From a virus: a stretch of DNA of 61,152 nt. The stretch covers positions 1-61,152 of the IMG/VR virus record IMGVR_UViG_3300020473_000029; one strand, given 5' to 3'. Under the pieces are notes generated by a model. It searched no databases and was not told where the DNA came from. It saw only the letters and a program-made list of their open reading frames with translations. Position 1 is the stretch's first letter; each line of letters opens with the position of its first letter. The position numbers and the translations under genes were made by a program. Shown piece after piece: positions 1 to 61,152 of this stretch.

Positions 1-72
1 GTTGTAAGTCCCACATCATTTAGGCAAGGGTCTATGGTTGTCTCAATTCAGTTGAGAAATTACGCCCTGTAA
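1..72 (+). CDS. 3' end of an unidentified upstream gene (partial)
   Basis: Reading frame 1 is open from the first base to a TAA at 70-72 and would encode the last 23 residues of a protein ending QLRNYAL. The other two plus frames close within 21 bases. The segment is too short to identify. A 6-bp inverted repeat (41-46 with 52-57) lies inside it and is probably incidental. The real gene start is outside the window. Confidence 0.4.
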   Translation, partial: VVSPTSFRQGSMVVSIQLRNYAL

Positions 73-167
73 GTCCTATACACAAAAACGAGGAGATGGA
101 TGTGCCTCTCGGTTCGCAACCGAAGAAAGAACTAACATCCCACGTGTTTTTTAACCCCTTTTTTTAA
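73..167 (+). promoter_or_regulatory. Structured leader or short-peptide region before the 168 gene
   Basis: This 95-base gap can fold. TCGGTT (109-114) pairs perfectly with AACCGA (118-123), and this hairpin sits inside an outer pair GGATGT (98-103) with ACATCC (135-140). A purine-rich AGGAG lies at 91-95. It is followed by two possible start codons, at 96 (23 codons, stop abutting the next ATG) and at 100 (11 codons). Two T-runs follow at about 146 and 159. It could be a terminator, a cis-regulatory RNA or a leader peptide; the sequence does not decide. Confidence 0.3.
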
Positions 168-608
168 ATGGCAACAAGATCAAGGATTGGATTACAAATC
201 AATGATGAAGCGATTCTATCGGTTTATCATCACTGGGATGGTTATCCTGAGTGGTTGGGTGTTACTTTAAGAGAAAAGTTTAACACAAGAGAGAAGGTTG
301 CAGAGTTGATTGATGGTGGTGACATTTCATGTTGTGATTCTGATACTGATTGGGATCGTAACGAATTAGAAACATCACGTCCATTATACTATAATGAGAG
401 AGGAGAGAAGACAGAACCACGTTTGGATCTAAATTTTGATGAATATGTAGAAAATCCTGCTAATGATGCAGAGTTTGTTTATATCTTCACATTAGATCAT
501 CAGTGGGAATGTTTTGCCATAAGTCAGAAGTACAATGAGGATTTTACAGAGGTTCTTCAGACTAACGTAGTTCCAAAGGAAATCCCACAGAAGGAGACAG
601 TTAAATAA
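168..608 (+). CDS. Conserved phage protein, unknown function (146 aa)
   Basis: The protein begins MATRSRIG and carries a conserved-looking HWDGYPEWLG segment near residue 22, a pattern I recall from hypothetical proteins of T4-like and other large phages. It is acidic and soluble, with no membrane segment or nucleotide-binding motif visible. There is no clear Shine-Dalgarno sequence: the ATG directly follows a T-run. A strong terminator follows 8 bases after the stop, so it is probably the last gene of its transcription unit. Function unknown. Confidence 0.75.
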   Translation: MATRSRIGLQINDEAILSVYHHWDGYPEWLGVTLREKFNTREKVAELIDGGDISCCDSDTDWDRNELETSRPLYYNERGEKTEPRLDLNFDEYVENPANDAEFVYIFTLDHQWECFAISQKYNEDFTEVLQTNVVPKEIPQKETVK

Positions 609-615
609 GTGGCAT

Positions 616-642
616 AAGACCCCTTGATTGGGGTCTTTTTTT
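616..642 (+). terminator. Rho-independent terminator with a -35-like loop
   Basis: AAGACCCC (616-623) pairs perfectly with GGGGTCTT (630-637), and a T-run continues to 642. The six-base loop TTGATT doubles as a possible -35 element for the promoter at 624-652. Confidence 0.85.
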
Positions 643-652
643 CTATTATAAT
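624..652 (+). promoter_or_regulatory. sigma70-type promoter overlapping the terminator
   Basis: TTGATT (624-629), a 17-base spacer and TATAAT (647-652) precede the gene at 681. The -35 box is exactly the loop of the upstream terminator. A good ribosome binding site (AGGAG, 670-674) follows. Confidence 0.6.
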
Positions 653-680
653 ACTAAAGTAATCAATCAGGAGAGCATTT

Positions 681-1154
681 ATGGCATTTCAGACAACAAC
701 ACTTACAAGTGCTGAGTATGAAACAAAAACTCTTGAACAGAGAGTATTTGAATGGACAGAAGGGTATTGTGAAGCACTTGCTGAGAACTACAAAAGGTAT
801 CATTTGAAGTCAATGAAGTACCTAAATGCTCAGAGTGGTTCAGAGTATTCACGTAAAGAGATTGAAGCAACAGAGAATGGAACTGCAAATTTAGTAAGGT
901 TCCGTATTCAGAGTGGTAAGAAGTATTATAAGGTTATTCAACAGGATTTTGACACCTTCAGAGATAGAAATGAGTATCGTGATGGTGGTGTTCATGCCTT
1001 TGTTGATAAGAAAACTGGTGAAGTATATAAACCAGCATCTTGGAAATCACCAGCAAAGTATGTAAGGTATGATCTAAGAATTATTGAAGATCGTGCTAAG
1101 TTACATGATCCAACATTCACAGGATGGGCAGGAGGGTATCTTTATTTAAAATGA
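681..1154 (+). CDS. Conserved phage protein, unknown function (157 aa)
   Basis: Soluble protein rich in charged and aromatic residues, ending in WAGGYLYLK. I recall similar proteins in T4-like cyanophages but know no function. The start is supported by AGGAG seven bases upstream and by the sigma70-type promoter at 624-652. Its stop overlaps the start of the tiny membrane peptide at 1151 as ATGA, so the two are probably translationally coupled. It opens the long run of coupled small genes. Confidence 0.75.
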   Translation: MAFQTTTLTSAEYETKTLEQRVFEWTEGYCEALAENYKRYHLKSMKYLNAQSGSEYSRKEIEATENGTANLVRFRIQSGKKYYKVIQQDFDTFRDRNEYRDGGVHAFVDKKTGEVYKPASWKSPAKYVRYDLRIIEDRAKLHDPTFTGWAGGYLYLK

Positions 1155-1264
1155 GCAAATTAATGACAACAAAGGAGAAATTAGTTTTTCTCCTCTCCTT
1201 CCTATGGTTCTTACATTGGGGTGTTAATATCACATCTTTACTCATAACCAAAATCGCATTTTAA
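1151..1264 (+). CDS. Tiny single-pass membrane peptide (37 aa)
   Basis: The ATG overlaps the previous stop (ATGA). A short charged N-terminus (MSKLMTTKEK) is followed by a hydrophobic stretch (LVFLLSFLWFL) and a second apolar segment to the end, which suggests membrane insertion. It fills the space between two clear genes in the same direction. No family recognised. Roles such as holin-like, exclusion or regulation of a host membrane protein are speculation. Confidence 0.5.
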   Translation: MSKLMTTKEKLVFLLSFLWFLHWGVNITSLLITKIAF

Positions 1265-1268
1265 CAAG

Positions 1269-1619
1269 ATGACCTATTCGCAGAAAGCAAACCCAGATGC
1301 AACTAACTCTGAGTTAGATGCAAAGAAAATTGTTAAGAATGTCCAACTAACTTCGTCTCAAAGAGATGAACTAATTTCACAATATGTTGAGTTAGTTGTT
1401 GATGGCATGGATCTTGATTCTTTGGTGCAATATGCACATGAACAGATAGCAAATTATGTTGATTCATTATCAGATATTGAATTAAAAGAGGAAGTTGGTA
1501 ACTATGATGAAGAGTTATTTGATGAGTTAGTTGATAACGTAACTCAACAATATCCTAAACAACTTAATACTTTTGAGGAAGAAAGGTACATTCAAGAATT
1601 AATGAAGGAGGTGGATTAA
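1269..1619 (+). CDS. Conserved acidic phage protein, unknown function (116 aa)
   Basis: Acidic helical protein with the pattern YVELVVDGMDLDSLVQYAHE near residues 39-58, followed by SDIELKEEVGNYDEELFDEL. This resembles a small family common in marine phages, known to me only as hypothetical. Its stop overlaps the next start as TAATG. Function unknown. Confidence 0.7.
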   Translation: MTYSQKANPDATNSELDAKKIVKNVQLTSSQRDELISQYVELVVDGMDLDSLVQYAHEQIANYVDSLSDIELKEEVGNYDEELFDELVDNVTQQYPKQLNTFEEERYIQELMKEVD

Positions 1620-1768
1620 TGGGAAGAACCTTACATCTTACTCATACTCAATATGAGGTATTACATGGTCTGGTAGAGGACATAGTAAATGATATGCCAG
1701 AAGATGTGGTTGAGCATACTGAAACCTTTAAAATCTATCAAAAACTTCAATCCATGAGGCACAATTAA
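1619..1768 (+). CDS. Small acidic protein, unknown function (49 aa)
   Basis: Begins MGRTLHLTHTQYEVLHGLVE and is probably helical. The start overlaps the preceding stop (TAATG) and the stop abuts the ATG of the metallopeptidase gene, so this short frame is well placed in the operon although nothing in it is diagnostic. Confidence 0.55.
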   Translation: MGRTLHLTHTQYEVLHGLVEDIVNDMPEDVVEHTETFKIYQKLQSMRHN

Positions 1769-2194
1769 ATGTTATTAACATCTGGTGACTGGCATTGCGA
1801 TCAAAGTAGAATCCTCACAGAGGAGATACATGCTTTTATGTGTAAAGAGTATCCACAGTTGAATGATGTTGTAATAGAAGTAAATCAGGTTGATTTGACC
1901 AATGAGTATGGTCTTGGATTCTGTCAGGTGGATGAGGATGGAGAGTTCCTAATTCATATACACAATAATCAAGTACCTACAGAGTATGCTGAGACTCTAT
2001 GCCATGAGTTAGTACATGTAAGACAGACCATAGATGGATTAAAGGATGATGAACTAAGAGAAGAAGAAGCATACGTCATGGAGAAGATCCTTGCCAAGGA
2101 CTTTTGGGACACTTATGGAAGTGGCACATTCTTTGTTACGCCTTGGACTAATATGGGTTATAATACTAATGTAATCAACAAAGGAGACCACTAA
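1769..2194 (+). CDS. Putative small zinc metallopeptidase (141 aa)
   Basis: Residues 79-83 form HELVH, matching the HExxH zinc motif. An EEEAY segment (98-102) lies about 15 residues downstream and could supply the third metal ligand, as in gluzincin-type or SprT-like small peptidases. There is no signal peptide, so it would act in the cytoplasm. The start abuts the preceding stop and the stop overlaps the next start (TAATG). Motif and context are seen; activity and substrate are inference. It may also be a metal-binding protein without peptidase activity. Confidence 0.6.
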   Translation: MLLTSGDWHCDQSRILTEEIHAFMCKEYPQLNDVVIEVNQVDLTNEYGLGFCQVDEDGEFLIHIHNNQVPTEYAETLCHELVHVRQTIDGLKDDELREEEAYVMEKILAKDFWDTYGSGTFFVTPWTNMGYNTNVINKGDH

Positions 2195-2439
2195 TGAACA
2201 GTTTAGATGAGTTTGTTGAGTATGTTTGGTCATTCTATAATCCTACTGATGGATTATACCCGATTCTGAACTTAGAGAAAGAGCATATTCTTGATGCTTT
2301 TTACATCTATGAGGATAGAATCTTAAAGGGTGATCTTGAGTATGCACATTATTCATGGGGTGATGGAGATAGTTTAGATCGTGAGAGAGTCAGAGATATT
2401 ATTCTTGAGCAACCCCAATTCACACAACAAGGAGTTTAA
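2194..2439 (+). CDS. Conserved small acidic protein (81 aa)
   Basis: Begins MNSLDEFVEYVWSFYNPTDG and contains LEYAHYSWGDGDSLDRERV, which looks like a compact conserved fold. Similar proteins occur in T4-like cyanophages, as I recall. AAGGAG lies 12 bases upstream of the start, which overlaps the metallopeptidase stop. Function unknown. Confidence 0.65.
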   Translation: MNSLDEFVEYVWSFYNPTDGLYPILNLEKEHILDAFYIYEDRILKGDLEYAHYSWGDGDSLDRERVRDIILEQPQFTQQGV

Positions 2440-2441
2440 TC

Positions 2442-2672
2442 ATGTACGTTTCAGAATCATTTGGAAGACATTTCTGGGTTGATGATGAGGATCAATTCAG
2501 ATCCGCACCCAGTTTCATTGATGGCACTGCTGATCTTGATAATGCAGATTATGTATCAGACTGGGAAGAGTGGGAAGGAGTAGATTTTGATTTACTGTTT
2601 GCCATTTACAGAACAGAACTTCACAACAAGTGGAGTCATGCAAATTCACTTTCATTTCAGGGGGCAGCATGA
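2442..2672 (+). CDS. Small acidic protein, unknown function (76 aa)
   Basis: Very acidic (WEEWEGVDFD near residue 43) and soluble. The leader AGGAGTTTAATC before the ATG recurs almost exactly before the gene at 2900, showing a duplicated ribosome-binding leader. Its stop overlaps the next start (ATGA). Confidence 0.6.
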   Translation: MYVSESFGRHFWVDDEDQFRSAPSFIDGTADLDNADYVSDWEEWEGVDFDLLFAIYRTELHNKWSHANSLSFQGAA

Positions 2673-2887
2673 AATTTTTAGTCACAGACATTATGTTCGA
2701 CTTTGAAGACTCACAAGGTGAGTTGGATCTTGAAGATCAAATTGATGTATGTCAGGATACATTGGGTATCTGGGAGGCAGATGATGAGGATGAGTTAGTT
2801 GATAAGATCTCTGATAGAATGGGATGGTGCGTACAATCAATAAACTACACTACTAACCTTTTACATCCACTTACTTCATACAAATAG
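2669..2887 (+). CDS. Small acidic protein, unknown function (72 aa)
   Basis: The start at 2669 was chosen over an upstream in-frame ATG at 2630. It overlaps the previous stop as ATGA and is preceded by a G-rich ribosome binding site. Residues 1-50 are strongly Asp/Glu rich; the C-terminus is neutral. No family recognised. Confidence 0.6.
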   Translation: MKFLVTDIMFDFEDSQGELDLEDQIDVCQDTLGIWEADDEDELVDKISDRMGWCVQSINYTTNLLHPLTSYK

Positions 2888-2899
2888 GAGTTTAATCAA

Positions 2900-3163
2900 A
2901 TGAACAAAAGTAAAATCAAACGACTTGAAAAGGACATTGCTTATTGTATTGATGATCTCAATTTAGGCAATGAGGAGATAGGTGATCTTCTTAGATGTTG
3001 TGAGAGACTCGGAGTGGCAGTTGAGCAGTTCTGTGAAGAGTTTGTTTTCATTTGTGTAGATGATGAGGGTAATGAGGATGTAGAGGCATTAGAGAGAGTA
3101 CATGATGATTCATATCTTAATATTGCAGAGTTCAATTCACTTTACTGGGAGGGAAACCAATGA
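2900..3163 (+). CDS. Small acidic helical protein (87 aa)
   Basis: Begins MNKSKIKRLEKDIAYCIDDL, a helical and partly coiled-coil-like N-terminus, followed by an acidic remainder. AGGAG with the same TTTAATCA leader as at 2442 precedes it. The stop overlaps the next start (ATGA). Function unknown. Confidence 0.6.
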   Translation: MNKSKIKRLEKDIAYCIDDLNLGNEEIGDLLRCCERLGVAVEQFCEEFVFICVDDEGNEDVEALERVHDDSYLNIAEFNSLYWEGNQ

Positions 3164-3336
3164 CACTTAGAACCTATCGCATCTTTGCTAAACGTGAGGA
3201 GTATTATTGCACTGAGGTTGAAGCAAAGAATGAAGAAGAGGCATGGGAACAGTACAATGAATCTGATTGTATTGACTGGGAACCACTCTTAGAGGGTGGA
3301 GACTTTGAATCATACGATATTGAGGAGGTAGAGTGA
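3160..3336 (+). CDS. Small protein resembling DpnD/PcfM-like domains (58 aa)
   Basis: The pattern YRIFAKREEYYCTEVEAKNE with EEAW following is like the 'beta strand, VEA-x-x-x-EEA helix' core of small DpnD/PcfM-like phage proteins. That similarity is judged by eye and is weak. Both ends overlap neighbours (ATGA at each side), which supports it as a real gene. Confidence 0.5.
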   Translation: MTLRTYRIFAKREEYYCTEVEAKNEEEAWEQYNESDCIDWEPLLEGGDFESYDIEEVE

Positions 3337-3482
3337 TGAATTTTCCTGATCCTTGTTTAACTGGCATTGAACAAGAGGAACAGTATGAAAAGTTCCAAGA
3401 GTGGTTAAATCAATGCCCACTCAAAATCACAGAATATCAGGATTTTACTGATATGTTTGAAGTTACCTTTGCATTTGACTAA
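3336..3482 (+). CDS. Small protein, unknown function (48 aa)
   Basis: Begins MNFPDPCLTGIEQEEQYEKF. The start overlaps the upstream stop (ATGA) and the stop overlaps the next start (TAATG). Nothing diagnostic is seen; the evidence is position and coupling. Confidence 0.5.
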   Translation: MNFPDPCLTGIEQEEQYEKFQEWLNQCPLKITEYQDFTDMFEVTFAFD

Positions 3483-3688
3483 TGACTAAACCAAAGCATG
3501 TAGTATGCCTAACCGAAGAACAAATCTCTACAGTATTATATGTTTTAGAGGGGTATATTAACCCTTCTGATGATTACGCTTATGATCCTGATTTTAGAGA
3601 GGATATTGATAACATATTCAAGGAACTGGAAACAGTCCTTGATAACATTGACCAACCTGAAACTTTCATTCCTAATTTCCATGACTAA
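3482..3688 (+). CDS. Small acidic protein, unknown function (68 aa)
   Basis: Helical and acidic, with a CLTEEQISTVLYVLEGYI segment near residues 9-26. The start overlaps the previous stop. The last eight bases overlap the start of the next gene in another frame. Function unknown. Confidence 0.55.
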   Translation: MTKPKHVVCLTEEQISTVLYVLEGYINPSDDYAYDPDFREDIDNIFKELETVLDNIDQPETFIPNFHD

Positions 3689-3959
3689 AGTACCATTTGA
3701 TTTTGACTACAACGTAACATTCAATGTATTGGATGTAGTGTCTCAATTCTATCCTGCACTGAGTGAGGATGAGAAACAGACCATTGCCTATGAGGTGGTA
3801 AAGAACTATGATTACTCAATTACCTTTGAGGATCTACTCACACCGATTAGAGATGCAGCAGCAGACAATGGCATATTCCTTGAGGGTAAGGATGGAGTAA
3901 AAGAAGAGGAGGATAACATTTATGTATTAAACACCCCTAAATCTGCATTGTTTAAATGA
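3681..3959 (+). CDS. Small acidic protein, unknown function (92 aa)
   Basis: The start at 3681 (MTKVPFDFDYNV) is preferred to an upstream ATG at 3570, which would read through the previous gene out of frame and give an atypical sequence. The protein is soluble and acidic. Its stop overlaps the next start (ATGA). Confidence 0.6.
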   Translation: MTKVPFDFDYNVTFNVLDVVSQFYPALSEDEKQTIAYEVVKNYDYSITFEDLLTPIRDAAADNGIFLEGKDGVKEEEDNIYVLNTPKSALFK

Positions 3960-4141
3960 ACACAACAACAGTATCTTTCGCACCGATTACCAAACGTGCC
4001 AGATGTGGTAGAAGAGGGAAACATATTATGTGCCCCAACTGCTCATCAATTTCAAAGGTCTATCATTTTTCTTGGTCTGCAATCGTCTGCCAGCAATGTG
4101 ATACTACAATAGATAAACTATTATGGAGTATTGAACAATGA
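3956..4141 (+). CDS. Zinc-ribbon protein (61 aa)
   Basis: Two CxxC pairs, C26-C29 (CPNC) and C45-C48 (CQQC), are spaced as in a single zinc ribbon. The N-terminal third is basic. It probably binds zinc and could contact nucleic acid or protein; the partner is unknown. It is coupled to its neighbours by ATGA overlaps at both ends. Confidence 0.6.
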   Translation: MNTTTVSFAPITKRARCGRRGKHIMCPNCSSISKVYHFSWSAIVCQQCDTTIDKLLWSIEQ

Positions 4142-4218
4142 TTTTACAGTTCCTATCAATCATTTTAATATCTTGTATTCTAATTACATTTTATCTTAAA
4201 TTGTATGATCCGAGATGA
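4138..4218 (+). CDS. Micro membrane peptide (26 aa)
   Basis: Consists almost entirely of a hydrophobic segment (FLSIILISCILITFYL) followed by a short charged tail. The start overlaps the zinc-ribbon stop and the stop overlaps the next start, both ATGA. The arrangement suggests a translated single-pass peptide, but at this length the call rests on context. Confidence 0.4.
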   Translation: MILQFLSIILISCILITFYLKLYDPR

Positions 4219-4349
4219 GGAAAGCGATTTTTTTTAAACCCCTTGTGACCTTTATACTGGGCATGAGTCTGGTCATTGCATATAACTGTTATGCAAATCG
4301 AACAGTAGATGATCTATGGTACTTGGAGAGTGCCTATAACATACATTGA
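4215..4349 (+). CDS. Small secreted or membrane-anchored protein (44 aa)
   Basis: Begins MRKAIFFKPLVTFILGMSLV: a positively charged start, a hydrophobic core and then small residues (YNCYA), resembling a signal peptide or signal anchor, with a short acidic tail after it. The stop codon lies inside the -35 box of the promoter at 4346. No family recognised. Confidence 0.45.
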   Translation: MRKAIFFKPLVTFILGMSLVIAYNCYANRTVDDLWYLESAYNIH

Positions 4350-4374
4350 CATAAGCAGTCAAATGTATTATAAT
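4346..4374 (+). promoter_or_regulatory. Consensus sigma70 promoter
   Basis: A perfect TTGACA (4346-4351), a 17-base spacer and a perfect TATAAT (4369-4374). It drives the genes from 4400 on and would be read by the host housekeeping RNA polymerase early in infection. Confidence 0.85.
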
Positions 4375-4399
4375 TACTTACAATAACTCTTAGATTCAA

Positions 4400-4567
4400 A
4401 TGTCCGAAATACAATTATACAGAATCGAAGAACTGGCAACAAGTGATTGGACAGTTCTACCCGATAATTGCACTCAACTCACAAAGGAACAAGCAAAGGC
4501 ACGATTAGATGAATTAATCCTTGAAGGATATAATCCAAATCGCCTGAGAGTTCGAGTAGATGTATGA
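4400..4567 (+). CDS. Small conserved protein, unknown function (55 aa)
   Basis: Begins MSEIQLYRIEELATSDWTVL and includes LTKEQAKARLDELILEGYNP, a fold-like helix pattern that I recall from short cyanophage proteins. It is the first gene after the consensus promoter. The last bases overlap the next gene. Confidence 0.6.
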   Translation: MSEIQLYRIEELATSDWTVLPDNCTQLTKEQAKARLDELILEGYNPNRLRVRVDV

Positions 4568-4901
4568 ACCCGAAGTTGATGATTATGTCATTTGGGAACG
4601 TGAGTGTTGGAACGGAAATCATGTAGATGAAGGATGGGTGTATTTCAAGGGTGATCCAGTAGATAATACCCGAAGAATAAAAGAGGGATGGAAACCGACT
4701 GAGAGATATATTACCATAGAGACTGGTATTCGATTGAAACCAAAATGCTCTGTGGCAAAGAATGATCCTCATAAGTATATCCATACATTACTGCTTTGTT
4801 ATGAATCACAATGGAAAGATTTGAGATTCATAAAAAAACGTAAGCATAAGGAAGTACAGCATTATTCAGAGTATGATGATGTATCAGGGAATGAAGCATG
4901 A
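4560..4901 (+). CDS. Conserved protein, unknown function (113 aa)
   Basis: The N-terminal half (EPEVDDYVIW, then GWVYFKGDP, GWKPTERYITIE) looks like a small beta-rich domain that I recall in cyanophage hypothetical proteins. The C-terminus is basic and then acidic. The start overlaps the preceding gene by eight bases and the stop overlaps the oxygenase start (ATGA). Confidence 0.65.
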   Translation: MYEPEVDDYVIWERECWNGNHVDEGWVYFKGDPVDNTRRIKEGWKPTERYITIETGIRLKPKCSVAKNDPHKYIHTLLLCYESQWKDLRFIKKRKHKEVQHYSEYDDVSGNEA

Positions 4902-5467
4902 AAAGTGAATGGGCAATATGGAAGAATTTATTTACACCCGAAGAGTGTGATTCTATTATACAACGTGCCTATCAAAATGAGTTTGAGGATAGTACAGTTG
5001 GTAATGCGAAATATGGTAATCAAAAGATAGATCCTGATTATCGGAAGAGTAGAATACAATGGATGGGATTAGATAAGTTTGAGGATGTATTTGATAAGTT
5101 ATGGAAATCTACAATAGAGGTCAATCACGAATATTTTGGTGTTCATATTGATTTTCTTCCTTCCTTACAATTTACTGAATATGATGAATCATACTCTGGT
5201 GAGTTTAAACATCACAATGATATGATATGGATGACTGATAATAATCGACATCGTAAATTAAGTTGTATCATACATTTAACAGATCCTAGTGAGTTTGAAG
5301 GGTGTCAATTAAATGTAGATACTGAAAGTAATGATTTTCCGAACCATGATAATGATCGTGGTACAGTCGTATGGTTCCCTGCAATGAGAACACACTGGGT
5401 GACACCTATTACCAAAGGTAGGAGAAATAGTGTTGTATGTTGGTTTGAAGGTCCAAAATGGAGATAG
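4898..5467 (+). CDS. 2-oxoglutarate/Fe(II)-dependent oxygenase (189 aa)
   Basis: The double-stranded beta-helix signature is visible. H106-x-D108 (HHND) supplies two iron ligands, H166 (THWVTPI) the distal one, and an Arg of the RR pair at 175-176 is placed to bind 2-oxoglutarate, as in the PiuC/prolyl-hydroxylase-like group. The N-terminal LFTPEECDSII is the usual leader of these phage and marine enzymes. The product would hydroxylate a protein or small molecule; the substrate is unknown. It overlaps the cupin gene that follows by ten bases, so the two are likely co-expressed. Confidence 0.85.
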   Translation: MKSEWAIWKNLFTPEECDSIIQRAYQNEFEDSTVGNAKYGNQKIDPDYRKSRIQWMGLDKFEDVFDKLWKSTIEVNHEYFGVHIDFLPSLQFTEYDESYSGEFKHHNDMIWMTDNNRHRKLSCIIHLTDPSEFEGCQLNVDTESNDFPNHDNDRGTVVWFPAMRTHWVTPITKGRRNSVVCWFEGPKWR

Positions 5468-5793
5468 TCGAAAGAACATGGGGTCACTATAAAGTATTAT
5501 ACTCTGGTGATGGATTTAAGGTGAAGGAATTAGTGATTAATCCTCATAGTTCCTTATCAATGCAAAAGCACCAATATAGAAGTGAAACATGGAGTATCGT
5601 TTCAGGTGATGCAGAGGTACTATTGGGTACTGACAACAAATTAAAATTAACAAAAGAAGAAAGTATTTTTATTCCTATTAACACTTGGCACAAAGGAATG
5701 AACAATACAGATAAACCAGCACATATAATTGAAATATGGCGAGGCATAAAATTAACAGAAGATGATATTGAAAGAAAGAAATTAATCATGTAA
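5458..5793 (+). CDS. Mannose-6-phosphate isomerase type II-like cupin (111 aa)
   Basis: The pattern RTWGHYKVL, then GFKVKELVINPHSSLSMQKH, RSETWSIVSGDAEV and PINTWHKGMN matches the C-terminal cupin domain of ManC/AlgA-type phosphomannose isomerase/GDP-mannose pyrophosphorylases. Q36, H38, E43 and H78 sit at the usual metal-ligand positions. Only the cupin is present; the nucleotidyltransferase half is absent. It may isomerise a sugar phosphate or act as a sugar-binding enzyme. It overlaps the oxygenase gene. Confidence 0.85.
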   Translation: MEIVERTWGHYKVLYSGDGFKVKELVINPHSSLSMQKHQYRSETWSIVSGDAEVLLGTDNKLKLTKEESIFIPINTWHKGMNNTDKPAHIIEIWRGIKLTEDDIERKKLIM

Positions 5794-5794
5794 A

Positions 5795-5950
5795 ATGTTA
5801 ACTTACTTACCCTCACATTGGAATAAAGGAATTGATCTAATACACATTGATCTAAGAACCCAAGAACAAAAATGGGATTCAATCAATCGACAGATCAAAT
5901 TTAACTTACATGCAAATTATTGTATTGATACAGTATGGTGGTTAAACTAA
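5795..5950 (+). CDS. Small protein, unknown function (51 aa)
   Basis: Begins MLTYLPSHWNKGIDLIHIDL and ends DTVWWLN. It follows the cupin stop by one base. Its last four bases overlap, on the opposite strand, the end of the homing endonuclease gene, so it is the last member of this operon. No family recognised. Confidence 0.5.
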   Translation: MLTYLPSHWNKGIDLIHIDLRTQEQKWDSINRQIKFNLHANYCIDTVWWLN

Positions 5951-6978
5951 CAATAGTACCACTTATACCCATAGGCATGACACCACTTAGGTGAATGAAT
6001 GTTCTTATGTATGTTTGCAACACCAGTTCTATCACCTTCTCCCTTAATATAGTATGATGCCTCACTTAAACTATCAAAGTATAATACCTTAGTACCTAAT
6101 CCCTTTTCTACTGCCTTTACTTTTCTTTTCATCTTTTCTGCACTCTTTTTACCTAAAGCACTATAATAGTCAAATCCTCTATTCTTATCAGTTACTTTAA
6201 TATGGTTACGTGATACTTTCCTAGTACCGTCAAAGCGAAATAACCACCATCTCTTACAATGTGTCTTTGCAGTGCGGGGTGAATCTAATGATAGTTTAAC
6301 ATTAGCATTAGCATATCTATTACCTTCTATCTCTTCAGCACAATCTGCTTGACTATCCCATTCCTTATATTCTCCAGTATCAATATTATATCCATATACT
6401 CTACATCTAATTCTAACCTGTTTATCTTTCCATTCTTTTAATTGTTCTCCTTTCCATGTCCATCTATAACCATGTGATTGAAATACCTTATTATTACAAC
6501 ATACTCTAATACCATTTCTTTCACTCCTTTTAGGATTACGACCTAATGTTTCTAAGGCAGCAACACCCATAGTATCATAATCACATATGTAATTACCTTC
6601 TAATGTATAACAACTAACAGCACGACTCTTAGGATGATTACTCCATTGCTTTGGATCTTTCTTTACACCCTCACCACCGAATGTAGCATTATATCCTTTA
6701 TAGTAAGTATCGTATTCAGTTATGTAATGTGATTCTCTTTCATCTACTATATCATCCTTACATTCTTCTAATACTCTAAACTTAAAGTTCTCTACTCCAT
6801 ACTTACGCAATGCACGTATAATAGGCATATTACGAACACGAGAGTATGATACTGTATTCTCTTTATGCTTAGAGTGGTAAATATGCTCTTTCCATCTATC
6901 ATAAGGATTATCTTTACTTGTCTTTCCAATGTAATGTTTTGAATTGATTTTGTTTGTAATTGAGTAAATGTATGCCAT
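5947..6978 (-). CDS. GIY-YIG homing endonuclease with C-terminal NUMOD-type repeats (343 aa)
   Basis: Residues 1-100 carry the GIY-YIG nuclease domain: MAYIYSITN and HYIGKT hold the two signature strands, R28 and the Glu of ERESHYI (80-82) are the expected catalytic residues, and GYNATFGGEG closes the domain. The rest contains three modules like NUMOD1/IENR1 DNA-binding repeats (starting near 118, 195 and 295, each with a conserved aromatic end such as GYRWTW, WWLFRF or GYKWYY). It is free-standing and the only clear minus-strand gene here. No split gene or intron is seen around it. It would cut genomes lacking the insertion and copy itself by recombination. Confidence 0.9.
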   Translation of the reverse strand: MAYIYSITNKINSKHYIGKTSKDNPYDRWKEHIYHSKHKENTVSYSRVRNMPIIRALRKYGVENFKFRVLEECKDDIVDERESHYITEYDTYYKGYNATFGGEGVKKDPKQWSNHPKSRAVSCYTLEGNYICDYDTMGVAALETLGRNPKRSERNGIRVCCNNKVFQSHGYRWTWKGEQLKEWKDKQVRIRCRVYGYNIDTGEYKEWDSQADCAEEIEGNRYANANVKLSLDSPRTAKTHCKRWWLFRFDGTRKVSRNHIKVTDKNRGFDYYSALGKKSAEKMKRKVKAVEKGLGTKVLYFDSLSEASYYIKGEGDRTGVANIHKNIHSPKWCHAYGYKWYYC

Positions 6979-7175
6979 AAAATGAAGGAAAGGGGATGAT
7001 ATTAAATATAAGTATGTATTATGTATAAAGTTTAGCGTAAAGATTGTTACGTTTCTTAAAAGGGTAGTATCCTTGAGTATCTTTTTTAAACACTCATTCT
7101 TTATGTAAGTTTAGCGAGCGTACCATGAACCGAGCGATTTGTCAAGTATCAGGATCGCTCAGAATTCTCAGGGGG
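6979..7175. other. Gene-free stretch with direct and inverted repeats
   Basis: No credible gene. AAGTTTAGCG occurs twice (7028-7037 and 7107-7116). GAGCGAT (7132-7138) pairs perfectly with ATCGCTC (7154-7160) across 15 bases. The stretch lies between the divergent homing endonuclease and the promoter at 7176, so the repeats may be operator sites, but that is inference. Confidence 0.5.
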
Positions 7176-7204
7176 TTGCGGTTTTCGTATTTTCGTGGTA
7201 TAAT
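7176..7204 (+). promoter_or_regulatory. sigma70-type promoter reading into the repeat array
   Basis: TTGCGG (7176-7181), a 17-base spacer and TATAAT (7199-7204). No gene follows for 340 bases, so the transcript would begin near 7211 and cover the 13-bp repeat array. Confidence 0.55.
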
Positions 7205-7223
7205 ATTCTTATATTCGTGGGAG

Positions 7224-7405
7224 ATCTCGACTAGATTTGTGCGTACATAATCTCGACTAGATCGCACCTGCAATATACACATATCATATATCATATATTA
7301 TCTCGACTAGATACACCTGCAAGTATCATACATCATATCGCATACATATAATCTCGACTAGATATGCGAGCATATGTATATACATGCAACTAGATTCCTC
7401 TGCAA
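7224..7405 (+). repeat. Array of the 13-bp repeat ATCTCGACTAGAT
   Basis: Four exact copies lie at 7224-7236, 7250-7262, 7300-7312 and 7351-7363, with a decayed fifth (ACTAGAT) at 7389-7395. Copies 2 and 3 are followed by CACCTGCAA and the fifth by a related CCTCTGCAA, giving a unit of about 50 bases. Copy 2 is enclosed by GTGCG/CGCAC (7239-7243, 7263-7267) and copy 4 by TCGCATA/TATGCGA (7338-7344, 7363-7369), so the repeat lies in an 18- to 19-base loop with different stem sequences. The repeat itself begins ATCT and ends AGAT. Confidence 0.8.
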
Positions 7406-7466
7406 ATATATACATTTCGTAACATATAGCATTATACATACATATATACTACTGTACATCATGTCA

Positions 7467-7490
7467 TGTGACACTATGCGTAGCGTCACA
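7467..7490 (+). other. Stem-loop
   Basis: TGTGACACTA (7467-7476) pairs with TAGCGTCACA (7481-7490) with one mismatch around a TGCG loop. There is no T-run after it. It sits just before the next promoter and may end or process the upstream transcript. Confidence 0.6.
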
Positions 7491-7492
7491 CG

Positions 7493-7521
7493 TTGCATAT
7501 TACGCACATTCGTGTTATAAT
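7493..7521 (+). promoter_or_regulatory. sigma70-type promoter
   Basis: TTGCAT (7493-7498), a 17-base spacer and TATAAT (7516-7521), 25 bases before the gene at 7546. Confidence 0.65.
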
Positions 7522-7545
7522 CAATCTAGTTAATTCTTCTCAGTT

Positions 7546-7689
7546 ATGTATGATTACGATGCCGAATTCGTATGGGAATATGATTACTCATGTCATGATT
7601 ACCTTGAAGAAAGTAATACTTTAGATGAAGATTACGCAAGAGATGATAACAACAATTATCAAGAACTTGCATACCGTCATTTTGCATAA
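7546..7689 (+). CDS. Very acidic Tyr/Asp-rich small protein (47 aa)
   Basis: Begins MYDYDAEFVWEYDYSCHDYL and stays rich in Asp, Glu, Tyr and Asn, giving a strongly negative charge. It has its own promoter at 7493 and is followed by a hairpin with a T-run (7731-7762). Such DNA-mimic-like composition is sometimes seen in phage inhibitors of host proteins, but no family is recognised and the role is unknown. Confidence 0.5.
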   Translation: MYDYDAEFVWEYDYSCHDYLEESNTLDEDYARDDNNNYQELAYRHFA

Positions 7690-7730
7690 CCCATTATAAT
7701 TCGTTTTTAAAAGTATAAACAATTCGTGTG

Positions 7731-7762
7731 CCAGTTGCGTGAGTGGATCGCAGCTGGAATTT
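7731..7762 (+). terminator. Probable terminator
   Basis: CCAGTTGCG (7731-7739) pairs with CGCAGCTGG (7749-7757) with a single G-U type pair around a nine-base loop, followed by AATTTTT. The CCAGTT half recurs at 7774 and in the cassette terminators downstream. Confidence 0.5.
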
Positions 7763-7858
7763 TTGGTGTCTGGGTGCCAGTTGATAAAGTGTCACATATT
7801 TTTCCCATTCGTGCCTGAAATCGTTTATATTACATTTGTCCAACGGATTTCACCCCTT

Positions 7859-8095
7859 ATGAGATTACAATCTTCTGGAAATGGTTCAATGATTGTTGAC
7901 TTCTATCCCACCAAATCTTGGATAGATGGTAACATTTTTGAAGACAAGTTTCTCAAGGTGCTAACATTTAGTGGCAAAACAATGAAGAAGAAAGTTGTTA
8001 GTCACGCTGAGATGATTGCAGAGATTAGTTCTTATCTTCTCCACAATTACACTGCAATTTCTAACAACACCCTTCCACAATTCATTCGTTCTTAA
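7859..8095 (+). CDS. Small protein, unknown function (78 aa)
   Basis: The start at 7859 (MRLQSSGNGSMIVDFYPTKS) is chosen over an upstream in-frame ATG at 7739, because the upstream part overlaps the terminator hairpin and reads as unlikely protein. The middle is basic (SGKTMKKK) and the C-terminus helical. The stop abuts the next ATG. No family recognised. Confidence 0.55.
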   Translation: MRLQSSGNGSMIVDFYPTKSWIDGNIFEDKFLKVLTFSGKTMKKKVVSHAEMIAEISSYLLHNYTAISNNTLPQFIRS

Positions 8096-8263
8096 ATGTC
8101 ACAAACTGTTCGTTCCCTAAGTATCACTGAAGCAGAGGAAACTGTCCTCGTTGAAATGATACAATACTTCAACGATTTGGGTTGGATTAATGACACAAAC
8201 GTTGATGAATATGAGTCACTATGTGAAAAGATCTGCGAACCTGCATTTTGGGAGTATAATTAA
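8096..8263 (+). CDS. Small acidic protein, unknown function (55 aa)
   Basis: Begins MSQTVRSLSITEAEETVLVE and is probably helical. It starts directly after the previous stop and ends directly before the next ATG, a tight three-gene run closed by the terminator at 8441. Confidence 0.55.
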   Translation: MSQTVRSLSITEAEETVLVEMIQYFNDLGWINDTNVDEYESLCEKICEPAFWEYN

Positions 8264-8413
8264 ATGGGACAATTTCAAGACCCCACTGATTACACTTTCA
8301 GAACACCCGATGGAAATGAAACCACTTTCAGTGCGTATGATCTTGACACTGCGTTATGTCAAGCACCCCCAAACTCTGAACTTATAAGAGTAAATGGCGA
8401 CACCCGATTTTAG
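8264..8413 (+). CDS. Small protein, unknown function (49 aa)
   Basis: Begins MGQFQDPTDYTFRTPDGNET. It is the third gene of a contiguous run whose members abut without gap. The stop is followed after 28 bases by a strong terminator. Beta-rich by eye; no family recognised. Confidence 0.5.
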   Translation: MGQFQDPTDYTFRTPDGNETTFSAYDLDTALCQAPPNSELIRVNGDTRF

Positions 8414-8440
8414 TGTGCCAATTAAATAAGTGTCACACAA

Positions 8441-8461
8441 GACCCCCAAAGGGGGTTTTTT
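8441..8461 (+). terminator. Rho-independent terminator
   Basis: ACCCCC (8442-8447), loop AAA, GGGGGT (8451-8456) and a T-run. It is preceded by GTGTGCCA...TGTCACAC pairing (8413-8438), part of the shared terminator module of this region. Confidence 0.85.
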
Positions 8462-8462
8462 A

Positions 8463-8485
8463 TTGGTATTATTAAAGAGTACCAA
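8463..8485 (+). promoter_or_regulatory. -10-like box inside an inverted repeat
   Basis: TTGGTA (8463-8468) is the exact reverse complement of TACCAA (8480-8485), and the segment includes TATTAT (8467-8472). No -35 match is seen; that position falls in the terminator stem. Candidate operator and promoter for the 8498 cassette. Confidence 0.4.
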
Positions 8486-8497
8486 AGGATTTTTTAC

Positions 8498-8677
8498 ATG
8501 AGCACACTTGTAAATGAACAACTCTATGAAACATGCTTTGACGAATCATTTGACGAGTACATGCGTATCAGTGGTTTATCAGGTGATCAGATGAGCGATT
8601 GGATGAGAGTTAATCCGTTCGTTATTGAAAGAATAGAGGAAATGGCATATAAAAAGTTTCAAGACATGTGCCAGTAA
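8498..8677 (+). CDS. Small acidic protein, unknown function (59 aa)
   Basis: Begins MSTLVNEQLYETCFDESFDE and is helical and acidic. It is the first gene of a cassette that starts with a -10-like box just downstream of a terminator and ends at the terminator at 8826. No Shine-Dalgarno sequence. No family recognised. Confidence 0.55.
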   Translation: MSTLVNEQLYETCFDESFDEYMRISGLSGDQMSDWMRVNPFVIERIEEMAYKKFQDMCQ

Positions 8678-8678
8678 T

Positions 8679-8810
8679 ATGATTGACCTCTATGACCTGC
8701 TCACGGATGATGAGTTAGAAACCGTCACCGACATCTTTAAAGAGGCAATGGGTAGAAATAACATTTTACCCGAAATATGGGAACCGATCCTCAAAGTAGA
8801 GACCAGTTGA
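8679..8810 (+). CDS. Small acidic protein, unknown function (43 aa)
   Basis: Begins MIDLYDLLTDDELETVTDIF, a helix-turn pattern common in short phage regulators, but nothing diagnostic. It lies one base after the previous stop. Its 3' end (GACCAGTTGA) forms part of the conserved CAGTT-AACTG hairpin before the terminator. Confidence 0.5.
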   Translation: MIDLYDLLTDDELETVTDIFKEAMGRNNILPEIWEPILKVETS

Positions 8811-8825
8811 GAAACTGTCACACAA

Positions 8826-8847
8826 GAACCCCACGGGGTTCTTTTTT
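8826..8847 (+). terminator. Rho-independent terminator
   Basis: GAACCCC (8826-8832) pairs with GGGGTTC (8835-8841) followed by six T. The preceding CAGTT-GAGA-AACTG hairpin and CACACAAG string are shared with neighbouring terminators. Confidence 0.85.
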
Positions 8848-8883
8848 CGTGTATATTAAGAGAGTCAAAACATTTTTCTTATT

Positions 8884-9009
8884 ATGTTCGTTGATCCACG
8901 GTACGAAGACGAAGCAATCGCAGCACTCATGGAAGAGGCATTGTCAGACTCAGAACAGGAGAAATTTGACATCGAAGCATACTTAGCAGGGGATAAGGAT
9001 TATGCTTAA
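8884..9009 (+). CDS. Small acidic protein, unknown function (41 aa)
   Basis: Begins MFVDPRYEDEAIAALMEEAL and is strongly acidic and helical. A -10-like TATATT (8852-8857) follows the upstream terminator. Its last eight bases overlap the start of the next gene. Confidence 0.5.
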   Translation: MFVDPRYEDEAIAALMEEALSDSEQEKFDIEAYLAGDKDYA

Positions 9010-9136
9010 TTATTCGTCATCTATGTATGCTGAGATTGAAAAATACGCAGCAGACTTAGAGATCACTTGCGATTACTACCTATTAGAATTCGCTGATCTT
9101 GAGACCCCTGACCCTGATTCTGACCCTAACTGGTAA
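9002..9136 (+). CDS. Small acidic protein, unknown function (44 aa)
   Basis: Begins MLNYSSSMYAEIEKYAADLE; the C-terminus is an Asp/Pro repeat (DPDSDPNW). The start overlaps the preceding gene by eight bases. No family recognised. Confidence 0.45.
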   Translation: MLNYSSSMYAEIEKYAADLEITCDYYLLEFADLETPDPDSDPNW

Positions 9137-9141
9137 CACCC

Positions 9142-9276
9142 ATGAACACAACGATTCGTTATTCATTCCCAAATGATTGTAAATTTCGTTACATGTCATT
9201 CGCTACCTATGAACAGGCACTGAATTGTATAAACCTGTTCAGAAAGATCGAAGTCAAAGCGGAATTGAAAGTTTGA
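9142..9276 (+). CDS. Small basic protein, unknown function (44 aa)
   Basis: Begins MNTTIRYSFPNDCKFRYMSF, followed by a helix ending in KIEVKAELKV, a compact alpha/beta pattern. It is the third gene of the cassette that ends at the terminator at 9305. Unlike its neighbours it is net basic. Confidence 0.5.
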   Translation: MNTTIRYSFPNDCKFRYMSFATYEQALNCINLFRKIEVKAELKV

Positions 9277-9304
9277 AACAAAACTTATTGTTTCAGTTTG
9301 TTAC

Positions 9305-9328
9305 AAAACCCCTATAAGGGGTTTTTTT
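9305..9328 (+). terminator. Rho-independent terminator
   Basis: AAAACCCCT (9305-9313), loop ATA and AGGGGTTTT (9317-9325) followed by more T. Confidence 0.85.
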
Positions 9329-9329
9329 A

Positions 9330-9352
9330 TTGGTACAATATGAGAGTACCAA
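9330..9352 (+). promoter_or_regulatory. Perfect 7-bp inverted repeat around a -10-like box
   Basis: TTGGTAC (9330-9336) and GTACCAA (9346-9352) are exact reverse complements nine bases apart; TACAAT (9334-9339) lies inside. The same element in shorter form precedes the 8498 gene. Likely operator/promoter of the 9369 gene. Confidence 0.5.
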
Positions 9353-9368
9353 ACGAAATTCGTTTTTT

Positions 9369-9692
9369 ATGCCTGTTAAGTCACCTGCTGCCACTCCTAC
9401 AAAAACACGTAAGACACGCACTCGTAAGACTTCAAACAAAAAACCAGTGGCACCTCGTGTTACTGTTACCACTTTCAAAGGTGGTAAAGTGGTTAAAAAG
9501 CAAACCACTCTCAAACGTCCTTCAACTGCACGTCTGATCTCACCTCAAAAATATCTTAAAGATATTTCAACACGGTGGGCAATCCACAATTTTGAAATCC
9601 AAGAACTTTTAAAGGATTTTTCAAAGGGTTTGGATTTCGTCAAACCCTACCATGCACAGGCAGTGAAAACAGTCAAAGCATGGACAGTCTAA
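9369..9692 (+). CDS. Basic-tailed protein, possible nucleic-acid binder (107 aa)
   Basis: The start at 9369 (MPVKSPAATPTKTRKTRTRK) is chosen over 9330 because the upstream part lies on the operator-like repeat. Residues 1-55 are rich in Lys, Arg, Thr and Pro and look like a disordered, histone-tail-like or AT-hook-like DNA-binding segment. Residues 60-107 are a helical domain. It has its own terminator-promoter cassette. Binding to DNA is inference from charge. Confidence 0.6.
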   Translation: MPVKSPAATPTKTRKTRTRKTSNKKPVAPRVTVTTFKGGKVVKKQTTLKRPSTARLISPQKYLKDISTRWAIHNFEIQELLKDFSKGLDFVKPYHAQAVKTVKAWTV

Positions 9693-9704
9693 GAACTGGC
9701 ACAC

Positions 9705-9728
9705 AAGACCCCCACAGGGGTCTTTTTT
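9705..9728 (+). terminator. Rho-independent terminator
   Basis: AAGACCCC (9705-9712), loop CACA and GGGGTCTT (9717-9724) with a T-run, preceded by the shared AACTGGCACAC string. Confidence 0.9.
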
Positions 9729-9763
9729 TATGTATACTTAAAGAGTACTAAAGGATTTCTTCC

Positions 9764-10111
9764 ATGCGTAAGATTGAAAGGCAAATGAATTTCGCTATTT
9801 CAAACAAAGGCAACTGGTCTAATTCAAACACTACGGTAGAATATAACGATTCTACCAACTGCTCAACCGTCTTTCTACACGGTAATCGCATTGCTACTTA
9901 CGATCATTCGTTATGTGCAGTAAAGATTTCGTCCTGTGGGTGGTATTCAAACACGACAAAATCACGTTTGAACGCTATTCTCCAGGAAGTCAAATATGGG
10001 TGCTCAATCTTCCAAAAACAGTTTGAGTGGTTCGTTTCGTACCGTGATGACGTTAAAGATTTTTGGGATGGTATGATACTCGTTGATGCGGATCATTTAG
10101 AAATCGCATAG
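9764..10111 (+). CDS. Conserved phage protein, unknown function (115 aa)
   Basis: Contains FLHGNRIATYDH (residues 37-48) and GWYSNTTKSRLNAIL (59-73). These I recall as conserved blocks of a phage hypothetical family found in several T4-like cyanophages. A -10-like TATACT (9733-9738) lies just after the upstream terminator. Single-gene cassette ending at the terminator at 10136. Function unknown. Confidence 0.7.
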   Translation: MRKIERQMNFAISNKGNWSNSNTTVEYNDSTNCSTVFLHGNRIATYDHSLCAVKISSCGWYSNTTKSRLNAILQEVKYGCSIFQKQFEWFVSYRDDVKDFWDGMILVDADHLEIA

Positions 10112-10135
10112 ACCAGTTAAGAAACTGCCACACTA

Positions 10136-10157
10136 AACCCCCGAAAGGGGGTTCTTT
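10136..10157 (+). terminator. Rho-independent terminator
   Basis: AACCCCC (10136-10142), loop GAAA and GGGGGTT (10147-10153), then a short T-rich tract (TTCTTT). Preceded by CAGTT-AAGA-AACTG (10105-10118 region) as in the other cassettes. Confidence 0.8.
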
Positions 10158-10162
10158 CGTTT

Positions 10163-10175
10163 ATACTAATAGTAT
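10163..10175 (+). promoter_or_regulatory. Palindrome ATACTAATAGTAT over the start codon
   Basis: ATACTA (10163-10168) and TAGTAT (10170-10175) are perfect reverse complements around one base. TATACT (10162-10167) could serve as a -10 box, which would place transcription start at or next to the ATG at 10174 and give a leaderless message. Confidence 0.4.
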
Positions 10176-11073
10176 GAAAAATCTTCACATCGAACACCCC
10201 GAAGACTGCATCCTCACTGGAAACCTTTCCATATTGGATGCGTTTTTTATGCCATTTATTCTTTCGTTAAAGATTGACGGAGCACCCGCAGTCGTTTGGG
10301 GTCGTAATCCTGCCACAGGTAATTTCTTCGTTGGCACAAAATCAGTGTTTAATAAAAGATTAATTAAGATAAACGAATCACATGACGATATTGATAAGAA
10401 CCACAGTGGAATCGTTGCCACTATTTTACATTTTTGTTTTCGTTATTTACCACATACAAATGATATAATTCAAGGTGATTTCATCGGGTTCGGTGATAGT
10501 TTCACTCGTGAATTTACCCCTAATACAATAACATATAAGTTCGTTAATTCTCCGTCGGAAAATATCATTATAGCACCACATACATTGTATCACGCAGAAA
10601 GTGATTTAAGGGATGCAATTTCTTCGCCATTGTTAACAACTTTGGAGGGTAATTCGTTCTGTCGTTTTATACAACCTAAAGCGTATATTCGTGAGGGGGT
10701 TAATAAGATTAAAGGGGTCGTTAATTTCGCTAAGTCGTTATCACAAACCGTTTCTTTCGTAAGTGATAAAGAAGCAACCGTAATTAAGCGTGAAGTTAAC
10801 AAGTATATACGTGAAGGGTTAGAGTTAGTTCCAGAGCGTATTTTAGACGGAAAATATACAAAACTGTTAGAACTCTATATGTTAACAATGCGTATCAAAT
10901 TAGAGGTTCTTCGTTTATGTCGTAATAATGCGGATTTCGATTCGTTTATTGTTAACAACCGTATAGAGGGAGAAGGTTATATTATGCACTCTAATTGTGG
11001 CGTATATAAGTTAATTAATAGAGAGGTATTCTCACACGCTAATTTTACACTTAACTGTGCAAACAGAAGTTAA
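10174..11073 (+). CDS. Ligase-fold nucleotidyltransferase-like protein (299 aa)
   Basis: K33-x-D35-G36 within SLKIDGAPAVVWG matches motif I of covalent nucleotidyltransferases (DNA/RNA ligases and capping enzymes). IIQGDFIGFGDSF (98-110) is placed like motif III, and EGEGYIMHSN followed by YKLINREVF near the C-terminus like motifs IV and V. Together with IEHPED at the N-terminus and FVGTKSVFNK after motif I, this fits a family of T4-like phage proteins annotated DUF6267 in my memory. Lys33 would take AMP or GMP; the acceptor is unknown. The OB-fold expected of a full ligase is not seen. Arg and Ser codons (CGT, TCG, TCGT strings) differ from the AGA-rich late genes. Confidence 0.7.
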   Translation: MKNLHIEHPEDCILTGNLSILDAFFMPFILSLKIDGAPAVVWGRNPATGNFFVGTKSVFNKRLIKINESHDDIDKNHSGIVATILHFCFRYLPHTNDIIQGDFIGFGDSFTREFTPNTITYKFVNSPSENIIIAPHTLYHAESDLRDAISSPLLTTLEGNSFCRFIQPKAYIREGVNKIKGVVNFAKSLSQTVSFVSDKEATVIKREVNKYIREGLELVPERILDGKYTKLLELYMLTMRIKLEVLRLCRNNADFDSFIVNNRIEGEGYIMHSNCGVYKLINREVFSHANFTLNCANRS

Positions 11074-11139
11074 CATATAGGGAATGTGTTTGCCCTTATA
11101 AAAGTTACACTAACCAAACCCCTAATTACATTGATTAAA

Positions 11140-11244
11140 ATGTCAACTAATTTTGCTTATTTCCTTCTAGAAAATGCTAACAATGGCAATGAAATCCTTT
11201 CTGTCCTGGATGATATTGTAGAGGTTGAATATACAGCACTCTAA
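11140..11244 (+). CDS. Micro-protein, unknown function (34 aa)
   Basis: Begins MSTNFAYFLLENANNGNEIL and ends in an acidic segment. I recall near-identical short peptides in cyanophage genomes. It is isolated, 66 bases after the nucleotidyltransferase and just before the terminator at 11279. No function known. Confidence 0.5.
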   Translation: MSTNFAYFLLENANNGNEILSVLDDIVEVEYTAL

Positions 11245-11278
11245 TTGTTAACAACTGTATAAAAACTGAATAACATAT

Positions 11279-11305
11279 AAGGGGTCTAATATGACCCCTT
11301 TTTTT
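11279..11305 (+). terminator. Rho-independent terminator
   Basis: AAGGGGTC (11279-11286), loop TAATAT, GACCCCTT (11293-11300) and a run of T to 11305. Confidence 0.9.
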
Positions 11306-11348
11306 GTTAACATATAGACCCCTTATATAACCCCCCTTATATGTTAAC
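11306..11348. repeat. 11-bp perfect inverted repeat GTTAACATATA
   Basis: GTTAACATATA (11306-11316) and TATATGTTAAC (11338-11348) flank 21 bases. Related TTAACATATAGGG or TAACATATAAGGG strings occur at 11070-11083 and 11271-11284, so it belongs to a local repeat family in this gene-free region. Confidence 0.75.
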
Positions 11349-11368
11349 AACTATATGCCTAATATACA

Positions 11369-11565
11369 TGATATTATTATAAACAATTACCAGGCATATT
11401 ATATGATATTAAATATAAACAATTCATACACAATATGCATGATATTAAATATAAACAATTAAATCACATATTACACATGCTATATGTGCACAATTAATAT
11501 GCAATATGCTCATATATGATATAAACAATATATGCCTAATATGCATATTTTAAATATAAACAATT
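11369..11565 (+). repeat. Iteron-like array of TGATATTAAATATAAACAATT
   Basis: Copies lie at about 11369-11388, 11404-11424 and 11440-11460 (35 to 36 bases apart), with shorter or altered copies at about 11517-11530 and 11544-11565. Each ends in ATAAACAAT. The stretch 11349-11650 has no credible gene and is extremely AT-rich. Candidates are an origin, a DNA-unwinding element or regulator binding sites; TATAAACA also resembles the late -10 box TATAAATA by one base. Confidence 0.65.
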
Positions 11566-11742
11566 GCCAGGTAATAATTAAACATTGTTAACATCGCAGT
11601 TGTTTAATTTGTTTTATGTTATTATTAAAAATCAACTACTACCCTAACCTACAAAGTGTTACGGAAGAGAGATATAAATTCCTTTCAATATAAAAAAATT
11701 TCCGAAAAAATTTTTAGTACTATATACCCACAGAAGAAGAAA

Positions 11743-11934
11743 ATGGAAATCCTCACCATGCAAAAAAAATTCGACCATGAAAATACGACTGTAGAGATCG
11801 ATCCAATTTCTGGGGAATATTATACAGTTATACCTGAATGGGTTATTCATGATATGAATTGGTACGAGGGATCCGAAATAAGTTTTGACATTGAATCCGA
11901 TGAAGTTATTATCAGAGACACAGAAGATGAATAG
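11743..11934 (+). CDS. AbrB/MazE-like swapped-hairpin protein (63 aa)
   Basis: The C-terminal part (ISGEYYTVIPEWVIHDMNWY, then EGSEISFDI and EVIIR) has the beta-hairpin, 'IP..V', 'EG..I.F', 'VII' pattern of AbrB/SpoVT-type DNA-binding domains. The start is uncertain: ATGs at 11743 and 11758 both lack a good ribosome binding site, and an ATG at 11656 would add a basic leader. It overlaps the next gene by eight bases. Probably a small transcriptional regulator; target unknown. Confidence 0.6.
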   Translation: MEILTMQKKFDHENTTVEIDPISGEYYTVIPEWVIHDMNWYEGSEISFDIESDEVIIRDTEDE

Positions 11935-12091
11935 ACCCACTTATCACATATACTTGGAGGATAGGTGCTTATTTAAAGATTTGAATGAAACAGAGTTTGA
12001 TATTATATGGGGAAGACTATATCATTCTTACTGGGACGGACTAACATATACCAAAGTAACCGAACCTGAGATGGTAGATGCATCTTATTGA
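11927..12091 (+). CDS. Small conserved protein, unknown function (54 aa)
   Basis: The start at 11927 (MNRPTYHIYLEDRCLFKDLN) overlaps the preceding gene and is preferred to 11885, which reads out of frame through it. The YHIYLED...LFKDL...EFDIIWGRLY pattern is one I recall from short cyanophage proteins. The stop lies within the -35 box of the next promoter. Confidence 0.6.
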   Translation: MNRPTYHIYLEDRCLFKDLNETEFDIIWGRLYHSYWDGLTYTKVTEPEMVDASY

Positions 12092-12116
12092 CATCTACTA
12101 TATAAACTGATATAAT
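12088..12116 (+). promoter_or_regulatory. Consensus sigma70 promoter
   Basis: TTGACA (12088-12093), a 17-base spacer and TATAAT (12111-12116), a perfect match to the bacterial housekeeping consensus, 23 bases before the gene at 12139. Confidence 0.85.
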
Positions 12117-12138
12117 TGACGTGTAATTACAAAACGTT

Positions 12139-12900
12139 ATGGCTAAAGGATTTACGGTAAAAGCAAAAACGCCCGTTAAAGCAAAATCCAAAGAACCAGA
12201 GTGGGACTTTGATAAAGCGAGGGAAATGATAAAGGGTAAAAGCATTGTATTTTGCTTACCTGGAAGAAATGTTTCATATACTTTTTTAAAGAACTTTGTA
12301 CAACTGTGTTTTGACATAGTGCAGAATGGAGGAAAGATACAGATATCTCAAGACTATTCATCTATGGTTAATTTTGCAAGATGTAAATGCTTAGGTGCAA
12401 ATGTACTTCGTGGTCCTGATCAGAAACCTTGGGATGGTAAATTACAGTATGATTGGCAACTATGGATTGATAGTGATATTGTTTTTAATACTGAGAACTT
12501 CTATAAGTTAATTCTTATGGATAAGGATATTGCATCTGGTTGGTACTGTACAGAAGATGGAGCAACTTCATCTGTTGCACATTGGATGGATGAGGATGAC
12601 TTCCGTAAGAATGGTGGAGTTATGAATCATGAAACATTAGAAACAATGTCGAAGCGTAAGAAACCATTTACAGTTGATTATGCAGGATTCGGTTGGTTGC
12701 TAATTAAGCATGGTGTATGGGAACATGAAGAGATGAAGTATCCTTGGTTTGCTCCTAAGATGCAAGTCTTTGAATCTGGTGAAGTACAGGATATGTGTGG
12801 TGAAGATGTATCATTCTGTTTAGATGCAATCTCTGCAGGATTTGAAATATGGTGTGACCCACGTATTCGAGTAGGGCATGAGAAAACACGAATTATATAA
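12139..12900 (+). CDS. GT-A-type glycosyltransferase-like protein (253 aa)
   Basis: After a Lys-rich N-terminus (1-20), residues 34-44 (SIVFCLPGRNV) and a D111-S-D113 motif in LWIDSDIVF resemble the nucleotide-sugar-binding DxD of family-2-like transferases. DYAGFGWLLIKH and GEDVSFCLDA follow in the order usual for GT-A folds. It is a well-known family in T4-like cyanophages. It could glycosylate virion or host surface components. Expressed from the consensus promoter at 12088 and overlapping the next gene by 23 bases. Confidence 0.7.
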   Translation: MAKGFTVKAKTPVKAKSKEPEWDFDKAREMIKGKSIVFCLPGRNVSYTFLKNFVQLCFDIVQNGGKIQISQDYSSMVNFARCKCLGANVLRGPDQKPWDGKLQYDWQLWIDSDIVFNTENFYKLILMDKDIASGWYCTEDGATSSVAHWMDEDDFRKNGGVMNHETLETMSKRKKPFTVDYAGFGWLLIKHGVWEHEEMKYPWFAPKMQVFESGEVQDMCGEDVSFCLDAISAGFEIWCDPRIRVGHEKTRII

Positions 12901-13054
12901 TATTACATTAAAGGGAGGGAAAGTATTATTCTCTGATCTTACTCAGATGGAATACTTCGAGCGTATGGAGGATCTGGCAATTGAATTCTATCAGACAGGT
13001 ACTCCACATCCTAACGACATTGTTACTGAAACTTATCTAGAAAATGGCAACTAA
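12878..13054 (+). CDS. Small conserved cyanophage-type protein (58 aa)
   Basis: Begins MRKHELYNITLKGGKVLFSD and continues with an acidic helix and PHPNDIV. I recall this as a conserved short protein beside the glycosyltransferase-like gene in cyanophages. It overlaps the preceding gene by 23 bases and the following one by 11. Function unknown. Confidence 0.65.
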   Translation: MRKHELYNITLKGGKVLFSDLTQMEYFERMEDLAIEFYQTGTPHPNDIVTETYLENGN

Positions 13055-13259
13055 ATCAAACATAACCGTTGAAAAGGTTATATCCTATATTAAGGACAAA
13101 TGGCAGGTATTCGGAGTAAGTGCTCTGGTTATCTTTATATTACAGATACTCTCTACAAAACTTCTTGTCTCGGTATTGTTAGGTCTTGGTGTAACCGCAC
13201 TATTACCTTCTGATACTGTAAAGAAGGTTACTAAGAAAGTAAAAGGAGGTACTGAGTAA
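13044..13259 (+). CDS. Small membrane protein (71 aa)
   Basis: Residues 21-56 are hydrophobic with a short break (VFGVSALVIFILQIL, then LLVSVLLGLGVTALL), giving one long or two short membrane segments. The C-terminus is Lys-rich and probably cytoplasmic. It overlaps neighbours at both ends. Function unknown. Confidence 0.6.
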   Translation: MATKSNITVEKVISYIKDKWQVFGVSALVIFILQILSTKLLVSVLLGLGVTALLPSDTVKKVTKKVKGGTE

Positions 13260-13402
13260 TGGCAAAATCATCTGGAATCAGTGGTGGTGATTTTATTCAA
13301 TCGCCCCCGAAGAAGTCTCGTCAAGGTCGAGGTAAGCATTCAAAATATGCGGCAACGTCCCGTAACTCGCCTCGTAAAAGATATAGAGGTCAAGGAAGAT
13401 AA
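13259..13402 (+). CDS. Very basic small protein (47 aa)
   Basis: Begins MAKSSGISGGDFIQSPPKKS and then alternates Arg, Lys, Gly and Ser to the end (RKRYRGQGR). I recall the same peptide type in T4-like cyanophages. The charge suggests binding to DNA, RNA or an acidic partner. The start overlaps the previous stop (TAATG) and a terminator follows. Confidence 0.6.
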   Translation: MAKSSGISGGDFIQSPPKKSRQGRGKHSKYAATSRNSPRKRYRGQGR

Positions 13403-13407
13403 CCTAT

Positions 13408-13434
13408 AAAGCGTCTCGAAAGAGGCGTTTTTTT
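13408..13434 (+). terminator. Rho-independent terminator
   Basis: CGTCTC (13412-13417), loop GAAA and GAGGCG (13422-13427) with one G-U pair, then a long T-run. It separates the small-gene block from the late structural block. Confidence 0.85.
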
Positions 13435-13452
13435 GTTTTTCTAAATATTGCT

Positions 13453-13460
13453 TATAAATA
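13453..13460 (+). promoter_or_regulatory. T4-type late promoter
   Basis: TATAAATA, 22 bases before the gp25 start. A CTAAATA at 13441-13447 could be a second box. This opens the structural gene block. Confidence 0.75.
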
Positions 13461-13482
13461 AAGATAAGAAAACTATTGACCT

Positions 13483-13884
13483 ATGGCAATACAACGGGTT
13501 TCTAGGGTATTTAAAGACATTAGTTTGTCTTTTGAACCGCACCCTGTAACAAAAGATCTACCCGTACTCAAAAATGAGAGGGCAATTATTAAATCAGTAA
13601 AGAATCTAGTGCAAACTATTCCTACTGAAAGATTCTTTAACTCATTATTGGGTTCTGAAGTACGTTCGAGTCTATTTGGATTTGTTGATTTTGGTACTGC
13701 AGAAATTATTAAGGATCAAATTGAAACAACTATTGATAACTTTGAACCTAGAGTTGAAAATGCAATATGTGAGGTTGATCCAAACCCTGATGCCAATACA
13801 TTTGAAGTTACTATAAGATTTGATATCATCGGACAAGAGTTTCCTGCACAAGAGTTTTCATTTTTACTAGAAGCAACACGATAA
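13483..13884 (+). CDS. 25: Baseplate wedge subunit gp25 (133 aa)
   Basis: The block NERAIIKSVKNLVQTIPTER, then FFNSLLGSEVRSSLFGFVD and DNFEPRVENA, is the GPW/gp25 signature. Length matches T4 gp25 (132 aa). The protein sits at the sheath-contacting part of the wedge and helps transmit the contraction signal. A late promoter lies directly upstream and gp6 begins two bases after the stop. Confidence 0.93.
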   Translation: MAIQRVSRVFKDISLSFEPHPVTKDLPVLKNERAIIKSVKNLVQTIPTERFFNSLLGSEVRSSLFGFVDFGTAEIIKDQIETTIDNFEPRVENAICEVDPNPDANTFEVTIRFDIIGQEFPAQEFSFLLEATR

Positions 13885-13885
13885 T

Positions 13886-15787
13886 ATGCCTTTTACTAAG
13901 TATACAAACCTAGATTTTGACCAAATAAAGATATCCATTAAGGATTATCTTAGAGCAAACACTGAATTCAGTGATTTTGACTTTGAGGGGTCTAATTTTT
14001 CAGTACTAATTGATACTTTAGCATACAATACCTACATTACGGCATTTAATGCTAACATGACTGTGAATGAATCTTTCTTAGATTCAGCAACACTACGTGA
14101 AAATGTAGTATCATTGGCAAGAAATATAGGGTATGTGCCTCGTTCAAGGGCAGCAGCACAGGCAACAATCAGTTTTGATGTAGAAATAGGTGATATGCAG
14201 ACCTCTACTCTTGATTTAGAGGCAGGATTGGTATGTGTAGGTAATGCAAATGATTCAAATTACATATTTTCTACACCAGAACGTATAGTAACTACATTAA
14301 CTAAGATAAATGATACCACTAGGAGAGCAAGTTTTAAAGATATTACCGTATATCAAGGTACATTCCTTCAAAAATCATTTGAAGTTAATGGATCTTTAGA
14401 CCAAAGGTTTATTTTAGACAACTCATTCATCGATTCTTCAACAATTGTGGTTAGAGTAAGAGACTCTGCCAATGATACGTCAGAAGGAAGGGAATATCAG
14501 GTAGCAGATAACATTTTAAATATAGATAAAGAGTCAGAAATCTACTTATTACAAGAAGTTCAGGATGAAAAGTATGAATTACTGTTTGGAGATGGTTATT
14601 TTGGTAAAAAATTAAAAAATGGTAATGTAATAGACGTTTCTTACATTATTACTGACGGAAAAGAGGGTAATGGTGCTTCTAAATTTGTATTTTCTGGGAG
14701 ATTTAGGGATGATAAGAGATTAATTGAACCTCCAACCAATTCTATAGTCGTACATACGTCTCAGAATGCTGCAAATGGTTCTGATATTGAAAGTATTGAC
14801 TCAATTAAGTATTTTGCACCTAGAATTTACTCTTCACAGTATCGTGCAGTGACCTCAAGAGACTATGAATCCATTATTCAGTCAATTTATCCCAATACAG
14901 AGTCTGTTGCTGTTGTTGGTGGTGAAGAATTGGATCCACCAGAGTTTGGAAACGTATTAATTAGTATAAAACCCAAAAATGGTGACTATATTTCCGATTT
15001 TGATCGTCAAAATATCCTTGCAAAACTAAAAAATTACTCTCTTTCAGGAATTAACCAAAAAATCATTGATTTGAAGGTTCTTTTTGTCGAAATTGACTCT
15101 GCAGTCTATTATAACACTGCTCAAGTTACTAATGTTAATGATTTAAAGACAAGAGTTACGGATACATTGAATACTTTTAGAACTTCCAATATTAATAAGT
15201 TTGGAGGTAGATTTAAGTATAGTAAAATGTGTCAAATTATTGATAATGTTGATACTTCTATAACTTCTAATATTACAAGGGTAATTATCAGAAGAAATCT
15301 TAAGGCATTGGTAAATCGTGATACTCAATATGAATTATGTTTTGGAAATAAATTCCATGTTAATAAAGATGGTTTTAATATAAAAAGCACTGGATTTTAT
15401 ATTACTGGTAAAACAGATACTTACTTCTTTACCGATGTTCCAAGAGATGATCATACAGGAGTTATATCTGTTGTTAGGGAAAATCAAAATGAAGGTAAAT
15501 ATATTGTTGAGGTTAAGTCTGCAGGTACAGTAGATTACGATAAAGGTGAAATATTAATCAATACTATCAATATTAGTGGTACATCTAAGATTAATAATAT
15601 TATTGAAGTTCAAGCAATACCTGAATCTAATGATGTTATTGGATTATCTGATTTATATCTCGATTTTTCCGTTTCTGATAGTACAATAAATATGGTTAAG
15701 GATACGATTACTTCAGGCGAACAAATATCTGGTATCGGATACAAAACAACTTCTAGCTACTTAAACGGAGAACTAAAGAGGATATAA
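13886..15787 (+). CDS. 6: Baseplate wedge subunit gp6 (633 aa)
   Basis: The N-terminus (LDFDQIKISIKDYLRANTEF, then FSVLIDTLAYNTYITAFNAN and ATLRENVVSLARNIGYVPRS) is the characteristic gp6/baseplate-J-like start. YFAPRIYSSQYRAVTSRDYE near residue 311 is the second conserved block. Length is close to T4 gp6 (660 aa). gp6 forms the dimer ring that joins wedges. The stop is one base from the giant gene. Confidence 0.92.
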   Translation: MPFTKYTNLDFDQIKISIKDYLRANTEFSDFDFEGSNFSVLIDTLAYNTYITAFNANMTVNESFLDSATLRENVVSLARNIGYVPRSRAAAQATISFDVEIGDMQTSTLDLEAGLVCVGNANDSNYIFSTPERIVTTLTKINDTTRRASFKDITVYQGTFLQKSFEVNGSLDQRFILDNSFIDSSTIVVRVRDSANDTSEGREYQVADNILNIDKESEIYLLQEVQDEKYELLFGDGYFGKKLKNGNVIDVSYIITDGKEGNGASKFVFSGRFRDDKRLIEPPTNSIVVHTSQNAANGSDIESIDSIKYFAPRIYSSQYRAVTSRDYESIIQSIYPNTESVAVVGGEELDPPEFGNVLISIKPKNGDYISDFDRQNILAKLKNYSLSGINQKIIDLKVLFVEIDSAVYYNTAQVTNVNDLKTRVTDTLNTFRTSNINKFGGRFKYSKMCQIIDNVDTSITSNITRVIIRRNLKALVNRDTQYELCFGNKFHVNKDGFNIKSTGFYITGKTDTYFFTDVPRDDHTGVISVVRENQNEGKYIVEVKSAGTVDYDKGEILINTINISGTSKINNIIEVQAIPESNDVIGLSDLYLDFSVSDSTINMVKDTITSGEQISGIGYKTTSSYLNGELKRI

Positions 15788-15788
15788 C

Positions 15789-18700
15789 ATGATACAAACG
15801 GGGTTTGAACAGAGAGTTAATATACAACAGGTAATTGACAGTCAACTTCCTGAATTTCTATTAGATGAAAGTCCAAAAAGTGCTGAATTTTTAAAACAGT
15901 ACTATCTTTCACAAGAATTTCAAAGTGGTCCTACAGATCTTGCTGTAAATTTAGACCAATACTTAAAATTAAACAATTATAGTCAAGAAGTAATTCAAGG
16001 AGAAACTACATTATATGCTGGTATTAGTACGAATACTGATACTATTGAAGTATATTCTACTAAAGGATTCCCCAATCAATATGGTTTATTTAAGATTGAT
16101 GATGAAATAATTACATACACTGGACTTACAACAAATACTTTTACTGGTTGTAAGCGTGGATTTAGTGGAATTACAAGTTATAGAACAGATTTAGAGTCTG
16201 AAGAATTAGTTTTTAGTTCAACTAGTGAGCAAACTCATGCTTCACAAGCAAAAGTAACTAATTTAAGTGCATTATTTCTAAAAGAATTTTATAGAAAATT
16301 AAAATACACATATACACCTGGACTTGAGGATGTAGAATTTGTAAAAGATCTTGATGTTAATAATTTTATCAAAGAATCGAGGTCTTTATACGAATCTAAA
16401 GGAACAGAAGAGTCATTTAGGATATTATTTAATGTTTTATATGGTGTAGAACCACAAATTATTGATTTAGAACAATATCTACCAAAACCATCTACTGCAG
16501 AGTTTTTAAGAAGAGAAATTGTTGTTGCTGAGAGAGTAGGTAATACTGGAGATCCTACTAAATTAGTTGGACAAACTATCACAAAATCAACTGATAGTGC
16601 AACAAAAGCATCAGTTTCTGAAGTTGAACCATTTACTAGATCTGGAATTAGTACTTATTATAAGATGGGTCTCTTTGTTGGATTTAGTGATCGTGCTTTA
16701 ATTGAAGGTACTTTTAATATTCAAGCAAAAAGTAAGGTAGTTAATCCAGTATCAGCAGGTTCTTCGGTTATTACTGTTGATTCAACTATTGGATTTGGTG
16801 CTACTGGAACATTAATTTCCGATAGTAACGTTATTACATATAGTGATAAGTCAATTAATCAATTTCTTGGTTGTAAAAATATAGTTTATCCAATTGGTAT
16901 ATCATCTGATGTAAGAACTAATGAAGTTTTCTTTGGTTATGAAGATGGTGATACCAGTAAAAAGGTAGAATTTCGTTTAACTGGTGTTCTTTCTGAATTT
17001 GAAGCAACTAGTGATATTACAAGCACTACAGAAGGTCAATACCTATATGTAAAGAATGTTGGTGAAAAAATAAAAAATCCTGAACAAAATAAGACTTTTA
17101 AGCAAATATTTGCAAATTCTTGGATTTATAATACTAGTTCTAGATTTGATATAACAAATATTAATCAAAGTACTAGAACATTAACTTTATCAGCAGAAAT
17201 TGACCCATCAAGTTTAAAGAAAGGTGATACTGTCGATATTTTAAAGAAAAGTACTCAAAATATTGCTTTTTCTGGTGCTATAATTGATATTATTACTCCT
17301 GGTACTAAACAAATTGAATTAAGGGATTTACTTGGATTTACAGTTGATCCAAATGAAACTTATACTATTAGAAGAAGAATAAAAACTGCTACTAGTACTG
17401 GAACACCATTATCTTATGGTCAAAATCAATTAACAGTAGATATTCAAAATGTTTATAATGAAAATGATGAAAATTTTTATATAGGGTCAAACTCTTTACC
17501 TGCAGGTAATATAACAAAAAATACAATAAAAGAAACTATATCAACTACAACGTTGAATAGTTTACAAGGATATGATCCTGCAACTCAGCAATATTATATT
17601 ATTAGTTTTCCAGTCACAAGCGTTGATTTCGTAACTGGTGATAGAATTTATTATAATCCAGAAACTACTCAATTAAAAGGACTAGATGAAGGATATTATT
17701 ATGTTAAAGTTTTAGATGCACCAAATAATAATCAAATTAAATTATACCAATCAAGATCTTTAATTGAACTTGATGGTACTTTAGATCCCAAAACAGGTTC
17801 TCCTATGAATACTGCAATGGGATTTGTTGGAGATGGATCAAATAACCATAGTTTTATATTAGCACATCAAAAATCAGATAAAATATTTCCACAAAAATTA
17901 TTAAAAAAATTCCCATCTAAACAGAACTTACAAAAAGGTGAAGTAACTAAAACCATCCCAGGATCGACTGGAATGCTTGTTAATGGTGTAGAAGTAATAA
18001 ACTATAAATCTGTCGATAAAGTTTATTATGGACCGTTAGAGAAGGTTGTAGTGTATGGTCAGGGTAAGGATTATGATGTAGTTAATCCACCAAAAGTAAC
18101 TGTTGCTACTGGTGTTGGAATAACTGCACTTATACAACCAGTAATCGGTGAAGGTGTAATTAAAGATGTATTGGTAGATCCTCATGAATTTGATATAGAG
18201 AATGTAGATTCAGTTAGTATTTCTGGTGGTAATGGTTCTGGAGCAGAATTAAGTCCTGTTATGGGTCTTAGATACCGTGAAGTTGAATTTGATGTTCGTG
18301 AGTTATCAAATGGTGGTGGAATAGATGTAACTCAGGATACTATTACTTTTCTTACTGATCATGGGTTTAGTAATGGACAACCACTTGTATATAATTCAAG
18401 AGGTAATGAAGCAGTTGGAATTTCATCTGTTTATGGATATTCTGCTAATAATGCTGATGTTGATATTAAATTGCAATCTAATGCAATATATTATGCTCAA
18501 TGGGTTAATAATAAAACAATTAAATTATTCCACACAACAGGAGATCAGCAGGCTGGAATTAATACTGTAGGTTTAACAACTTCTCATGCACAAGGAATTC
18601 ATAAGTTTAGGACAGCAAAAGCAACTAATGTCTTAAGATCTGTTAAAGTTTTGAATGGTGGTTCTGGATATACTAATAGGGAATTAAAAGTAACACCAGC

Positions 18701-21700
18701 AGGAATATCTACTGTTAGTAATACTATTAATTTTAAAAATCATGGATTTAATGATGGTGATAAGATTGTATATAATACAGGTGGGACATCAATTGAGGGA
18801 TTGACTGTTGAGACAGGTATAACATCAACTTCACAGCATTATCAAGTATTAAAAATAGATGATAATTCCTTTAGACTTGCAGATTCTGGAATTGGTGGAA
18901 CAATAACATCAAATTATACTAGAAAAAATAATGTAAATTTAGTTTCTATTGGTAGTAGTCATCATAATTTCAAATATCCTAATATTGAAGTATCAATTGC
19001 CACTGGAATTTCTACTGTTGCTACTGGTGTAATTACAGCAACTCCTGTTGTACGAGGTAAGATTACTGATGCATACTTATATGAAGCAGGAACAGGATAT
19101 GGATCAACAATAATTAATTTTCATAAAAAACCTATTATTAGTATTAAATCTGGTAAAGGTGCTGAATTTAAACCAGTTATTGTTGATGGTAAAGTTAGTC
19201 AAGTTTTAGTTTCTGTATCTGGTAGTGGTTATACATCTCCTCCAGATTTAACTTTGGTTGGTATTGGATCTGGAATTGGTGCTAAATTTAGACCTGTTGT
19301 ACAAAATGGTGAAGTATCACATGTTATTGTGATTAATGAAGGCAGAAATTATGATGTTAATACATCTATAGCATCAACTGCAATTGGTTTAAATGGATTT
19401 ATAGAACCTTATGTTAGAGAATTAACTTGGAATAATGGATCAAGATTTGGTGATGAAATATTAGTTGAAAATGTTGATGGATTGGAATATGGTTGGGTAG
19501 GATATTCTACAGCATTAGGACAAAAAGAATATGGTGATAATTTGAGAAATCATTCACCAATTATTGGATGGGCATATGATGGTAATCCAATTTATGGTCC
19601 TGTTGGTTATTCTGATCCTGAAGATGATAGTAGTTCAAGAATAATGTTAAGTGGTTATAGTCTTATTCCATCTAATATTACAGATAGACCATCATTTAGT
19701 AATGGTTCTTTTGTTGAAGATTATGAATATACTAATGCTGGTGATCTTGATAAACATAATGGTAGATATTGCAAAACACCAGAATTTCCTAATGGAACAT
19801 ATGCATATTTTGCATCAGTAGATTTTACAACTTTAGTATCTACATTTCCATACTTTATAGGAGATACCTATAGATCTGTTGGTATTGGACAGACAGTAGA
19901 TCAAAATTTCAATTTTAATAATTCTGATTTAGTTAGAAATACATTCCCATATAAAGTTAATGATCTTTTTGCTAATAATGATTTTATTGTAGAACCCTAT
20001 GAAATTACACAACAAAGAGCTGTTGTTGATTCTGTAGTTAAAGGATCTATTGAAAATATTATTGTTAATGAATCTGGCGATGGTTATATTGTTGGTGATA
20101 CTGCTAGATTTGATAATACTGGAACTAATGGTGGTGGTTTAAGTGCATTTGTTTCTAAATTGAAAGGAAAAACAATTGTTGATATAAACACTGAAGTTGA
20201 AGATTATCAAACAACAACTTTAATTTGGGATAATTCAAATCAAGTTTCAGTGCATATAGATCCAGTACATGCTTTGGTTGATGAGGATAATGTTGTTATT
20301 TCAGGAGTTTCAACATATATTGCAGGATTAACTCAATCTCATGTTATAGGTGTTACTTCAGAAAGGACTTTCTTACTTGCTCCTGTACCTTCAAATTCTA
20401 CAGTTGGATATGTGACAGACATTTATGTTTCTTCTATTCCTGATAGTGTTTCTGTTGGATCTACATTCAGTATTAAATCAGAAAGGGTTTCAGTTCTTGA
20501 TACATTTGAGAAAAATAAAGTTATAAGAATTGTTAGAGGAGAATCTGTTGGTGCTGCATATACTGCTTCAACTGAATTAAATACAGTTCCATCATCATTC
20601 ACTATCCCATTAGAAACACCATTATTTGAATCTAAATTAAACGATGTTAGATATTTTAATCCACTTCATTCTGTAGGTATTGGAACAACTACTGGTGGTA
20701 CTACAACTAAGAATTATAGAATTGGTGAAGCAGACATTCCTGTATCAATTGCAAATCAAAGCATTTATATTCCAAATCATCCATTTAAACAGAATCAAAA
20801 ATTAACATTTAAAAAATATAATAGTTCTAGTCAAAATATTGGTATTAGTACAGAACCAGATAGTAGTATTCTATCACTACCAGAACTGGGTGTTATACAA
20901 ACAGTTTATGTAATTAATAAATCAAAAGACTTTATTGGTTTAACAACTCAGATTGGATTAACTACATCTACAAATGGATTATATTTCCGTTCATTTACTA
21001 GTAATGCTGATGATAGGGATTATAGATATTCACTAACTTCAAATTATACACAAGAAACCGCAAAAGCTGAAAAAATTACTGCTACTGTTGCAGTATCTAC
21101 ATCACATGGAATGCTTAATAATGATGTTATTGATTTATCAGTAAGATCAAATCAATCTGTTGGTATTGGTACATCTACTGCAGTAAGAGTTAAGTATCAT
21201 TCAGGTTCAGATAAATTAATTGTCAATCCAACAACTTTTGCACACACAGCATTAAATGCATCAAAAAATGAATTAACATTAACCGATCATGGTTTTAAAA
21301 CTGGTGATAAAGTATTCTATGATTCTACAACATCACAACCATTAGTAGGTTTAGGAACTGGTGGATATTATACTTATAGGGTAGATGATAATAAATTCCA
21401 ATTATCACACACTAGATATGATACTGAACAAAATCCACCTATAATTATATCTCTTGATACTCCTAGTGCTGGAAGTACACATCAAATTTCTAAGATTAAT
21501 CCACAGATTAATGTAATTAATAACAATAATTTAGTATTTGACGTTTCAGACACCACATTATCAGGATATGATTTTAAAATTTATTACGATAAAGAATTTA
21601 ATAATGAATTAGTTTCTGTTGGTGGTACTGTTACTGATTTTGTAATATCAGATTTTGGTGGTGCTGTTGGTTGTGGTACTACATCAACATTAACATTAAA

Positions 21701-24700
21701 TTATACTAATCAATTACCAACAAAATTATATTATAATTTGGAAAGAACTGGTTACATAAGTACTTCCGATACAAACGTTAAAAATAGTTCAGAAATAATA
21801 TTTGGTAATAGTGTTTATGATAATACTTTTGCTATATCTGGTGTTGCTGCTACTAGTTTTAAATTCTCTTTAAATTCTTTACCAGAAACCTTACAATATA
21901 CACAATCAAATACAGATATATTAGAATATTCTACTAGTTCTACTACTGCTAATGGTGGTGTGGATGCGATGAGAATTACATCAGGAGGACTTAATTACAA
22001 GAAATTACCATCATTTAAGTCTATTAATTCAACTAACGGACAAAATGCTGATATTATTCCAGCATCTACAAGTATTGGTAGAATTAAACAAGTTACTGTA
22101 GAAAATGCTGGATTTGAATATTCTGCTGACAAGACATTAAGACCAGAAGCATATGTTTCTCCAGATATTGTAGTAATTAATAGAAATACTATTACTAATA
22201 TTGAAGTTATAACTGGTGGTACTGGTTATACTAACACACCTAATTTAGTAGTTGTTAATCCAGATACTGGATTAAAATATGATAGTGGTATATTTAAAGC
22301 AGAGATACAAGGATCTTCTATTGATAATGTTGAAATTGTACAAGCACCAAAAGGACTATCTGATGTTACAAACATAATATATTCTCTTAATAATACTAAT
22401 GGAAGTGGAATTGAAACATGTATGTCATCTACATCTGGTATATTAACATGTTTTATAACAACACCAATTGCTGGATTTGCAACACCACCTTTTGCTGTAG
22501 GAGATAAAGTTTTTGTTGAAGGTATTGTTAATATTGGCTTTAATACAACAGGAACTGGATTTAATTCTGAAGATTATGGATTTAAATTCTTTAATGTTAG
22601 TGCTTATGATCCTAGTGTTAACCCAGTTAAGGTAGAAGTTGATTTATCTGAGTTTGTTACAAATGCAGGGTTGGCAGTAACTAATCAAAATGGATATGCA
22701 TCTTTAATAAATCAAAATAATTATCCTACATTTAAATTAACACAAGAACCACTAGATTTTATTGAAGGGGAAACACTTCTTACTGCTGTAGGTACAGCAC
22801 AGTCAATAACAAGTTATATTGAAAGAGATATAGTTATTACTCATACTTTATCTGATGGAATTAAAGTATTTGGTACTTATGATTTAGAAAAAGATCAAAT
22901 AATACTTGGTAAGAGATCAGGAACATTAGCAACTATTAAATCTACTAACGATAATGAAGCATATTATAGAGTAGATTATTCTCTCAGACAAGATCGTGGT
23001 TGGAGTGATGATATTGGAAAATTAAATGTAGATTATCAAGTTCTTCCTGATAATGATTATTATCAAAATCTATCATATACTATTAAGAGTCCTATAGAAT
23101 GGGAAGATTTAGTTAATCCTGTTAATAGACTTTTACATTCATCTGGACTAAAGAATTTTGCAGACACGGGAATTACTACTACAACTAATGTTACTGCAGG
23201 AACAAGTTTAGATTCTGATAGTATTACTATAATTGATATTATTGGTGAAAAGAGAGTTGATACTATTTCTGATTTTGATTTTGCTATTGATATTGATACA
23301 TTAAGTAATAATAAATCAAGATTTATCAAACTAAAAACTAAGAGATTATCCGATTATATTGATTGTAATACTAACCGTGTATTGGCAATAGATGATATTA
23401 GTGGTAGTTTCTCTAGATCTGATAAAGTTAGTGATTTATTCAGTGATCTTTTAACTTATAGTGTATCTGAAGGTTATAATAGATTTTTAGTTCAAGTAGT
23501 AAATCCAAATAATAAAGAAAGACAAGCAACTGACGTTATAACACTTACTAATAGTTATGGTGGTCAATATGGTCAAGTTTATACAATAGAGAAAGGATCT
23601 ATTGGTATAGGAACTGCTGGAACAAGAGTGGGTGATATTGGAGGTAATATTGATTCGGAAGGAATTTTAACTCTAAGATTTGATCCTATTGATCCATATA
23701 CACATGATTATGATATTAAAGTTATAAGAACTAGTTTTAATTCATCTCTTGCTGGAATTGGCACTACAAAGTTTGGTTTTATTGATATTGATTCAAGAAA
23801 CCAGATTGTTGCATCAAATACTACTGTTGGTATTATTACTGCAAATATTGATGAAAATGAAGGTTTTTATGCTAATGTTGAGATAATTAATGCAACAACA
23901 GATGATACAACATATGTTGAGATGTTTGTTGATCAGGATGGAACAAATTCTTATATATCAGATTTCTGGGTAGATAACAGAGGATCTAATAGTAAGTTCA
24001 TTGGTGCATTTACATCAAATATATCTTCTGGTGTATTGTCAATTGATTATGAAAATGATGAAGCAAATTCAGTTTTAGTTAGATCTAGAATAGTTGGATT
24101 TGGTACTACTTCTGTTGGTATAGGAACTTACAGGTTCTTATCAACAGGTCAATCACCAGAAACTGAAAAAACAGCAAGATATGAAGCAAAGTATGCACTT
24201 ACTGCTGCATCACCATCTGTTACTAATGTATTCAGTTTAGATAAGACTGATGCAACTACTATAAAAACAATTGCTAAGGTTGGTTATGGTTTAACATCTG
24301 CTTTACATCAAATATTATCAATAGGTGATGAAACAGATATTTACACAACACAATATCCATTCTTGTCTATTGGTAGTACTAGTGGAATTGGTACTTTTGG
24401 ATCTGAGTATAGTGGTAGTAATGCAATACTTAAATTCTATCCAGATGCTGGTGTATCTCAAGAAATTACCATACAAACTTATAGTGAAGTAATTCAAACA
24501 GATAGAGATTTATTAAATGTACCAAATGATCTTAGTTATGGACCTGTAAATGAAAGGTATCTTCTTGGAACATATGATGGTCAAAATAGAAATAGACTTA
24601 ATAAAGATGAATTTGTAATTAGACATGAAGGTGTTCCAATATATGCAAAAACATTTGATCCAGCAACTACTGTTAATTTAAGCACTGGTTTATTCACAAT

Positions 24701-27700
24701 TAATGATCATTTCCTCAATACTGGTGAAAAATTAGAATATAGATCAACATCAACGTTTAGTAATATTACTGCTTCAGACATGGTTATGTCTAACGGTAGT
24801 GTATTACCAGCAGATTTATATGCAATTAAAGTTAGTGATAATACATTTAATGTAGCAACAACTAAGGCAAATGCAGTTGCAGGTACTAATGTTACATTTA
24901 ATACTGCTGGTGCTGGAAATGCACATAAGATTGGAATGGTTAAGAAGGCAGAAAAAACTGTTCTTTCTCTTGATGGAGTTGTTCAAAGTCCATTAACATG
25001 GACCCCAATTAATCATACACTTGCTAATAATGGTGGATCTATAGGTGTTGGAGATACATATTTTGCATTATCTGGAATATCTTCTATTGTATCAAATGAT
25101 GTTCTTAAAATTGGTAATGAGTATATTAAAGTTGTTAATGTTGGATTAGGAACACTTGCAGTTGGTCCTATAACAGCAGATGGTACATTTAATGTAATTG
25201 AAGCAGAACGTGGTTTTGTTGGAACAACTGCGGCTACACATAATGATGGTGCGGAAGCAAGAGTTTATCTTGGAGCATTTAATTTAATCGATAGTACAAT
25301 CTACTTCACACAACCACCAATTGGAAATAATGCTAAACCTATAGATCCTGATACCAATCTTAAGACACCAAGATCTACATTTGGTGGAAGAGTATTCATG
25401 AGACAAGACTATGATACAAACCAAATATATGATAATATTTCCAAATCATTTACAGGTATAGGTGCAACATATACATTATCTGTAAATGGTATAAACACCA
25501 CAGGAATTGAAACTGGTAGTGGTATTGTATTCATTAATAATATTTTCCAGACACCATCCACAGTTAATAACACTGGAAATAATTATAGTTTCAGTGAAGA
25601 TTCAAATGTTGGAGTATCAAGTATTAAATTTACTGGTATAACAGATGATAGTGGAAATATATTATTATCTGATGAAGATGTTAATAAAAATCAATTACCA
25701 AGAGGTGGTGTTATTGTATCTTTAGGTTCTACCTTGGGTGTTGGTTATGCTCCTCCTGTTGGTGCTGCTGTAAGTGCTGTACTTAATAGTAGTGGTGGTA
25801 TAACTGCAGTTGGTATAGGAACTACTGATAACAATGGTTCTGGATATCGTGGTGTTGTTGGTGTTGGTGTGACAGATGAAGCATATGTGCATAAGTTTGT
25901 AAGTGCTGCTACAGGTGCTGTTACTGGTACAGGTGGTCCATTTACACCAACAAATGCAGTATATGAATCACATACAGGTATATTAACCTTAACCATTCCT
26001 AGTCATGGAAGAAGTAGTGGTAATGTTCAACTTGTTAATAATTCATTAGTATTCACTTGTTCTAGAGATGGACATGCAAGTGAACATACCTATCCAAGAG
26101 CAACGGATCCTGCTGCAAATGGAAATAACTTAGCACTTACTAAGATTGATAATGATACAATTTCTATTAATGTTGGTGCTGGTGGTGGTAAAGGAACAGG
26201 TGCAACAGTTACAGCAACTGTTGGTGCTGGTGGAACCATTATATTTGGTGTTTCTGCTGCTGGTAGCAACTATGTTAATCCAAAATTTGTAGTATCACCA
26301 CCACCATCATATGAGAATCTACCTGTTGTTGGTGTATCAAGGCGTGGTCTTGGAGCAACTACAGAAACTGGTAAAGGTTTATTAGTAACTTTGGATGTTG
26401 GTCCTGCAAGTCCTACACCTCAAGATAATAAGTTTGGTGATGCAGCAGATCTTATTGATAAGAATAGACTATTAATTTCTGAAACTGCTGCTAGAAGAAT
26501 GAAGGAAAGATTCCCTTCATATAACTATCCATCAGGATTTGTTGAGCAAGATTGTATTGATGATGTAATTGATGTTCTTGAAGCAGTATCATATAATATG
26601 CGTTATGGTGGAAATGATAAGACATATGATGCATCACGTTTCTATATTGATGGTTTCTATTCAAACCCTGCTCCAGTTACTGGTGAAGAAGAGCAAGTTG
26701 TATATGCAATGATGGAAGCAAGAGATATGGCATCTCTAGCATTAGCAAATAAACCAATTGGAAGATTTGAAGGGGCACAATATGCACACACCTATAGTGG
26801 TGGTACAGCAACAAATGCGGTTGTTTCTGGTGGTGATTATGATCATACATTTGTTAGTGCTGTTACAAATGGTATTAATGGTTCATTAACACCAAATGGT
26901 GCTACTTATATTGCTGGAACTGGAGTATTAACATTAACATTTGCTAGTGCTCATGGAGTTGCCGATGGTGGAAATGTAACTATTGCTGATTATTCATTAG
27001 TATTCACTTGTGATAGAGATAATAATCAAACAAATCACGCATATCCAAGATCTGATGATCCTGCATCTGGTTCTACACTTAGTGCTACTCTTATTAGTCC
27101 AACATCATTCTCAGTAAATGTTGGTACTTCTCCATTAGTATTCAAGAATGTTGTTACAGGTTCTAATCCTGAGAAAACATCATATGATCCATTAACTGGA
27201 GATTTAGTACTTAATGTTGGTTCTGGTCATGGATTCCTTGCACCAACAACACTTGCTACACCTACAGCAGCACTTTATGCTCCAACAACAGGTGTTTTAA
27301 GGCTTACAATTCCAGGTCATGGTCTTGCAGTTGGTGATTATATTAAGATTGTTGATGATTCATTAACATTTACATGTGCTAGAGATAATCATTCTACTGA
27401 ACATAAGTATCCACGATTTGGTGATCCTGCAAGTGGTGAATGGATCAATGTTAACCAAAGATCAGCAAATAGAATATGGGTTAATATTGGCAAATCTCCT
27501 GATATTTCTGCACATACATTTGTTTCAGCAAGACAAGGTGTTAGTAAAGCAAATTCTAACATTGGTATTGGAACTCAGTTGTTAGGATTTAAATGTACTA
27601 GAGATGCTACTTCTGCTAATCCAGAAGGTGTATCACAAGTTCTATATCCACGTTCAACAGACAGATTCTGTTGGAATAAGAATCAAATTTCTATTGCATC

Positions 27701-29675
27701 AACAACTACTTCCACAGTTACAGTAAATGTGGGTGTATCCTCTGCAACACATAGTTCTAGAGTACAAGTATTTGATAAAACTATCACTGGTGATGTTTCT
27801 GGTGTAACAGGTCAATATAGTCCTGCTGATTGTGCTAATGTCGTATCGTCAGTTCATACTTTAGTTGGAATTGTTACTGAAGCAATTGACGCTAACACAT
27901 TACCAGCAACAAGAACTATTAGTTCTTTCAATACGTTTGAAGTTGTTGATTATAAGATTGCAAGACAAGGTTATGGATTCAAACCTGGTGATGTATTTAA
28001 ACCAGTTGGTCTTGTTACACATGCAAGTTTAAGTTCTCCACAAAAAGAATTTGAATTAACAGTAGTTGATACATTTACTGATGGTTTCTCTGCTTGGCAA
28101 TTTGGTGAATTAGACTTTATTGATTCTATTAAGGATTTGCAAGATGGTAAAAGAACTCGTTTCCCACTTATATACAATGGAGATTTATTAAGTTTTGAAT
28201 CTGATGATGATATTGATTTAAATGCAGTATTATTAATCTTTATTGATGGTGTGATACAAGATCCTGGTGTTCATTACAATTTTGAAGGTGGTACATCGTT
28301 TATTTTAACTGCACCACCATCTGCAGAAAATAATGTATCAGTATTCTTCTATAGAGGAACTCGTGGAATAGATAGTAAATTTACAAATGTAGATGAAACT
28401 ATAAAAGTTGGTGATGTTGTAGAAATTAAACAGACAGAAAATTTAGCTGGTCAAGATCCAAGAACAGTTTCTGGTATTTCTAGTTCTGATGTTATGAGTA
28501 CTAACATATACACAGGAGAAAATATATTTGATGCAAATGATCCTCAATATGCTCCACCAAATCCAGTTCCTTGGAGACTTATGGATTGGAATAAGCAGAA
28601 ACGTGATAAGACTATTGAAGGTGAGATTATTTCCAAAGCAAGAGATTCTATTGAAGGTATGGTTTATCCTACTGCTAGAATTATCGGTGATTTCCCAATA
28701 CAATCTAATGGAATTTCTACAATATTTGTAGATGACGCACAATTCTTTAATTATGAAGAAAATGAATCAAGTATTAATATTGTTAATGTTGATGCTAAGA
28801 TTTTTGAAAATCAAGTATCTGTAGCAGCATCATTATCAGCAACAGTTGGTACTGGTGGAACAATAAGTGCTTTAACTGTCATTAGTGGTGGTTCTGGTTA
28901 TGTTGGAAGTATGGTTACTGTATCAATAGCAAGACCATATGGTAATACTTATACTGGTACTGCAACAACTGCAACTGCTCTTGTTCCAGTTGTAGATGGA
29001 TCATTATCTGGTATTGCAAGTATTGGAATGTTGGGTGGTTCTGGGTATGATTCAACAAATCCACCATTAGTTATAGCACCAATGCCATCATTTAATGTTG
29101 GTGAATCTATTTCTGGAATTGCAACAGTTAAAGGATTCTCTGGAATTCTTACTGGTATTGGTACAACTGCAGGAATAAATGGTGCTCCATTGGCATTAGA
29201 ATTCCATATTGCTTCTGAAACAATCCTTGGATTAAATAATGATCTTAAGGCAGGTTATCCTATCTATATTCATGGTACTAATGTTGGAAATGGTGTTACT
29301 TCAATTAACACAGTTGATGCTAGTGTTGTTGGAATAGGAACTTCACGTATAGATAATATCTACATCGTTGATGGTTATCATCCTTTTGGTAATCCAGCAA
29401 ATAGTGGAATTATCACATGCAATATTAAATCTAATACAACAATGACTGATTTTGGTACTGCAAATGCTGCTGGATTTGTTGCAACAGCAACTACAACAAC
29501 GCCTGATATAGGTAGATTTACATGGGGTTTATTGCAAGGAAGTTCTAGATCATCTACAGTTTCTATTGGAGTTACAGGACTCACTATAGACGCTGGATTG
29601 AGTACATTCCCAACGATTCAGAGAAGAGGATTTGGATTAAGAGATTCTGGTGCTCTCAGAAAGGATCTTGGGTAG
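15789..29675 (+). CDS. Giant baseplate/tail-fibre-like structural protein in the gp7 position (4,628 aa)
   Basis: One uninterrupted 13.9-kb frame between gp6 and gp8, where T4 has gp7 (1,032 aa). The N-terminus (INIQQVIDSQLPEFLL-like start, residues 1-250) looks like the wedge-attachment part of cyanophage gp7-position proteins. A YHYH-like motif (GWAYDGNPIYGPVGY) lies near residue 1260. Many Gly-rich 'GxGY' beta modules are scattered from about 960 on. Residues about 3370-3990 hold four copies of a repeat with HG...FTC.RD...YPR...DP, set within a helical module (AADLIDKNRLL, DVLEAVSYNMRYGG). The C-terminus TIQRRGFGLRDSGALRKDLG is typical of the cyanophage version. It probably forms wedge plus fibre; the exact homology to gp7 is inference from position. 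Confidence 0.8.
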   Translation: MIQTGFEQRVNIQQVIDSQLPEFLLDESPKSAEFLKQYYLSQEFQSGPTDLAVNLDQYLKLNNYSQEVIQGETTLYAGISTNTDTIEVYSTKGFPNQYGLFKIDDEIITYTGLTTNTFTGCKRGFSGITSYRTDLESEELVFSSTSEQTHASQAKVTNLSALFLKEFYRKLKYTYTPGLEDVEFVKDLDVNNFIKESRSLYESKGTEESFRILFNVLYGVEPQIIDLEQYLPKPSTAEFLRREIVVAERVGNTGDPTKLVGQTITKSTDSATKASVSEVEPFTRSGISTYYKMGLFVGFSDRALIEGTFNIQAKSKVVNPVSAGSSVITVDSTIGFGATGTLISDSNVITYSDKSINQFLGCKNIVYPIGISSDVRTNEVFFGYEDGDTSKKVEFRLTGVLSEFEATSDITSTTEGQYLYVKNVGEKIKNPEQNKTFKQIFANSWIYNTSSRFDITNINQSTRTLTLSAEIDPSSLKKGDTVDILKKSTQNIAFSGAIIDIITPGTKQIELRDLLGFTVDPNETYTIRRRIKTATSTGTPLSYGQNQLTVDIQNVYNENDENFYIGSNSLPAGNITKNTIKETISTTTLNSLQGYDPATQQYYIISFPVTSVDFVTGDRIYYNPETTQLKGLDEGYYYVKVLDAPNNNQIKLYQSRSLIELDGTLDPKTGSPMNTAMGFVGDGSNNHSFILAHQKSDKIFPQKLLKKFPSKQNLQKGEVTKTIPGSTGMLVNGVEVINYKSVDKVYYGPLEKVVVYGQGKDYDVVNPPKVTVATGVGITALIQPVIGEGVIKDVLVDPHEFDIENVDSVSISGGNGSGAELSPVMGLRYREVEFDVRELSNGGGIDVTQDTITFLTDHGFSNGQPLVYNSRGNEAVGISSVYGYSANNADVDIKLQSNAIYYAQWVNNKTIKLFHTTGDQQAGINTVGLTTSHAQGIHKFRTAKATNVLRSVKVLNGGSGYTNRELKVTPAGISTVSNTINFKNHGFNDGDKIVYNTGGTSIEGLTVETGITSTSQHYQVLKIDDNSFRLADSGIGGTITSNYTRKNNVNLVSIGSSHHNFKYPNIEVSIATGISTVATGVITATPVVRGKITDAYLYEAGTGYGSTIINFHKKPIISIKSGKGAEFKPVIVDGKVSQVLVSVSGSGYTSPPDLTLVGIGSGIGAKFRPVVQNGEVSHVIVINEGRNYDVNTSIASTAIGLNGFIEPYVRELTWNNGSRFGDEILVENVDGLEYGWVGYSTALGQKEYGDNLRNHSPIIGWAYDGNPIYGPVGYSDPEDDSSSRIMLSGYSLIPSNITDRPSFSNGSFVEDYEYTNAGDLDKHNGRYCKTPEFPNGTYAYFASVDFTTLVSTFPYFIGDTYRSVGIGQTVDQNFNFNNSDLVRNTFPYKVNDLFANNDFIVEPYEITQQRAVVDSVVKGSIENIIVNESGDGYIVGDTARFDNTGTNGGGLSAFVSKLKGKTIVDINTEVEDYQTTTLIWDNSNQVSVHIDPVHALVDEDNVVISGVSTYIAGLTQSHVIGVTSERTFLLAPVPSNSTVGYVTDIYVSSIPDSVSVGSTFSIKSERVSVLDTFEKNKVIRIVRGESVGAAYTASTELNTVPSSFTIPLETPLFESKLNDVRYFNPLHSVGIGTTTGGTTTKNYRIGEADIPVSIANQSIYIPNHPFKQNQKLTFKKYNSSSQNIGISTEPDSSILSLPELGVIQTVYVINKSKDFIGLTTQIGLTTSTNGLYFRSFTSNADDRDYRYSLTSNYTQETAKAEKITATVAVSTSHGMLNNDVIDLSVRSNQSVGIGTSTAVRVKYHSGSDKLIVNPTTFAHTALNASKNELTLTDHGFKTGDKVFYDSTTSQPLVGLGTGGYYTYRVDDNKFQLSHTRYDTEQNPPIIISLDTPSAGSTHQISKINPQINVINNNNLVFDVSDTTLSGYDFKIYYDKEFNNELVSVGGTVTDFVISDFGGAVGCGTTSTLTLNYTNQLPTKLYYNLERTGYISTSDTNVKNSSEIIFGNSVYDNTFAISGVAATSFKFSLNSLPETLQYTQSNTDILEYSTSSTTANGGVDAMRITSGGLNYKKLPSFKSINSTNGQNADIIPASTSIGRIKQVTVENAGFEYSADKTLRPEAYVSPDIVVINRNTITNIEVITGGTGYTNTPNLVVVNPDTGLKYDSGIFKAEIQGSSIDNVEIVQAPKGLSDVTNIIYSLNNTNGSGIETCMSSTSGILTCFITTPIAGFATPPFAVGDKVFVEGIVNIGFNTTGTGFNSEDYGFKFFNVSAYDPSVNPVKVEVDLSEFVTNAGLAVTNQNGYASLINQNNYPTFKLTQEPLDFIEGETLLTAVGTAQSITSYIERDIVITHTLSDGIKVFGTYDLEKDQIILGKRSGTLATIKSTNDNEAYYRVDYSLRQDRGWSDDIGKLNVDYQVLPDNDYYQNLSYTIKSPIEWEDLVNPVNRLLHSSGLKNFADTGITTTTNVTAGTSLDSDSITIIDIIGEKRVDTISDFDFAIDIDTLSNNKSRFIKLKTKRLSDYIDCNTNRVLAIDDISGSFSRSDKVSDLFSDLLTYSVSEGYNRFLVQVVNPNNKERQATDVITLTNSYGGQYGQVYTIEKGSIGIGTAGTRVGDIGGNIDSEGILTLRFDPIDPYTHDYDIKVIRTSFNSSLAGIGTTKFGFIDIDSRNQIVASNTTVGIITANIDENEGFYANVEIINATTDDTTYVEMFVDQDGTNSYISDFWVDNRGSNSKFIGAFTSNISSGVLSIDYENDEANSVLVRSRIVGFGTTSVGIGTYRFLSTGQSPETEKTARYEAKYALTAASPSVTNVFSLDKTDATTIKTIAKVGYGLTSALHQILSIGDETDIYTTQYPFLSIGSTSGIGTFGSEYSGSNAILKFYPDAGVSQEITIQTYSEVIQTDRDLLNVPNDLSYGPVNERYLLGTYDGQNRNRLNKDEFVIRHEGVPIYAKTFDPATTVNLSTGLFTINDHFLNTGEKLEYRSTSTFSNITASDMVMSNGSVLPADLYAIKVSDNTFNVATTKANAVAGTNVTFNTAGAGNAHKIGMVKKAEKTVLSLDGVVQSPLTWTPINHTLANNGGSIGVGDTYFALSGISSIVSNDVLKIGNEYIKVVNVGLGTLAVGPITADGTFNVIEAERGFVGTTAATHNDGAEARVYLGAFNLIDSTIYFTQPPIGNNAKPIDPDTNLKTPRSTFGGRVFMRQDYDTNQIYDNISKSFTGIGATYTLSVNGINTTGIETGSGIVFINNIFQTPSTVNNTGNNYSFSEDSNVGVSSIKFTGITDDSGNILLSDEDVNKNQLPRGGVIVSLGSTLGVGYAPPVGAAVSAVLNSSGGITAVGIGTTDNNGSGYRGVVGVGVTDEAYVHKFVSAATGAVTGTGGPFTPTNAVYESHTGILTLTIPSHGRSSGNVQLVNNSLVFTCSRDGHASEHTYPRATDPAANGNNLALTKIDNDTISINVGAGGGKGTGATVTATVGAGGTIIFGVSAAGSNYVNPKFVVSPPPSYENLPVVGVSRRGLGATTETGKGLLVTLDVGPASPTPQDNKFGDAADLIDKNRLLISETAARRMKERFPSYNYPSGFVEQDCIDDVIDVLEAVSYNMRYGGNDKTYDASRFYIDGFYSNPAPVTGEEEQVVYAMMEARDMASLALANKPIGRFEGAQYAHTYSGGTATNAVVSGGDYDHTFVSAVTNGINGSLTPNGATYIAGTGVLTLTFASAHGVADGGNVTIADYSLVFTCDRDNNQTNHAYPRSDDPASGSTLSATLISPTSFSVNVGTSPLVFKNVVTGSNPEKTSYDPLTGDLVLNVGSGHGFLAPTTLATPTAALYAPTTGVLRLTIPGHGLAVGDYIKIVDDSLTFTCARDNHSTEHKYPRFGDPASGEWINVNQRSANRIWVNIGKSPDISAHTFVSARQGVSKANSNIGIGTQLLGFKCTRDATSANPEGVSQVLYPRSTDRFCWNKNQISIASTTTSTVTVNVGVSSATHSSRVQVFDKTITGDVSGVTGQYSPADCANVVSSVHTLVGIVTEAIDANTLPATRTISSFNTFEVVDYKIARQGYGFKPGDVFKPVGLVTHASLSSPQKEFELTVVDTFTDGFSAWQFGELDFIDSIKDLQDGKRTRFPLIYNGDLLSFESDDDIDLNAVLLIFIDGVIQDPGVHYNFEGGTSFILTAPPSAENNVSVFFYRGTRGIDSKFTNVDETIKVGDVVEIKQTENLAGQDPRTVSGISSSDVMSTNIYTGENIFDANDPQYAPPNPVPWRLMDWNKQKRDKTIEGEIISKARDSIEGMVYPTARIIGDFPIQSNGISTIFVDDAQFFNYEENESSINIVNVDAKIFENQVSVAASLSATVGTGGTISALTVISGGSGYVGSMVTVSIARPYGNTYTGTATTATALVPVVDGSLSGIASIGMLGGSGYDSTNPPLVIAPMPSFNVGESISGIATVKGFSGILTGIGTTAGINGAPLALEFHIASETILGLNNDLKAGYPIYIHGTNVGNGVTSINTVDASVVGIGTSRIDNIYIVDGYHPFGNPANSGIITCNIKSNTTMTDFGTANAAGFVATATTTTPDIGRFTWGLLQGSSRSSTVSIGVTGLTIDAGLSTFPTIQRRGFGLRDSGALRKDLG

Positions 29676-29683
29676 TATAAATA
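29676..29683 (+). promoter_or_regulatory. T4-type late promoter
   Basis: TATAAATA immediately after the giant gene's stop, 27 bases before the gp8 start. Confidence 0.75.
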
Positions 29684-29710
29684 AAGAAAAAAAGCTATTA
29701 AAATAGTATA

Positions 29711-31297
29711 ATGCCAGCCATTGTAACAGATCAGTTCAGAATATTAAATGCAGGTAATTTTGTTGATTCAATTACCGATGATGCAAATTCATATTATGTT
29801 TTTGTAGGATTATCAAATGCAACATCAACTGGTCAATATAAAAAAAGTGATTGGGATGATAAAACACCCAATCCTGTAGATAATTATGATTATCATGGAT
29901 TTATTAGTGATAATATGTCTTATGGTAAAAGAATTACTTCTGCAAATGTAAAAAGACTTGCTAAGAGATATAATTGGACAAGGGGTGCAAAATACGAAAT
30001 GTACCGTCATGATTATAGTGTAGATAATAAAACATCATCTGGTTTGAATCGATTATATGATTCTAAGTATTATGTGATGAATAGTGATTATAAAGTTTAT
30101 ATTTGTATTGATAATGGAACTACAGGATTATCAACTACACCTAATGCATCTTTAGATGAACCAAATTTTACAGATTTAGAACCATCTAAGGCAGGTAGTG
30201 GTGGTGATGGATATGTTTGGAAATATCTTTTCACCGTTACTCCGAGTGATATTATTAAGTTTGATTCTACTGATTATATTTCATTACCAAGTAATTGGTC
30301 ATCATCAACTGATGCTCAAGTAACTACAGTAAGAAATAATGGAGATTCTTCTGTTAATGATAATCAAATTAAAAAAGTTTTTATTAAAAATAGAGGAGAT
30401 GGATATTCTACAGGATCACATGAACTTAATATCCTTGGTGATGGTTCAGGTGGTAAAGTAGTAGTTGATGTAGATACTAACGGTTATATAACAAATACTG
30501 TTGTATCTGCTGGTGGTAAAGGATATAGCTTTGGTGTAGTTGATACTGGATCAATTAGAGGTGCAGGTGCAGGTACAGTTGAAGCAAATTTAGTTCCAAT
30601 TATTCCACCATCAAAAGGTCATGGATTTGACATCTATAAAGAATTGGGGGCAGATAAGGTTTTAGTTTATGCTAGATTTGATGATTCTACAAAGGATTTT
30701 CCAACAAATACAACATTTGCTCAAATTGGAATAGTTAAGAATCCAACTACTGTTGGAACTGCTAGTTCAGTTTTTGTACAAAACCAATACTCATCATTAA
30801 GTGCTTTTAAATTCTCTTCAGTAACTAATGAATCTTTAACGGTACCAGCAATTGGTCAAAGGATTCATCAGACTACTCCACAAGGAACTGCTCAAGGGTA
30901 TATTGCATCATATGATAGAGAAACTAAAGTTCTTAAGTATGTTCAAGATAGAACCTTGTATATGAATCCATCCACTAATGATACTCAAGATCATGCTGGA
31001 ATTAGTACAACTGGTAATGTTCTTGAATTCTATACTGCAGATCCTAATTCAGCAGCAACAGTTAATACTGTTGTAAGTGATGATGGATTTACTGGAACAA
31101 TAGATCGTGATTTTACAGGAATAAGTACAAATCCATCTGGAAATAAACTTATTACTTTGGGACTCAATTTCACATATGGACATGCTCCTGCTGAGATAAA
31201 TAAAGGGTCGGGTGAAATAATCTACATAGATAATCGTCCTGAGATTAATAGAAACTCTAGACAAAAGGAAGACGTAAAAATCATCTTGGAATTTTAA
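29711..31297 (+). CDS. 8: Baseplate wedge subunit gp8 (528 aa)
   Basis: IVTDQFRILNAGNFVDSI, then SYYVFVGLSNAT, RYNWTRGAKY, YKVYICIDNG and GYVWKYLFTVTPSD are the ordered blocks of T4 gp8. It is much longer than T4 gp8 (334 aa); the extra part includes a Gly-rich 'GxGY' module at about 226-285 like those in the giant protein. Its own late promoter lies upstream. gp8 is a dimeric wedge component. Confidence 0.9.
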   Translation: MPAIVTDQFRILNAGNFVDSITDDANSYYVFVGLSNATSTGQYKKSDWDDKTPNPVDNYDYHGFISDNMSYGKRITSANVKRLAKRYNWTRGAKYEMYRHDYSVDNKTSSGLNRLYDSKYYVMNSDYKVYICIDNGTTGLSTTPNASLDEPNFTDLEPSKAGSGGDGYVWKYLFTVTPSDIIKFDSTDYISLPSNWSSSTDAQVTTVRNNGDSSVNDNQIKKVFIKNRGDGYSTGSHELNILGDGSGGKVVVDVDTNGYITNTVVSAGGKGYSFGVVDTGSIRGAGAGTVEANLVPIIPPSKGHGFDIYKELGADKVLVYARFDDSTKDFPTNTTFAQIGIVKNPTTVGTASSVFVQNQYSSLSAFKFSSVTNESLTVPAIGQRIHQTTPQGTAQGYIASYDRETKVLKYVQDRTLYMNPSTNDTQDHAGISTTGNVLEFYTADPNSAATVNTVVSDDGFTGTIDRDFTGISTNPSGNKLITLGLNFTYGHAPAEINKGSGEIIYIDNRPEINRNSRQKEDVKIILEF

Positions 31298-31300
31298 AAA

Positions 31301-34300
31301 ATGCCACAAAAAACGAACCTCAATATAAACCCTTATTACGATGATTTTAAAAAGTCGAATAACTATTATCGTGTCTTGTACAAACCAGGACATCCGATAC
31401 AAGCAAGGGAATTAACAACATCACAATCAATTCTACAAAATCAATTAGAATCGTTTGGTAGTCATATATTTCAAGAAGGTGCTATGGTAATCCCTGGTGG
31501 GGTTATGTGCGATTCACAATATGCTGCTGTCAAGTTAAATCCAGATCATTTAGGGGTTAATATATCTGTTTATGCTAGTTTTTTGGTTGGAAAACGTTTA
31601 AGAGGTGAAAGTTCAGGTGTAGTTGCAGTTGTTGATAGTTATAGTGATATTAATGAAAATGAAGGTGTTACACATTTAACTATATGGGTTAAGTATGTTC
31701 GTGGTGGTACTGATAATGAAACTTCAACATTTATTGATGGTGAAATATTAATTACAGAAGATGCATTTACCTACGGAAATACTACAATTAATGTAGAAGA
31801 TACTGTTGCATCTATTATTTCTGAAAATGCAAAAGGCGTAGGATATTCTGTAGCTATTGAAAAAGGTGTTTATTTTATTAGGGGAACTTTTGTTGATGTA
31901 TCTAAAGATAGGATTGTTTTAGATCCATATACAAATAATTCTTCATATAGAGTAGGTTTAACTATTTCTGAAGAAATAATATCTTCTAAAGAAGATGAAT
32001 CATTATATGATAATGCTAAGGGATTTTCAAATTATGCTGCTCCAGGTGCAGATAGATTAAAGATTTCTACAAAATTATCTAAAAAATTATTAACTGATAA
32101 TGATGATAAGACATTTGTTGAATTGGTTAGAGTTGAAAATGGAGAAATTAAGAAAATTAAAAGTCAAAATGAATATTCTATAATTAAAGATTATTTTGCT
32201 AAAAGAACATTTGAAGAGTCTGGTGATTATGCTGTAGATAGATTTATAGTTGATGTTGAAGAATTATTAGATAATAGAAAAGGAAATGATGGTATATTCC
32301 TTGATACTCAAATAACTTCAGATGGTAATGTTCCTACTGAGGATATGGTAGCAGTTAATGTATCTGCAGGTAAGGCATATGTTAAAGGTTATGATGTAGA
32401 ATCTGTAGGTACAACTACTGTTGATGTAGATAAACCAAGAGATATACAAAAAGTTGATACCGCAATGGTACCATTTGAATTTGGATTATCAATACGTCTT
32501 AATAATGTTGTTGGTACACCTTTACTTGCTGTTAATAATTCTAGTAATACTGTAGATTTGTATAGTGGTAGAAGAAGTGCTACATCTGGTACTGATACTT
32601 TAATAGGAAAGGCAAGAGTATATTCATTCTCTGTAACTGATGCACCATATACAGGTGCTGCAACTGAATTTGATTTATATCTTTATGATGTTCAGACATA
32701 TACCATAATAACTTTAAATGAATCCATTTCTTCTACAGATGCTCCCATATCAACTCGTGTTAGAGGTGTTAGTAGTGGGGCAACAGGATTTATTGTTGAA
32801 AATCCAAGTACTACTGCAAAATTAACAGAAACTTCTGGTACATTTTTACAAGGAGAAAGATTAATATTTAATGAAGAAGAAAATTCTTCTAATGCTAATG
32901 GTGTTAATAGAACAGTAAAATCTGTCGATACATGGGGTATTAATGATGTTAAATCAGTATTTCAGGATAGTACTGCTCTTGGATTAGACAATGATTTTAT
33001 TGCTGATCTTGCATTACAACCTCGTATTCTTTCAGGATTTAGTGTTACTGATGAAATTGAGGTTGCTGCAACAACAGGTGTTACAAAATGTCCTGGAAGA
33101 AATTTTGCAGCAAAACTTAAAGTAGGATCTCTTATTAGTTATCAACGTTCTGATAATAATGATCTTACCTTGAATAAAGTTACTGCTAATGATGGTTCTA
33201 CTATAACATTAGATGATACACCACTTGATGTTACTGGATTATATGATAATAATTCTGATTTGGCATATGTAGGTACTTTTAGAGTAATGGTACCAATTGT
33301 TAGAAATAATGGTGGATTATATGCAAAACTTGACGAACGTGCAATATCTTCTGTTGATTTTTCATCTTCAAGTCTTGCGGTAGAGACACAAATAAATGAT
33401 CTCACTACAGATTCTGATGGTGCTCTTACTTTTGGTGTAGGAAATATTACAACAGCAAATGCAGGTATTACAACATCATTCTTTGAAACTTTTGATGCTG
33501 AAAGATATAGTATTCATTATAATGCTGGTGCAATTGATCCATTAACATCCGATAAATTTACATTAACAAATAATGGCAAAACAGTTAATTTTACAGGATT
33601 AACTGCGTCTCAAACTAATAATGTTACTGTTAATGCTACTGTTCTAAAACAAGGTATTACAAGTAAGCAAAAAGATTATTTAAGAAGTGAAAAACGTAAT
33701 GTTACTCTTTCAAAATCAGCAGCATCTACTGCAACTACTGGTTTAACTCAAAATAAATTCTACGGTCTTAGAGTTGAAGATAGGGAAATTTCTTTAAATG
33801 TTCCAGATGTTGCTAAAGTTATTGGTGTATACGAATCATTAAATACATCTGCTCCTATTTTAGATAAAATCTCTATTCCATCAGGATTTACTTTAACATC
33901 AAATGCATTGTTGGGTGAAGAGATTATAGGAACAGAAAGCGGAACAGTAGTTCAAATTACAAACATACCTGATGATACAAGTGTAGAATTTGCATATCTC
34001 AATAGTAATAAGTTTGAAGTTGGTGAAGTAATTAAATTTAGAGAGTCTGATATAACTACAACTATAGTTACAATTACCAATGGTTCATATCAAAATGTTA
34101 CTAACGAATTTACTTTAGATAGAGGACATAGAGAAACTCATCATGATTATTCTAGGATTGTAAGAACTAGTACATCATATATTCCAACTTATCAACTCTT
34201 AGTTGTGTATGATAAGTATCGTGTTCCTGCTAATGATAATGGTGATGTTTTTACAGTAAATTCTTATCCACAATCAAGATATGGTGAAATTCCACAATTA

Positions 34301-37300
34301 CCAGATGGAACAAGATTATCAGATGTTCTTGATTTTAGACCAAGAGTATCAGATTTTTCAGTTACTAATAAGTCTCCATTTGCATTTGGAAGTAGAGATT
34401 TTGGTGTTACTGGAAACAATCCATCTTTAATAGTTAAACCAAATGAATCTTCAATAATTGGTTTTGATCATTATCTACCAAGAATGGATAGACTTGTTCT
34501 CACAAAAGCTGGTAAATTTACTGTAATAAAAGGAGAATCTTCATTAAATCCAAAATTCCCAGTGAATGTTGAAGATGCAATGGATATTGCAACTATAGAA
34601 TATCCAGCATACTTATTTGATGTCAGAAATGCAAGAGTTGTGCATATTGACAATAGAAGATATACAATGAGAGATATTGGAAAAATTGAGGATAGAGTAG
34701 AGAATTTAGAGACTATAACATCACTTACAATGCTTGAATTGGATACTAAGTCCTTACAGGTTAAAGATGCTGATGGATTTGATAGGTTTAAAAGTGGTTT
34801 CTTTGTTGATGATTATCGTGATGATCAAAGATTTGAACAAAATTCAAATGCTAGTGTAGATCCTAGAACTAATGAGTTAATAACTCCTATTGATTTTGAA
34901 ACAATTAAACCAGAACTTGCATTAGATCCAGCAGTTGATGTATCAACCGCAGATTTTTCGGCAGATCTTAATTTATTAGATCCTAATGTAAAGAAAACTG
35001 GAGATATATTGACTCTTAATTATACTGAAAAAGAGTGGATTAAACAACCATTAGCATCAATAGTTGAAAATGTTAATCCATTTAGTATGGTTGAGTATAA
35101 TGGTAATGTAAAACTTTCTCCAGCATCTGATAACTGGGTAAGAACTGTTTATATTGATGGTGGAGTTAGAAACGTTACTGCTGGAGTTTCTGGTAATAGT
35201 GTTACTTGGGCAGGTCAAGGTGGATCTCAACAAAGTGCTGGATGGACTACATCTGGTACTGGAACTGGTAGTGGTGAATCATGGCAACCAGATGAGAATA
35301 CAGTATATGCTTCTGGTGCTGGATCTAGAACACTCGATACATTTATAGAAACTATATTAACTGGTAGTGCTGCTGATACTCATATACGTTCAAGGAACGT
35401 TACTTTTAATGCTCATGGACTAGCTCCATATACAAAATATCATTCATTCTTTGATGGTCAAAGTGGTTTAGATATTATTCCAAAATTGGTTCAGATTTCA
35501 ATGAATTCTGGTGCATTTACTGCAGGTGAAACCGTTCATGGATATATTGGAGCAGAATTGTTATTTGTAGCAAGATTATGTTCTCCTAGTCATAAAGAAG
35601 GACCACTTACTGCACCTACAACAACTATGGGTAACAATCCATATGATAGAGGTATTATTTTATCTTTAGCATATTCTGCATCTGCTACAGTATTGAATAT
35701 TGATCTCAATGGATTGCATGAAGAAGCAAGAGGAGAATTCTATGGTTATATCACAAAAGGAATGACCATATTGGGTACAACTTCTAATGCGGAAGCAACT
35801 GTTTCAGATATTAACTTAATTACAGACAATTGGGGTGATTTAGCAGGATCATTCTTTATCAGATGTCCTTTAATGAATCCAGCACCTCCAAAGAGATTTA
35901 CAGTTGGAACTAAGACATTTAAATTAACTTCTAGTGATACTAATGCAGAACCACTACCTGGAAGTTTATTAATTCAAGCATGTGAGACCACTTATAAAAC
36001 CAGTGGTATAGTAGAAACATATAAACAGACAACAGTTGTTGTTAAAGACCCTCCTGCTCCCCCACCACCACCTCCAGCAGATGATGGAGATCCTTTAGCA
36101 CAATCATTTACAGTTGATGAAACTGGTGCTTATTTAACTGGTGTGGATTTCTTCTTTGGAAATAAAGATCCTCAAGAAAAAATTGCATGTGAATTAAGAA
36201 CAATGGAGTTGGGAACACCAACAAATATTATGGTTCAAGATTTTGCTAGAGTTGATTTGCATCCATCAGAAGTTAATACTTCTGCTGATGGTACAGTACC
36301 AACTAGATTCCAATTCCCATCACCAATTTATTTGGAACCAGAAAGGGAATATGCATTAGTTCTTAGAGCACCTACTACACTTCTTTATGAAGCATGGATT
36401 GCTCAAATGGGTGATAAAACCGTTGGAACATCAGATTTACCTGATGATGAAAATGTAATGGTTACTAAACAATATCTTGGTGGTAGTTTATTCAAATCAC
36501 AGAATGGAACTATATGGACAGCAAGCCAATTCCAAGATCTTAAATTTACTCTCCATAAGGCAGAGTTTGTACCAAGTGGAACTGCAACATTCTATAACCC
36601 AAATCTTAATTTATCTGAAGTTGGTCATACTGGATTAATTTACAATCCAATTAAAGTATTCCCAAGAAAATTAAAGGTTACTATTGATGCGGTTGCTGGC
36701 GGTTCAGGTACTTTAGATCAACCTGGTGCTAAGATTTCAGATGGAACTACAAATACAGATGCATTTGGTTATCTTGAAAGAGTTGGTGGTGGTGCTAATC
36801 AAGGAGCATTAACTCAAACTAATGCAGGTACTGGATATGAGAATGGTACATATACTGCTGTCCCTCTCTACACTATAACTGGTGCTGGATCAGGTGCTAC
36901 TGCAACAGTTGTTGTAGCTACAAATAAAGTTAGTAGTGTAACTATTGGATTAAATCAAAATGGATCTGGATACTCTGTAGGTGACGTTGTTGGTGTCACT
37001 ACAGCAGATGTAGGAAAAGGAAGTGGAGCTCAATTCTCAATTCCTTCTCTTCTCAATTATGATACATTATATCTAACTGATTGTCGAGGTGAAACTTTTG
37101 ATACGTCTGGTTCAACAGACTTCTATGTAGATGGAACTGTATTTAATACTGGTAGTACTCATATTACTGCATGTACTCAGACTGGAGGTGTTCTCTATAC
37201 AGGTAATGTTGTTGAGATTCAAAAACCTAATCATGCAATGCATGGTGCTAATAACTTAGTAACTCTTGAAAATATTCAACCAAATAGTGTTCAAACATCA

Positions 37301-38554
37301 TTAAGTGCAGAATTGGGAATTAATGAAACAGGATCAATTTCTATTGCAAATACATCCACATTCAATAATTTTGAAGGTATTAGTACTTCTCAAGGTTATG
37401 CTAAGATTAATAATGAAATTATCTACTATAATTCAATTACTTCCGATGGAGGTGGTGGTGGAACTTTAGGTATAGGTACTAGAGGTGTTGATGGCACTCT
37501 AAGAAGAACACATCCTAATGGATCTGAGATATCTACTTATGAATTAAGTGGTGTATCTCTTAAGAGAATTAATAGATCTCATACTGCAGGTTCAATATTA
37601 TCTGATCCTATGGAAACTGACAAATACTACTTATCGATTGATCGTAGTGGTGTTGTTGGAAGTTTGGCAAGACAATCTGGAGATACTCAAGTAAGTTTCA
37701 CTGCTGAAAATGTTGGTAGTGGTTTAAATAACTTCTCATCTGCTAACGTTCAATTTAATACTATTGAACCTAGAATGAGTGTTATTACTCCTGGTTCTGG
37801 AACATTTATTAGGTCTTCCATGAGAACTATATCAGCAACTAGTGCTGGTGGAAATGAAGTATCATTCCAAGATAATGGTTTTGAACCAGTAACTCTTAAC
37901 CAATTAAATATCCTCCCAACTACAAGGATGCTTGCTTCTAGAGTTAATGAGAATGAATATCTACCTAATTTCCCTGATAACAAATCATTTACTATGACTG
38001 TTGATTTAAGATCCGATGATCCTAATTTATCACCAGCAATTAATATTGAAAATGAAGTTCTTATTCTAGGAAGAAGTAGATTAAATAAACCTATTTCAGA
38101 TTATGTAACTGATGGTAGGTCAAATGCACTTGACAGTGATCCACATACATCAACTTATATTACTAAGAAAGTAAATCTACAGAATCCAGCATCTTCATTG
38201 AAAGTTATTGTTGGTGCTTATAGAGATGAATCTGCTGACTTTAGGGTTTTATATCAATTGTTTAAGGCAGATTCTAGTGAAATTGAACCAGCATTTGAAC
38301 TATTCCCTGGATATGATAATCTAAGAGATTTAGATGGTGATGGTTTTGGTGATCTTGTTATTGATTCTACTTTAAGTAGTGGAAGACCAGATAAATTAGT
38401 ATCTGGAAGTCTAGACGGTGAATTTAAAGAGTATCAATTCAGTATTGATGAATTAGATGCATTTACTGGTTTTAGAGTTAAGATTGTAATGAGTGGAACA
38501 AATGAAGCAAAACCACCAAGATTTAAAGATCTAAGATGTATTGCACTTGCTTAA
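31301..38554 (+). CDS. DUF4815-type virion structural protein (2,417 aa)
   Basis: The N-terminus (NINPYYDDFKKSNNYYRVLY, PIQARELTTSQSILQNQLES, FGSHIFQEGAMVIPGG) is the DUF4815 signature found next to gp8 in cyanophages. A Pro-rich hinge (PPAPPPPPPAD, about residue 1586) precedes DPLAQSFTVDETGAYLTGVD, the conserved C-terminal region of this family. A 'GxGY' module lies near 1840-1906. It probably replaces T4 gp9/gp10-type fibre attachment proteins. It is long for the family as I know it. Starts three bases after gp8. Confidence 0.85.
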   Translation: MPQKTNLNINPYYDDFKKSNNYYRVLYKPGHPIQARELTTSQSILQNQLESFGSHIFQEGAMVIPGGVMCDSQYAAVKLNPDHLGVNISVYASFLVGKRLRGESSGVVAVVDSYSDINENEGVTHLTIWVKYVRGGTDNETSTFIDGEILITEDAFTYGNTTINVEDTVASIISENAKGVGYSVAIEKGVYFIRGTFVDVSKDRIVLDPYTNNSSYRVGLTISEEIISSKEDESLYDNAKGFSNYAAPGADRLKISTKLSKKLLTDNDDKTFVELVRVENGEIKKIKSQNEYSIIKDYFAKRTFEESGDYAVDRFIVDVEELLDNRKGNDGIFLDTQITSDGNVPTEDMVAVNVSAGKAYVKGYDVESVGTTTVDVDKPRDIQKVDTAMVPFEFGLSIRLNNVVGTPLLAVNNSSNTVDLYSGRRSATSGTDTLIGKARVYSFSVTDAPYTGAATEFDLYLYDVQTYTIITLNESISSTDAPISTRVRGVSSGATGFIVENPSTTAKLTETSGTFLQGERLIFNEEENSSNANGVNRTVKSVDTWGINDVKSVFQDSTALGLDNDFIADLALQPRILSGFSVTDEIEVAATTGVTKCPGRNFAAKLKVGSLISYQRSDNNDLTLNKVTANDGSTITLDDTPLDVTGLYDNNSDLAYVGTFRVMVPIVRNNGGLYAKLDERAISSVDFSSSSLAVETQINDLTTDSDGALTFGVGNITTANAGITTSFFETFDAERYSIHYNAGAIDPLTSDKFTLTNNGKTVNFTGLTASQTNNVTVNATVLKQGITSKQKDYLRSEKRNVTLSKSAASTATTGLTQNKFYGLRVEDREISLNVPDVAKVIGVYESLNTSAPILDKISIPSGFTLTSNALLGEEIIGTESGTVVQITNIPDDTSVEFAYLNSNKFEVGEVIKFRESDITTTIVTITNGSYQNVTNEFTLDRGHRETHHDYSRIVRTSTSYIPTYQLLVVYDKYRVPANDNGDVFTVNSYPQSRYGEIPQLPDGTRLSDVLDFRPRVSDFSVTNKSPFAFGSRDFGVTGNNPSLIVKPNESSIIGFDHYLPRMDRLVLTKAGKFTVIKGESSLNPKFPVNVEDAMDIATIEYPAYLFDVRNARVVHIDNRRYTMRDIGKIEDRVENLETITSLTMLELDTKSLQVKDADGFDRFKSGFFVDDYRDDQRFEQNSNASVDPRTNELITPIDFETIKPELALDPAVDVSTADFSADLNLLDPNVKKTGDILTLNYTEKEWIKQPLASIVENVNPFSMVEYNGNVKLSPASDNWVRTVYIDGGVRNVTAGVSGNSVTWAGQGGSQQSAGWTTSGTGTGSGESWQPDENTVYASGAGSRTLDTFIETILTGSAADTHIRSRNVTFNAHGLAPYTKYHSFFDGQSGLDIIPKLVQISMNSGAFTAGETVHGYIGAELLFVARLCSPSHKEGPLTAPTTTMGNNPYDRGIILSLAYSASATVLNIDLNGLHEEARGEFYGYITKGMTILGTTSNAEATVSDINLITDNWGDLAGSFFIRCPLMNPAPPKRFTVGTKTFKLTSSDTNAEPLPGSLLIQACETTYKTSGIVETYKQTTVVVKDPPAPPPPPPADDGDPLAQSFTVDETGAYLTGVDFFFGNKDPQEKIACELRTMELGTPTNIMVQDFARVDLHPSEVNTSADGTVPTRFQFPSPIYLEPEREYALVLRAPTTLLYEAWIAQMGDKTVGTSDLPDDENVMVTKQYLGGSLFKSQNGTIWTASQFQDLKFTLHKAEFVPSGTATFYNPNLNLSEVGHTGLIYNPIKVFPRKLKVTIDAVAGGSGTLDQPGAKISDGTTNTDAFGYLERVGGGANQGALTQTNAGTGYENGTYTAVPLYTITGAGSGATATVVVATNKVSSVTIGLNQNGSGYSVGDVVGVTTADVGKGSGAQFSIPSLLNYDTLYLTDCRGETFDTSGSTDFYVDGTVFNTGSTHITACTQTGGVLYTGNVVEIQKPNHAMHGANNLVTLENIQPNSVQTSLSAELGINETGSISIANTSTFNNFEGISTSQGYAKINNEIIYYNSITSDGGGGGTLGIGTRGVDGTLRRTHPNGSEISTYELSGVSLKRINRSHTAGSILSDPMETDKYYLSIDRSGVVGSLARQSGDTQVSFTAENVGSGLNNFSSANVQFNTIEPRMSVITPGSGTFIRSSMRTISATSAGGNEVSFQDNGFEPVTLNQLNILPTTRMLASRVNENEYLPNFPDNKSFTMTVDLRSDDPNLSPAINIENEVLILGRSRLNKPISDYVTDGRSNALDSDPHTSTYITKKVNLQNPASSLKVIVGAYRDESADFRVLYQLFKADSSEIEPAFELFPGYDNLRDLDGDGFGDLVIDSTLSSGRPDKLVSGSLDGEFKEYQFSIDELDAFTGFRVKIVMSGTNEAKPPRFKDLRCIALA

Positions 38555-38555
38555 T

Positions 38556-38750
38556 ATGTTAAGAGTTGATGGTCATAAGAATCTTTATAGAGAAGATTCT
38601 TCTGGTGCTATAGTTAATACTGATACAGTTTCATATAAACAATATATGAAATTGAAAGAAAGGAAGAGGAATGAAAAAGAAGAACTTGATCGTTTAAAAA
38701 GTGAATTAGATGAGATTAAATCTTTATTGAAAGAACTACAGCATAAATAA
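38556..38750 (+). CDS. Short coiled-coil virion-region protein (64 aa)
   Basis: The start at 38556 (MLRVDGHKNLYREDSSGAIV) lies just after the preceding stop and is preferred to 38541, which overlaps it. Residues 30-64 form a Lys/Glu heptad-rich coiled coil (ELDRLKSELDEIKSLLKEL). Conserved at this place in cyanophages, as I recall. Probably structural or an assembly factor. Confidence 0.7.
   Translation: MLRVDGHKNLYREDSSGAIVNTDTVSYKQYMKLKERKRNEKEELDRLKSELDEIKSLLKELQHK
38742..38749 (+). promoter_or_regulatory. T4-type late promoter
   Basis: CATAAATA overlapping the end of the previous gene, 20 bases before the start at 38770. Confidence 0.6.
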
Positions 38751-38769
38751 TTAAAAATATAATTAACTG

Positions 38770-39108
38770 ATGGCAGTATACGTAACTAATCTTGTTGTAA
38801 ATGCTGGTGCTGATTTCAGTCAGAGTTTTACTCTAGAAGATGCTAATAGCAATTCGGCAAAAAATTTGGCTGGGCATAAGGTTTCTGCACAAATGAGGAA
38901 ACATGCTGCAAGTTCAACTAAAACCAATTTTACAACTGCAATAGTAAATGTTGCTACAGGAGAGATTAAAGTAGGTCTTACTACAACTCAGACTGCAGCA
39001 TTAAAACCTGGTAGATATGTATATGATGTAATGCTTACTGATAATACCGATTCTATGAGTAGAGTCGTTGAAGGTATGGTATTAGTTAGAGAGGGAGTCA
39101 CTCGATGA
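38770..39108 (+). CDS. Virion structural protein, BppU-like beta domain (112 aa)
   Basis: VTNLVVNAGADFSQSFTLED, then KVSAQMRKHAASSTKTNF and LKPGRYVYDVMLTD form a beta-sandwich pattern like N-terminal domains of baseplate upper proteins. I recall this family in this position in cyanophages. It likely links fibres to the baseplate. The stop overlaps the next start (ATGA). Confidence 0.7.
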   Translation: MAVYVTNLVVNAGADFSQSFTLEDANSNSAKNLAGHKVSAQMRKHAASSTKTNFTTAIVNVATGEIKVGLTTTQTAALKPGRYVYDVMLTDNTDSMSRVVEGMVLVREGVTR

Positions 39109-39368
39109 GTGTTAAAGTAACCACAAATGCAGCAAGTACTGTTCAAGTTCGTGTAGGACAGCAAAATGCTATTAAAGTAGTATCTTCAAGTTTATCATCT
39201 TCTGGTAATCTTGCTAATATTAATGATATAGATGCATCAAATAGAGAAAATCTAAGTATGTTAATGTATAATAATACAACAGGAAAGTATGAACATGTAT
39301 CACCATTTCATGTAGTTGATATGTCAGATAGTGTCCAAGATAGTGCTATGGACGGTGGTACTTTTTGA
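39105..39368 (+). CDS. Small virion-region protein (87 aa)
   Basis: Begins MSVKVTTNAASTVQVRVGQQ; Ser/Ala/Asn rich, ending DSAMDGGTF. The similar terminal pattern DGGSF ends the next protein (512 aa), suggesting a shared C-terminal motif. It is probably a fibre-associated structural protein, by position. Confidence 0.65.
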   Translation: MSVKVTTNAASTVQVRVGQQNAIKVVSSSLSSSGNLANINDIDASNRENLSMLMYNNTTGKYEHVSPFHVVDMSDSVQDSAMDGGTF

Positions 39369-39383
39369 TTAAGATCTTTATCG

Positions 39384-39391
39384 AATAAATA
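39384..39391 (+). promoter_or_regulatory. T4-type late promoter
   Basis: AATAAATA, 25 bases before the fibre-like gene at 39417. Confidence 0.6.
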
Positions 39392-39416
39392 TAATTAAAA
39401 GTAAAGAAATTACAAC

Positions 39417-40955
39417 ATGGCTTCTCCTGTAATTCAGTTTAAGAGAGGTGCTTTCGCTAGTTTGCCAGCGTTAAAGGCAGGAGAACCTGCTTTTACCAAT
39501 GACAAATATGATTTATATATTGGATTAGATAATAACTCTTCAAACAACAAATTTTTCGGTTCTCATCGATATTGGTTGAAAGAAACCACCACTGCTGGTT
39601 CAGGATTGAACTTAGTTGAGGGAACAAACAATGGTACTCACTCTATAACAGTACAATCACCTGCATCATTAGCAGCAGATTATTCCATTACATTTCCTGA
39701 TGCACAGGGAGCAAACACAACGATACTTCAGAATAATGGGTCTGGTGTATTAAGTTGGACTGCTGCACCTACCTTTACTGGTGCCCTGACAATATCAGAT
39801 ACCACTGATTCTACTAATAAGGATACTGGTGCTATCATTTGTGAAGGTGGTGTTGGTATAGAAAAGAGTGTTCATGTTGGAGCAGCACTTTCTGTAACAG
39901 ATAGGTTATATGTAGGAGGACAATCAGAATTTATTGGTATTGCTACATTCCGTGGTGGTACAGTTAGACTTGGTGATTCTGCTTCAGATGATATTTACGT
40001 TGGTGGTGAATTTAAATCTAATCTTGTTCCAGATGATGATGGTACTTATGATCTAGGTACATCTTCACAAGAATGGAATGATCTGTTTATTGATGGAACA
40101 GCAAATATTGATTCATTAGTTGCTGATACAGCAGATATAAACGGTGGTACTGTTGATGGTGCTACTATCGGTGCTAACTCAGCATCCACAGGTGCTTTTA
40201 CAACTTTATCTGCTAGTGGTCAAACTGATCTAAATGGTGACATCAACCTCGGTAACGCTAATACTGATAGTATTACTCCTGTTGGTAGATTTGATGCTCA
40301 TATCATACCTCTTACTGATAATGCGGTAGATTTAGGTGCATCTGGAGTAGAATTTAAAGACTTATACCTTGATGGTACAGCAAATATTGATACATTATCT
40401 GCTGATAGTGCAACACTTGGTACTGCAATAGTTTCTGACTTAACAGACAATCGTGTTGTTATTGCTGGTACTTCTGGAGAACTAGAAGATAGTGCAAACC
40501 TAACATTCGATGGTTCTACACTTGCACTTACAGGTGCTCTTACAGTTTCAACTAACGCAACCATAACTGGTAATCTAACCGTTCTGGGCACACAATCAAT
40601 CTTAAACACAGAAACGTTAAAGGTTGAAGATAGTCTTATTGAAGTTGGACTTGTTAATAGTGGTGGTTCACTTGTACCACCAAGTTCAGATGGCAACATT
40701 GATGTTGGTGTCATAATGCACTATTATAGCGGTTCTGCTAAGAAGGCTGCTGTATATTGGGATGATTCCGTATCAAGAGTTGTTGTTGGTTCAGACGTTT
40801 CTGAATCTACTAGTGTTCTAACTGCTGCTGCATATGCTGCATTAGAAGTTGGTTCATTATGGATTAAAGATGCTGCAGGTCAAACAGAGACTATTGGACA
40901 TGATGGATCACAAAGAATTCTTCATAATATAACTGTAGATGGTGGTTCGTTCTAA
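39417..40955 (+). CDS. Tail-fibre-like protein (512 aa)
   Basis: The N-terminus (VIQFKRGAFASLPALKAGEP, YDLYIGLDNN) is the common attachment domain of phage fibre and fibre-accessory proteins. The middle holds imperfect repeats such as DLGTSSQEWNDLFIDGTANI and DLGASGVEFKDLYLDGTANI. The C-terminus is DNITVDGGSF-like. It probably forms trimeric fibres for host contact. Own late promoter upstream; a terminator follows. Confidence 0.8.
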   Translation: MASPVIQFKRGAFASLPALKAGEPAFTNDKYDLYIGLDNNSSNNKFFGSHRYWLKETTTAGSGLNLVEGTNNGTHSITVQSPASLAADYSITFPDAQGANTTILQNNGSGVLSWTAAPTFTGALTISDTTDSTNKDTGAIICEGGVGIEKSVHVGAALSVTDRLYVGGQSEFIGIATFRGGTVRLGDSASDDIYVGGEFKSNLVPDDDGTYDLGTSSQEWNDLFIDGTANIDSLVADTADINGGTVDGATIGANSASTGAFTTLSASGQTDLNGDINLGNANTDSITPVGRFDAHIIPLTDNAVDLGASGVEFKDLYLDGTANIDTLSADSATLGTAIVSDLTDNRVVIAGTSGELEDSANLTFDGSTLALTGALTVSTNATITGNLTVLGTQSILNTETLKVEDSLIEVGLVNSGGSLVPPSSDGNIDVGVIMHYYSGSAKKAAVYWDDSVSRVVVGSDVSESTSVLTAAAYAALEVGSLWIKDAAGQTETIGHDGSQRILHNITVDGGSF

Positions 40956-40971
40956 CAACTAAATAATAACT

Positions 40972-40979
40972 TATAAATA
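40972..40979 (+). promoter_or_regulatory. T4-type late promoter abutting a terminator
   Basis: TATAAATA ending one base before the terminator stem. A second box, CTAAATA, is at 40959-40965. A start six or seven bases downstream would fall within the left arm of the stem. Confidence 0.65.
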
Positions 40980-40980
40980 T

Positions 40981-41007
40981 AGGTGGGATAACTCCCACCT
41001 TTTTTTA
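40981..41007 (+). terminator. Rho-independent terminator
   Basis: AGGTGGGA (40981-40988), loop TAAC and TCCCACCT (40993-41000) followed by seven T. It ends the fibre transcript. Confidence 0.9.
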
Positions 41008-41016
41008 TATCTAACT

Positions 41017-41232
41017 ATGAATGAACAAGATTATAAGAATTTGATCGTAGCATATCAAAACAAATCTTACGATTTATTTTCTCAAGTTGTTGCTTTAGAA
41101 GCAAAACTAACTACTTCAAATCAATTAGTGGAGGCATTAACTGCTAAAGTTAACGAATTGAAATCTGACTTAGAGAAAAAACCAAAAACACGAAAGAGTA
41201 GTACAAAACAAACTGAGATTGGGGAATTCTAA
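41017..41232 (+). CDS. Small coiled-coil protein (71 aa)
   Basis: Residues 5-52 form a helix with heptad spacing (LFSQVVALEAKLTTSNQLVE, then LTAKVNELKSDLEKK), and the tail is basic. Coupled to gp13 by a shared base (TAATG). Conserved before gp13 in cyanophages, as I recall. Function unknown. Confidence 0.65.
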   Translation: MNEQDYKNLIVAYQNKSYDLFSQVVALEAKLTTSNQLVEALTAKVNELKSDLEKKPKTRKSSTKQTEIGEF

Positions 41233-42077
41233 TGGCAAAACCAGCATCTAGACAACAACTCATCGATTACTGTCTAAGGAAGTTGGGTGCTCCAGTATTG
41301 GAGATAAATGTTGATGATGATCAAATAGATGATGCTGTTGATGATGCATTTCAATTTTTTAATGAAAGGCATTTTGATGGTGTTGAAAGAATGTATCTTA
41401 AATATAAAATATCAGATGAAGATATTAATAGAGGATCAGCATCAGGTACAACTGGTGTTGGAATAGTAACAACATCTGCAACTTCAACTTCAATTGCTGG
41501 TTATGGTACCACAACTAGTAATTGGTATGAAACATCTAATTTTATACAGGTTCCTGATTCTGTAATAGGTGTAGAAAAGGTATTTAAGTTTGATACCAGT
41601 TCAATATCTGGTAGTATGTTTAGTATAAAATATCAGTTATTTTTAAATGATCTTTATTATTTTAATTCAGTAGAACTTTTACAATATGCAATGGTTAAAA
41701 CATATCTTGAGGATATTGATTTTCTTTTAACTACTGATAAACAAGTAAGATTTAATAAAAGACAAGATAGATTATATCTAGATATTGATTGGGGTTCTCA
41801 AACTGCTGATGATTTTATTGTTCTTGATTGCTATAGAGTTTTAGATCCAACAAACTTTACTGGTGTTTATAATGATAGTTTTCTTAAAAGATATTTAACT
41901 TCATTAATAAAAAGACAGTGGGGGCAGAATTTAATTAAGTTTAAAGGAACCAAACTTCCTGGTGGAATTGAACTTAACGGTAGAGAAATATATGATGATG
42001 CTGAAAGAGAATTGGAAGATCTTAGATCTAAGATGACTTCCGAATACGAACTTCCACCCTACGACTTTATTGGATAA
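41232..42077 (+). CDS. 13: Neck protein gp13 (281 aa)
   Basis: The N-terminus (RQQLIDYCLRKLGAPVLEIN, then DDQIDDAVDDAFQFFNERHF) is the T4 gp13 signature; length is similar to T4 gp13 (309 aa). gp13 and gp14 form the head-completion ring to which the tail binds. The start overlaps the previous stop and the stop overlaps the gp14 start. Confidence 0.92.
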   Translation: MAKPASRQQLIDYCLRKLGAPVLEINVDDDQIDDAVDDAFQFFNERHFDGVERMYLKYKISDEDINRGSASGTTGVGIVTTSATSTSIAGYGTTTSNWYETSNFIQVPDSVIGVEKVFKFDTSSISGSMFSIKYQLFLNDLYYFNSVELLQYAMVKTYLEDIDFLLTTDKQVRFNKRQDRLYLDIDWGSQTADDFIVLDCYRVLDPTNFTGVYNDSFLKRYLTSLIKRQWGQNLIKFKGTKLPGGIELNGREIYDDAERELEDLRSKMTSEYELPPYDFIG

Positions 42078-43471
42078 TGGCACTTAATCCATTCTTTTTA
42101 CAAGGTTCTGCATCAGAACAAAGATTAGTACAGGAACTCATTAATGAGCAACTGAAAATTTATGGTGTAGAAGTAACATATATTCCAAGAAAAATTGTAA
42201 ATAAAAGCACTATAATTGAAGAGGTAACTACATCAAAATTTGATGACAATTACTTATTGGAAGCATATGTAGAAAACTTTGATGGATATTCTGGACAAGG
42301 TGATATAATGACAAAGTTTGGTGTTAATATTAAAGATGAATTAACATTAACCATATCAAAAGAAAGATTTGAAGATTTTATTGTTCCTTTTTTAGAAGGT
42401 GAAAGTGATTATGAAATTGTACTTTCTAGCAGACCTAGAGAAGGTGATTTGGTTTATTTTCCATTAGGTCAAAGATTATTTGAAGTTAAGTTTGTTGAGC
42501 ATGAACAACCTTTCTATCAATTGGGAAAAAATTATGTTTATCAACTCCAATGTGAATTATATGAATATGAAGGTGATGAAATTATTGATACTTCTATAGA
42601 ATCAATTGATACTCTAATTGAAGATAAAGGTCCAATTACAGATCTTAAATTAATTTCTACTGCAGATCAAGCAAGAGCAACAACAACCATAGGAACAGGA
42701 GGTATTCAAAGAATATTCTTAAATAATGATGGTTATGGATTTACTAGTATTCCTACAATATCATTTACTGCAGCACCATCTGGTGGAACTACTGCAACTG
42801 CTGTTGGTATTTTAACAACTAGAAATAATATAACATCTATTAAAGAAATTTTAATAACAAATGCAGGTGGTGGATATACAGAAGAACCACTAATAACAAT
42901 TACTGGTGGTGGTGGAGCAGGAGCAGCTGCTACTTGTTCCTTAGTTCCATCTGGTAAGAAGGGTATTCAAACTATTGTTATGACTAATTTTGGTCTTGGA
43001 TATTTAACTGCACCAAGTGCAACAGTTACATTACCATCACTTACCCCAAATCATCCTGCACTTGTTACTCCAGTTATTAAAACTACTTCTGGTATTAGTA
43101 CAGTACCATATATTGGAATAAATTCTGCTGGTGCAGGATTCTTCTCACCACCAGTATTAACTGTTGGTACTGGATCTACCACTGGAATTGGAACATTCTG
43201 GTTTAATGAAGAAGTTATTGGTGCTACATCAAATGTTGTTGCTAGAGTCAAGAATTGGGATCAAGATACCAGTATATTGCAAGTTGGTATTCAAACTGGT
43301 CAATTCTATCCAGGCGAACAAATTACTGGTCAGAAATCTGGTGCTGTATATAATATACAGGTTAGTGCAGCAAACACTACTACCGATAAATATAAAGAGA
43401 ATGAAAACTTTGAGTTGGAAGCAGATCAAATTTTGGACTTCGCAGAATCTAATCCATTTGGTACATACTGA
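42077..43471 (+). CDS. 14: Neck protein gp14 with inserted Gly-rich modules (464 aa)
   Basis: Residues 1-180 (LVQELINEQLKIYGVEVTYI, then EVTTSKFDDNYLLEAYVENF) match gp14. The protein is much longer than T4 gp14 (256 aa) because residues about 206-320 carry repeated 'GxGY..xP' beta modules (GYGFTSIPTISF, GGGYTEEPLITITGGGGAG, GLGYLTAPSATV) like those in the giant baseplate protein. The C-terminus (ENFELEADQILDFAESNPFG) returns to the gp14 ending. It probably decorates the neck outward. Confidence 0.88.
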   Translation: MALNPFFLQGSASEQRLVQELINEQLKIYGVEVTYIPRKIVNKSTIIEEVTTSKFDDNYLLEAYVENFDGYSGQGDIMTKFGVNIKDELTLTISKERFEDFIVPFLEGESDYEIVLSSRPREGDLVYFPLGQRLFEVKFVEHEQPFYQLGKNYVYQLQCELYEYEGDEIIDTSIESIDTLIEDKGPITDLKLISTADQARATTTIGTGGIQRIFLNNDGYGFTSIPTISFTAAPSGGTTATAVGILTTRNNITSIKEILITNAGGGYTEEPLITITGGGGAGAAATCSLVPSGKKGIQTIVMTNFGLGYLTAPSATVTLPSLTPNHPALVTPVIKTTSGISTVPYIGINSAGAGFFSPPVLTVGTGSTTGIGTFWFNEEVIGATSNVVARVKNWDQDTSILQVGIQTGQFYPGEQITGQKSGAVYNIQVSAANTTTDKYKENENFELEADQILDFAESNPFGTY

Positions 43472-44274
43472 TGTTAGGAACTTATTACTATCACGAAATT
43501 ATTAGAAAAACTATTATAGGTTTTGGAACCCTTTTTAATGGTATTTACCTTAGACATAAAGATTCTAATGGAACTACTTTTAGTGAAATGAAAGTTCCTT
43601 TAGCATATGGTCCTACACAAAAATTTCTAGCAAGATTAGAACAACAACCAGATCTTAACAAACCAGTTGCTATAACATTACCAAGAATGTCATTTGAGAT
43701 GACAGATATTTCATATGATGCGACTAGAAAGTCTGGTATTACTCAAACGTTTAAAGCAGTTGATAATAGAGATGATAATATGAAAAAGGTTTATATGCCT
43801 GTTCCATATAATCTTGGATTTGAATTAAGTATATTAAGTAAATTAAATGATGATGCCTTACAAATTGTTGAGCAAATACTTCCATATTTTCAACCAGCAT
43901 TTAATTTAACTGTGGATTTGGTAGAAGCAATAGGAGAAAAAAGGGATATACCAATTCAATTGAATAGTGTTTCTTTTCAGGATGATTATGAAGGAGATTA
44001 TGCAACTAGAAGAGCATTAATATATACATTACAATTCTCAGCAAAAACTTATCTCTTCGGTCCTGTTGCAGAGTCCTCAGAAGGTCTTATCAAAAAAGTT
44101 ATTGTTGATACTGCAATGGATACTAATACAGTAACTGCTAAGAGAGAAATGAGATATACTGTAGAACCAGATCCAATAACTGCTAATCCTGGAGATGACT
44201 TTGGATTTAGCGAGACAATATCATTCTTTGGTGATGCTCAGGATTACAGTCCTACAAGACAAACTGATATCTAA
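43471..44274 (+). CDS. 15: Tail completion/sheath terminator gp15 (267 aa)
   Basis: LGTYYYHEIIRKTIIGFGTL and RHKDSNGTTFSEMKVPLAYG are the T4 gp15 hallmarks, and length is near T4 gp15 (272 aa). It forms the hexamer that caps the sheath and binds the neck. Both ends overlap neighbours. Confidence 0.92.
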   Translation: MLGTYYYHEIIRKTIIGFGTLFNGIYLRHKDSNGTTFSEMKVPLAYGPTQKFLARLEQQPDLNKPVAITLPRMSFEMTDISYDATRKSGITQTFKAVDNRDDNMKKVYMPVPYNLGFELSILSKLNDDALQIVEQILPYFQPAFNLTVDLVEAIGEKRDIPIQLNSVSFQDDYEGDYATRRALIYTLQFSAKTYLFGPVAESSEGLIKKVIVDTAMDTNTVTAKREMRYTVEPDPITANPGDDFGFSETISFFGDAQDYSPTRQTDI

Positions 44275-44711
44275 TGAATACCATGTCTAGTTATGATCCT
44301 ATTGATGAAGCATTAAATACTACTAGTAGTATTGAAGTTAGTACAACACCTGAAGGTGGATGTGTTAGACGAAAAGATAATCTTACAAATGTTACTAATG
44401 ATGTAGATAAAGATTATGAATACACTCGTGCCAACTTATATTCACTTATCGAAAAAGGACAAGAATCTCTTAATGGTATTATGGAACTTGCGGGTGAGAG
44501 TGCGAGTCCAAGAGCATATGAAGTCGCAGGTCAAATTATTAAGTCTGTTGCTGATACTACAGACAAATTAATGGAACTTCAGAAGAAAGTTAAAGAAATT
44601 GATGAGGATAAAGGAAAACCAACACAAGTTACTAATAATGCAGTTTTTGTAGGATCTACTTCAGAACTTGCTAAGATGATTAAACAGGGACTTCCAAAAA
44701 ATGACAAATAA
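44274..44711 (+). CDS. 16: Small terminase subunit gp16 (145 aa)
   Basis: The central YEYTRANLYSLIEKGQESLN, then GIMELAGESASPRAYEVAGQ matches gp16. The C-terminus VFVGSTSELAKMIKQGL is typical. It regulates DNA packaging by the large subunit. A second in-frame start lies at 44283 (MSSYDP). The last bases overlap the next gene. Confidence 0.88.
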   Translation: MNTMSSYDPIDEALNTTSSIEVSTTPEGGCVRRKDNLTNVTNDVDKDYEYTRANLYSLIEKGQESLNGIMELAGESASPRAYEVAGQIIKSVADTTDKLMELQKKVKEIDEDKGKPTQVTNNAVFVGSTSELAKMIKQGLPKNDK

Positions 44712-44868
44712 TATTCCTTGGGAAGAAGATAGTATTAAAGTTGATGATGCTGATGGTAATTTAGCATTTGAAATAATAGATTTAGTAAAACCAGATAAAC
44801 TAGTACCAACATATATAAAACCAGAAGAACACTCTGATTGGAGAACGGAGATTAGTTTTAATAAATAG
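44701..44868 (+). CDS. Small acidic protein between gp16 and gp17 (55 aa)
   Basis: Begins MTNNIPWEEDSIKVDDADGN and ends HSDWRTEISFNK. It overlaps gp16 by eleven bases. Conserved at this site in cyanophages, as I recall; possibly linked to packaging by position only. Confidence 0.6.
   Translation: MTNNIPWEEDSIKVDDADGNLAFEIIDLVKPDKLVPTYIKPEEHSDWRTEISFNK
44860..44867 (+). promoter_or_regulatory. T4-type late promoter
   Basis: AATAAATA formed by the last codons and stop of the preceding gene, 18 bases before the start at 44886. Confidence 0.55.
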
Positions 44869-44885
44869 TTAAAAAAATTGCGGTT

Positions 44886-45143
44886 ATGTTAATTAAAGTT
44901 TTAGCGGCTGAGGGTGATCTCTCTAGTGCGTCCAATGTTAATACAGCTACTGTGGTAAGACTTTTTAATAACCATAGTGCAGCATTAGTTATAACAAGAA
45001 AGGATTCTGGTGGTACTACTATTGGTAGTTTAACAGTAAATACTAAAGAGACTGTTTATCTAGAAAAAGTTTCAACTGATACTCTTACTGCAGCATCTAA
45101 TGGAGGTAGTGTTTTAGTATCTAAGGTGGCATACGGAAATTAA
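44886..45143 (+). CDS. Small beta-rich virion-region protein (85 aa)
   Basis: Begins MLIKVLAAEGDLSSASNVNT and continues as alternating beta strands (VVRLFNNHSAALVITRK, ETVYLEKVSTDTL). I recall short structural proteins of this type before gp17 in cyanophages. Probably a virion component; not proven. Confidence 0.65.
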   Translation: MLIKVLAAEGDLSSASNVNTATVVRLFNNHSAALVITRKDSGGTTIGSLTVNTKETVYLEKVSTDTLTAASNGGSVLVSKVAYGN

Positions 45144-45148
45144 TACCA

Positions 45149-46798
45149 ATGAAACAAGATGATGTATATCTAGGTAATCCCAATTTAAAAAGGGCGAATA
45201 CCCAGATTGAATTTACTAAGGAACAAGTTATAGAGTTTCTTAAGTGTAAGGAAGATCCAGTATATTTTGCAAATAATTATATTAAAATTGTTTCTCTTGA
45301 TGAGGGACTAACACAATTTCATCCATATGATTTTCAAGAGAAGTTAATTAGAAACTTCCATGAAAATAGATTTAATATATGTAAGATGCCTCGACAGACT
45401 GGTAAATCTACCACATCTGTTTCATATCTTTTACATTATGCTGTTTTTAATGACAGTACAAATATTGGTATATTGGCAAACAAAGCAGCAACTGCTAGAG
45501 ATTTATTAGGTAGACTGCAAATTGCATATGAAAATTTGCCTAAATGGATGCAACAGGGTATAATCTCATGGAATAAAGGGAGTCTAGAACTTGAAAACGG
45601 ATCAAAGATATTGGCTGCTTCTACGTCTGCAAGTGCTGTCCGAGGTATGTCATTTAATATCCTCTTCCTCGACGAGTTCGCTTTTGTCCCAAATCATATC
45701 GCAGAAGATTTCTTTAGTTCCGTTTATCCTACTATTACGTCTGGTAAATCAACGAAAGTTATAATGGTTTCAACCCCTCATGGGATGAATCATTTTTATA
45801 GGTATTGGCATGATGCAGAGAGAGGAAATAATGAATATATACCAACTGATGTTCATTGGTCACAAGTTCCTGGTAGAGATGCTGAATGGAAAGCACAAAC
45901 TATTGCAAACACATCAGAACAGCAATTCAAAATTGAGTTTGAATGTGAATTTTTAGGATCTGTTAATACTCTCATCAATCCTGCAAAATTGAGGACGATG
46001 GTATATGAGGAACCAATTAAAAGAAATGCTGGATTAGATATCTACGAAAAAGTACAAAAAGACCATAATTACATAGTTACAGTTGATGTTGCCAGAGGAT
46101 TGGGTAATGATTATTCTGCATTTGTAGTTTTTGATACTACAGAATTTCCTTATAGGGTAATTGCCAAATATAGGAATAATGAAATTAAACCTATGTTATT
46201 TCCTAATATTATTATTGATGTTGCAAAAAATTATAATAATGCTTACATTTTAATAGAAGTTAATGATATAGGAGATCAAGTAGCAAGTATCATTCAATAT
46301 GATTTGGAATATGAAAACCTTTTAATGGCATCTATGAGAGGAAGAAATGGTCAAATAGTTGGACAAGGTTTTTCTGGTAAAAAGACACAACTTGGAGTGA
46401 GAATGACATCTTCAGTTAAGAAGTTGGGATGTTCTAATCTCAAAACTATGTTAGAAGATGATAAATTAACTCTTTGTGATTATGAATTAATTTCAGAACT
46501 TACCACTTTTATACAAAAACATCAATCATTTGAAGCAGAAGAAGGATGTAACGATGATTTGGCAATGTGTTTAGTTATATTTGCATGGTTGGTTGCACAG
46601 GATTATTTTAAAGAAATGACTGATAATGATATTCGTAAGAGATTATATGAGGAACAGAAGAATCAAATAGAACAAGATATGGCACCATTTGGGTTTATTT
46701 CAGATGGATTTGACACAGAAAGTTTTGTAGATGTTGAAGGAGATAGATGGCATGTTGATGAATATGGTGATCGTTCTTATATGTGGGATTATCGATGA
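45149..46798 (+). CDS. 17: Large terminase subunit gp17 (549 aa)
   Basis: ATPase: Walker A PRQTGKST (81-88), Walker B ILFLDEF (171-177) and coupling motif STPHG (208-212). Nuclease (RNase H fold): TVDVARG with D313, and NDDLAM with D469/D470. Length is somewhat below T4 gp17 (610 aa). It packages DNA through the portal and cuts the concatemer. Expressed from the late promoter at 44860 or from upstream. Confidence 0.95.
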   Translation: MKQDDVYLGNPNLKRANTQIEFTKEQVIEFLKCKEDPVYFANNYIKIVSLDEGLTQFHPYDFQEKLIRNFHENRFNICKMPRQTGKSTTSVSYLLHYAVFNDSTNIGILANKAATARDLLGRLQIAYENLPKWMQQGIISWNKGSLELENGSKILAASTSASAVRGMSFNILFLDEFAFVPNHIAEDFFSSVYPTITSGKSTKVIMVSTPHGMNHFYRYWHDAERGNNEYIPTDVHWSQVPGRDAEWKAQTIANTSEQQFKIEFECEFLGSVNTLINPAKLRTMVYEEPIKRNAGLDIYEKVQKDHNYIVTVDVARGLGNDYSAFVVFDTTEFPYRVIAKYRNNEIKPMLFPNIIIDVAKNYNNAYILIEVNDIGDQVASIIQYDLEYENLLMASMRGRNGQIVGQGFSGKKTQLGVRMTSSVKKLGCSNLKTMLEDDKLTLCDYELISELTTFIQKHQSFEAEEGCNDDLAMCLVIFAWLVAQDYFKEMTDNDIRKRLYEEQKNQIEQDMAPFGFISDGFDTESFVDVEGDRWHVDEYGDRSYMWDYR

Positions 46799-47061
46799 AA
46801 GGTTACACCAAAGAAGATATTAAAAGGATCTTGGGGTCTTCTTGGCCTACTATGCCTGAAGACCATGAAACTGGTAATCAGAGAAGAAGGAGAATAGGTA
46901 ATGAGATGAGAGCAGGGTTGAGACCCTATCCCACATACCCTGCAAAGAAGGTGGGACCAAACTTTGATGAGAATGGAAAGTATATCTATCCACCAGGTTC
47001 TGGATTTAATTATATGGAGAGATTGGATCCTAATTCTGAATGGGGTGGTAAAGTATCATAA
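46795..47061 (+). CDS. Small basic protein, unknown function (88 aa)
   Basis: The start at 46795 (MKGYTKEDIKRILGSSWPTM) overlaps the gp17 stop as ATGA and is preferred to 46783. The sequence is rich in Pro, Gly, Arg and Tyr (RPYPTYPAKKVGPNF). I recall similar proteins in this spot in cyanophages. Function unknown. Overlaps the NifU-like start by one base. Confidence 0.6.
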   Translation: MKGYTKEDIKRILGSSWPTMPEDHETGNQRRRRIGNEMRAGLRPYPTYPAKKVGPNFDENGKYIYPPGSGFNYMERLDPNSEWGGKVS

Positions 47062-47297
47062 TGGAATTAACAGAAGAAAATGTAATCAAAGTTTTAGAAG
47101 AACTTTTACCTTATATTGAGGCAGACGGTGGATGGTTAGAGTTTGTAGAGATAGAACATGAAACAAATTTTGTTAAAGTAAGATTAGGTGGTGCATGTTC
47201 TACTTGTGCAATGAGTGCTATAACCTTAAAGCAAGGTATAGAATCAAAATTAATGCATGAAATACCTGATTGTTATGGTGTTGTACAAGTATTGTAA
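47061..47297 (+). CDS. NifU C-terminal-domain (Nfu-type) protein (78 aa)
   Basis: Contains the Nfu hallmark: LPYIEADGGWLEFVEIE (17-33) and GGACSTCAMSAITLKQGIE with C46 and C49 of the CxxC that binds a 4Fe-4S cluster at a dimer interface. The length is that of the isolated domain. In bacteria such proteins deliver iron-sulfur clusters to target proteins. Here it lies between gp17 and gp18 in the packaging/tail operon, with one-base overlaps to both neighbours. The target in the infected cell is unknown. Confidence 0.85.
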   Translation: MELTEENVIKVLEELLPYIEADGGWLEFVEIEHETNFVKVRLGGACSTCAMSAITLKQGIESKLMHEIPDCYGVVQVL

Positions 47298-47524
47298 TGG
47301 AATTTGATAAGCAAGTTGAATTAGGGCATTTATTATTGTCCGAACGATCTTGTAGAGTATGTGGAGAAGTAAAGAATTTATTGGATGATTTCTATTTAAC
47401 ACGTAAAAATAGAGGGGCATTACCATCTGCATATTCATATGAATGTAAATTATGTACTATAAAAAGAATAGTATCATCTAGAAAAAAGAAACCATTTACT
47501 GATTGGTCATACCCAGATTGGTAA
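47297..47524 (+). CDS. Small zinc-binding protein (75 aa)
   Basis: The start at 47297 (MEFDKQVELGHLLLSERSCR) overlaps the NifU-like stop as TAATG. C19-x-x-C22 and C50-x-x-C53 form a zinc site with the conserved DDFYLTRKNRGALPSAYSYE between. This is a pattern often seen in small phage zinc-finger or HNH-related proteins, but no HNH residues are seen. Function unknown. Confidence 0.65.
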   Translation: MEFDKQVELGHLLLSERSCRVCGEVKNLLDDFYLTRKNRGALPSAYSYECKLCTIKRIVSSRKKKPFTDWSYPDW

Positions 47525-47562
47525 TGTTCATGTATCGTTTCCCCAATGAAAATGCACCTTTG

Positions 47563-47570
47563 AATAAATA
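47563..47570 (+). promoter_or_regulatory. T4-type late promoter
   Basis: AATAAATA, 35 bases before the tail sheath gene. A GGAGAG ribosome binding site lies at 47595-47600. Confidence 0.65.
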
Positions 47571-47605
47571 ATTTCAGAAATAATCTGAGATTCGGAGAGT
47601 AAAAG

Positions 47606-49807
47606 ATGCCACTAAATTTAGCATCTCCTGGAATTGTCGTAAGAGAGGTTGACCTAACAATTGGTAGAGTTGATCCAGTATCTGGATCTATCGGTGCGTT
47701 AGCAGCTCCATTTGCACGAGGTCCAGTAGGTCTTCCTCAATTAATTGAGAGCGAAGACGATCTTTACAGTACATACGGGAAACCTTATAATACAGATAAG
47801 CAATATGAAAGTTGGATGGTAGCATCTTCATACTTAGCATATGGTGGAAATATGCAAGTTGTGAGAACAGATGATACTCATCTTAAAAATGCTACTGATG
47901 ATGCATCACCATCTATTAAAATTAAAAATGACGATCATTACAACCAATTAGGTTATGATGATAATACAATTTCAAGTGTAGTTGTTTCTGCTAAGAACCC
48001 TGGTAGTTGGGCAAATGGAATTAAAGTTGCAACTATTGATGCTAAGGCAGATCAAATTTTAACAGTTGCTAATAACGTTGGTCTGGGTACAGTTGGTTAT
48101 GCAGTAACTCAAACAATGCATGGCAAATCAATTGAAGACCCTGCACAACCAGTAGGAAGTGGATCAACTGTACAAGCAGATGGTTATCTTAAAGGTATAA
48201 TTACTGAAGTATCTACAGGAAAAGTAGGAGTTAAAGTACTTTCTCATGTAAGAGGTGATGGTACAGAAGTATCAAAAGACTACACACCATTAGCAGAGTA
48301 TTCATTTACTCCTACTGGAACTATCGGTATCACATCTACTGGTTATGCAATTGACAATAGACCTTACGCTAAAGTATATACTTCTCAAGTAGATTGGTTT
48401 GAACAGCAAGAGATTGCATTAGGTGGAGATTTAGATCCACTTGAATGGGATCAAATAGCAGATCGTCCATCAACTTCAGCACATGCTGCTGCTAGAGGGG
48501 GTAGATTTGATGAGGTTCATGTTGTTGTACTTGATGCCAATGGAACAATTACTGGCAATGCTGGTACAATTCTTGAGAAGCATCTTAATGTATCTAAAGC
48601 AAAGGATGGTGAGTATTCTGCAGGAAGTCCTTCTTACTGGAGAAAATGGCTTAAAACTAATTCTCAATATATCTTTGGTGGTGGTGCTCCAACAGGATTA
48701 ACAACAACTGCATACGAAACGTCTTCAACCAATACATTAGATACAGATAGTGGTTGGGATCAAGATTCTAAGAGTGTTAATTTTGGTGCTGGTGGTGCTA
48801 ACACTTATACACTAAGTGGTGGTGTAGATTATGATGTAACAAATAGACTTGATACTGATGATACTACTGGAGCATTATATGCTGATCCTGCTGGTATTAT
48901 TAGTGGATTAGACTTATTTACTAATAAAGAACTTTATGAAGTAGATTTCATCTTGATGGGTTCTGGTAATTTCAGTAAGGAACAGACAAGAGCAATTGCA
49001 TCTAAGGCAATCGCTGTTGCTGATTCAAGAAAGGATGCTATCGCATTCATATCTCCTTATAGAGGAGCATTTATCAGTGACGGTGCTTCTGGTACAGTAA
49101 CTGTTGAAAATGATGATCAAATTACAAGTAATGTACTAAGTTTCTACAACTCACTTACATCCACCACATATGGTGTATTTGATAGTGGATACAAGTACAT
49201 GTATGATAGATTCAATAATACATTCCGTTATGTCCCTCTAAACGGTGATATCGCTGGCACATGTGCTAGAACAGATCAAACCGACTTCCCTTGGTTCTCA
49301 CCAGCAGGAACAAATAGAGGTGCTATTCTCAATGTTGTAAAACTTCCATACAACCCAGGTAAGGCACAACGTGATACACTTTATTCAAATAGAATAAACC
49401 CAGTTATATTATCACCTGGAGCAGGTATTATCCTATTCGGTGACAAGACTGGATATGGAAAGGCATCTGCATTTGATAGAATCAACGTTCGTAGATTATT
49501 CATCTACCTCGAAGATGCTATATCTGCTGCTGCTAAAGATCAGCTATTTGAATTCAATGATGAGATTACAAGGACTAACTTTGTAAATATCATTGAACCA
49601 TTCCTCCGTGATGTTCAATCTAAGAGAGGAATCTTTGATTATGTTGTTATTTGTGATGAAACAAATAACACAGCTGCAGTTATCGACAATAATGAGTTTA
49701 TTGCTGATATATACATTAAACCTGCAAGATCAATTAACTTCATTGGTCTAACCTTCATTGCCACCAGAACTGGTGTTAGCTTTGAAGAAGTAATCGGTAA
49801 CGTTTAA
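47606..49807 (+). CDS. 18: Tail sheath protein gp18 (733 aa)
   Basis: The N-terminus (LASPGIVVREVDLTIGRVDP, then GALAAPFARGPVGLPQLIES) and C-terminus (RTNFVNIIEPFLRDVQSKRG, INFIGLTFIATRTGVSFEEV) are the contractile sheath signature. Longer than T4 gp18 (659 aa); the extra residues are in the variable outer domain (about 150-420). Polymerises around the tube and contracts on infection. Confidence 0.95.
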   Translation: MPLNLASPGIVVREVDLTIGRVDPVSGSIGALAAPFARGPVGLPQLIESEDDLYSTYGKPYNTDKQYESWMVASSYLAYGGNMQVVRTDDTHLKNATDDASPSIKIKNDDHYNQLGYDDNTISSVVVSAKNPGSWANGIKVATIDAKADQILTVANNVGLGTVGYAVTQTMHGKSIEDPAQPVGSGSTVQADGYLKGIITEVSTGKVGVKVLSHVRGDGTEVSKDYTPLAEYSFTPTGTIGITSTGYAIDNRPYAKVYTSQVDWFEQQEIALGGDLDPLEWDQIADRPSTSAHAAARGGRFDEVHVVVLDANGTITGNAGTILEKHLNVSKAKDGEYSAGSPSYWRKWLKTNSQYIFGGGAPTGLTTTAYETSSTNTLDTDSGWDQDSKSVNFGAGGANTYTLSGGVDYDVTNRLDTDDTTGALYADPAGIISGLDLFTNKELYEVDFILMGSGNFSKEQTRAIASKAIAVADSRKDAIAFISPYRGAFISDGASGTVTVENDDQITSNVLSFYNSLTSTTYGVFDSGYKYMYDRFNNTFRYVPLNGDIAGTCARTDQTDFPWFSPAGTNRGAILNVVKLPYNPGKAQRDTLYSNRINPVILSPGAGIILFGDKTGYGKASAFDRINVRRLFIYLEDAISAAAKDQLFEFNDEITRTNFVNIIEPFLRDVQSKRGIFDYVVICDETNNTAAVIDNNEFIADIYIKPARSINFIGLTFIATRTGVSFEEVIGNV

Positions 49808-49829
49808 TCCAACTTAGAGTTATAAAACT

Positions 49830-50426
49830 ATGGCAACTCGCAATCAATTAAATCCACCCCCACTAAGGAAGATTACTGATTTTAAAAGTAAACTAACTGG
49901 CGGTGGTGCTCGTTCAAATCTATTTGAAGTTGAGCTTTCTTTTCCAGCAGCAGTAGCAGTAGATGGTCTTAATGACATTCTACAAAAAGCAAGATTCTTG
50001 GTTAAAGCTGCTAATTTACCTGCATCAAATGTTGCTCCAATTGAAGTACCTTTCAGAGGAAGGGTACTCAAAATTGCTGGAGACAGAACATTTGATACAT
50101 GGTCAATCACTGTACTTAATGATACAGATTTCTCTATAAGATCTGCTTTTGAAAAGTGGATGAATACAATCAATAGAGTTTCTGATAATACAGGTACAAC
50201 CGACCCTGCAGATTATCAATCTGATGCTTATGTTTATCAGTTAGATCGTAGTGGGGAAACTTTAAGACAGTATCATTTCTTTGATATTTTCCCAACTCAA
50301 GTTGCTCCAATTGAATTATCCTACGATTCTGCAGGTATTCAAGAATTCACAGTTGAACTTCAAGTTCAGTGGTGGGAAGCAGTTAGAGGTAATGGTGCCA
50401 ATTCTGGTGGTGAAAATATTAACTAA
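49830..50426 (+). CDS. 19: Tail tube protein gp19 (198 aa)
   Basis: ARSNLFEVELSFPAAVAVDG, then VKAANLPASNVAPIEVPFRG and RTFDTWSITVLNDTDFSIRS are the T4 gp19 blocks. Length is near T4 gp19 (163 aa) plus a short tail. Hexamers stack to form the inner tube. Confidence 0.94.
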   Translation: MATRNQLNPPPLRKITDFKSKLTGGGARSNLFEVELSFPAAVAVDGLNDILQKARFLVKAANLPASNVAPIEVPFRGRVLKIAGDRTFDTWSITVLNDTDFSIRSAFEKWMNTINRVSDNTGTTDPADYQSDAYVYQLDRSGETLRQYHFFDIFPTQVAPIELSYDSAGIQEFTVELQVQWWEAVRGNGANSGGENIN

Positions 50427-50429
50427 ATA
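50422..50429 (+). promoter_or_regulatory. T4-type late promoter (possibly dual)
   Basis: ACTAAATA at the gp19 stop, 30 bases before gp20. A TATAATA lies at 50434-50440 and could be a second -10 box for either polymerase form. Confidence 0.55.
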
Positions 50430-50459
50430 GTGCTATAATAGTAGGAAAACAATTATACT

Positions 50460-52145
50460 ATGCCTAGACTGTTTGGGTTCTCTATTGATGATAGCCAAAA
50501 AACACCTCCTTCAGTAATATCCCCCGTTCCGCAAACCAATGCAGACGGGGTTGATAATTATATAAGTAGTGGTTTTTATGGACAATATGTTGATATCGAA
50601 GGTGTTTATAGAACCGAACACGAATTAATTAAAAGATATCGTGAAATGGCATTACATCCAGAATGTGATGGTGCTATCGAAGATGTCGTTAACGAAGCTA
50701 TAGTTAGTGATTTATATGATTCTCCAGTAGAGATTGAATTATCTAATTTGAATGCAAGCGATAAGTTAAAAAAAGTAATTAGAGAAGAGTTTAAATATCT
50801 CAAAGAAGTAATGGACTTTGATAGAAAGTGCCATGAAATCTTTAAAAATTGGTATATTGATGGTAGGGTCTATTACCATAAGGTAATTGATATGAAAAAA
50901 CCTGAAGAAGGAATTCAGGATTTGAGATATATTGATCCTATGAAGATGAAGTATGTCCGTCAAGAAAAGAAAAAATCTAAAGGACAACAAGTAATAGATA
51001 TGAATAGGGGTTCTGATACACCTACTAAGAGTATTGAACCAGAAATAGAAGAGTATTTTTTATATACACCAAAACCAAATTATCCAACTGGGATGATTAC
51101 TGGTGCATCAAAAGGTGCTGTAAAAATTGCAAAAGATTCTATTGTTTATTGTAGTTCTGGATTGGTTGATAGAAATAAAGGAACTGTTCTTTCATATCTT
51201 CATAAAGCAATTAAATCTCTCAATCAACTTAGAATGATTGAAGATAGTCTTGTAATTTATAGATTGTCAAGAGCACCAGAGAGAAGAATATTCTATATTG
51301 ATGTAGGTAATCTTCCAAAGATTAAGGCAGAACAATACCTTAAGGAGGTAATGTCTCGCTATAGAAATAAGTTAGTTTATGATGCAAATACTGGTGAAGT
51401 TAGAGATGATAGAAAGTTCATGTCTATGATGGAAGATTTCTGGTTGCCTAGAAGAGAAGGTGGTAGAGGAACTGAAATCACAACACTCCCTGGTGGACAA
51501 AACTTAGGAGAACTTGCTGATATTGAGTACTTCCAAAAGAAACTATATCGTTCATTAGGTGTTCCTGAATCTAGAATTGCTACTGATGGTGGATTTAATT
51601 TGGGACGTTCATCAGAAATCTTAAGAGATGAACTTAAATTTGCTAAGTTTGTAGGACGTTTAAGAAAGCGTTTTGCTGGAATGTTTAATGATATGCTCAG
51701 AACTCAATTGATTCTGAAGAATATTGTTACTCCAGAAGATTGGGATGTAATGGAAGATCATATTCAATATGATTTCTTATATGATAATCAATTTGCCGAA
51801 CTTAAGGAATCTGAACTTATGGAAGGTAGAATGAATATGCTTGGTCAAATCGAACCTTATATTGGTAAGTATTATTCTAATGAATATGTAAGAAGAAGAG
51901 TATTACGTCAGACTGATTCAGAAATTATAGAAATTGATGAGCAAATAGAAGATGAAATACAAAAAGGTATTATTCCAGATCCTTCAATGGTAGATCCAGT
52001 TACTGGAGAACCATTACCTCCAGATGGTGGTATGGGTGGTGATCCTATGGCAATGGGTGAAGTTCCTCTAGAACCAGATTTAGATGCTGCTGCAGATCAA
52101 GTTGGTCAACAGTTGGATAAAGACAGCAAAAAAGCAGAGATATAA
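50460..52145 (+). CDS. 20: Portal vertex protein gp20 (561 aa)
   Basis: HELIKRYREMALHPECDGAI, then EDVVNEAIVSDL, RAPERRIFYIDVGNLPKIKA and RREGGRGTEITTLPGGQNLG are the classic gp20 conserved blocks, widely used as a cyanomyovirus marker. Length is near T4 gp20 (524 aa). It forms the dodecameric DNA channel and nucleates head assembly. The C-terminus is Gly/Asp/Pro rich. Confidence 0.96.
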   Translation: MPRLFGFSIDDSQKTPPSVISPVPQTNADGVDNYISSGFYGQYVDIEGVYRTEHELIKRYREMALHPECDGAIEDVVNEAIVSDLYDSPVEIELSNLNASDKLKKVIREEFKYLKEVMDFDRKCHEIFKNWYIDGRVYYHKVIDMKKPEEGIQDLRYIDPMKMKYVRQEKKKSKGQQVIDMNRGSDTPTKSIEPEIEEYFLYTPKPNYPTGMITGASKGAVKIAKDSIVYCSSGLVDRNKGTVLSYLHKAIKSLNQLRMIEDSLVIYRLSRAPERRIFYIDVGNLPKIKAEQYLKEVMSRYRNKLVYDANTGEVRDDRKFMSMMEDFWLPRREGGRGTEITTLPGGQNLGELADIEYFQKKLYRSLGVPESRIATDGGFNLGRSSEILRDELKFAKFVGRLRKRFAGMFNDMLRTQLILKNIVTPEDWDVMEDHIQYDFLYDNQFAELKESELMEGRMNMLGQIEPYIGKYYSNEYVRRRVLRQTDSEIIEIDEQIEDEIQKGIIPDPSMVDPVTGEPLPPDGGMGGDPMAMGEVPLEPDLDAAADQVGQQLDKDSKKAEI

Positions 52146-52148
52146 ATA
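52141..52148 (+). promoter_or_regulatory. T4-type late promoter
   Basis: TATAAATA across the gp20 stop, 25 bases before the gp67-like gene. Confidence 0.7.
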
Positions 52149-52173
52149 AAATATATACCTATTATTAAATATT

Positions 52174-52413
52174 ATGGATAATATCATCGATTTGATTGCC
52201 ACTGATAAACCTTCAAGTGAAATCAGTGATGCAATTAAGGATGCACTATATGCAAAATCTTCAGATAAAATAGATGCCATTAAACCAAAAGTAGCATCAT
52301 CAATGTTTGATGAACCTACTGTAGAGGTTGAAGATGAGGCAGAAACTGAAACTGAAGTTGATGCAGAATTGGATCAATCTGATGAAGATCAAGAACAAGA
52401 ACAAGAATCATGA
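52174..52413 (+). CDS. gp67-like prohead core protein (79 aa)
   Basis: The N-terminal half is a mixed helix (MDNIIDLIATDKPSSEISDA) and the C-terminal half almost entirely Glu/Asp (VEDEAETETEVDAELDQSDE). This matches T4 gp67 in size (80 aa), composition and place between gp20 and gp21. gp67 is an internal scaffold component cut by gp21. Assignment is by composition and position rather than strong identity. Confidence 0.7.
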   Translation: MDNIIDLIATDKPSSEISDAIKDALYAKSSDKIDAIKPKVASSMFDEPTVEVEDEAETETEVDAELDQSDEDQEQEQES

Positions 52414-53060
52414 AACTGATTACAGAAGAAATTTCAAGTGTTAAATTTATTACCGAAGGTAAAGGTTCTAAAAAGAAACTTTATATTGAGGGAGTATTTT
52501 TGCAAGGAGACATCAAAAACCGTAATGGTAGAATGTATCCAGTGAATACTCTTGAGAAAGAGGTTAATAGATATAACGAATCTTTTGTTTCTAAGGGTCG
52601 TGCTCTTGGTGAATTAGGTCATCCAGAAGGTCCAACTGTTAATCTTGATCGTGTTTCTCATAAAATTACATCTCTAGTAAGGGAAGGTAATAATTTTAAA
52701 GGTAAGGCACAACTACTTGAAACACCAATGGGTAAGATTGCAAAATCTTTACTTGGTGAGGGTGTTATGTTAGGAGTTTCATCTCGTGGTGTTGGTTCAC
52801 TAAGAGAAGATACTAATGGTGTAAAAGTTGTAGGTGAAGATTTTCAGTTAGCAACTGCTGCTGATATCGTTGCTGATCCTTCTGCTCCAGATGCTTTTGT
52901 TAATGGCATTATGGAAGGAAAAGAGTGGGTTTGGGAAGGTGGAAGCCTTCGTGAGCAACTCGCAGAAAAAACTAAAAGAACAATTAACACATTAGTTGAT
53001 CAGAGAAGACTGGAAGAACATAAGTTGAATTTATTCGACAATTTTCTTTCAAATCTATAA
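52410..53060 (+). CDS. 21: Prohead core protease gp21 (216 aa)
   Basis: GELGHPEG with H71 and LGVSSRGVGS with S124/S125 are the catalytic blocks of the T4 gp21/herpes-assemblin-type serine protease. NRNGRMYP (38-44) is also conserved. Length equals T4 gp21 (212 aa). It degrades the scaffold and trims gp23. The start overlaps the preceding stop (ATGA). Confidence 0.94.
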   Translation: MKLITEEISSVKFITEGKGSKKKLYIEGVFLQGDIKNRNGRMYPVNTLEKEVNRYNESFVSKGRALGELGHPEGPTVNLDRVSHKITSLVREGNNFKGKAQLLETPMGKIAKSLLGEGVMLGVSSRGVGSLREDTNGVKVVGEDFQLATAADIVADPSAPDAFVNGIMEGKEWVWEGGSLREQLAEKTKRTINTLVDQRRLEEHKLNLFDNFLSNL

Positions 53061-53064
53061 ACTC

Positions 53065-53072
53065 TATAAATA
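53065..53072 (+). promoter_or_regulatory. T4-type late promoter
   Basis: TATAAATA five bases after the gp21 stop, 31 bases before gp22. Confidence 0.75.
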
Positions 53073-53103
53073 AATACAGATTAATTTAAAAATATCTAAA
53101 AAA

Positions 53104-54282
53104 ATGTCCGTTGGAAACGATTTACAAGAAATGGAAAACGCAGTAACCAAAGGAGCTGCTAAAGCTGACCCAATGCAGAAGCTAACCACTGGTGGAACTC
53201 CTGCTACTTGGGAAGATTTAGGCGGTCCTACTCCACAAAACTCTAAACCAGATGATGACTCTAATAAGTTATCAACTCCTGGTAAAACTCTCGCTCAAGT
53301 GAGAAACGTTGTCAATAAGGGTGCTAAAGCAGCTGAACCTATGAAAGGTCTTAGCACAAAAGATGCTCTTAATTCAGGAGATGAAGTGGAAGTTAAAGAT
53401 GACCAAGAAATCGTTTCCGAGGATGAAGTAACTACAGATGAAGTAGTTGCTGAAGAAGAAACAACAACTGAAGAAGGAACAGAAGTTGTTGCAGAAGAAG
53501 AAACTTCTGAGGAAGAAGTAGTCGCTGAAGATGCAATAGAAGAAGAGAAAATTGATGTTGAAGAAGACATTAATGCTCTTATTGCTGGCGAAGAACTTTC
53601 TGAAGAGTTCCAAAACAAAGCACGGACTATCTTTGAGGCTGCAATCAGAACTAAGGTTGACACCATCAAAGAAGAATTAAAGTCATCTTATGAAGAGAAA
53701 CTTGTAGAAGAGGTTTCTGAAATTAAGGAAGCTTTAACCGAAAGAATTGACTCCTATCTCGAATATGTTGCACAAGAGTGGATCGAAGAGAATACTCTAG
53801 CAGTAGAGAATGGACTCAAAACAGAAATGACCGAATCATTCCTTGAAGGAATGAAGGGTCTTTTTGAAGAACATTATGTAACTATCCCTGACGAAAAATA
53901 TGATGTACTTAATAGTATGGTAGAAAAACTTGATGAAATGGAAAATAAACTCAATGAGCAAATTGATAAAAACGTTTCTCTTAATAAGAGACTCGCAGAA
54001 TCAACTGCTGATGTAATCTTTGCAGATGTAACAGAAGGTTTAGCACTTTCTCAGAGAGAAAAGCTACAATCTCTCGCTGAAAAGATTGAGTTTGAAAGTG
54101 AGACAGACTATCGTGAGAAACTAGGTACCTTAAGGGAATCTTATTTCCCAGCTAATCCTGGTACTCAAAAGAAAGAACACTCAGAGAATCTATCTGAAGG
54201 TGTAGCACCTGCTCCTGAGTCTGGTGTAAGCAAAACGATGGAAGCCTACATGGCATCTCTAGGTCGTATTTCTAAAAAGTGA
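53104..54282 (+). CDS. 22: Prohead scaffold protein gp22 (392 aa)
   Basis: Very Glu-rich helical protein between gp21 and gp23, longer than T4 gp22 (269 aa). Residues about 97-160 are a low-complexity Glu/Val/Thr tract (EEETTTEEGTEVVAEEETSE). Long coiled coils follow (about 165-350). The C-terminal part (LRESYFP, then MEAYMASLGRISKK) is conserved in T4-like scaffolds. It is the main core around which the head assembles and is destroyed by gp21. Confidence 0.9.
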   Translation: MSVGNDLQEMENAVTKGAAKADPMQKLTTGGTPATWEDLGGPTPQNSKPDDDSNKLSTPGKTLAQVRNVVNKGAKAAEPMKGLSTKDALNSGDEVEVKDDQEIVSEDEVTTDEVVAEEETTTEEGTEVVAEEETSEEEVVAEDAIEEEKIDVEEDINALIAGEELSEEFQNKARTIFEAAIRTKVDTIKEELKSSYEEKLVEEVSEIKEALTERIDSYLEYVAQEWIEENTLAVENGLKTEMTESFLEGMKGLFEEHYVTIPDEKYDVLNSMVEKLDEMENKLNEQIDKNVSLNKRLAESTADVIFADVTEGLALSQREKLQSLAEKIEFESETDYREKLGTLRESYFPANPGTQKKEHSENLSEGVAPAPESGVSKTMEAYMASLGRISKK

Positions 54283-54333
54283 TTTCTAAATTATAGTTCA
54301 AACTAAAACTTTTTTTAAAGAGGTTAAATTCAA

Positions 54334-55731
54334 ATGCAAGCTCCTATTAATCAAGAGCATCTGCAGGAGAAATGGGCACCCCTTCTAGACTACGAAGGTC
54401 TTGATCCAATCAAAGATTCACATCGTAGAATGGTAACTGCCGTTCTTCTGGAGAACCAAGAAAATTCAATCAAGGAAGAGAAAGAATTCCTTAATGAAGC
54501 CGCTCCTACCAACAGTGTAGGTAATGGTGGTTATACAAGTTCAGGTGGACAAACCGTTGCTGGTTTCGACCCTGTTCTAATAAGTCTTATTCGTCGTTCA
54601 ATGCCTAACTTGGTCGCTTATGACCTAGCTGGTGTTCAACCAATGAATGGTCCTACAGGACTAATCTTCGCAATGAGAAGTCGCTACGCTGCTCAAGACG
54701 GCACCGAAGCACTATTCAATGAAGCAGATACAGCGTTTTCATCACAGAACAATTCTGGAAACCTTTCCGATGGATTCTCTGGTGGATCAGTTGGTTTCGG
54801 TACTACTGGTGGTACTGGTCTTACTAACGCTTCTAACCCTGCTGCATTAAACCCACAAGGTTCACAAGGTGCTACTACCTATCCTGTTGGACAAGGTATG
54901 CGTACTGATAACGCTGAAGCTCTTGGAGATGCTACTGCGAACTCGTTCAACGAGATGGCATTCAGCATCGAGAAAGTAACAGTTACTGCGAAATCTCGTG
55001 CGTTAAAGGCTGAGTACTCACTAGAGCTCGCTCAAGACCTTAAGGCAATCCACGGATTGAATGCTGAAGCGGAATTAGCAAATATCCTCTCTACAGAGAT
55101 TCTTGCTGAAATCAACCGTGAAATCATTCGTACAATCTATAAGGTTGCTGAGTCTGGTGCTCAAACTAACGTTGCAACTGGTGGTGCGTTCGACTTAGAC
55201 GTTGATAGTAATGGTCGTTGGTCTGTTGAGAAGTTCAAGGGACTTATCTTCCAGATCGAAAGAGATGCCAACGCTATCGCACAAAGAACTCGTCGTGGAA
55301 AGGGCAACATCGTCCTCTGCTCTGCTGACGTTGCTTCTGCTCTAACAATGGCTGGTGTTCTAGATTACACACCTGCTCTTAACGCTAATCTTAACGTTGA
55401 TGACACAGGCAATACATTTGCTGGTGTTCTTGGTGGTAAGTTTAAGGTTTATATCGATCCTTATTCTGCAAACGTTGCTGCTGATCAGTACTACGTTGCT
55501 GGATATAAGGGTTCTTCACCTTATGACGCTGGATTGTTCTATTGCCCATACGTTCCTCTACAGATGGTTCGTGCAGTTGGTCAGGACACATTCCAACCAA
55601 AAATTGGCTTTAAGACTCGTTACGGAGTTGTTGCCAACCCATTCGCTGAAGGAACAACTGTTGGTGCTGGTGCTCTTAGTGCTAATGCTAACCGTTACTA
55701 CAGACGTGTTAAGGTTCAAAACCTCATGTAA
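54334..55731 (+). CDS. 23: Major capsid protein gp23 (465 aa)
   Basis: QEKWAPLLDYEGLDPIKDSH, then PVLISLIRRSMPNLVAYDLA and VQPMNGPTGLIFAMRSRY are the unmistakable gp23 blocks. Length is below T4 gp23 (521 aa), as usual for cyanophages. LNE55-A56 fits the gp21 cleavage preference after (I/L)xE, so the first 55 residues are probably removed (inference). An AGAGG ribosome binding site lies upstream. GC-richer codons than the neighbouring genes suggest selection for high expression. Confidence 0.97.
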   Translation: MQAPINQEHLQEKWAPLLDYEGLDPIKDSHRRMVTAVLLENQENSIKEEKEFLNEAAPTNSVGNGGYTSSGGQTVAGFDPVLISLIRRSMPNLVAYDLAGVQPMNGPTGLIFAMRSRYAAQDGTEALFNEADTAFSSQNNSGNLSDGFSGGSVGFGTTGGTGLTNASNPAALNPQGSQGATTYPVGQGMRTDNAEALGDATANSFNEMAFSIEKVTVTAKSRALKAEYSLELAQDLKAIHGLNAEAELANILSTEILAEINREIIRTIYKVAESGAQTNVATGGAFDLDVDSNGRWSVEKFKGLIFQIERDANAIAQRTRRGKGNIVLCSADVASALTMAGVLDYTPALNANLNVDDTGNTFAGVLGGKFKVYIDPYSANVAADQYYVAGYKGSSPYDAGLFYCPYVPLQMVRAVGQDTFQPKIGFKTRYGVVANPFAEGTTVGAGALSANANRYYRRVKVQNLM

Positions 55732-55735
55732 GACG

Positions 55736-55743
55736 AATAAATA
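55736..55743 (+). promoter_or_regulatory. Possible late promoter box before a terminator
   Basis: AATAAATA four bases after the gp23 stop but 25 bases upstream of the terminator at 55768. It may be non-functional or yield a very short transcript. Confidence 0.3.
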
Positions 55744-55767
55744 TATTTGTCCATACAAAATAGACAA

Positions 55768-55797
55768 AGAGACTCTTTTCAAAGGGTCTCTTTTTTT
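55768..55797 (+). terminator. Rho-independent terminator after gp23
   Basis: AGAGAC (55768-55773) pairs with GTCTCT (55786-55791), extended inside by CTTT/AAAG, and followed by seven T. Confidence 0.9.
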
Positions 55798-55798
55798 G

Positions 55799-55806
55799 TC
55801 TAAATA
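55799..55806 (+). promoter_or_regulatory. T4-type late promoter
   Basis: TCTAAATA directly after the terminator T-run, 24 bases before the gene at 55831; AGGAG lies at 55811-55815. Confidence 0.6.
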
Positions 55807-55830
55807 CACCAGGAGACCTGTGTTAAACTA

Positions 55831-56028
55831 ATGGCATATACCTATCACATTAAAAGAAGTGCTGCACTAGACGATTATGATGTCTATTATGAAGGTGGAA
55901 CCTCTTGGTCAGATGACTTCTCACAAAGAAAAAAATATACTGCACAAGCAACTGCAGAGGCTGTTTTAGTAAATACGGATGGAACTAATGGTGGATTTAA
56001 TGGTGCTGTTGTAGTGAGAGAAGAGTAA
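55831..56028 (+). CDS. Small conserved protein (65 aa)
   Basis: Begins MAYTYHIKRSAALDDYDVYY and has the feel of a compact beta protein (GTSWSDDFSQRKKYTAQATA). I recall it in cyanophages just after gp23. Function unknown; probably late. Confidence 0.65.
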   Translation: MAYTYHIKRSAALDDYDVYYEGGTSWSDDFSQRKKYTAQATAEAVLVNTDGTNGGFNGAVVVREE

Positions 56029-56036
56029 TCTAAATA
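56029..56036 (+). promoter_or_regulatory. T4-type late promoter
   Basis: TCTAAATA immediately after the previous stop, 23 bases before the gene at 56060. Confidence 0.55.
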
Positions 56037-56059
56037 CATATAACACTTAATTTAAAAAC

Positions 56060-56221
56060 ATGAAACCTTTTACACCTCAAGAATTAAGAGAAGCACAAGA
56101 ACGCACGAAAAAGATTACTGATTATCTGATACGTGAAGGATATGCTGAAAATAGTGATATGGCAGGAAATATCATTATGGGTATGAGTGAGCAATGGTAT
56201 GAGCAAATTTTGAATGACTAA
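56060..56221 (+). CDS. Small helical protein (53 aa)
   Basis: Begins MKPFTPQELREAQERTKKIT, amphipathic and helical, and ends MGMSEQWYEQILND. It overlaps the next gene by eight bases. No family recognised. Confidence 0.6.
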   Translation: MKPFTPQELREAQERTKKITDYLIREGYAENSDMAGNIIMGMSEQWYEQILND

Positions 56222-56471
56222 AAAATTTGATAGATTTATAGAAGAGGCAGCATCTAAACGTTGTCCTCCTGGAAAATATTATTGCTTCGATGAAAAGAAG
56301 TGTAAGAAGATTCCTCGTGGTTATCATGTAGGTGGTAGAGGATATCTAGAGCAGGATGAGGAAGAGAAAAATGGAAACGGAAATGCTGGTAATAATGCTG
56401 TGGACAGTTCTAATGGCAGCAGCAGCAGTGGGAGTAACGGGAACGGTAATGGCTCTAATGGAGGAGGATAA
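56214..56471 (+). CDS. Cys-containing protein with Asn/Gly tail (85 aa)
   Basis: The N-terminal part (KRCPPGKYYCFDEKKCKKIP, RGYHVGGRGYL) has three closely spaced Cys and a conserved look I recall from cyanophages. The last 30 residues are almost only Asn, Gly and Ser, a flexible tail. Possibly virion-associated. Both ends overlap neighbours. Confidence 0.65.
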   Translation: MTKKFDRFIEEAASKRCPPGKYYCFDEKKCKKIPRGYHVGGRGYLEQDEEEKNGNGNAGNNAVDSSNGSSSSGSNGNGNGSNGGG

Positions 56472-57019
56472 TGACTAATGCATTTGCCAACCAGATAACC
56501 AATAGAAATTTTCTATCTCCTGCAGGGTTTCAATTTACTATTACAAAAGAACCAAAGGTTTCATTCTTTTGTACTAGTGCAAAGATTCCTGAAATGTTTT
56601 TTGAGACCACAATTCAACCAAACTATCTTAAGGATATTGATGTACCTGGTGAAAAGATTTCTTATGGTGATTTAATATTAAGATTTTTAGTTGATGAGGA
56701 TTTAAAAAATTATATGGCAATTCACAACTGGATTACTGGTATTGGTTATCCAGAAACAGCACAAGATTTTAAAACAGAAACTACGGATGCATCCAATATA
56801 AGAGATATGAATCTCCAGTATAGTGATGGTAGTCTCTCAATACTCAATAGTAATTATAGAACTAATGCTATTGTAAAATTTAAGGATTTATTTCCAACAG
56901 GATTGACCTCTTTGGAGTTTGACACTTCAGTAACTGACATACAGTACTTTACAGCAGAGGCAACTTTTAAGTATACTGTGTATAATATACTAGCATCGGA
57001 TGGTAGAACTCGCTTATAA
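56471..57019 (+). CDS. Tail-tube-fold protein in the gp3 position (182 aa)
   Basis: NFLSPAGFQFTITKEPKVSF, then CTSAKIPEM, KISYGDLILRFLVDEDLKNY and FDTSVTDIQYFTAEATFKYT resemble the gp19/gp54/gp3 tail-tube superfamily. In T4-like cyanophages the gene between gp23 and uvsY is usually gp3, the tube terminator (176 aa in T4), and the length fits. A baseplate tube initiator cannot be excluded by eye. Confidence 0.7.
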   Translation: MTNAFANQITNRNFLSPAGFQFTITKEPKVSFFCTSAKIPEMFFETTIQPNYLKDIDVPGEKISYGDLILRFLVDEDLKNYMAIHNWITGIGYPETAQDFKTETTDASNIRDMNLQYSDGSLSILNSNYRTNAIVKFKDLFPTGLTSLEFDTSVTDIQYFTAEATFKYTVYNILASDGRTRL

Positions 57020-57086
57020 TTCGAGAGATAATGCAAATAATAAAGAAATGTGATATAATTACATTATAGTTAATTAAATTTTAAGT

Positions 57087-57719
57087 ATGGCAAGCGAATC
57101 AGATTTAATAAGAAGATATACTGGTGCGTTTTCACCAGAAGAATGTCTACTGTTAAGAAGAGATATAGATCTTTTAGATAATACCAATATTCTGTATAAT
57201 AACCAAGATGATGGAACAGATTTTAAGGATTATAATGTAAATAGGGGTCTTCCAAATAATATCCATTATGATATTGCTTCTACATCTCATATTGCAAGCA
57301 AAGCATTTCGTGGATTTAGACCTTGTGTTGAGGAATATTTAAAAACCTTTACAACATTAGGAAGATATGCACATCTATTGTATGATTGTAAAGTGAAAAA
57401 AATACCAGTGGGAGGTGGATTTCATAGATGGCACCATGAGAATGGACTCCTTGACTATGCTACAAGATCGTTTGTAGTTCAACTATATTTAAATGATAAT
57501 TTTGAAGGTGGTGAGACAGAATTTTTATATCAAAATAGAAGAGAAAAAGCAGTGGAAGGTGATGTTCTAATTTTTCCTGCAGCATTTACGCATGTTCATA
57601 GGGGCAATCCACCAATAGGTAATGTGAAATATCTTATAAATTCTTGGGGCACGAGGTTACAGTCATCTTATGCATCTGCTGTAGGTTTATTTTCTCAAGA
57701 TACTATGGGTAAGATGTAA
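57087..57719 (+). CDS. 2OG-Fe(II) oxygenase, prolyl-4-hydroxylase type, with HxE (210 aa)
   Basis: The fold is clear: YDCKVKKIPVGGGFHRWHHE, then SFVVQLYLNDNFEGGETEFL, GDVLIFPAAFTHVHRGNPPI and KYLINSW. The distal His is H171 and the 2OG-binding residue K181. The usual HxD is H116-x-E118 here, an uncommon substitution that I recall in cyanophage relatives. The substrate may be a protein prolyl or other side chain. The gene sits between the tail protein and uvsY behind a weak TATAAT at 57051-57056. Confidence 0.85.
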   Translation: MASESDLIRRYTGAFSPEECLLLRRDIDLLDNTNILYNNQDDGTDFKDYNVNRGLPNNIHYDIASTSHIASKAFRGFRPCVEEYLKTFTTLGRYAHLLYDCKVKKIPVGGGFHRWHHENGLLDYATRSFVVQLYLNDNFEGGETEFLYQNRREKAVEGDVLIFPAAFTHVHRGNPPIGNVKYLINSWGTRLQSSYASAVGLFSQDTMGKM

Positions 57720-57723
57720 TATT

Positions 57724-58152
57724 ATGAATCTTGATAAAATTCAGGAGATGTGGGAGCGTGATGCTGTCATTGATCCTGATAATCTACATGATGAATCTTT
57801 AAAAATTCCAGTTTTACACTCAAAGTATTATACAATCTATAATACTATTACTTTGATGCGTGAAAAAGCAAGGGATCAATATAGCAAGATAAAATTAGAA
57901 AGGTATAATTTTTATACTGGTAAGGCACCAGCAGAGGTGTATGTTGAAGAACCATTTCCTTATAAAGTTAGGGAAAAGGATGCAATACAGAGGCACTTAG
58001 ATGCTGATGAAAGATTAAATCAAATAGATTTAAAGATTAGATATTATGATGCTACTCTAAAATTTTTAGAAGAAATAATAAAAAATGTATCTAATAGAAC
58101 GTATCAAATTAAAAACGCTATAGAATGGAATAGATTCCAAGCAGGAATGTAA
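57724..58152 (+). CDS. uvsY: UvsY recombination mediator (142 aa)
   Basis: LDKIQEMWERDAVIDPDNLH, then KIPVLHSKYYTIYNTITLMR, AEVYVEEPFPYKVREKDAIQ and NVSNRTYQIKNAIEWNRFQA match UvsY along its length (T4 137 aa). It loads the UvsX recombinase on single-stranded DNA coated with gp32. Placed next to uvsW, as is usual. Confidence 0.94.
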   Translation: MNLDKIQEMWERDAVIDPDNLHDESLKIPVLHSKYYTIYNTITLMREKARDQYSKIKLERYNFYTGKAPAEVYVEEPFPYKVREKDAIQRHLDADERLNQIDLKIRYYDATLKFLEEIIKNVSNRTYQIKNAIEWNRFQAGM

Positions 58153-58167
58153 TAAATAAATTTTTAA

Positions 58168-58229
58168 CTGTGAGGGAAGGAGTCGAACCTTCAAGTCCCG
58201 CCAGCAACATCAGTTTAAGATAAACTGAT
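58168..58229 (-). other. tRNA 3'-half-like sequence with adjoining hairpin
   Basis: On the minus strand, GAAGG-TTCGACT-CCTTC forms a perfect five-base T-stem with a seven-base TTCRANY loop, followed by seven bases (CCTCACA) where the acceptor 3' strand belongs. No D arm or matching 5' acceptor is seen, so it is not a complete tRNA. Beside it, ATCAGTTTA (58209-58217) pairs perfectly with TAAACTGAT (58221-58229). On the plus strand the same bases would be a structured 3' end for the uvsY transcript. Confidence 0.4.
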
Positions 58230-58239
58230 TTATTTAGTC

Positions 58240-58247
58240 TATAAATA
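58240..58247 (+). promoter_or_regulatory. T4-type late promoter
   Basis: TATAAATA, 22 bases before uvsW. Confidence 0.65.
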
Positions 58248-58269
58248 TTTTTAGTGATGTTTAAATTTC

Positions 58270-59736
58270 ATGACACATTTGATTATATCAAAAAAGAATG
58301 AGGTTTATCTACAAATAAAAGCAGAACCTCACATTTATTATGAATTAGCAGATCAATTTACTTTTGAAGTACCTGGTGCGAAGTTCTCACCAGCATACAA
58401 AAAGAAATTTTGGGATGGTAAGATAAGACTATTTAATACCCAAACTAGAGAAATATATGTTGGGTTATTGGATAGAATAATGCAATTTTGTAGAGATCAC
58501 GAATATACTTCCGAATTTGTAGAAAGTAAATATTATGGTCTTCCTTTTGAAGTTAATGAAGGAATATCAAAAGAAGGTGTGAAAGATTATATGAATGCTA
58601 TTTGCAAATATTCCCCTCGTCAATATCAAGTTCAGGGAGTATACGACGCTCTAAGACATAATAGAAAGTTGTTGATATCCCCAACTGCATCAGGAAAGTC
58701 TCTGATGATATATTCGATTGTGAGATATTTTGTTGAGAACAAGAAAAATACTCTGATAGTCGTTCCGACGACTTCCCTAGTAGAGCAAATGTATAAAGAC
58801 TTTGCGGATTATGGTTGGGACGTTGGTTCATTTTGTCACAAGATATACGCAGGTAAAGAAAGAGAGACGGACTCTCAAGTCATTATTACTACTTGGCAAT
58901 CAATCTACAAACTCCCCAGAAAGTATTTTGAGAGATTCTCTGTTGTGGTTGGGGATGAGGCTCACCAGTTTAAATCAAAGTCACTAATATCTATAATGAC
59001 AAAACTTAGTGATGCCAAATATAGATTTGGATTTACTGGCACACTTGATGGAACCCAGACACATAAGTGGGTTCTTGAGGGATTATTTGGACCTTCCTAT
59101 AAAATTATTAAAACTGACGAGCTTATGAAGAAAGGTCATGTTGCGACGTTAGATATTAATGTACTTCTATTGAAACACTCACCGAATAAATTTGAAACAT
59201 TTGAGGATGAAGTTCAATATATTATTACTAATGATCGTAGAAATAATTTTATTAAAAATCTTGCTTTAGATTTAAAAGGTAATACTTTAATATTATTTGC
59301 TAGAGTAGAAAAACATGGAGAACCATTATATAATTTAATAAATAATAATAACATTATTGAAAATCGTCAAGTATTTTTTGTACATGGCGGTGTTGAAACC
59401 GAAGATAGAGAACAAATTCGTGATATTACCGAAAGGGAAAACAACGCAATTATAGTGGCATCTTATGGAACTTTCTCCACAGGAATTAACATTAAAAATC
59501 TTCATAACGTCATTTTTGCTTCACCTTCTAAATCAAGAATTAGGAACTTACAATCTATCGGAAGAGTCCTAAGAAAAGGTGATAACAAATCCAAAGCAAC
59601 CTTATATGACATTGCTGATGATATTAGTTATAAGTCCAGAAAAAATTACACTCTCAATCATTTAATTGAAAGAATCAAAGTTTATAATGAGGAAAATTTC
59701 AATTATGATATAGTTAATATACCTTTTAAAAACTAA
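58270..59736 (+). CDS. uvsW: UvsW RNA/DNA helicase (488 aa)
   Basis: SF2 motifs: Q-like PRQYQ (116-120), Walker A PTASGKS (138-144), DEAH (229-232), FTGTLD (255-260), and LQSIGRVLRKG motif VI near the C-terminus. The N-terminal 100 residues match the UvsW-specific domain. Length equals T4 UvsW (503 aa). It unwinds R-loops and branched DNA and shifts replication to the recombination-dependent mode late in infection, in keeping with the late box upstream. Confidence 0.95.
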   Translation: MTHLIISKKNEVYLQIKAEPHIYYELADQFTFEVPGAKFSPAYKKKFWDGKIRLFNTQTREIYVGLLDRIMQFCRDHEYTSEFVESKYYGLPFEVNEGISKEGVKDYMNAICKYSPRQYQVQGVYDALRHNRKLLISPTASGKSLMIYSIVRYFVENKKNTLIVVPTTSLVEQMYKDFADYGWDVGSFCHKIYAGKERETDSQVIITTWQSIYKLPRKYFERFSVVVGDEAHQFKSKSLISIMTKLSDAKYRFGFTGTLDGTQTHKWVLEGLFGPSYKIIKTDELMKKGHVATLDINVLLLKHSPNKFETFEDEVQYIITNDRRNNFIKNLALDLKGNTLILFARVEKHGEPLYNLINNNNIIENRQVFFVHGGVETEDREQIRDITERENNAIIVASYGTFSTGINIKNLHNVIFASPSKSRIRNLQSIGRVLRKGDNKSKATLYDIADDISYKSRKNYTLNHLIERIKVYNEENFNYDIVNIPFKN

Positions 59737-60158
59737 TGGTCGATGAATTTTACGCAACAATTAAATTAATAACTGGAGAAGAAATTTTTGGTTTGGTTTC
59801 TGTTGAAGAAGATACAGAAAATCCTATAATATTAATTACTCATCCAGTTACAATAAAAATGATTAATGCTATTGAAGGTTCTATGGTTAAATTAAATACT
59901 TGGTTAAATGTACCAGGAGATGACCCAGTTGTTATTAAATGGGATAAAGTTGTTACTATGACAGAAATTAAAGATAAAGCAATTATTTCAATATATAATA
60001 ATTACTTAGAAGATGAAAAATTTTATATAACTAAAGTTAGATCAGCAGATAATAACGTAAAAAATAAATTAACTGATAAGATGGGATATATATCAACTGT
60101 AAATGATGCCCGTAAGTATCTTGAAGGAATATATAAACAATCTACAAAGGATAGCTAA
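59736..60158 (+). CDS. Conserved protein with Sm/LSM-like N-terminus (140 aa)
   Basis: ATIKLITGEEIFGLVSVEED and NPIILITHPVTIKMI resemble the paired strands of Sm-like beta barrels; the C-terminal 50 residues are helical and basic. It follows uvsW with a one-base overlap, as I recall in other cyanophages. RNA binding would be a guess. Confidence 0.6.
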   Translation: MVDEFYATIKLITGEEIFGLVSVEEDTENPIILITHPVTIKMINAIEGSMVKLNTWLNVPGDDPVVIKWDKVVTMTEIKDKAIISIYNNYLEDEKFYITKVRSADNNVKNKLTDKMGYISTVNDARKYLEGIYKQSTKDS

Positions 60159-60207
60159 TAGATCCCCTTCAACCCTCACAAAGGTATTCTACTTATAGAT
60201 TAAGGTC

Positions 60208-60236
60208 TTGTCAAGCTCTTAAACTAGTGCTATAAT
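60208..60236 (+). promoter_or_regulatory. sigma70-type promoter for gp55
   Basis: TTGTCA (60208-60213), a 17-base spacer and TATAAT (60231-60236), 24 bases before the late sigma factor gene, fitting early or middle expression by the host enzyme. Confidence 0.75.
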
Positions 60237-60260
60237 AGATTCAACATTAAAAACAATGTT

Positions 60261-60740
60261 ATGGCAAAAAAGAAATCAGAACACTATGTAAATAATAAAG
60301 AATTGTTAGAAGCATTAATTGTTTATAGAGCAAAAGTTGCGGAAGCAGCAGAACTTGGAAAACCTAAACCTAGAATTACAAATTACATTGGTGAATGTTT
60401 TTTAAAGATTGCTACACATTTATCTTTTAAACCAAACTTTGTTAATTATATGTTTAGAGAAGATATGATATCTGATGGTATAGAAAATTGTGTGCAGTAT
60501 ATTCATAATTTTGATCCAGAGAAATCTAGAAATCCATTTGCATATTTTACACAGATTATTCATTATGCTTTCTTGAGAAGGATTCAAAAAGAGAAAAAAC
60601 AGTTAGAAATTAAAACAAAGATTATTGAACGATCAGGATTTGATGAAGTTATGGTCGTAGATGATACTGCTCTTTCTGGTGCTAGTTCTGATTATAACAC
60701 TATTAAAGATAACGTACAATATAAGTCTTCCAATAGATAA
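60261..60740 (+). CDS. 55: Late-transcription sigma factor gp55 (159 aa)
   Basis: The block YMFREDMISDGIENCVQYIH, then NFDPEKSRNPFAYFTQIIHY and AFLRRIQKEKKQLEIK is the sigma region-2-like core of T4 gp55. Length is below T4 gp55 (185 aa). It replaces host sigma70 on RNA polymerase and recognises the TATAAATA-type boxes seen throughout the structural block. Confidence 0.94.
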   Translation: MAKKKSEHYVNNKELLEALIVYRAKVAEAAELGKPKPRITNYIGECFLKIATHLSFKPNFVNYMFREDMISDGIENCVQYIHNFDPEKSRNPFAYFTQIIHYAFLRRIQKEKKQLEIKTKIIERSGFDEVMVVDDTALSGASSDYNTIKDNVQYKSSNR

Positions 60741-60742
60741 CA

Positions 60743-61129
60743 ATGGCAATTGATGACGATGTAAAAATTTCTATCAACCTTAACAAGTTGGTAGAGGCAA
60801 GGGCAAAACTCTTAACTCAGTACGAAGATTACTCAAAAGCAGTAGCAACTGGTGAGTATCTTGATGAAGAGGACATAGATAGAATCGCAGTCAAACTGAG
60901 AGAGACTATCACTTGGGATGCACTTTGGTTTATGGTAGATGGTGCAATACTAGATTATATGGGTTTAAAAAATCCAAACAAACCTAATTATGGTGAGAGA
61001 AGTATTGAAACCATTGAACTAACAATGGAGAAGGAAAAGAAAGAAAGAGAGAAGGAGTTTAAGAAGAATTTCAAGATGGTTAAATTAGAATCACCATCAT
61101 GGACAATTGAAGTTCCAGTACGTAAATAA
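60743..61129 (+). CDS. Conserved protein between gp55 and gp47 (128 aa)
   Basis: Begins MAIDDDVKISINLNKLVEAR; helical, with WDALWFMVDGAILDYMGL in the middle and a Lys/Glu-rich coil after it. I recall a similar gene at this place in cyanophages. Function unknown. The stop overlaps the gp47 start (TAATG). Confidence 0.65.
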   Translation: MAIDDDVKISINLNKLVEARAKLLTQYEDYSKAVATGEYLDEEDIDRIAVKLRETITWDALWFMVDGAILDYMGLKNPNKPNYGERSIETIELTMEKEKKEREKEFKKNFKMVKLESPSWTIEVPVRK

Positions 61130-61152
61130 TGAAAGTAGCAATAATAACTGAT
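61129..61152 (+). CDS. 47: Start of recombination endonuclease subunit gp47 (partial)
   Basis: Only MKVAIITD is inside the window. It fits the first strand of Mre11-type phosphoesterases, whose next residues would normally supply a metal-binding His, and gp47 is the expected gene after gp55 in cyanophages. Continues beyond the window. Confidence 0.65.

Follow-up and report, generated by a model that had tools for sequence, protein, structure and literature searches.

In phage T4, the genes for the baseplate wedge proteins gp6, gp7 and gp8 follow one another in this order, and gp7 is a protein of 1,032 residues. As described in PMC10457771, each wedge of T4 and of the Vibrio phage XM1 contains a single gp7-type subunit along with two of the gp6 type, and the 242-residue XM1 protein has flexible parts that are said to take part in tail spike binding. 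For cyanophages, the relevant passage of PMC7029224 reports T4 gp7 to be absent from cyano- and pelagimyophages, apparently with VrlC in its stead; PMC3037559 (Sullivan 2010), in the part that deals with the question, assigns gp7 to the non-cyanophage core and expects divergent copies of such functions in cyanophages, and the shared-gene list excerpted from PMC2993671 is without gene 7. The record of Prochlorococcus phage P-SSM2 already gives the name gp7 to a 5,195-residue protein encoded between gp6 and gp8 (hereafter, the slot). The labels of the slot proteins differ among records (gp7, gp7-like/baseplate wedge initiator, structural protein, putative fiber, hypothetical) and so do their lengths, which are 1,454 residues in S-CRM01, 3,274 in Syn1, 3,884 in S-CAM9, 3,895 in S-SRM01, 4,067 in Bellamy, 4,120 in S-SCSM1, 4,225 in ACG-2014f, 4,878 in Sf-CH5 and 6,076 in syn9. 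In S-CREM2, the protein at the place of gp7 (1,937 residues by its coordinates, and likened to the others by place alone) is given in the virion data of PMC10665884 as an intermediate wedge protein with 91 unique peptides. The slot gene of S-SCSM1 is marked 'virion protein' in its record, and the portion of the S-SCSM1 paper that reports 45 virion proteins leaves the slot protein unnamed.

The giant gene studied here is of this known kind, and its identity as a wedge protein is not new; what is new is its anatomy. It lies in the window (the whole stretch of viral DNA that was analysed, 61,152 bases), and the features of the locus are as follows.

13483..13884, + strand: gp25-like wedge subunit (phrog_261), upstream of gp6
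13886..15787, + strand: gp6-like wedge subunit (phrog_219, E 7e-197; Pfam Gp6-like_1st)
15789..29675, + strand: giant gp7-slot gene, 4,628 residues (PHROG 2885, also 701 and 4406)
15789..16748, + strand: gp7 core, residues 1-320, a helical part and a small beta domain; stretch homologous to T4 gp7 at ~182-313
15993..16226, + strand: beta module, residues 69-146, inserted in the helical core; found by self-match
16749..25877, + strand: shared body, residues 321-3363, colinear with P-SSM2, S-SRM01, ACG-2014f and Sf-CH5
19500..19844, + strand: YHYH-family domain, residues 1238-1352 (Pfam PF14240, E 9.2e-24), with Y-A-Y-F at the name motif
25878..27938, + strand: length-variable block, residues 3364-4050, with FTC-type motifs at 3420, 3737, 3859 and 3932
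25878..26189, + strand: extra repeat unit, residues ~3364-3467, missing in two ~95%-identical relatives
27939..29672, + strand: shared C-terminal part, residues 4051-4628, colinear with P-SSM2, S-SRM01, ACG-2014f and Sf-CH5
29711..31297, + strand: gp8-like wedge subunit (phrog_438, E 3e-147; Pfam Phage-Gp8)
31301..38554, + strand: VrlC-like protein of 2,417 residues (Pfam DUF4815), without a gp7 match

Two other features of the window lie upstream of these genes: a gene with homing-endonuclease matches, one of them to the GIY-YIG family, at 5947-6978 on the minus strand, upstream of the structural genes, and tandem repeats with periods of 49 and 35-37 bases at 7247-7364 and 11286-11565, upstream of the baseplate genes.

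The giant gene is real and intact. As the initial annotation had stated, a single frame is open between gp6 and gp8; it starts with ATG, runs for 4,628 codons with no internal stop and takes up 13,887 of the 61,152 bases (22.7%). The GC content at third codon positions is 0.06-0.11 in all 15 full blocks of 300 codons and 0.15 in the final 128 codons. In comparisons with three relatives, dN/dS is below 1 in every one of 12 windows (400 codons each, 228 in the last), ranging from 0.05 to 0.75, 0.10 to 0.48 and 0.25 to 0.59, with a high dS (~0.75) against the third relative. A single open frame of 3,959-4,615 residues also spans the slot in all nine IMG/VR contigs fetched for comparison (hand-picked from the 20 of 22 contigs that carry gp8, all from other IMG/VR records), and named isolates likewise carry a giant gene between gp6 and gp8. 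At the DNA level, a search of the whole gene against named phages gave only two 60-base matches. At the protein level, the PHROG 2885 profile ('baseplate wedge subunit') matches it at E 0, the best stretch being residues 2-3441, and a tblastn search with residues 1-2937 found matches in 463 of 50,697 phage records, 92 of which cover at least 80% of the query. By the first word of their names, these records are Synechococcus (372), Cyanophage (61), Prochlorococcus (24) and Marine (6).

The similarity to T4 gp7 lies near the N-terminus. BLASTP of residues 1-337 against T4 gp7 aligned 196-224 to 728-758 (E 2e-4). For profile comparisons, 109 of 131 N-terminal sequences passed a start filter, and 66 pre-selected loci were reduced to 55 by removal of near-duplicates and joined by the window. 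The resulting 56 N-termini, compared by hhalign with eight T4-type gp7 sequences, aligned residues 182-313 to gp7 702-824 (E 9.4e-11, probability 97), with a score of 96.1 against 25.9 for the best of 60 column shuffles. With the core profile, hmmsearch (filters off, 26 proteins) found all eight T4-type gp7 proteins at sequence E-values of 4.9e-10 to 9.6e-9. A profile of 17 giant proteins matched gp7 as well, at E 8.4e-6 for the single T4 sequence and 1.8e-6 for the family. Fourteen T4 proteins were tried with this profile (gp53, gp5, gp6, gp7, gp8, gp9, gp10, gp11, gp12, wac, gp34-gp36 and 986 residues of gp37), and for the 13 other than gp7 the best E-value was 0.034, none being above noise. 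The core match is short (89-108 columns, 24-26% identity), and the homology case rests on the family because the window protein as a single sequence hits the right residues of the gp7 profile at just E 0.006 (probability 6). With the whole giant protein as query, phmmer had no PDB hit at E 0.1, and the Pfam Baseplate_wedge model was set aside as evidence, its match being below the cut-off (E 0.036). The sequence comparisons, with support from a weak predicted fold, show that residues ~180-313 are the same domain as T4 gp7 ~700-825. No match above noise was obtained between the giant profile and T4 gp7 1-640, nor did the T4 protein match the giant protein a second time. In cyanophages, gp7 begins with this core, which is followed by up to ~5,200 residues (~4,300 in the window protein). 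Conservation is among the highest in residues 1-400 (66-74% identity in seven contig relatives, L287-L293), and the beta module inserted in the core has a second copy at residues 311-382. In the open-access literature searched, we found no statement that maps the gp7 core on the giant protein; as Figure 4 of PMC10665884 places the proteins of S-CREM2 onto T4, we claim no priority for it.

Structure models covered residues 1-604 and the C-terminal 400 residues. The former is weak (mean pLDDT 64.5, pTM 0.35), and its helices at 12-58, which would form the core bundle with two gp6 copies, are predicted with pLDDT below 60. In a Foldseek search with this model, the sole match at E 0.001 or better was 9f4a_A0 (E 3.1e-4; TM-scores 0.10 and 0.06). 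VIA-align placed 5iv5_BJ, 9f4a_A0 and 5hx2_A in rows 7, 8 and 11, at gp7 707-849, and residues 178-404 of the giant protein were matched to gp7 707-846; the Z-scores of 7.6-8.4 with an rmsd near 12 are middling, and unrelated rows are equally high. All three entries contain 'Baseplate wedge protein gp7' (chains BJ and A0 were taken as gp7 from their lengths of 1,004 and 1,031). The fold result counts mainly because it agrees with the sequence profile on both the protein and the residues, and with this reserve the predicted core fold resembles that of solved gp7. The model of the C-terminal 400 residues (pLDDT 57) was too poor: its VIA-align rows (Z at most 6.2) were discarded, and it gave no useful fold match.

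The slot protein of Stenotrophomonas phage Yut2 (503 residues; L301:2869-4377) gave matches on both sides, at E 5.6e-13 to the cyanophage profile and at E 9.9e-7 to T4 gp7 645-947; it looks like a compact gp7 and bridges the T4 and cyanophage forms. Of the two genes that follow gp6 in Det7, which were tried as further bridges, Det7_204 is marginal (E 0.002) and Det7_205 gave no match. Between them, the BLASTP alignment, the hhalign comparison, the fold match and the Yut2 bridge support the wedge-like N-terminal part seen in the initial annotation, and the proposed profile check of the N-terminus against T4 gp7, once run, found homology (E 9.4e-11). In the pelagiphage HTVC008M, the slot protein (I899_gp055, L302:2636-5686), labelled 'head closure Hc2', matches the core profile at E 8.1e-18 and gave E 0.023, not above noise, when compared alone with the T4 gp7 profile, so that its tie to gp7 runs through the cyanophage profile only. 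Another HTVC008M protein, I899_gp059 (L304), is labelled 'baseplate wedge initiator' and matches neither the core profile nor gp7.

Downstream of the core, the YHYH-family domain matches PF14240 with 84.9 bits against a cut-off of 25. All ten aligned slot proteins keep HS-x-[IL]-[IL]-G-x-A-x-DG-x-PIYG and read Y-[AC]-Y-[FY] at the place of the name motif (motif place and site residues were taken from the family name and from the relevant part of PMC7824862). The YHYH-like motif reported near residue 1260 thus belongs to a genuine family domain, at 1238-1352, but lacks the name-giving histidines (Y-A-Y-F). In PMC7824862, as far as its section on the family goes, YHYH is a predicted metal hydrolase with three conserved histidines plus an aspartate; these three histidines were not found in the ten aligned slot proteins, in which the only invariant histidine is that of HS-x (the single histidine of the stretch in six of the ten). 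The naming histidines being missing, the metal-hydrolase idea is doubtful for the slot proteins.

The internal repeat block and the C-terminal ending that had been noticed at first reading both held up: the former spans ~3364-3985, and the latter is common to cyanophage slot proteins. Two relatives with 95.2% and 94.8% identity are without 103 and 104 of the window residues, nearly all of them within 3364-3467. Over their aligned parts, the first three repeat units share 47-51% identity, and unit 4 is less similar. With protein sequences that agree at only about half of the positions, the units yield no array in Tandem Repeats Finder for the variable block. Residues 3601-3800 are wholly missing in four of 13 compared proteins (L291, L292, L293 and S-SRM01). 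The repeat unit occurs at 667 places in 292 phage records and, among the 40 matches listed, gp14 neck protein and short tail fiber are found as labels. One stretch in the gp14-like neck protein of the window itself (42077-43471, 464 residues) gave two matches to residues 1051-1200 of the giant protein. At the C-terminus, for which 37 of 80 loci were used together with the window, most relatives keep the last 28 residues well (68-85% identity in L287-L293, 28% in ACG-2014f). Residues 4401-4600, with 43-50% in L287-L293, belong to the least conserved, though they change slowly in the comparison with the two nearest relatives. In that comparison the last 230 residues are slow as well, yet they form the fastest dN/dS window against L288, which makes them a possible receptor-facing tip; such a tip may lie near the C-terminus.

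Most probably, the giant protein is a rebuilt gp7 wedge subunit, presumably one per wedge, with a long arm of beta modules that is changeable in length. A different reading, given in the initial annotation, is that wedge and long tail fibre are fused in one chain, in which case the C-terminal ~3,000 residues would trimerise and carry a receptor-binding tip. The 'putative fiber' annotation of the syn9 slot protein (6,076 residues) and the match of PHROG 5342 ('tail fiber protein') to residues 3824-4053 speak for a fibre, as does the finding of the repeat unit under short-tail-fibre annotations; the same unit, however, also occurs in a gene annotated as gp14 neck protein and is therefore no fibre mark. 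Known fibres are mostly trimers. This expectation clashes with gp7-type subunits that are present once per wedge according to PMC10457771, and a homotrimeric fibre made from such a subunit would be hard to reconcile with the make-up of the wedge. Furthermore, none of T4 gp12, wac, gp34, gp35, gp36 and the 986 residues of gp37 was matched by the giant protein, and S-CREM2 has its own 'Long tail fiber' and 'Short tail fiber' in virions (in the protein data of PMC10665884). A separate gene of S-CRM01 is marked gp12-like. Given that gp7 alone was matched among the 14 T4 proteins and that the S-CREM2 fibre genes are separate, the fused fibre found no support, although a fibre need not match these T4 proteins, and we regard it as improbable; gene content is that seen within the 61,152 bases, and fibre genes could lie elsewhere in the genome.

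The wider suggestion that the giant gene had replaced several T4 baseplate and fibre genes fared no better, as nothing shows a takeover by it. In T4, gp9-gp12 are encoded between gp8 and the neck genes. Genes for them are missing from that place here: the window has the VrlC-like gene and 39417-40955 there, neither of which matches T4 gp9-gp12 or wac, and in P-SSM2, too, the gp9-gp12 labels are absent from this interval. The table in PMC2984593, in the part bearing on this, counts gene 9 among the genes common to cyanomyoviruses.

It is less probable still, and in our view quite unlikely, that the giant protein is a polyprotein whose wedge core is separated by cleavage from adhesin or spacer pieces. 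The slot of S-CRM01 could be taken as a split version of it, since it holds a short slot protein and two further genes (1,454 + 317 + 504 residues), and in Syn1 and S-SCSM1 additional genes stand between the giant gene and gp8. Against this, one intact chain is encoded in all nine fetched contigs, and the extra proteins of S-CRM01, Syn1 and S-SCSM1 match none of 31 segments of the giant protein at E 0.001, which, within that test, means that they are not split-off giant pieces. A scan with the S-CRM01 N-terminus found two loci only.

Very unlikely, although it has the statement in PMC7029224 and the core assignment excerpted from PMC3037559 (Sullivan 2010) on its side, is that cyanophages are without gp7, that VrlC substitutes for it and that the giant protein is just a fibre or decoration. 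VrlC-like proteins gave no match to the gp7 family (E 0.21 for one sequence, E 0.81 for a profile of four), whereas the giant protein does match it (E 0.006 for the single sequence, E 1.8e-6 for the profile of 17), and E 8.1e-18 was obtained for the HTVC008M slot protein with the core profile. The published absence of gp7 is contradicted, in the case of HTVC008M by way of the cyanophage profile alone. The VrlC-like protein of the window (31301-38554) has a solved relative in 9euf and related entries ('DUF4815 domain-containing protein, ORF65', E 1.5e-35). That the gene is an assembly error or decayed has practically no probability: frame breaks do occur in the S-SKS1 copy, but dN/dS is below 1 throughout the giant gene, frame and gene order are common to other contigs and isolates, and the colinear contigs refute an assembly error for the window, so that the check proposed for a false join showed none (one open frame in nine of nine contigs). 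In S-SKS1, the slot (L003:10001-22387) has one open frame only until ~12122 and is annotated as pieces beyond that.

For a rebuilt gp7 wedge subunit, assembly could be pictured as follows. One copy of the giant protein would join two copies of gp6 through its helical core, as in T4 and XM1, and each such joint would found one of the six wedges. The ~4,300 residues of small, beta-rich-looking modules would then make six arms of one chain each, or a skirt, that surround the tail tip and hold or reach toward receptor-binding parts. The block of ~100-residue repeats (3364-4050), near the distal end, gains and loses units, and this turnover would alter the length and surface of the arm, leaving the core and the shared C-terminal part untouched. 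The alignments show that the extra mass is, by position in the sequence, on the C-terminal side of the core, from which it would hang; in T4, the larger share of it comes before the core.

More tentatively, and with considerable doubt, gp7 could be seen as a general wedge platform that is extended before the core in T4 and after the core in cyanophages, here as six monomeric arms of ~0.5 MDa; the repeat block would be a quick dial for length and surface, with units shared among the slot protein, gp14 and the short tail fibre, and host contact would be adapted in the baseplate and not only at fibre tips. The analysis shows where to find gp7 in a common group of ocean viruses, in which it is lacking according to a published comparison, and indicates which end of the giant protein most likely attaches to the baseplate. 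As some near-identical contigs differ in a single repeat unit of a baseplate protein, it becomes testable whether the baseplate periphery itself tunes host contact.

Compared with known systems, the giant protein shares with T4 gp7 (1,032 residues) the core domain (~700-825 in T4) and the place between gp6 and gp8. In T4 gp7, however, ~640 residues precede the core and ~200 follow the matched stretch, whereas the core starts the chain in the giant protein. The slot protein of Yut2, annotated 'hypothetical protein', has its core from residue 4 on, i.e., at the start of the chain as in the giant protein, but no long extension, and it matches profile positions 8-54 and 183-283 only, with no match to the inserted beta module. 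XM1 gp17 (242 residues), by its description in PMC10457771, is the orthologue of T4 gp7 and is present once per wedge with two copies of gp16. Among the cyanophages, the S-SRM01 'baseplate wedge initiator' (3,895 residues) is the top-listed named relative, with 45.4% identity over residues 1-2933; it is without residues 3601-3800, and the motif of the repeat unit was not found there. The slot protein of syn9 (6,076 residues, 'putative fiber'; L090:8763-26993) has the core and the YHYH-family domain as in the giant protein, but its extension is longer and an insert of ~510 residues lies inside the core (profile position 108 resumes at residue 617). P-SSM2 gp7 (PSSM2_111, 5,195 residues) occupies the same slot, is 41.2% identical over residues 2-2936, and shares the core, the C-terminal part and the repeat units with the giant protein, with nine FTC motifs of the repeat unit compared to four in the giant protein.
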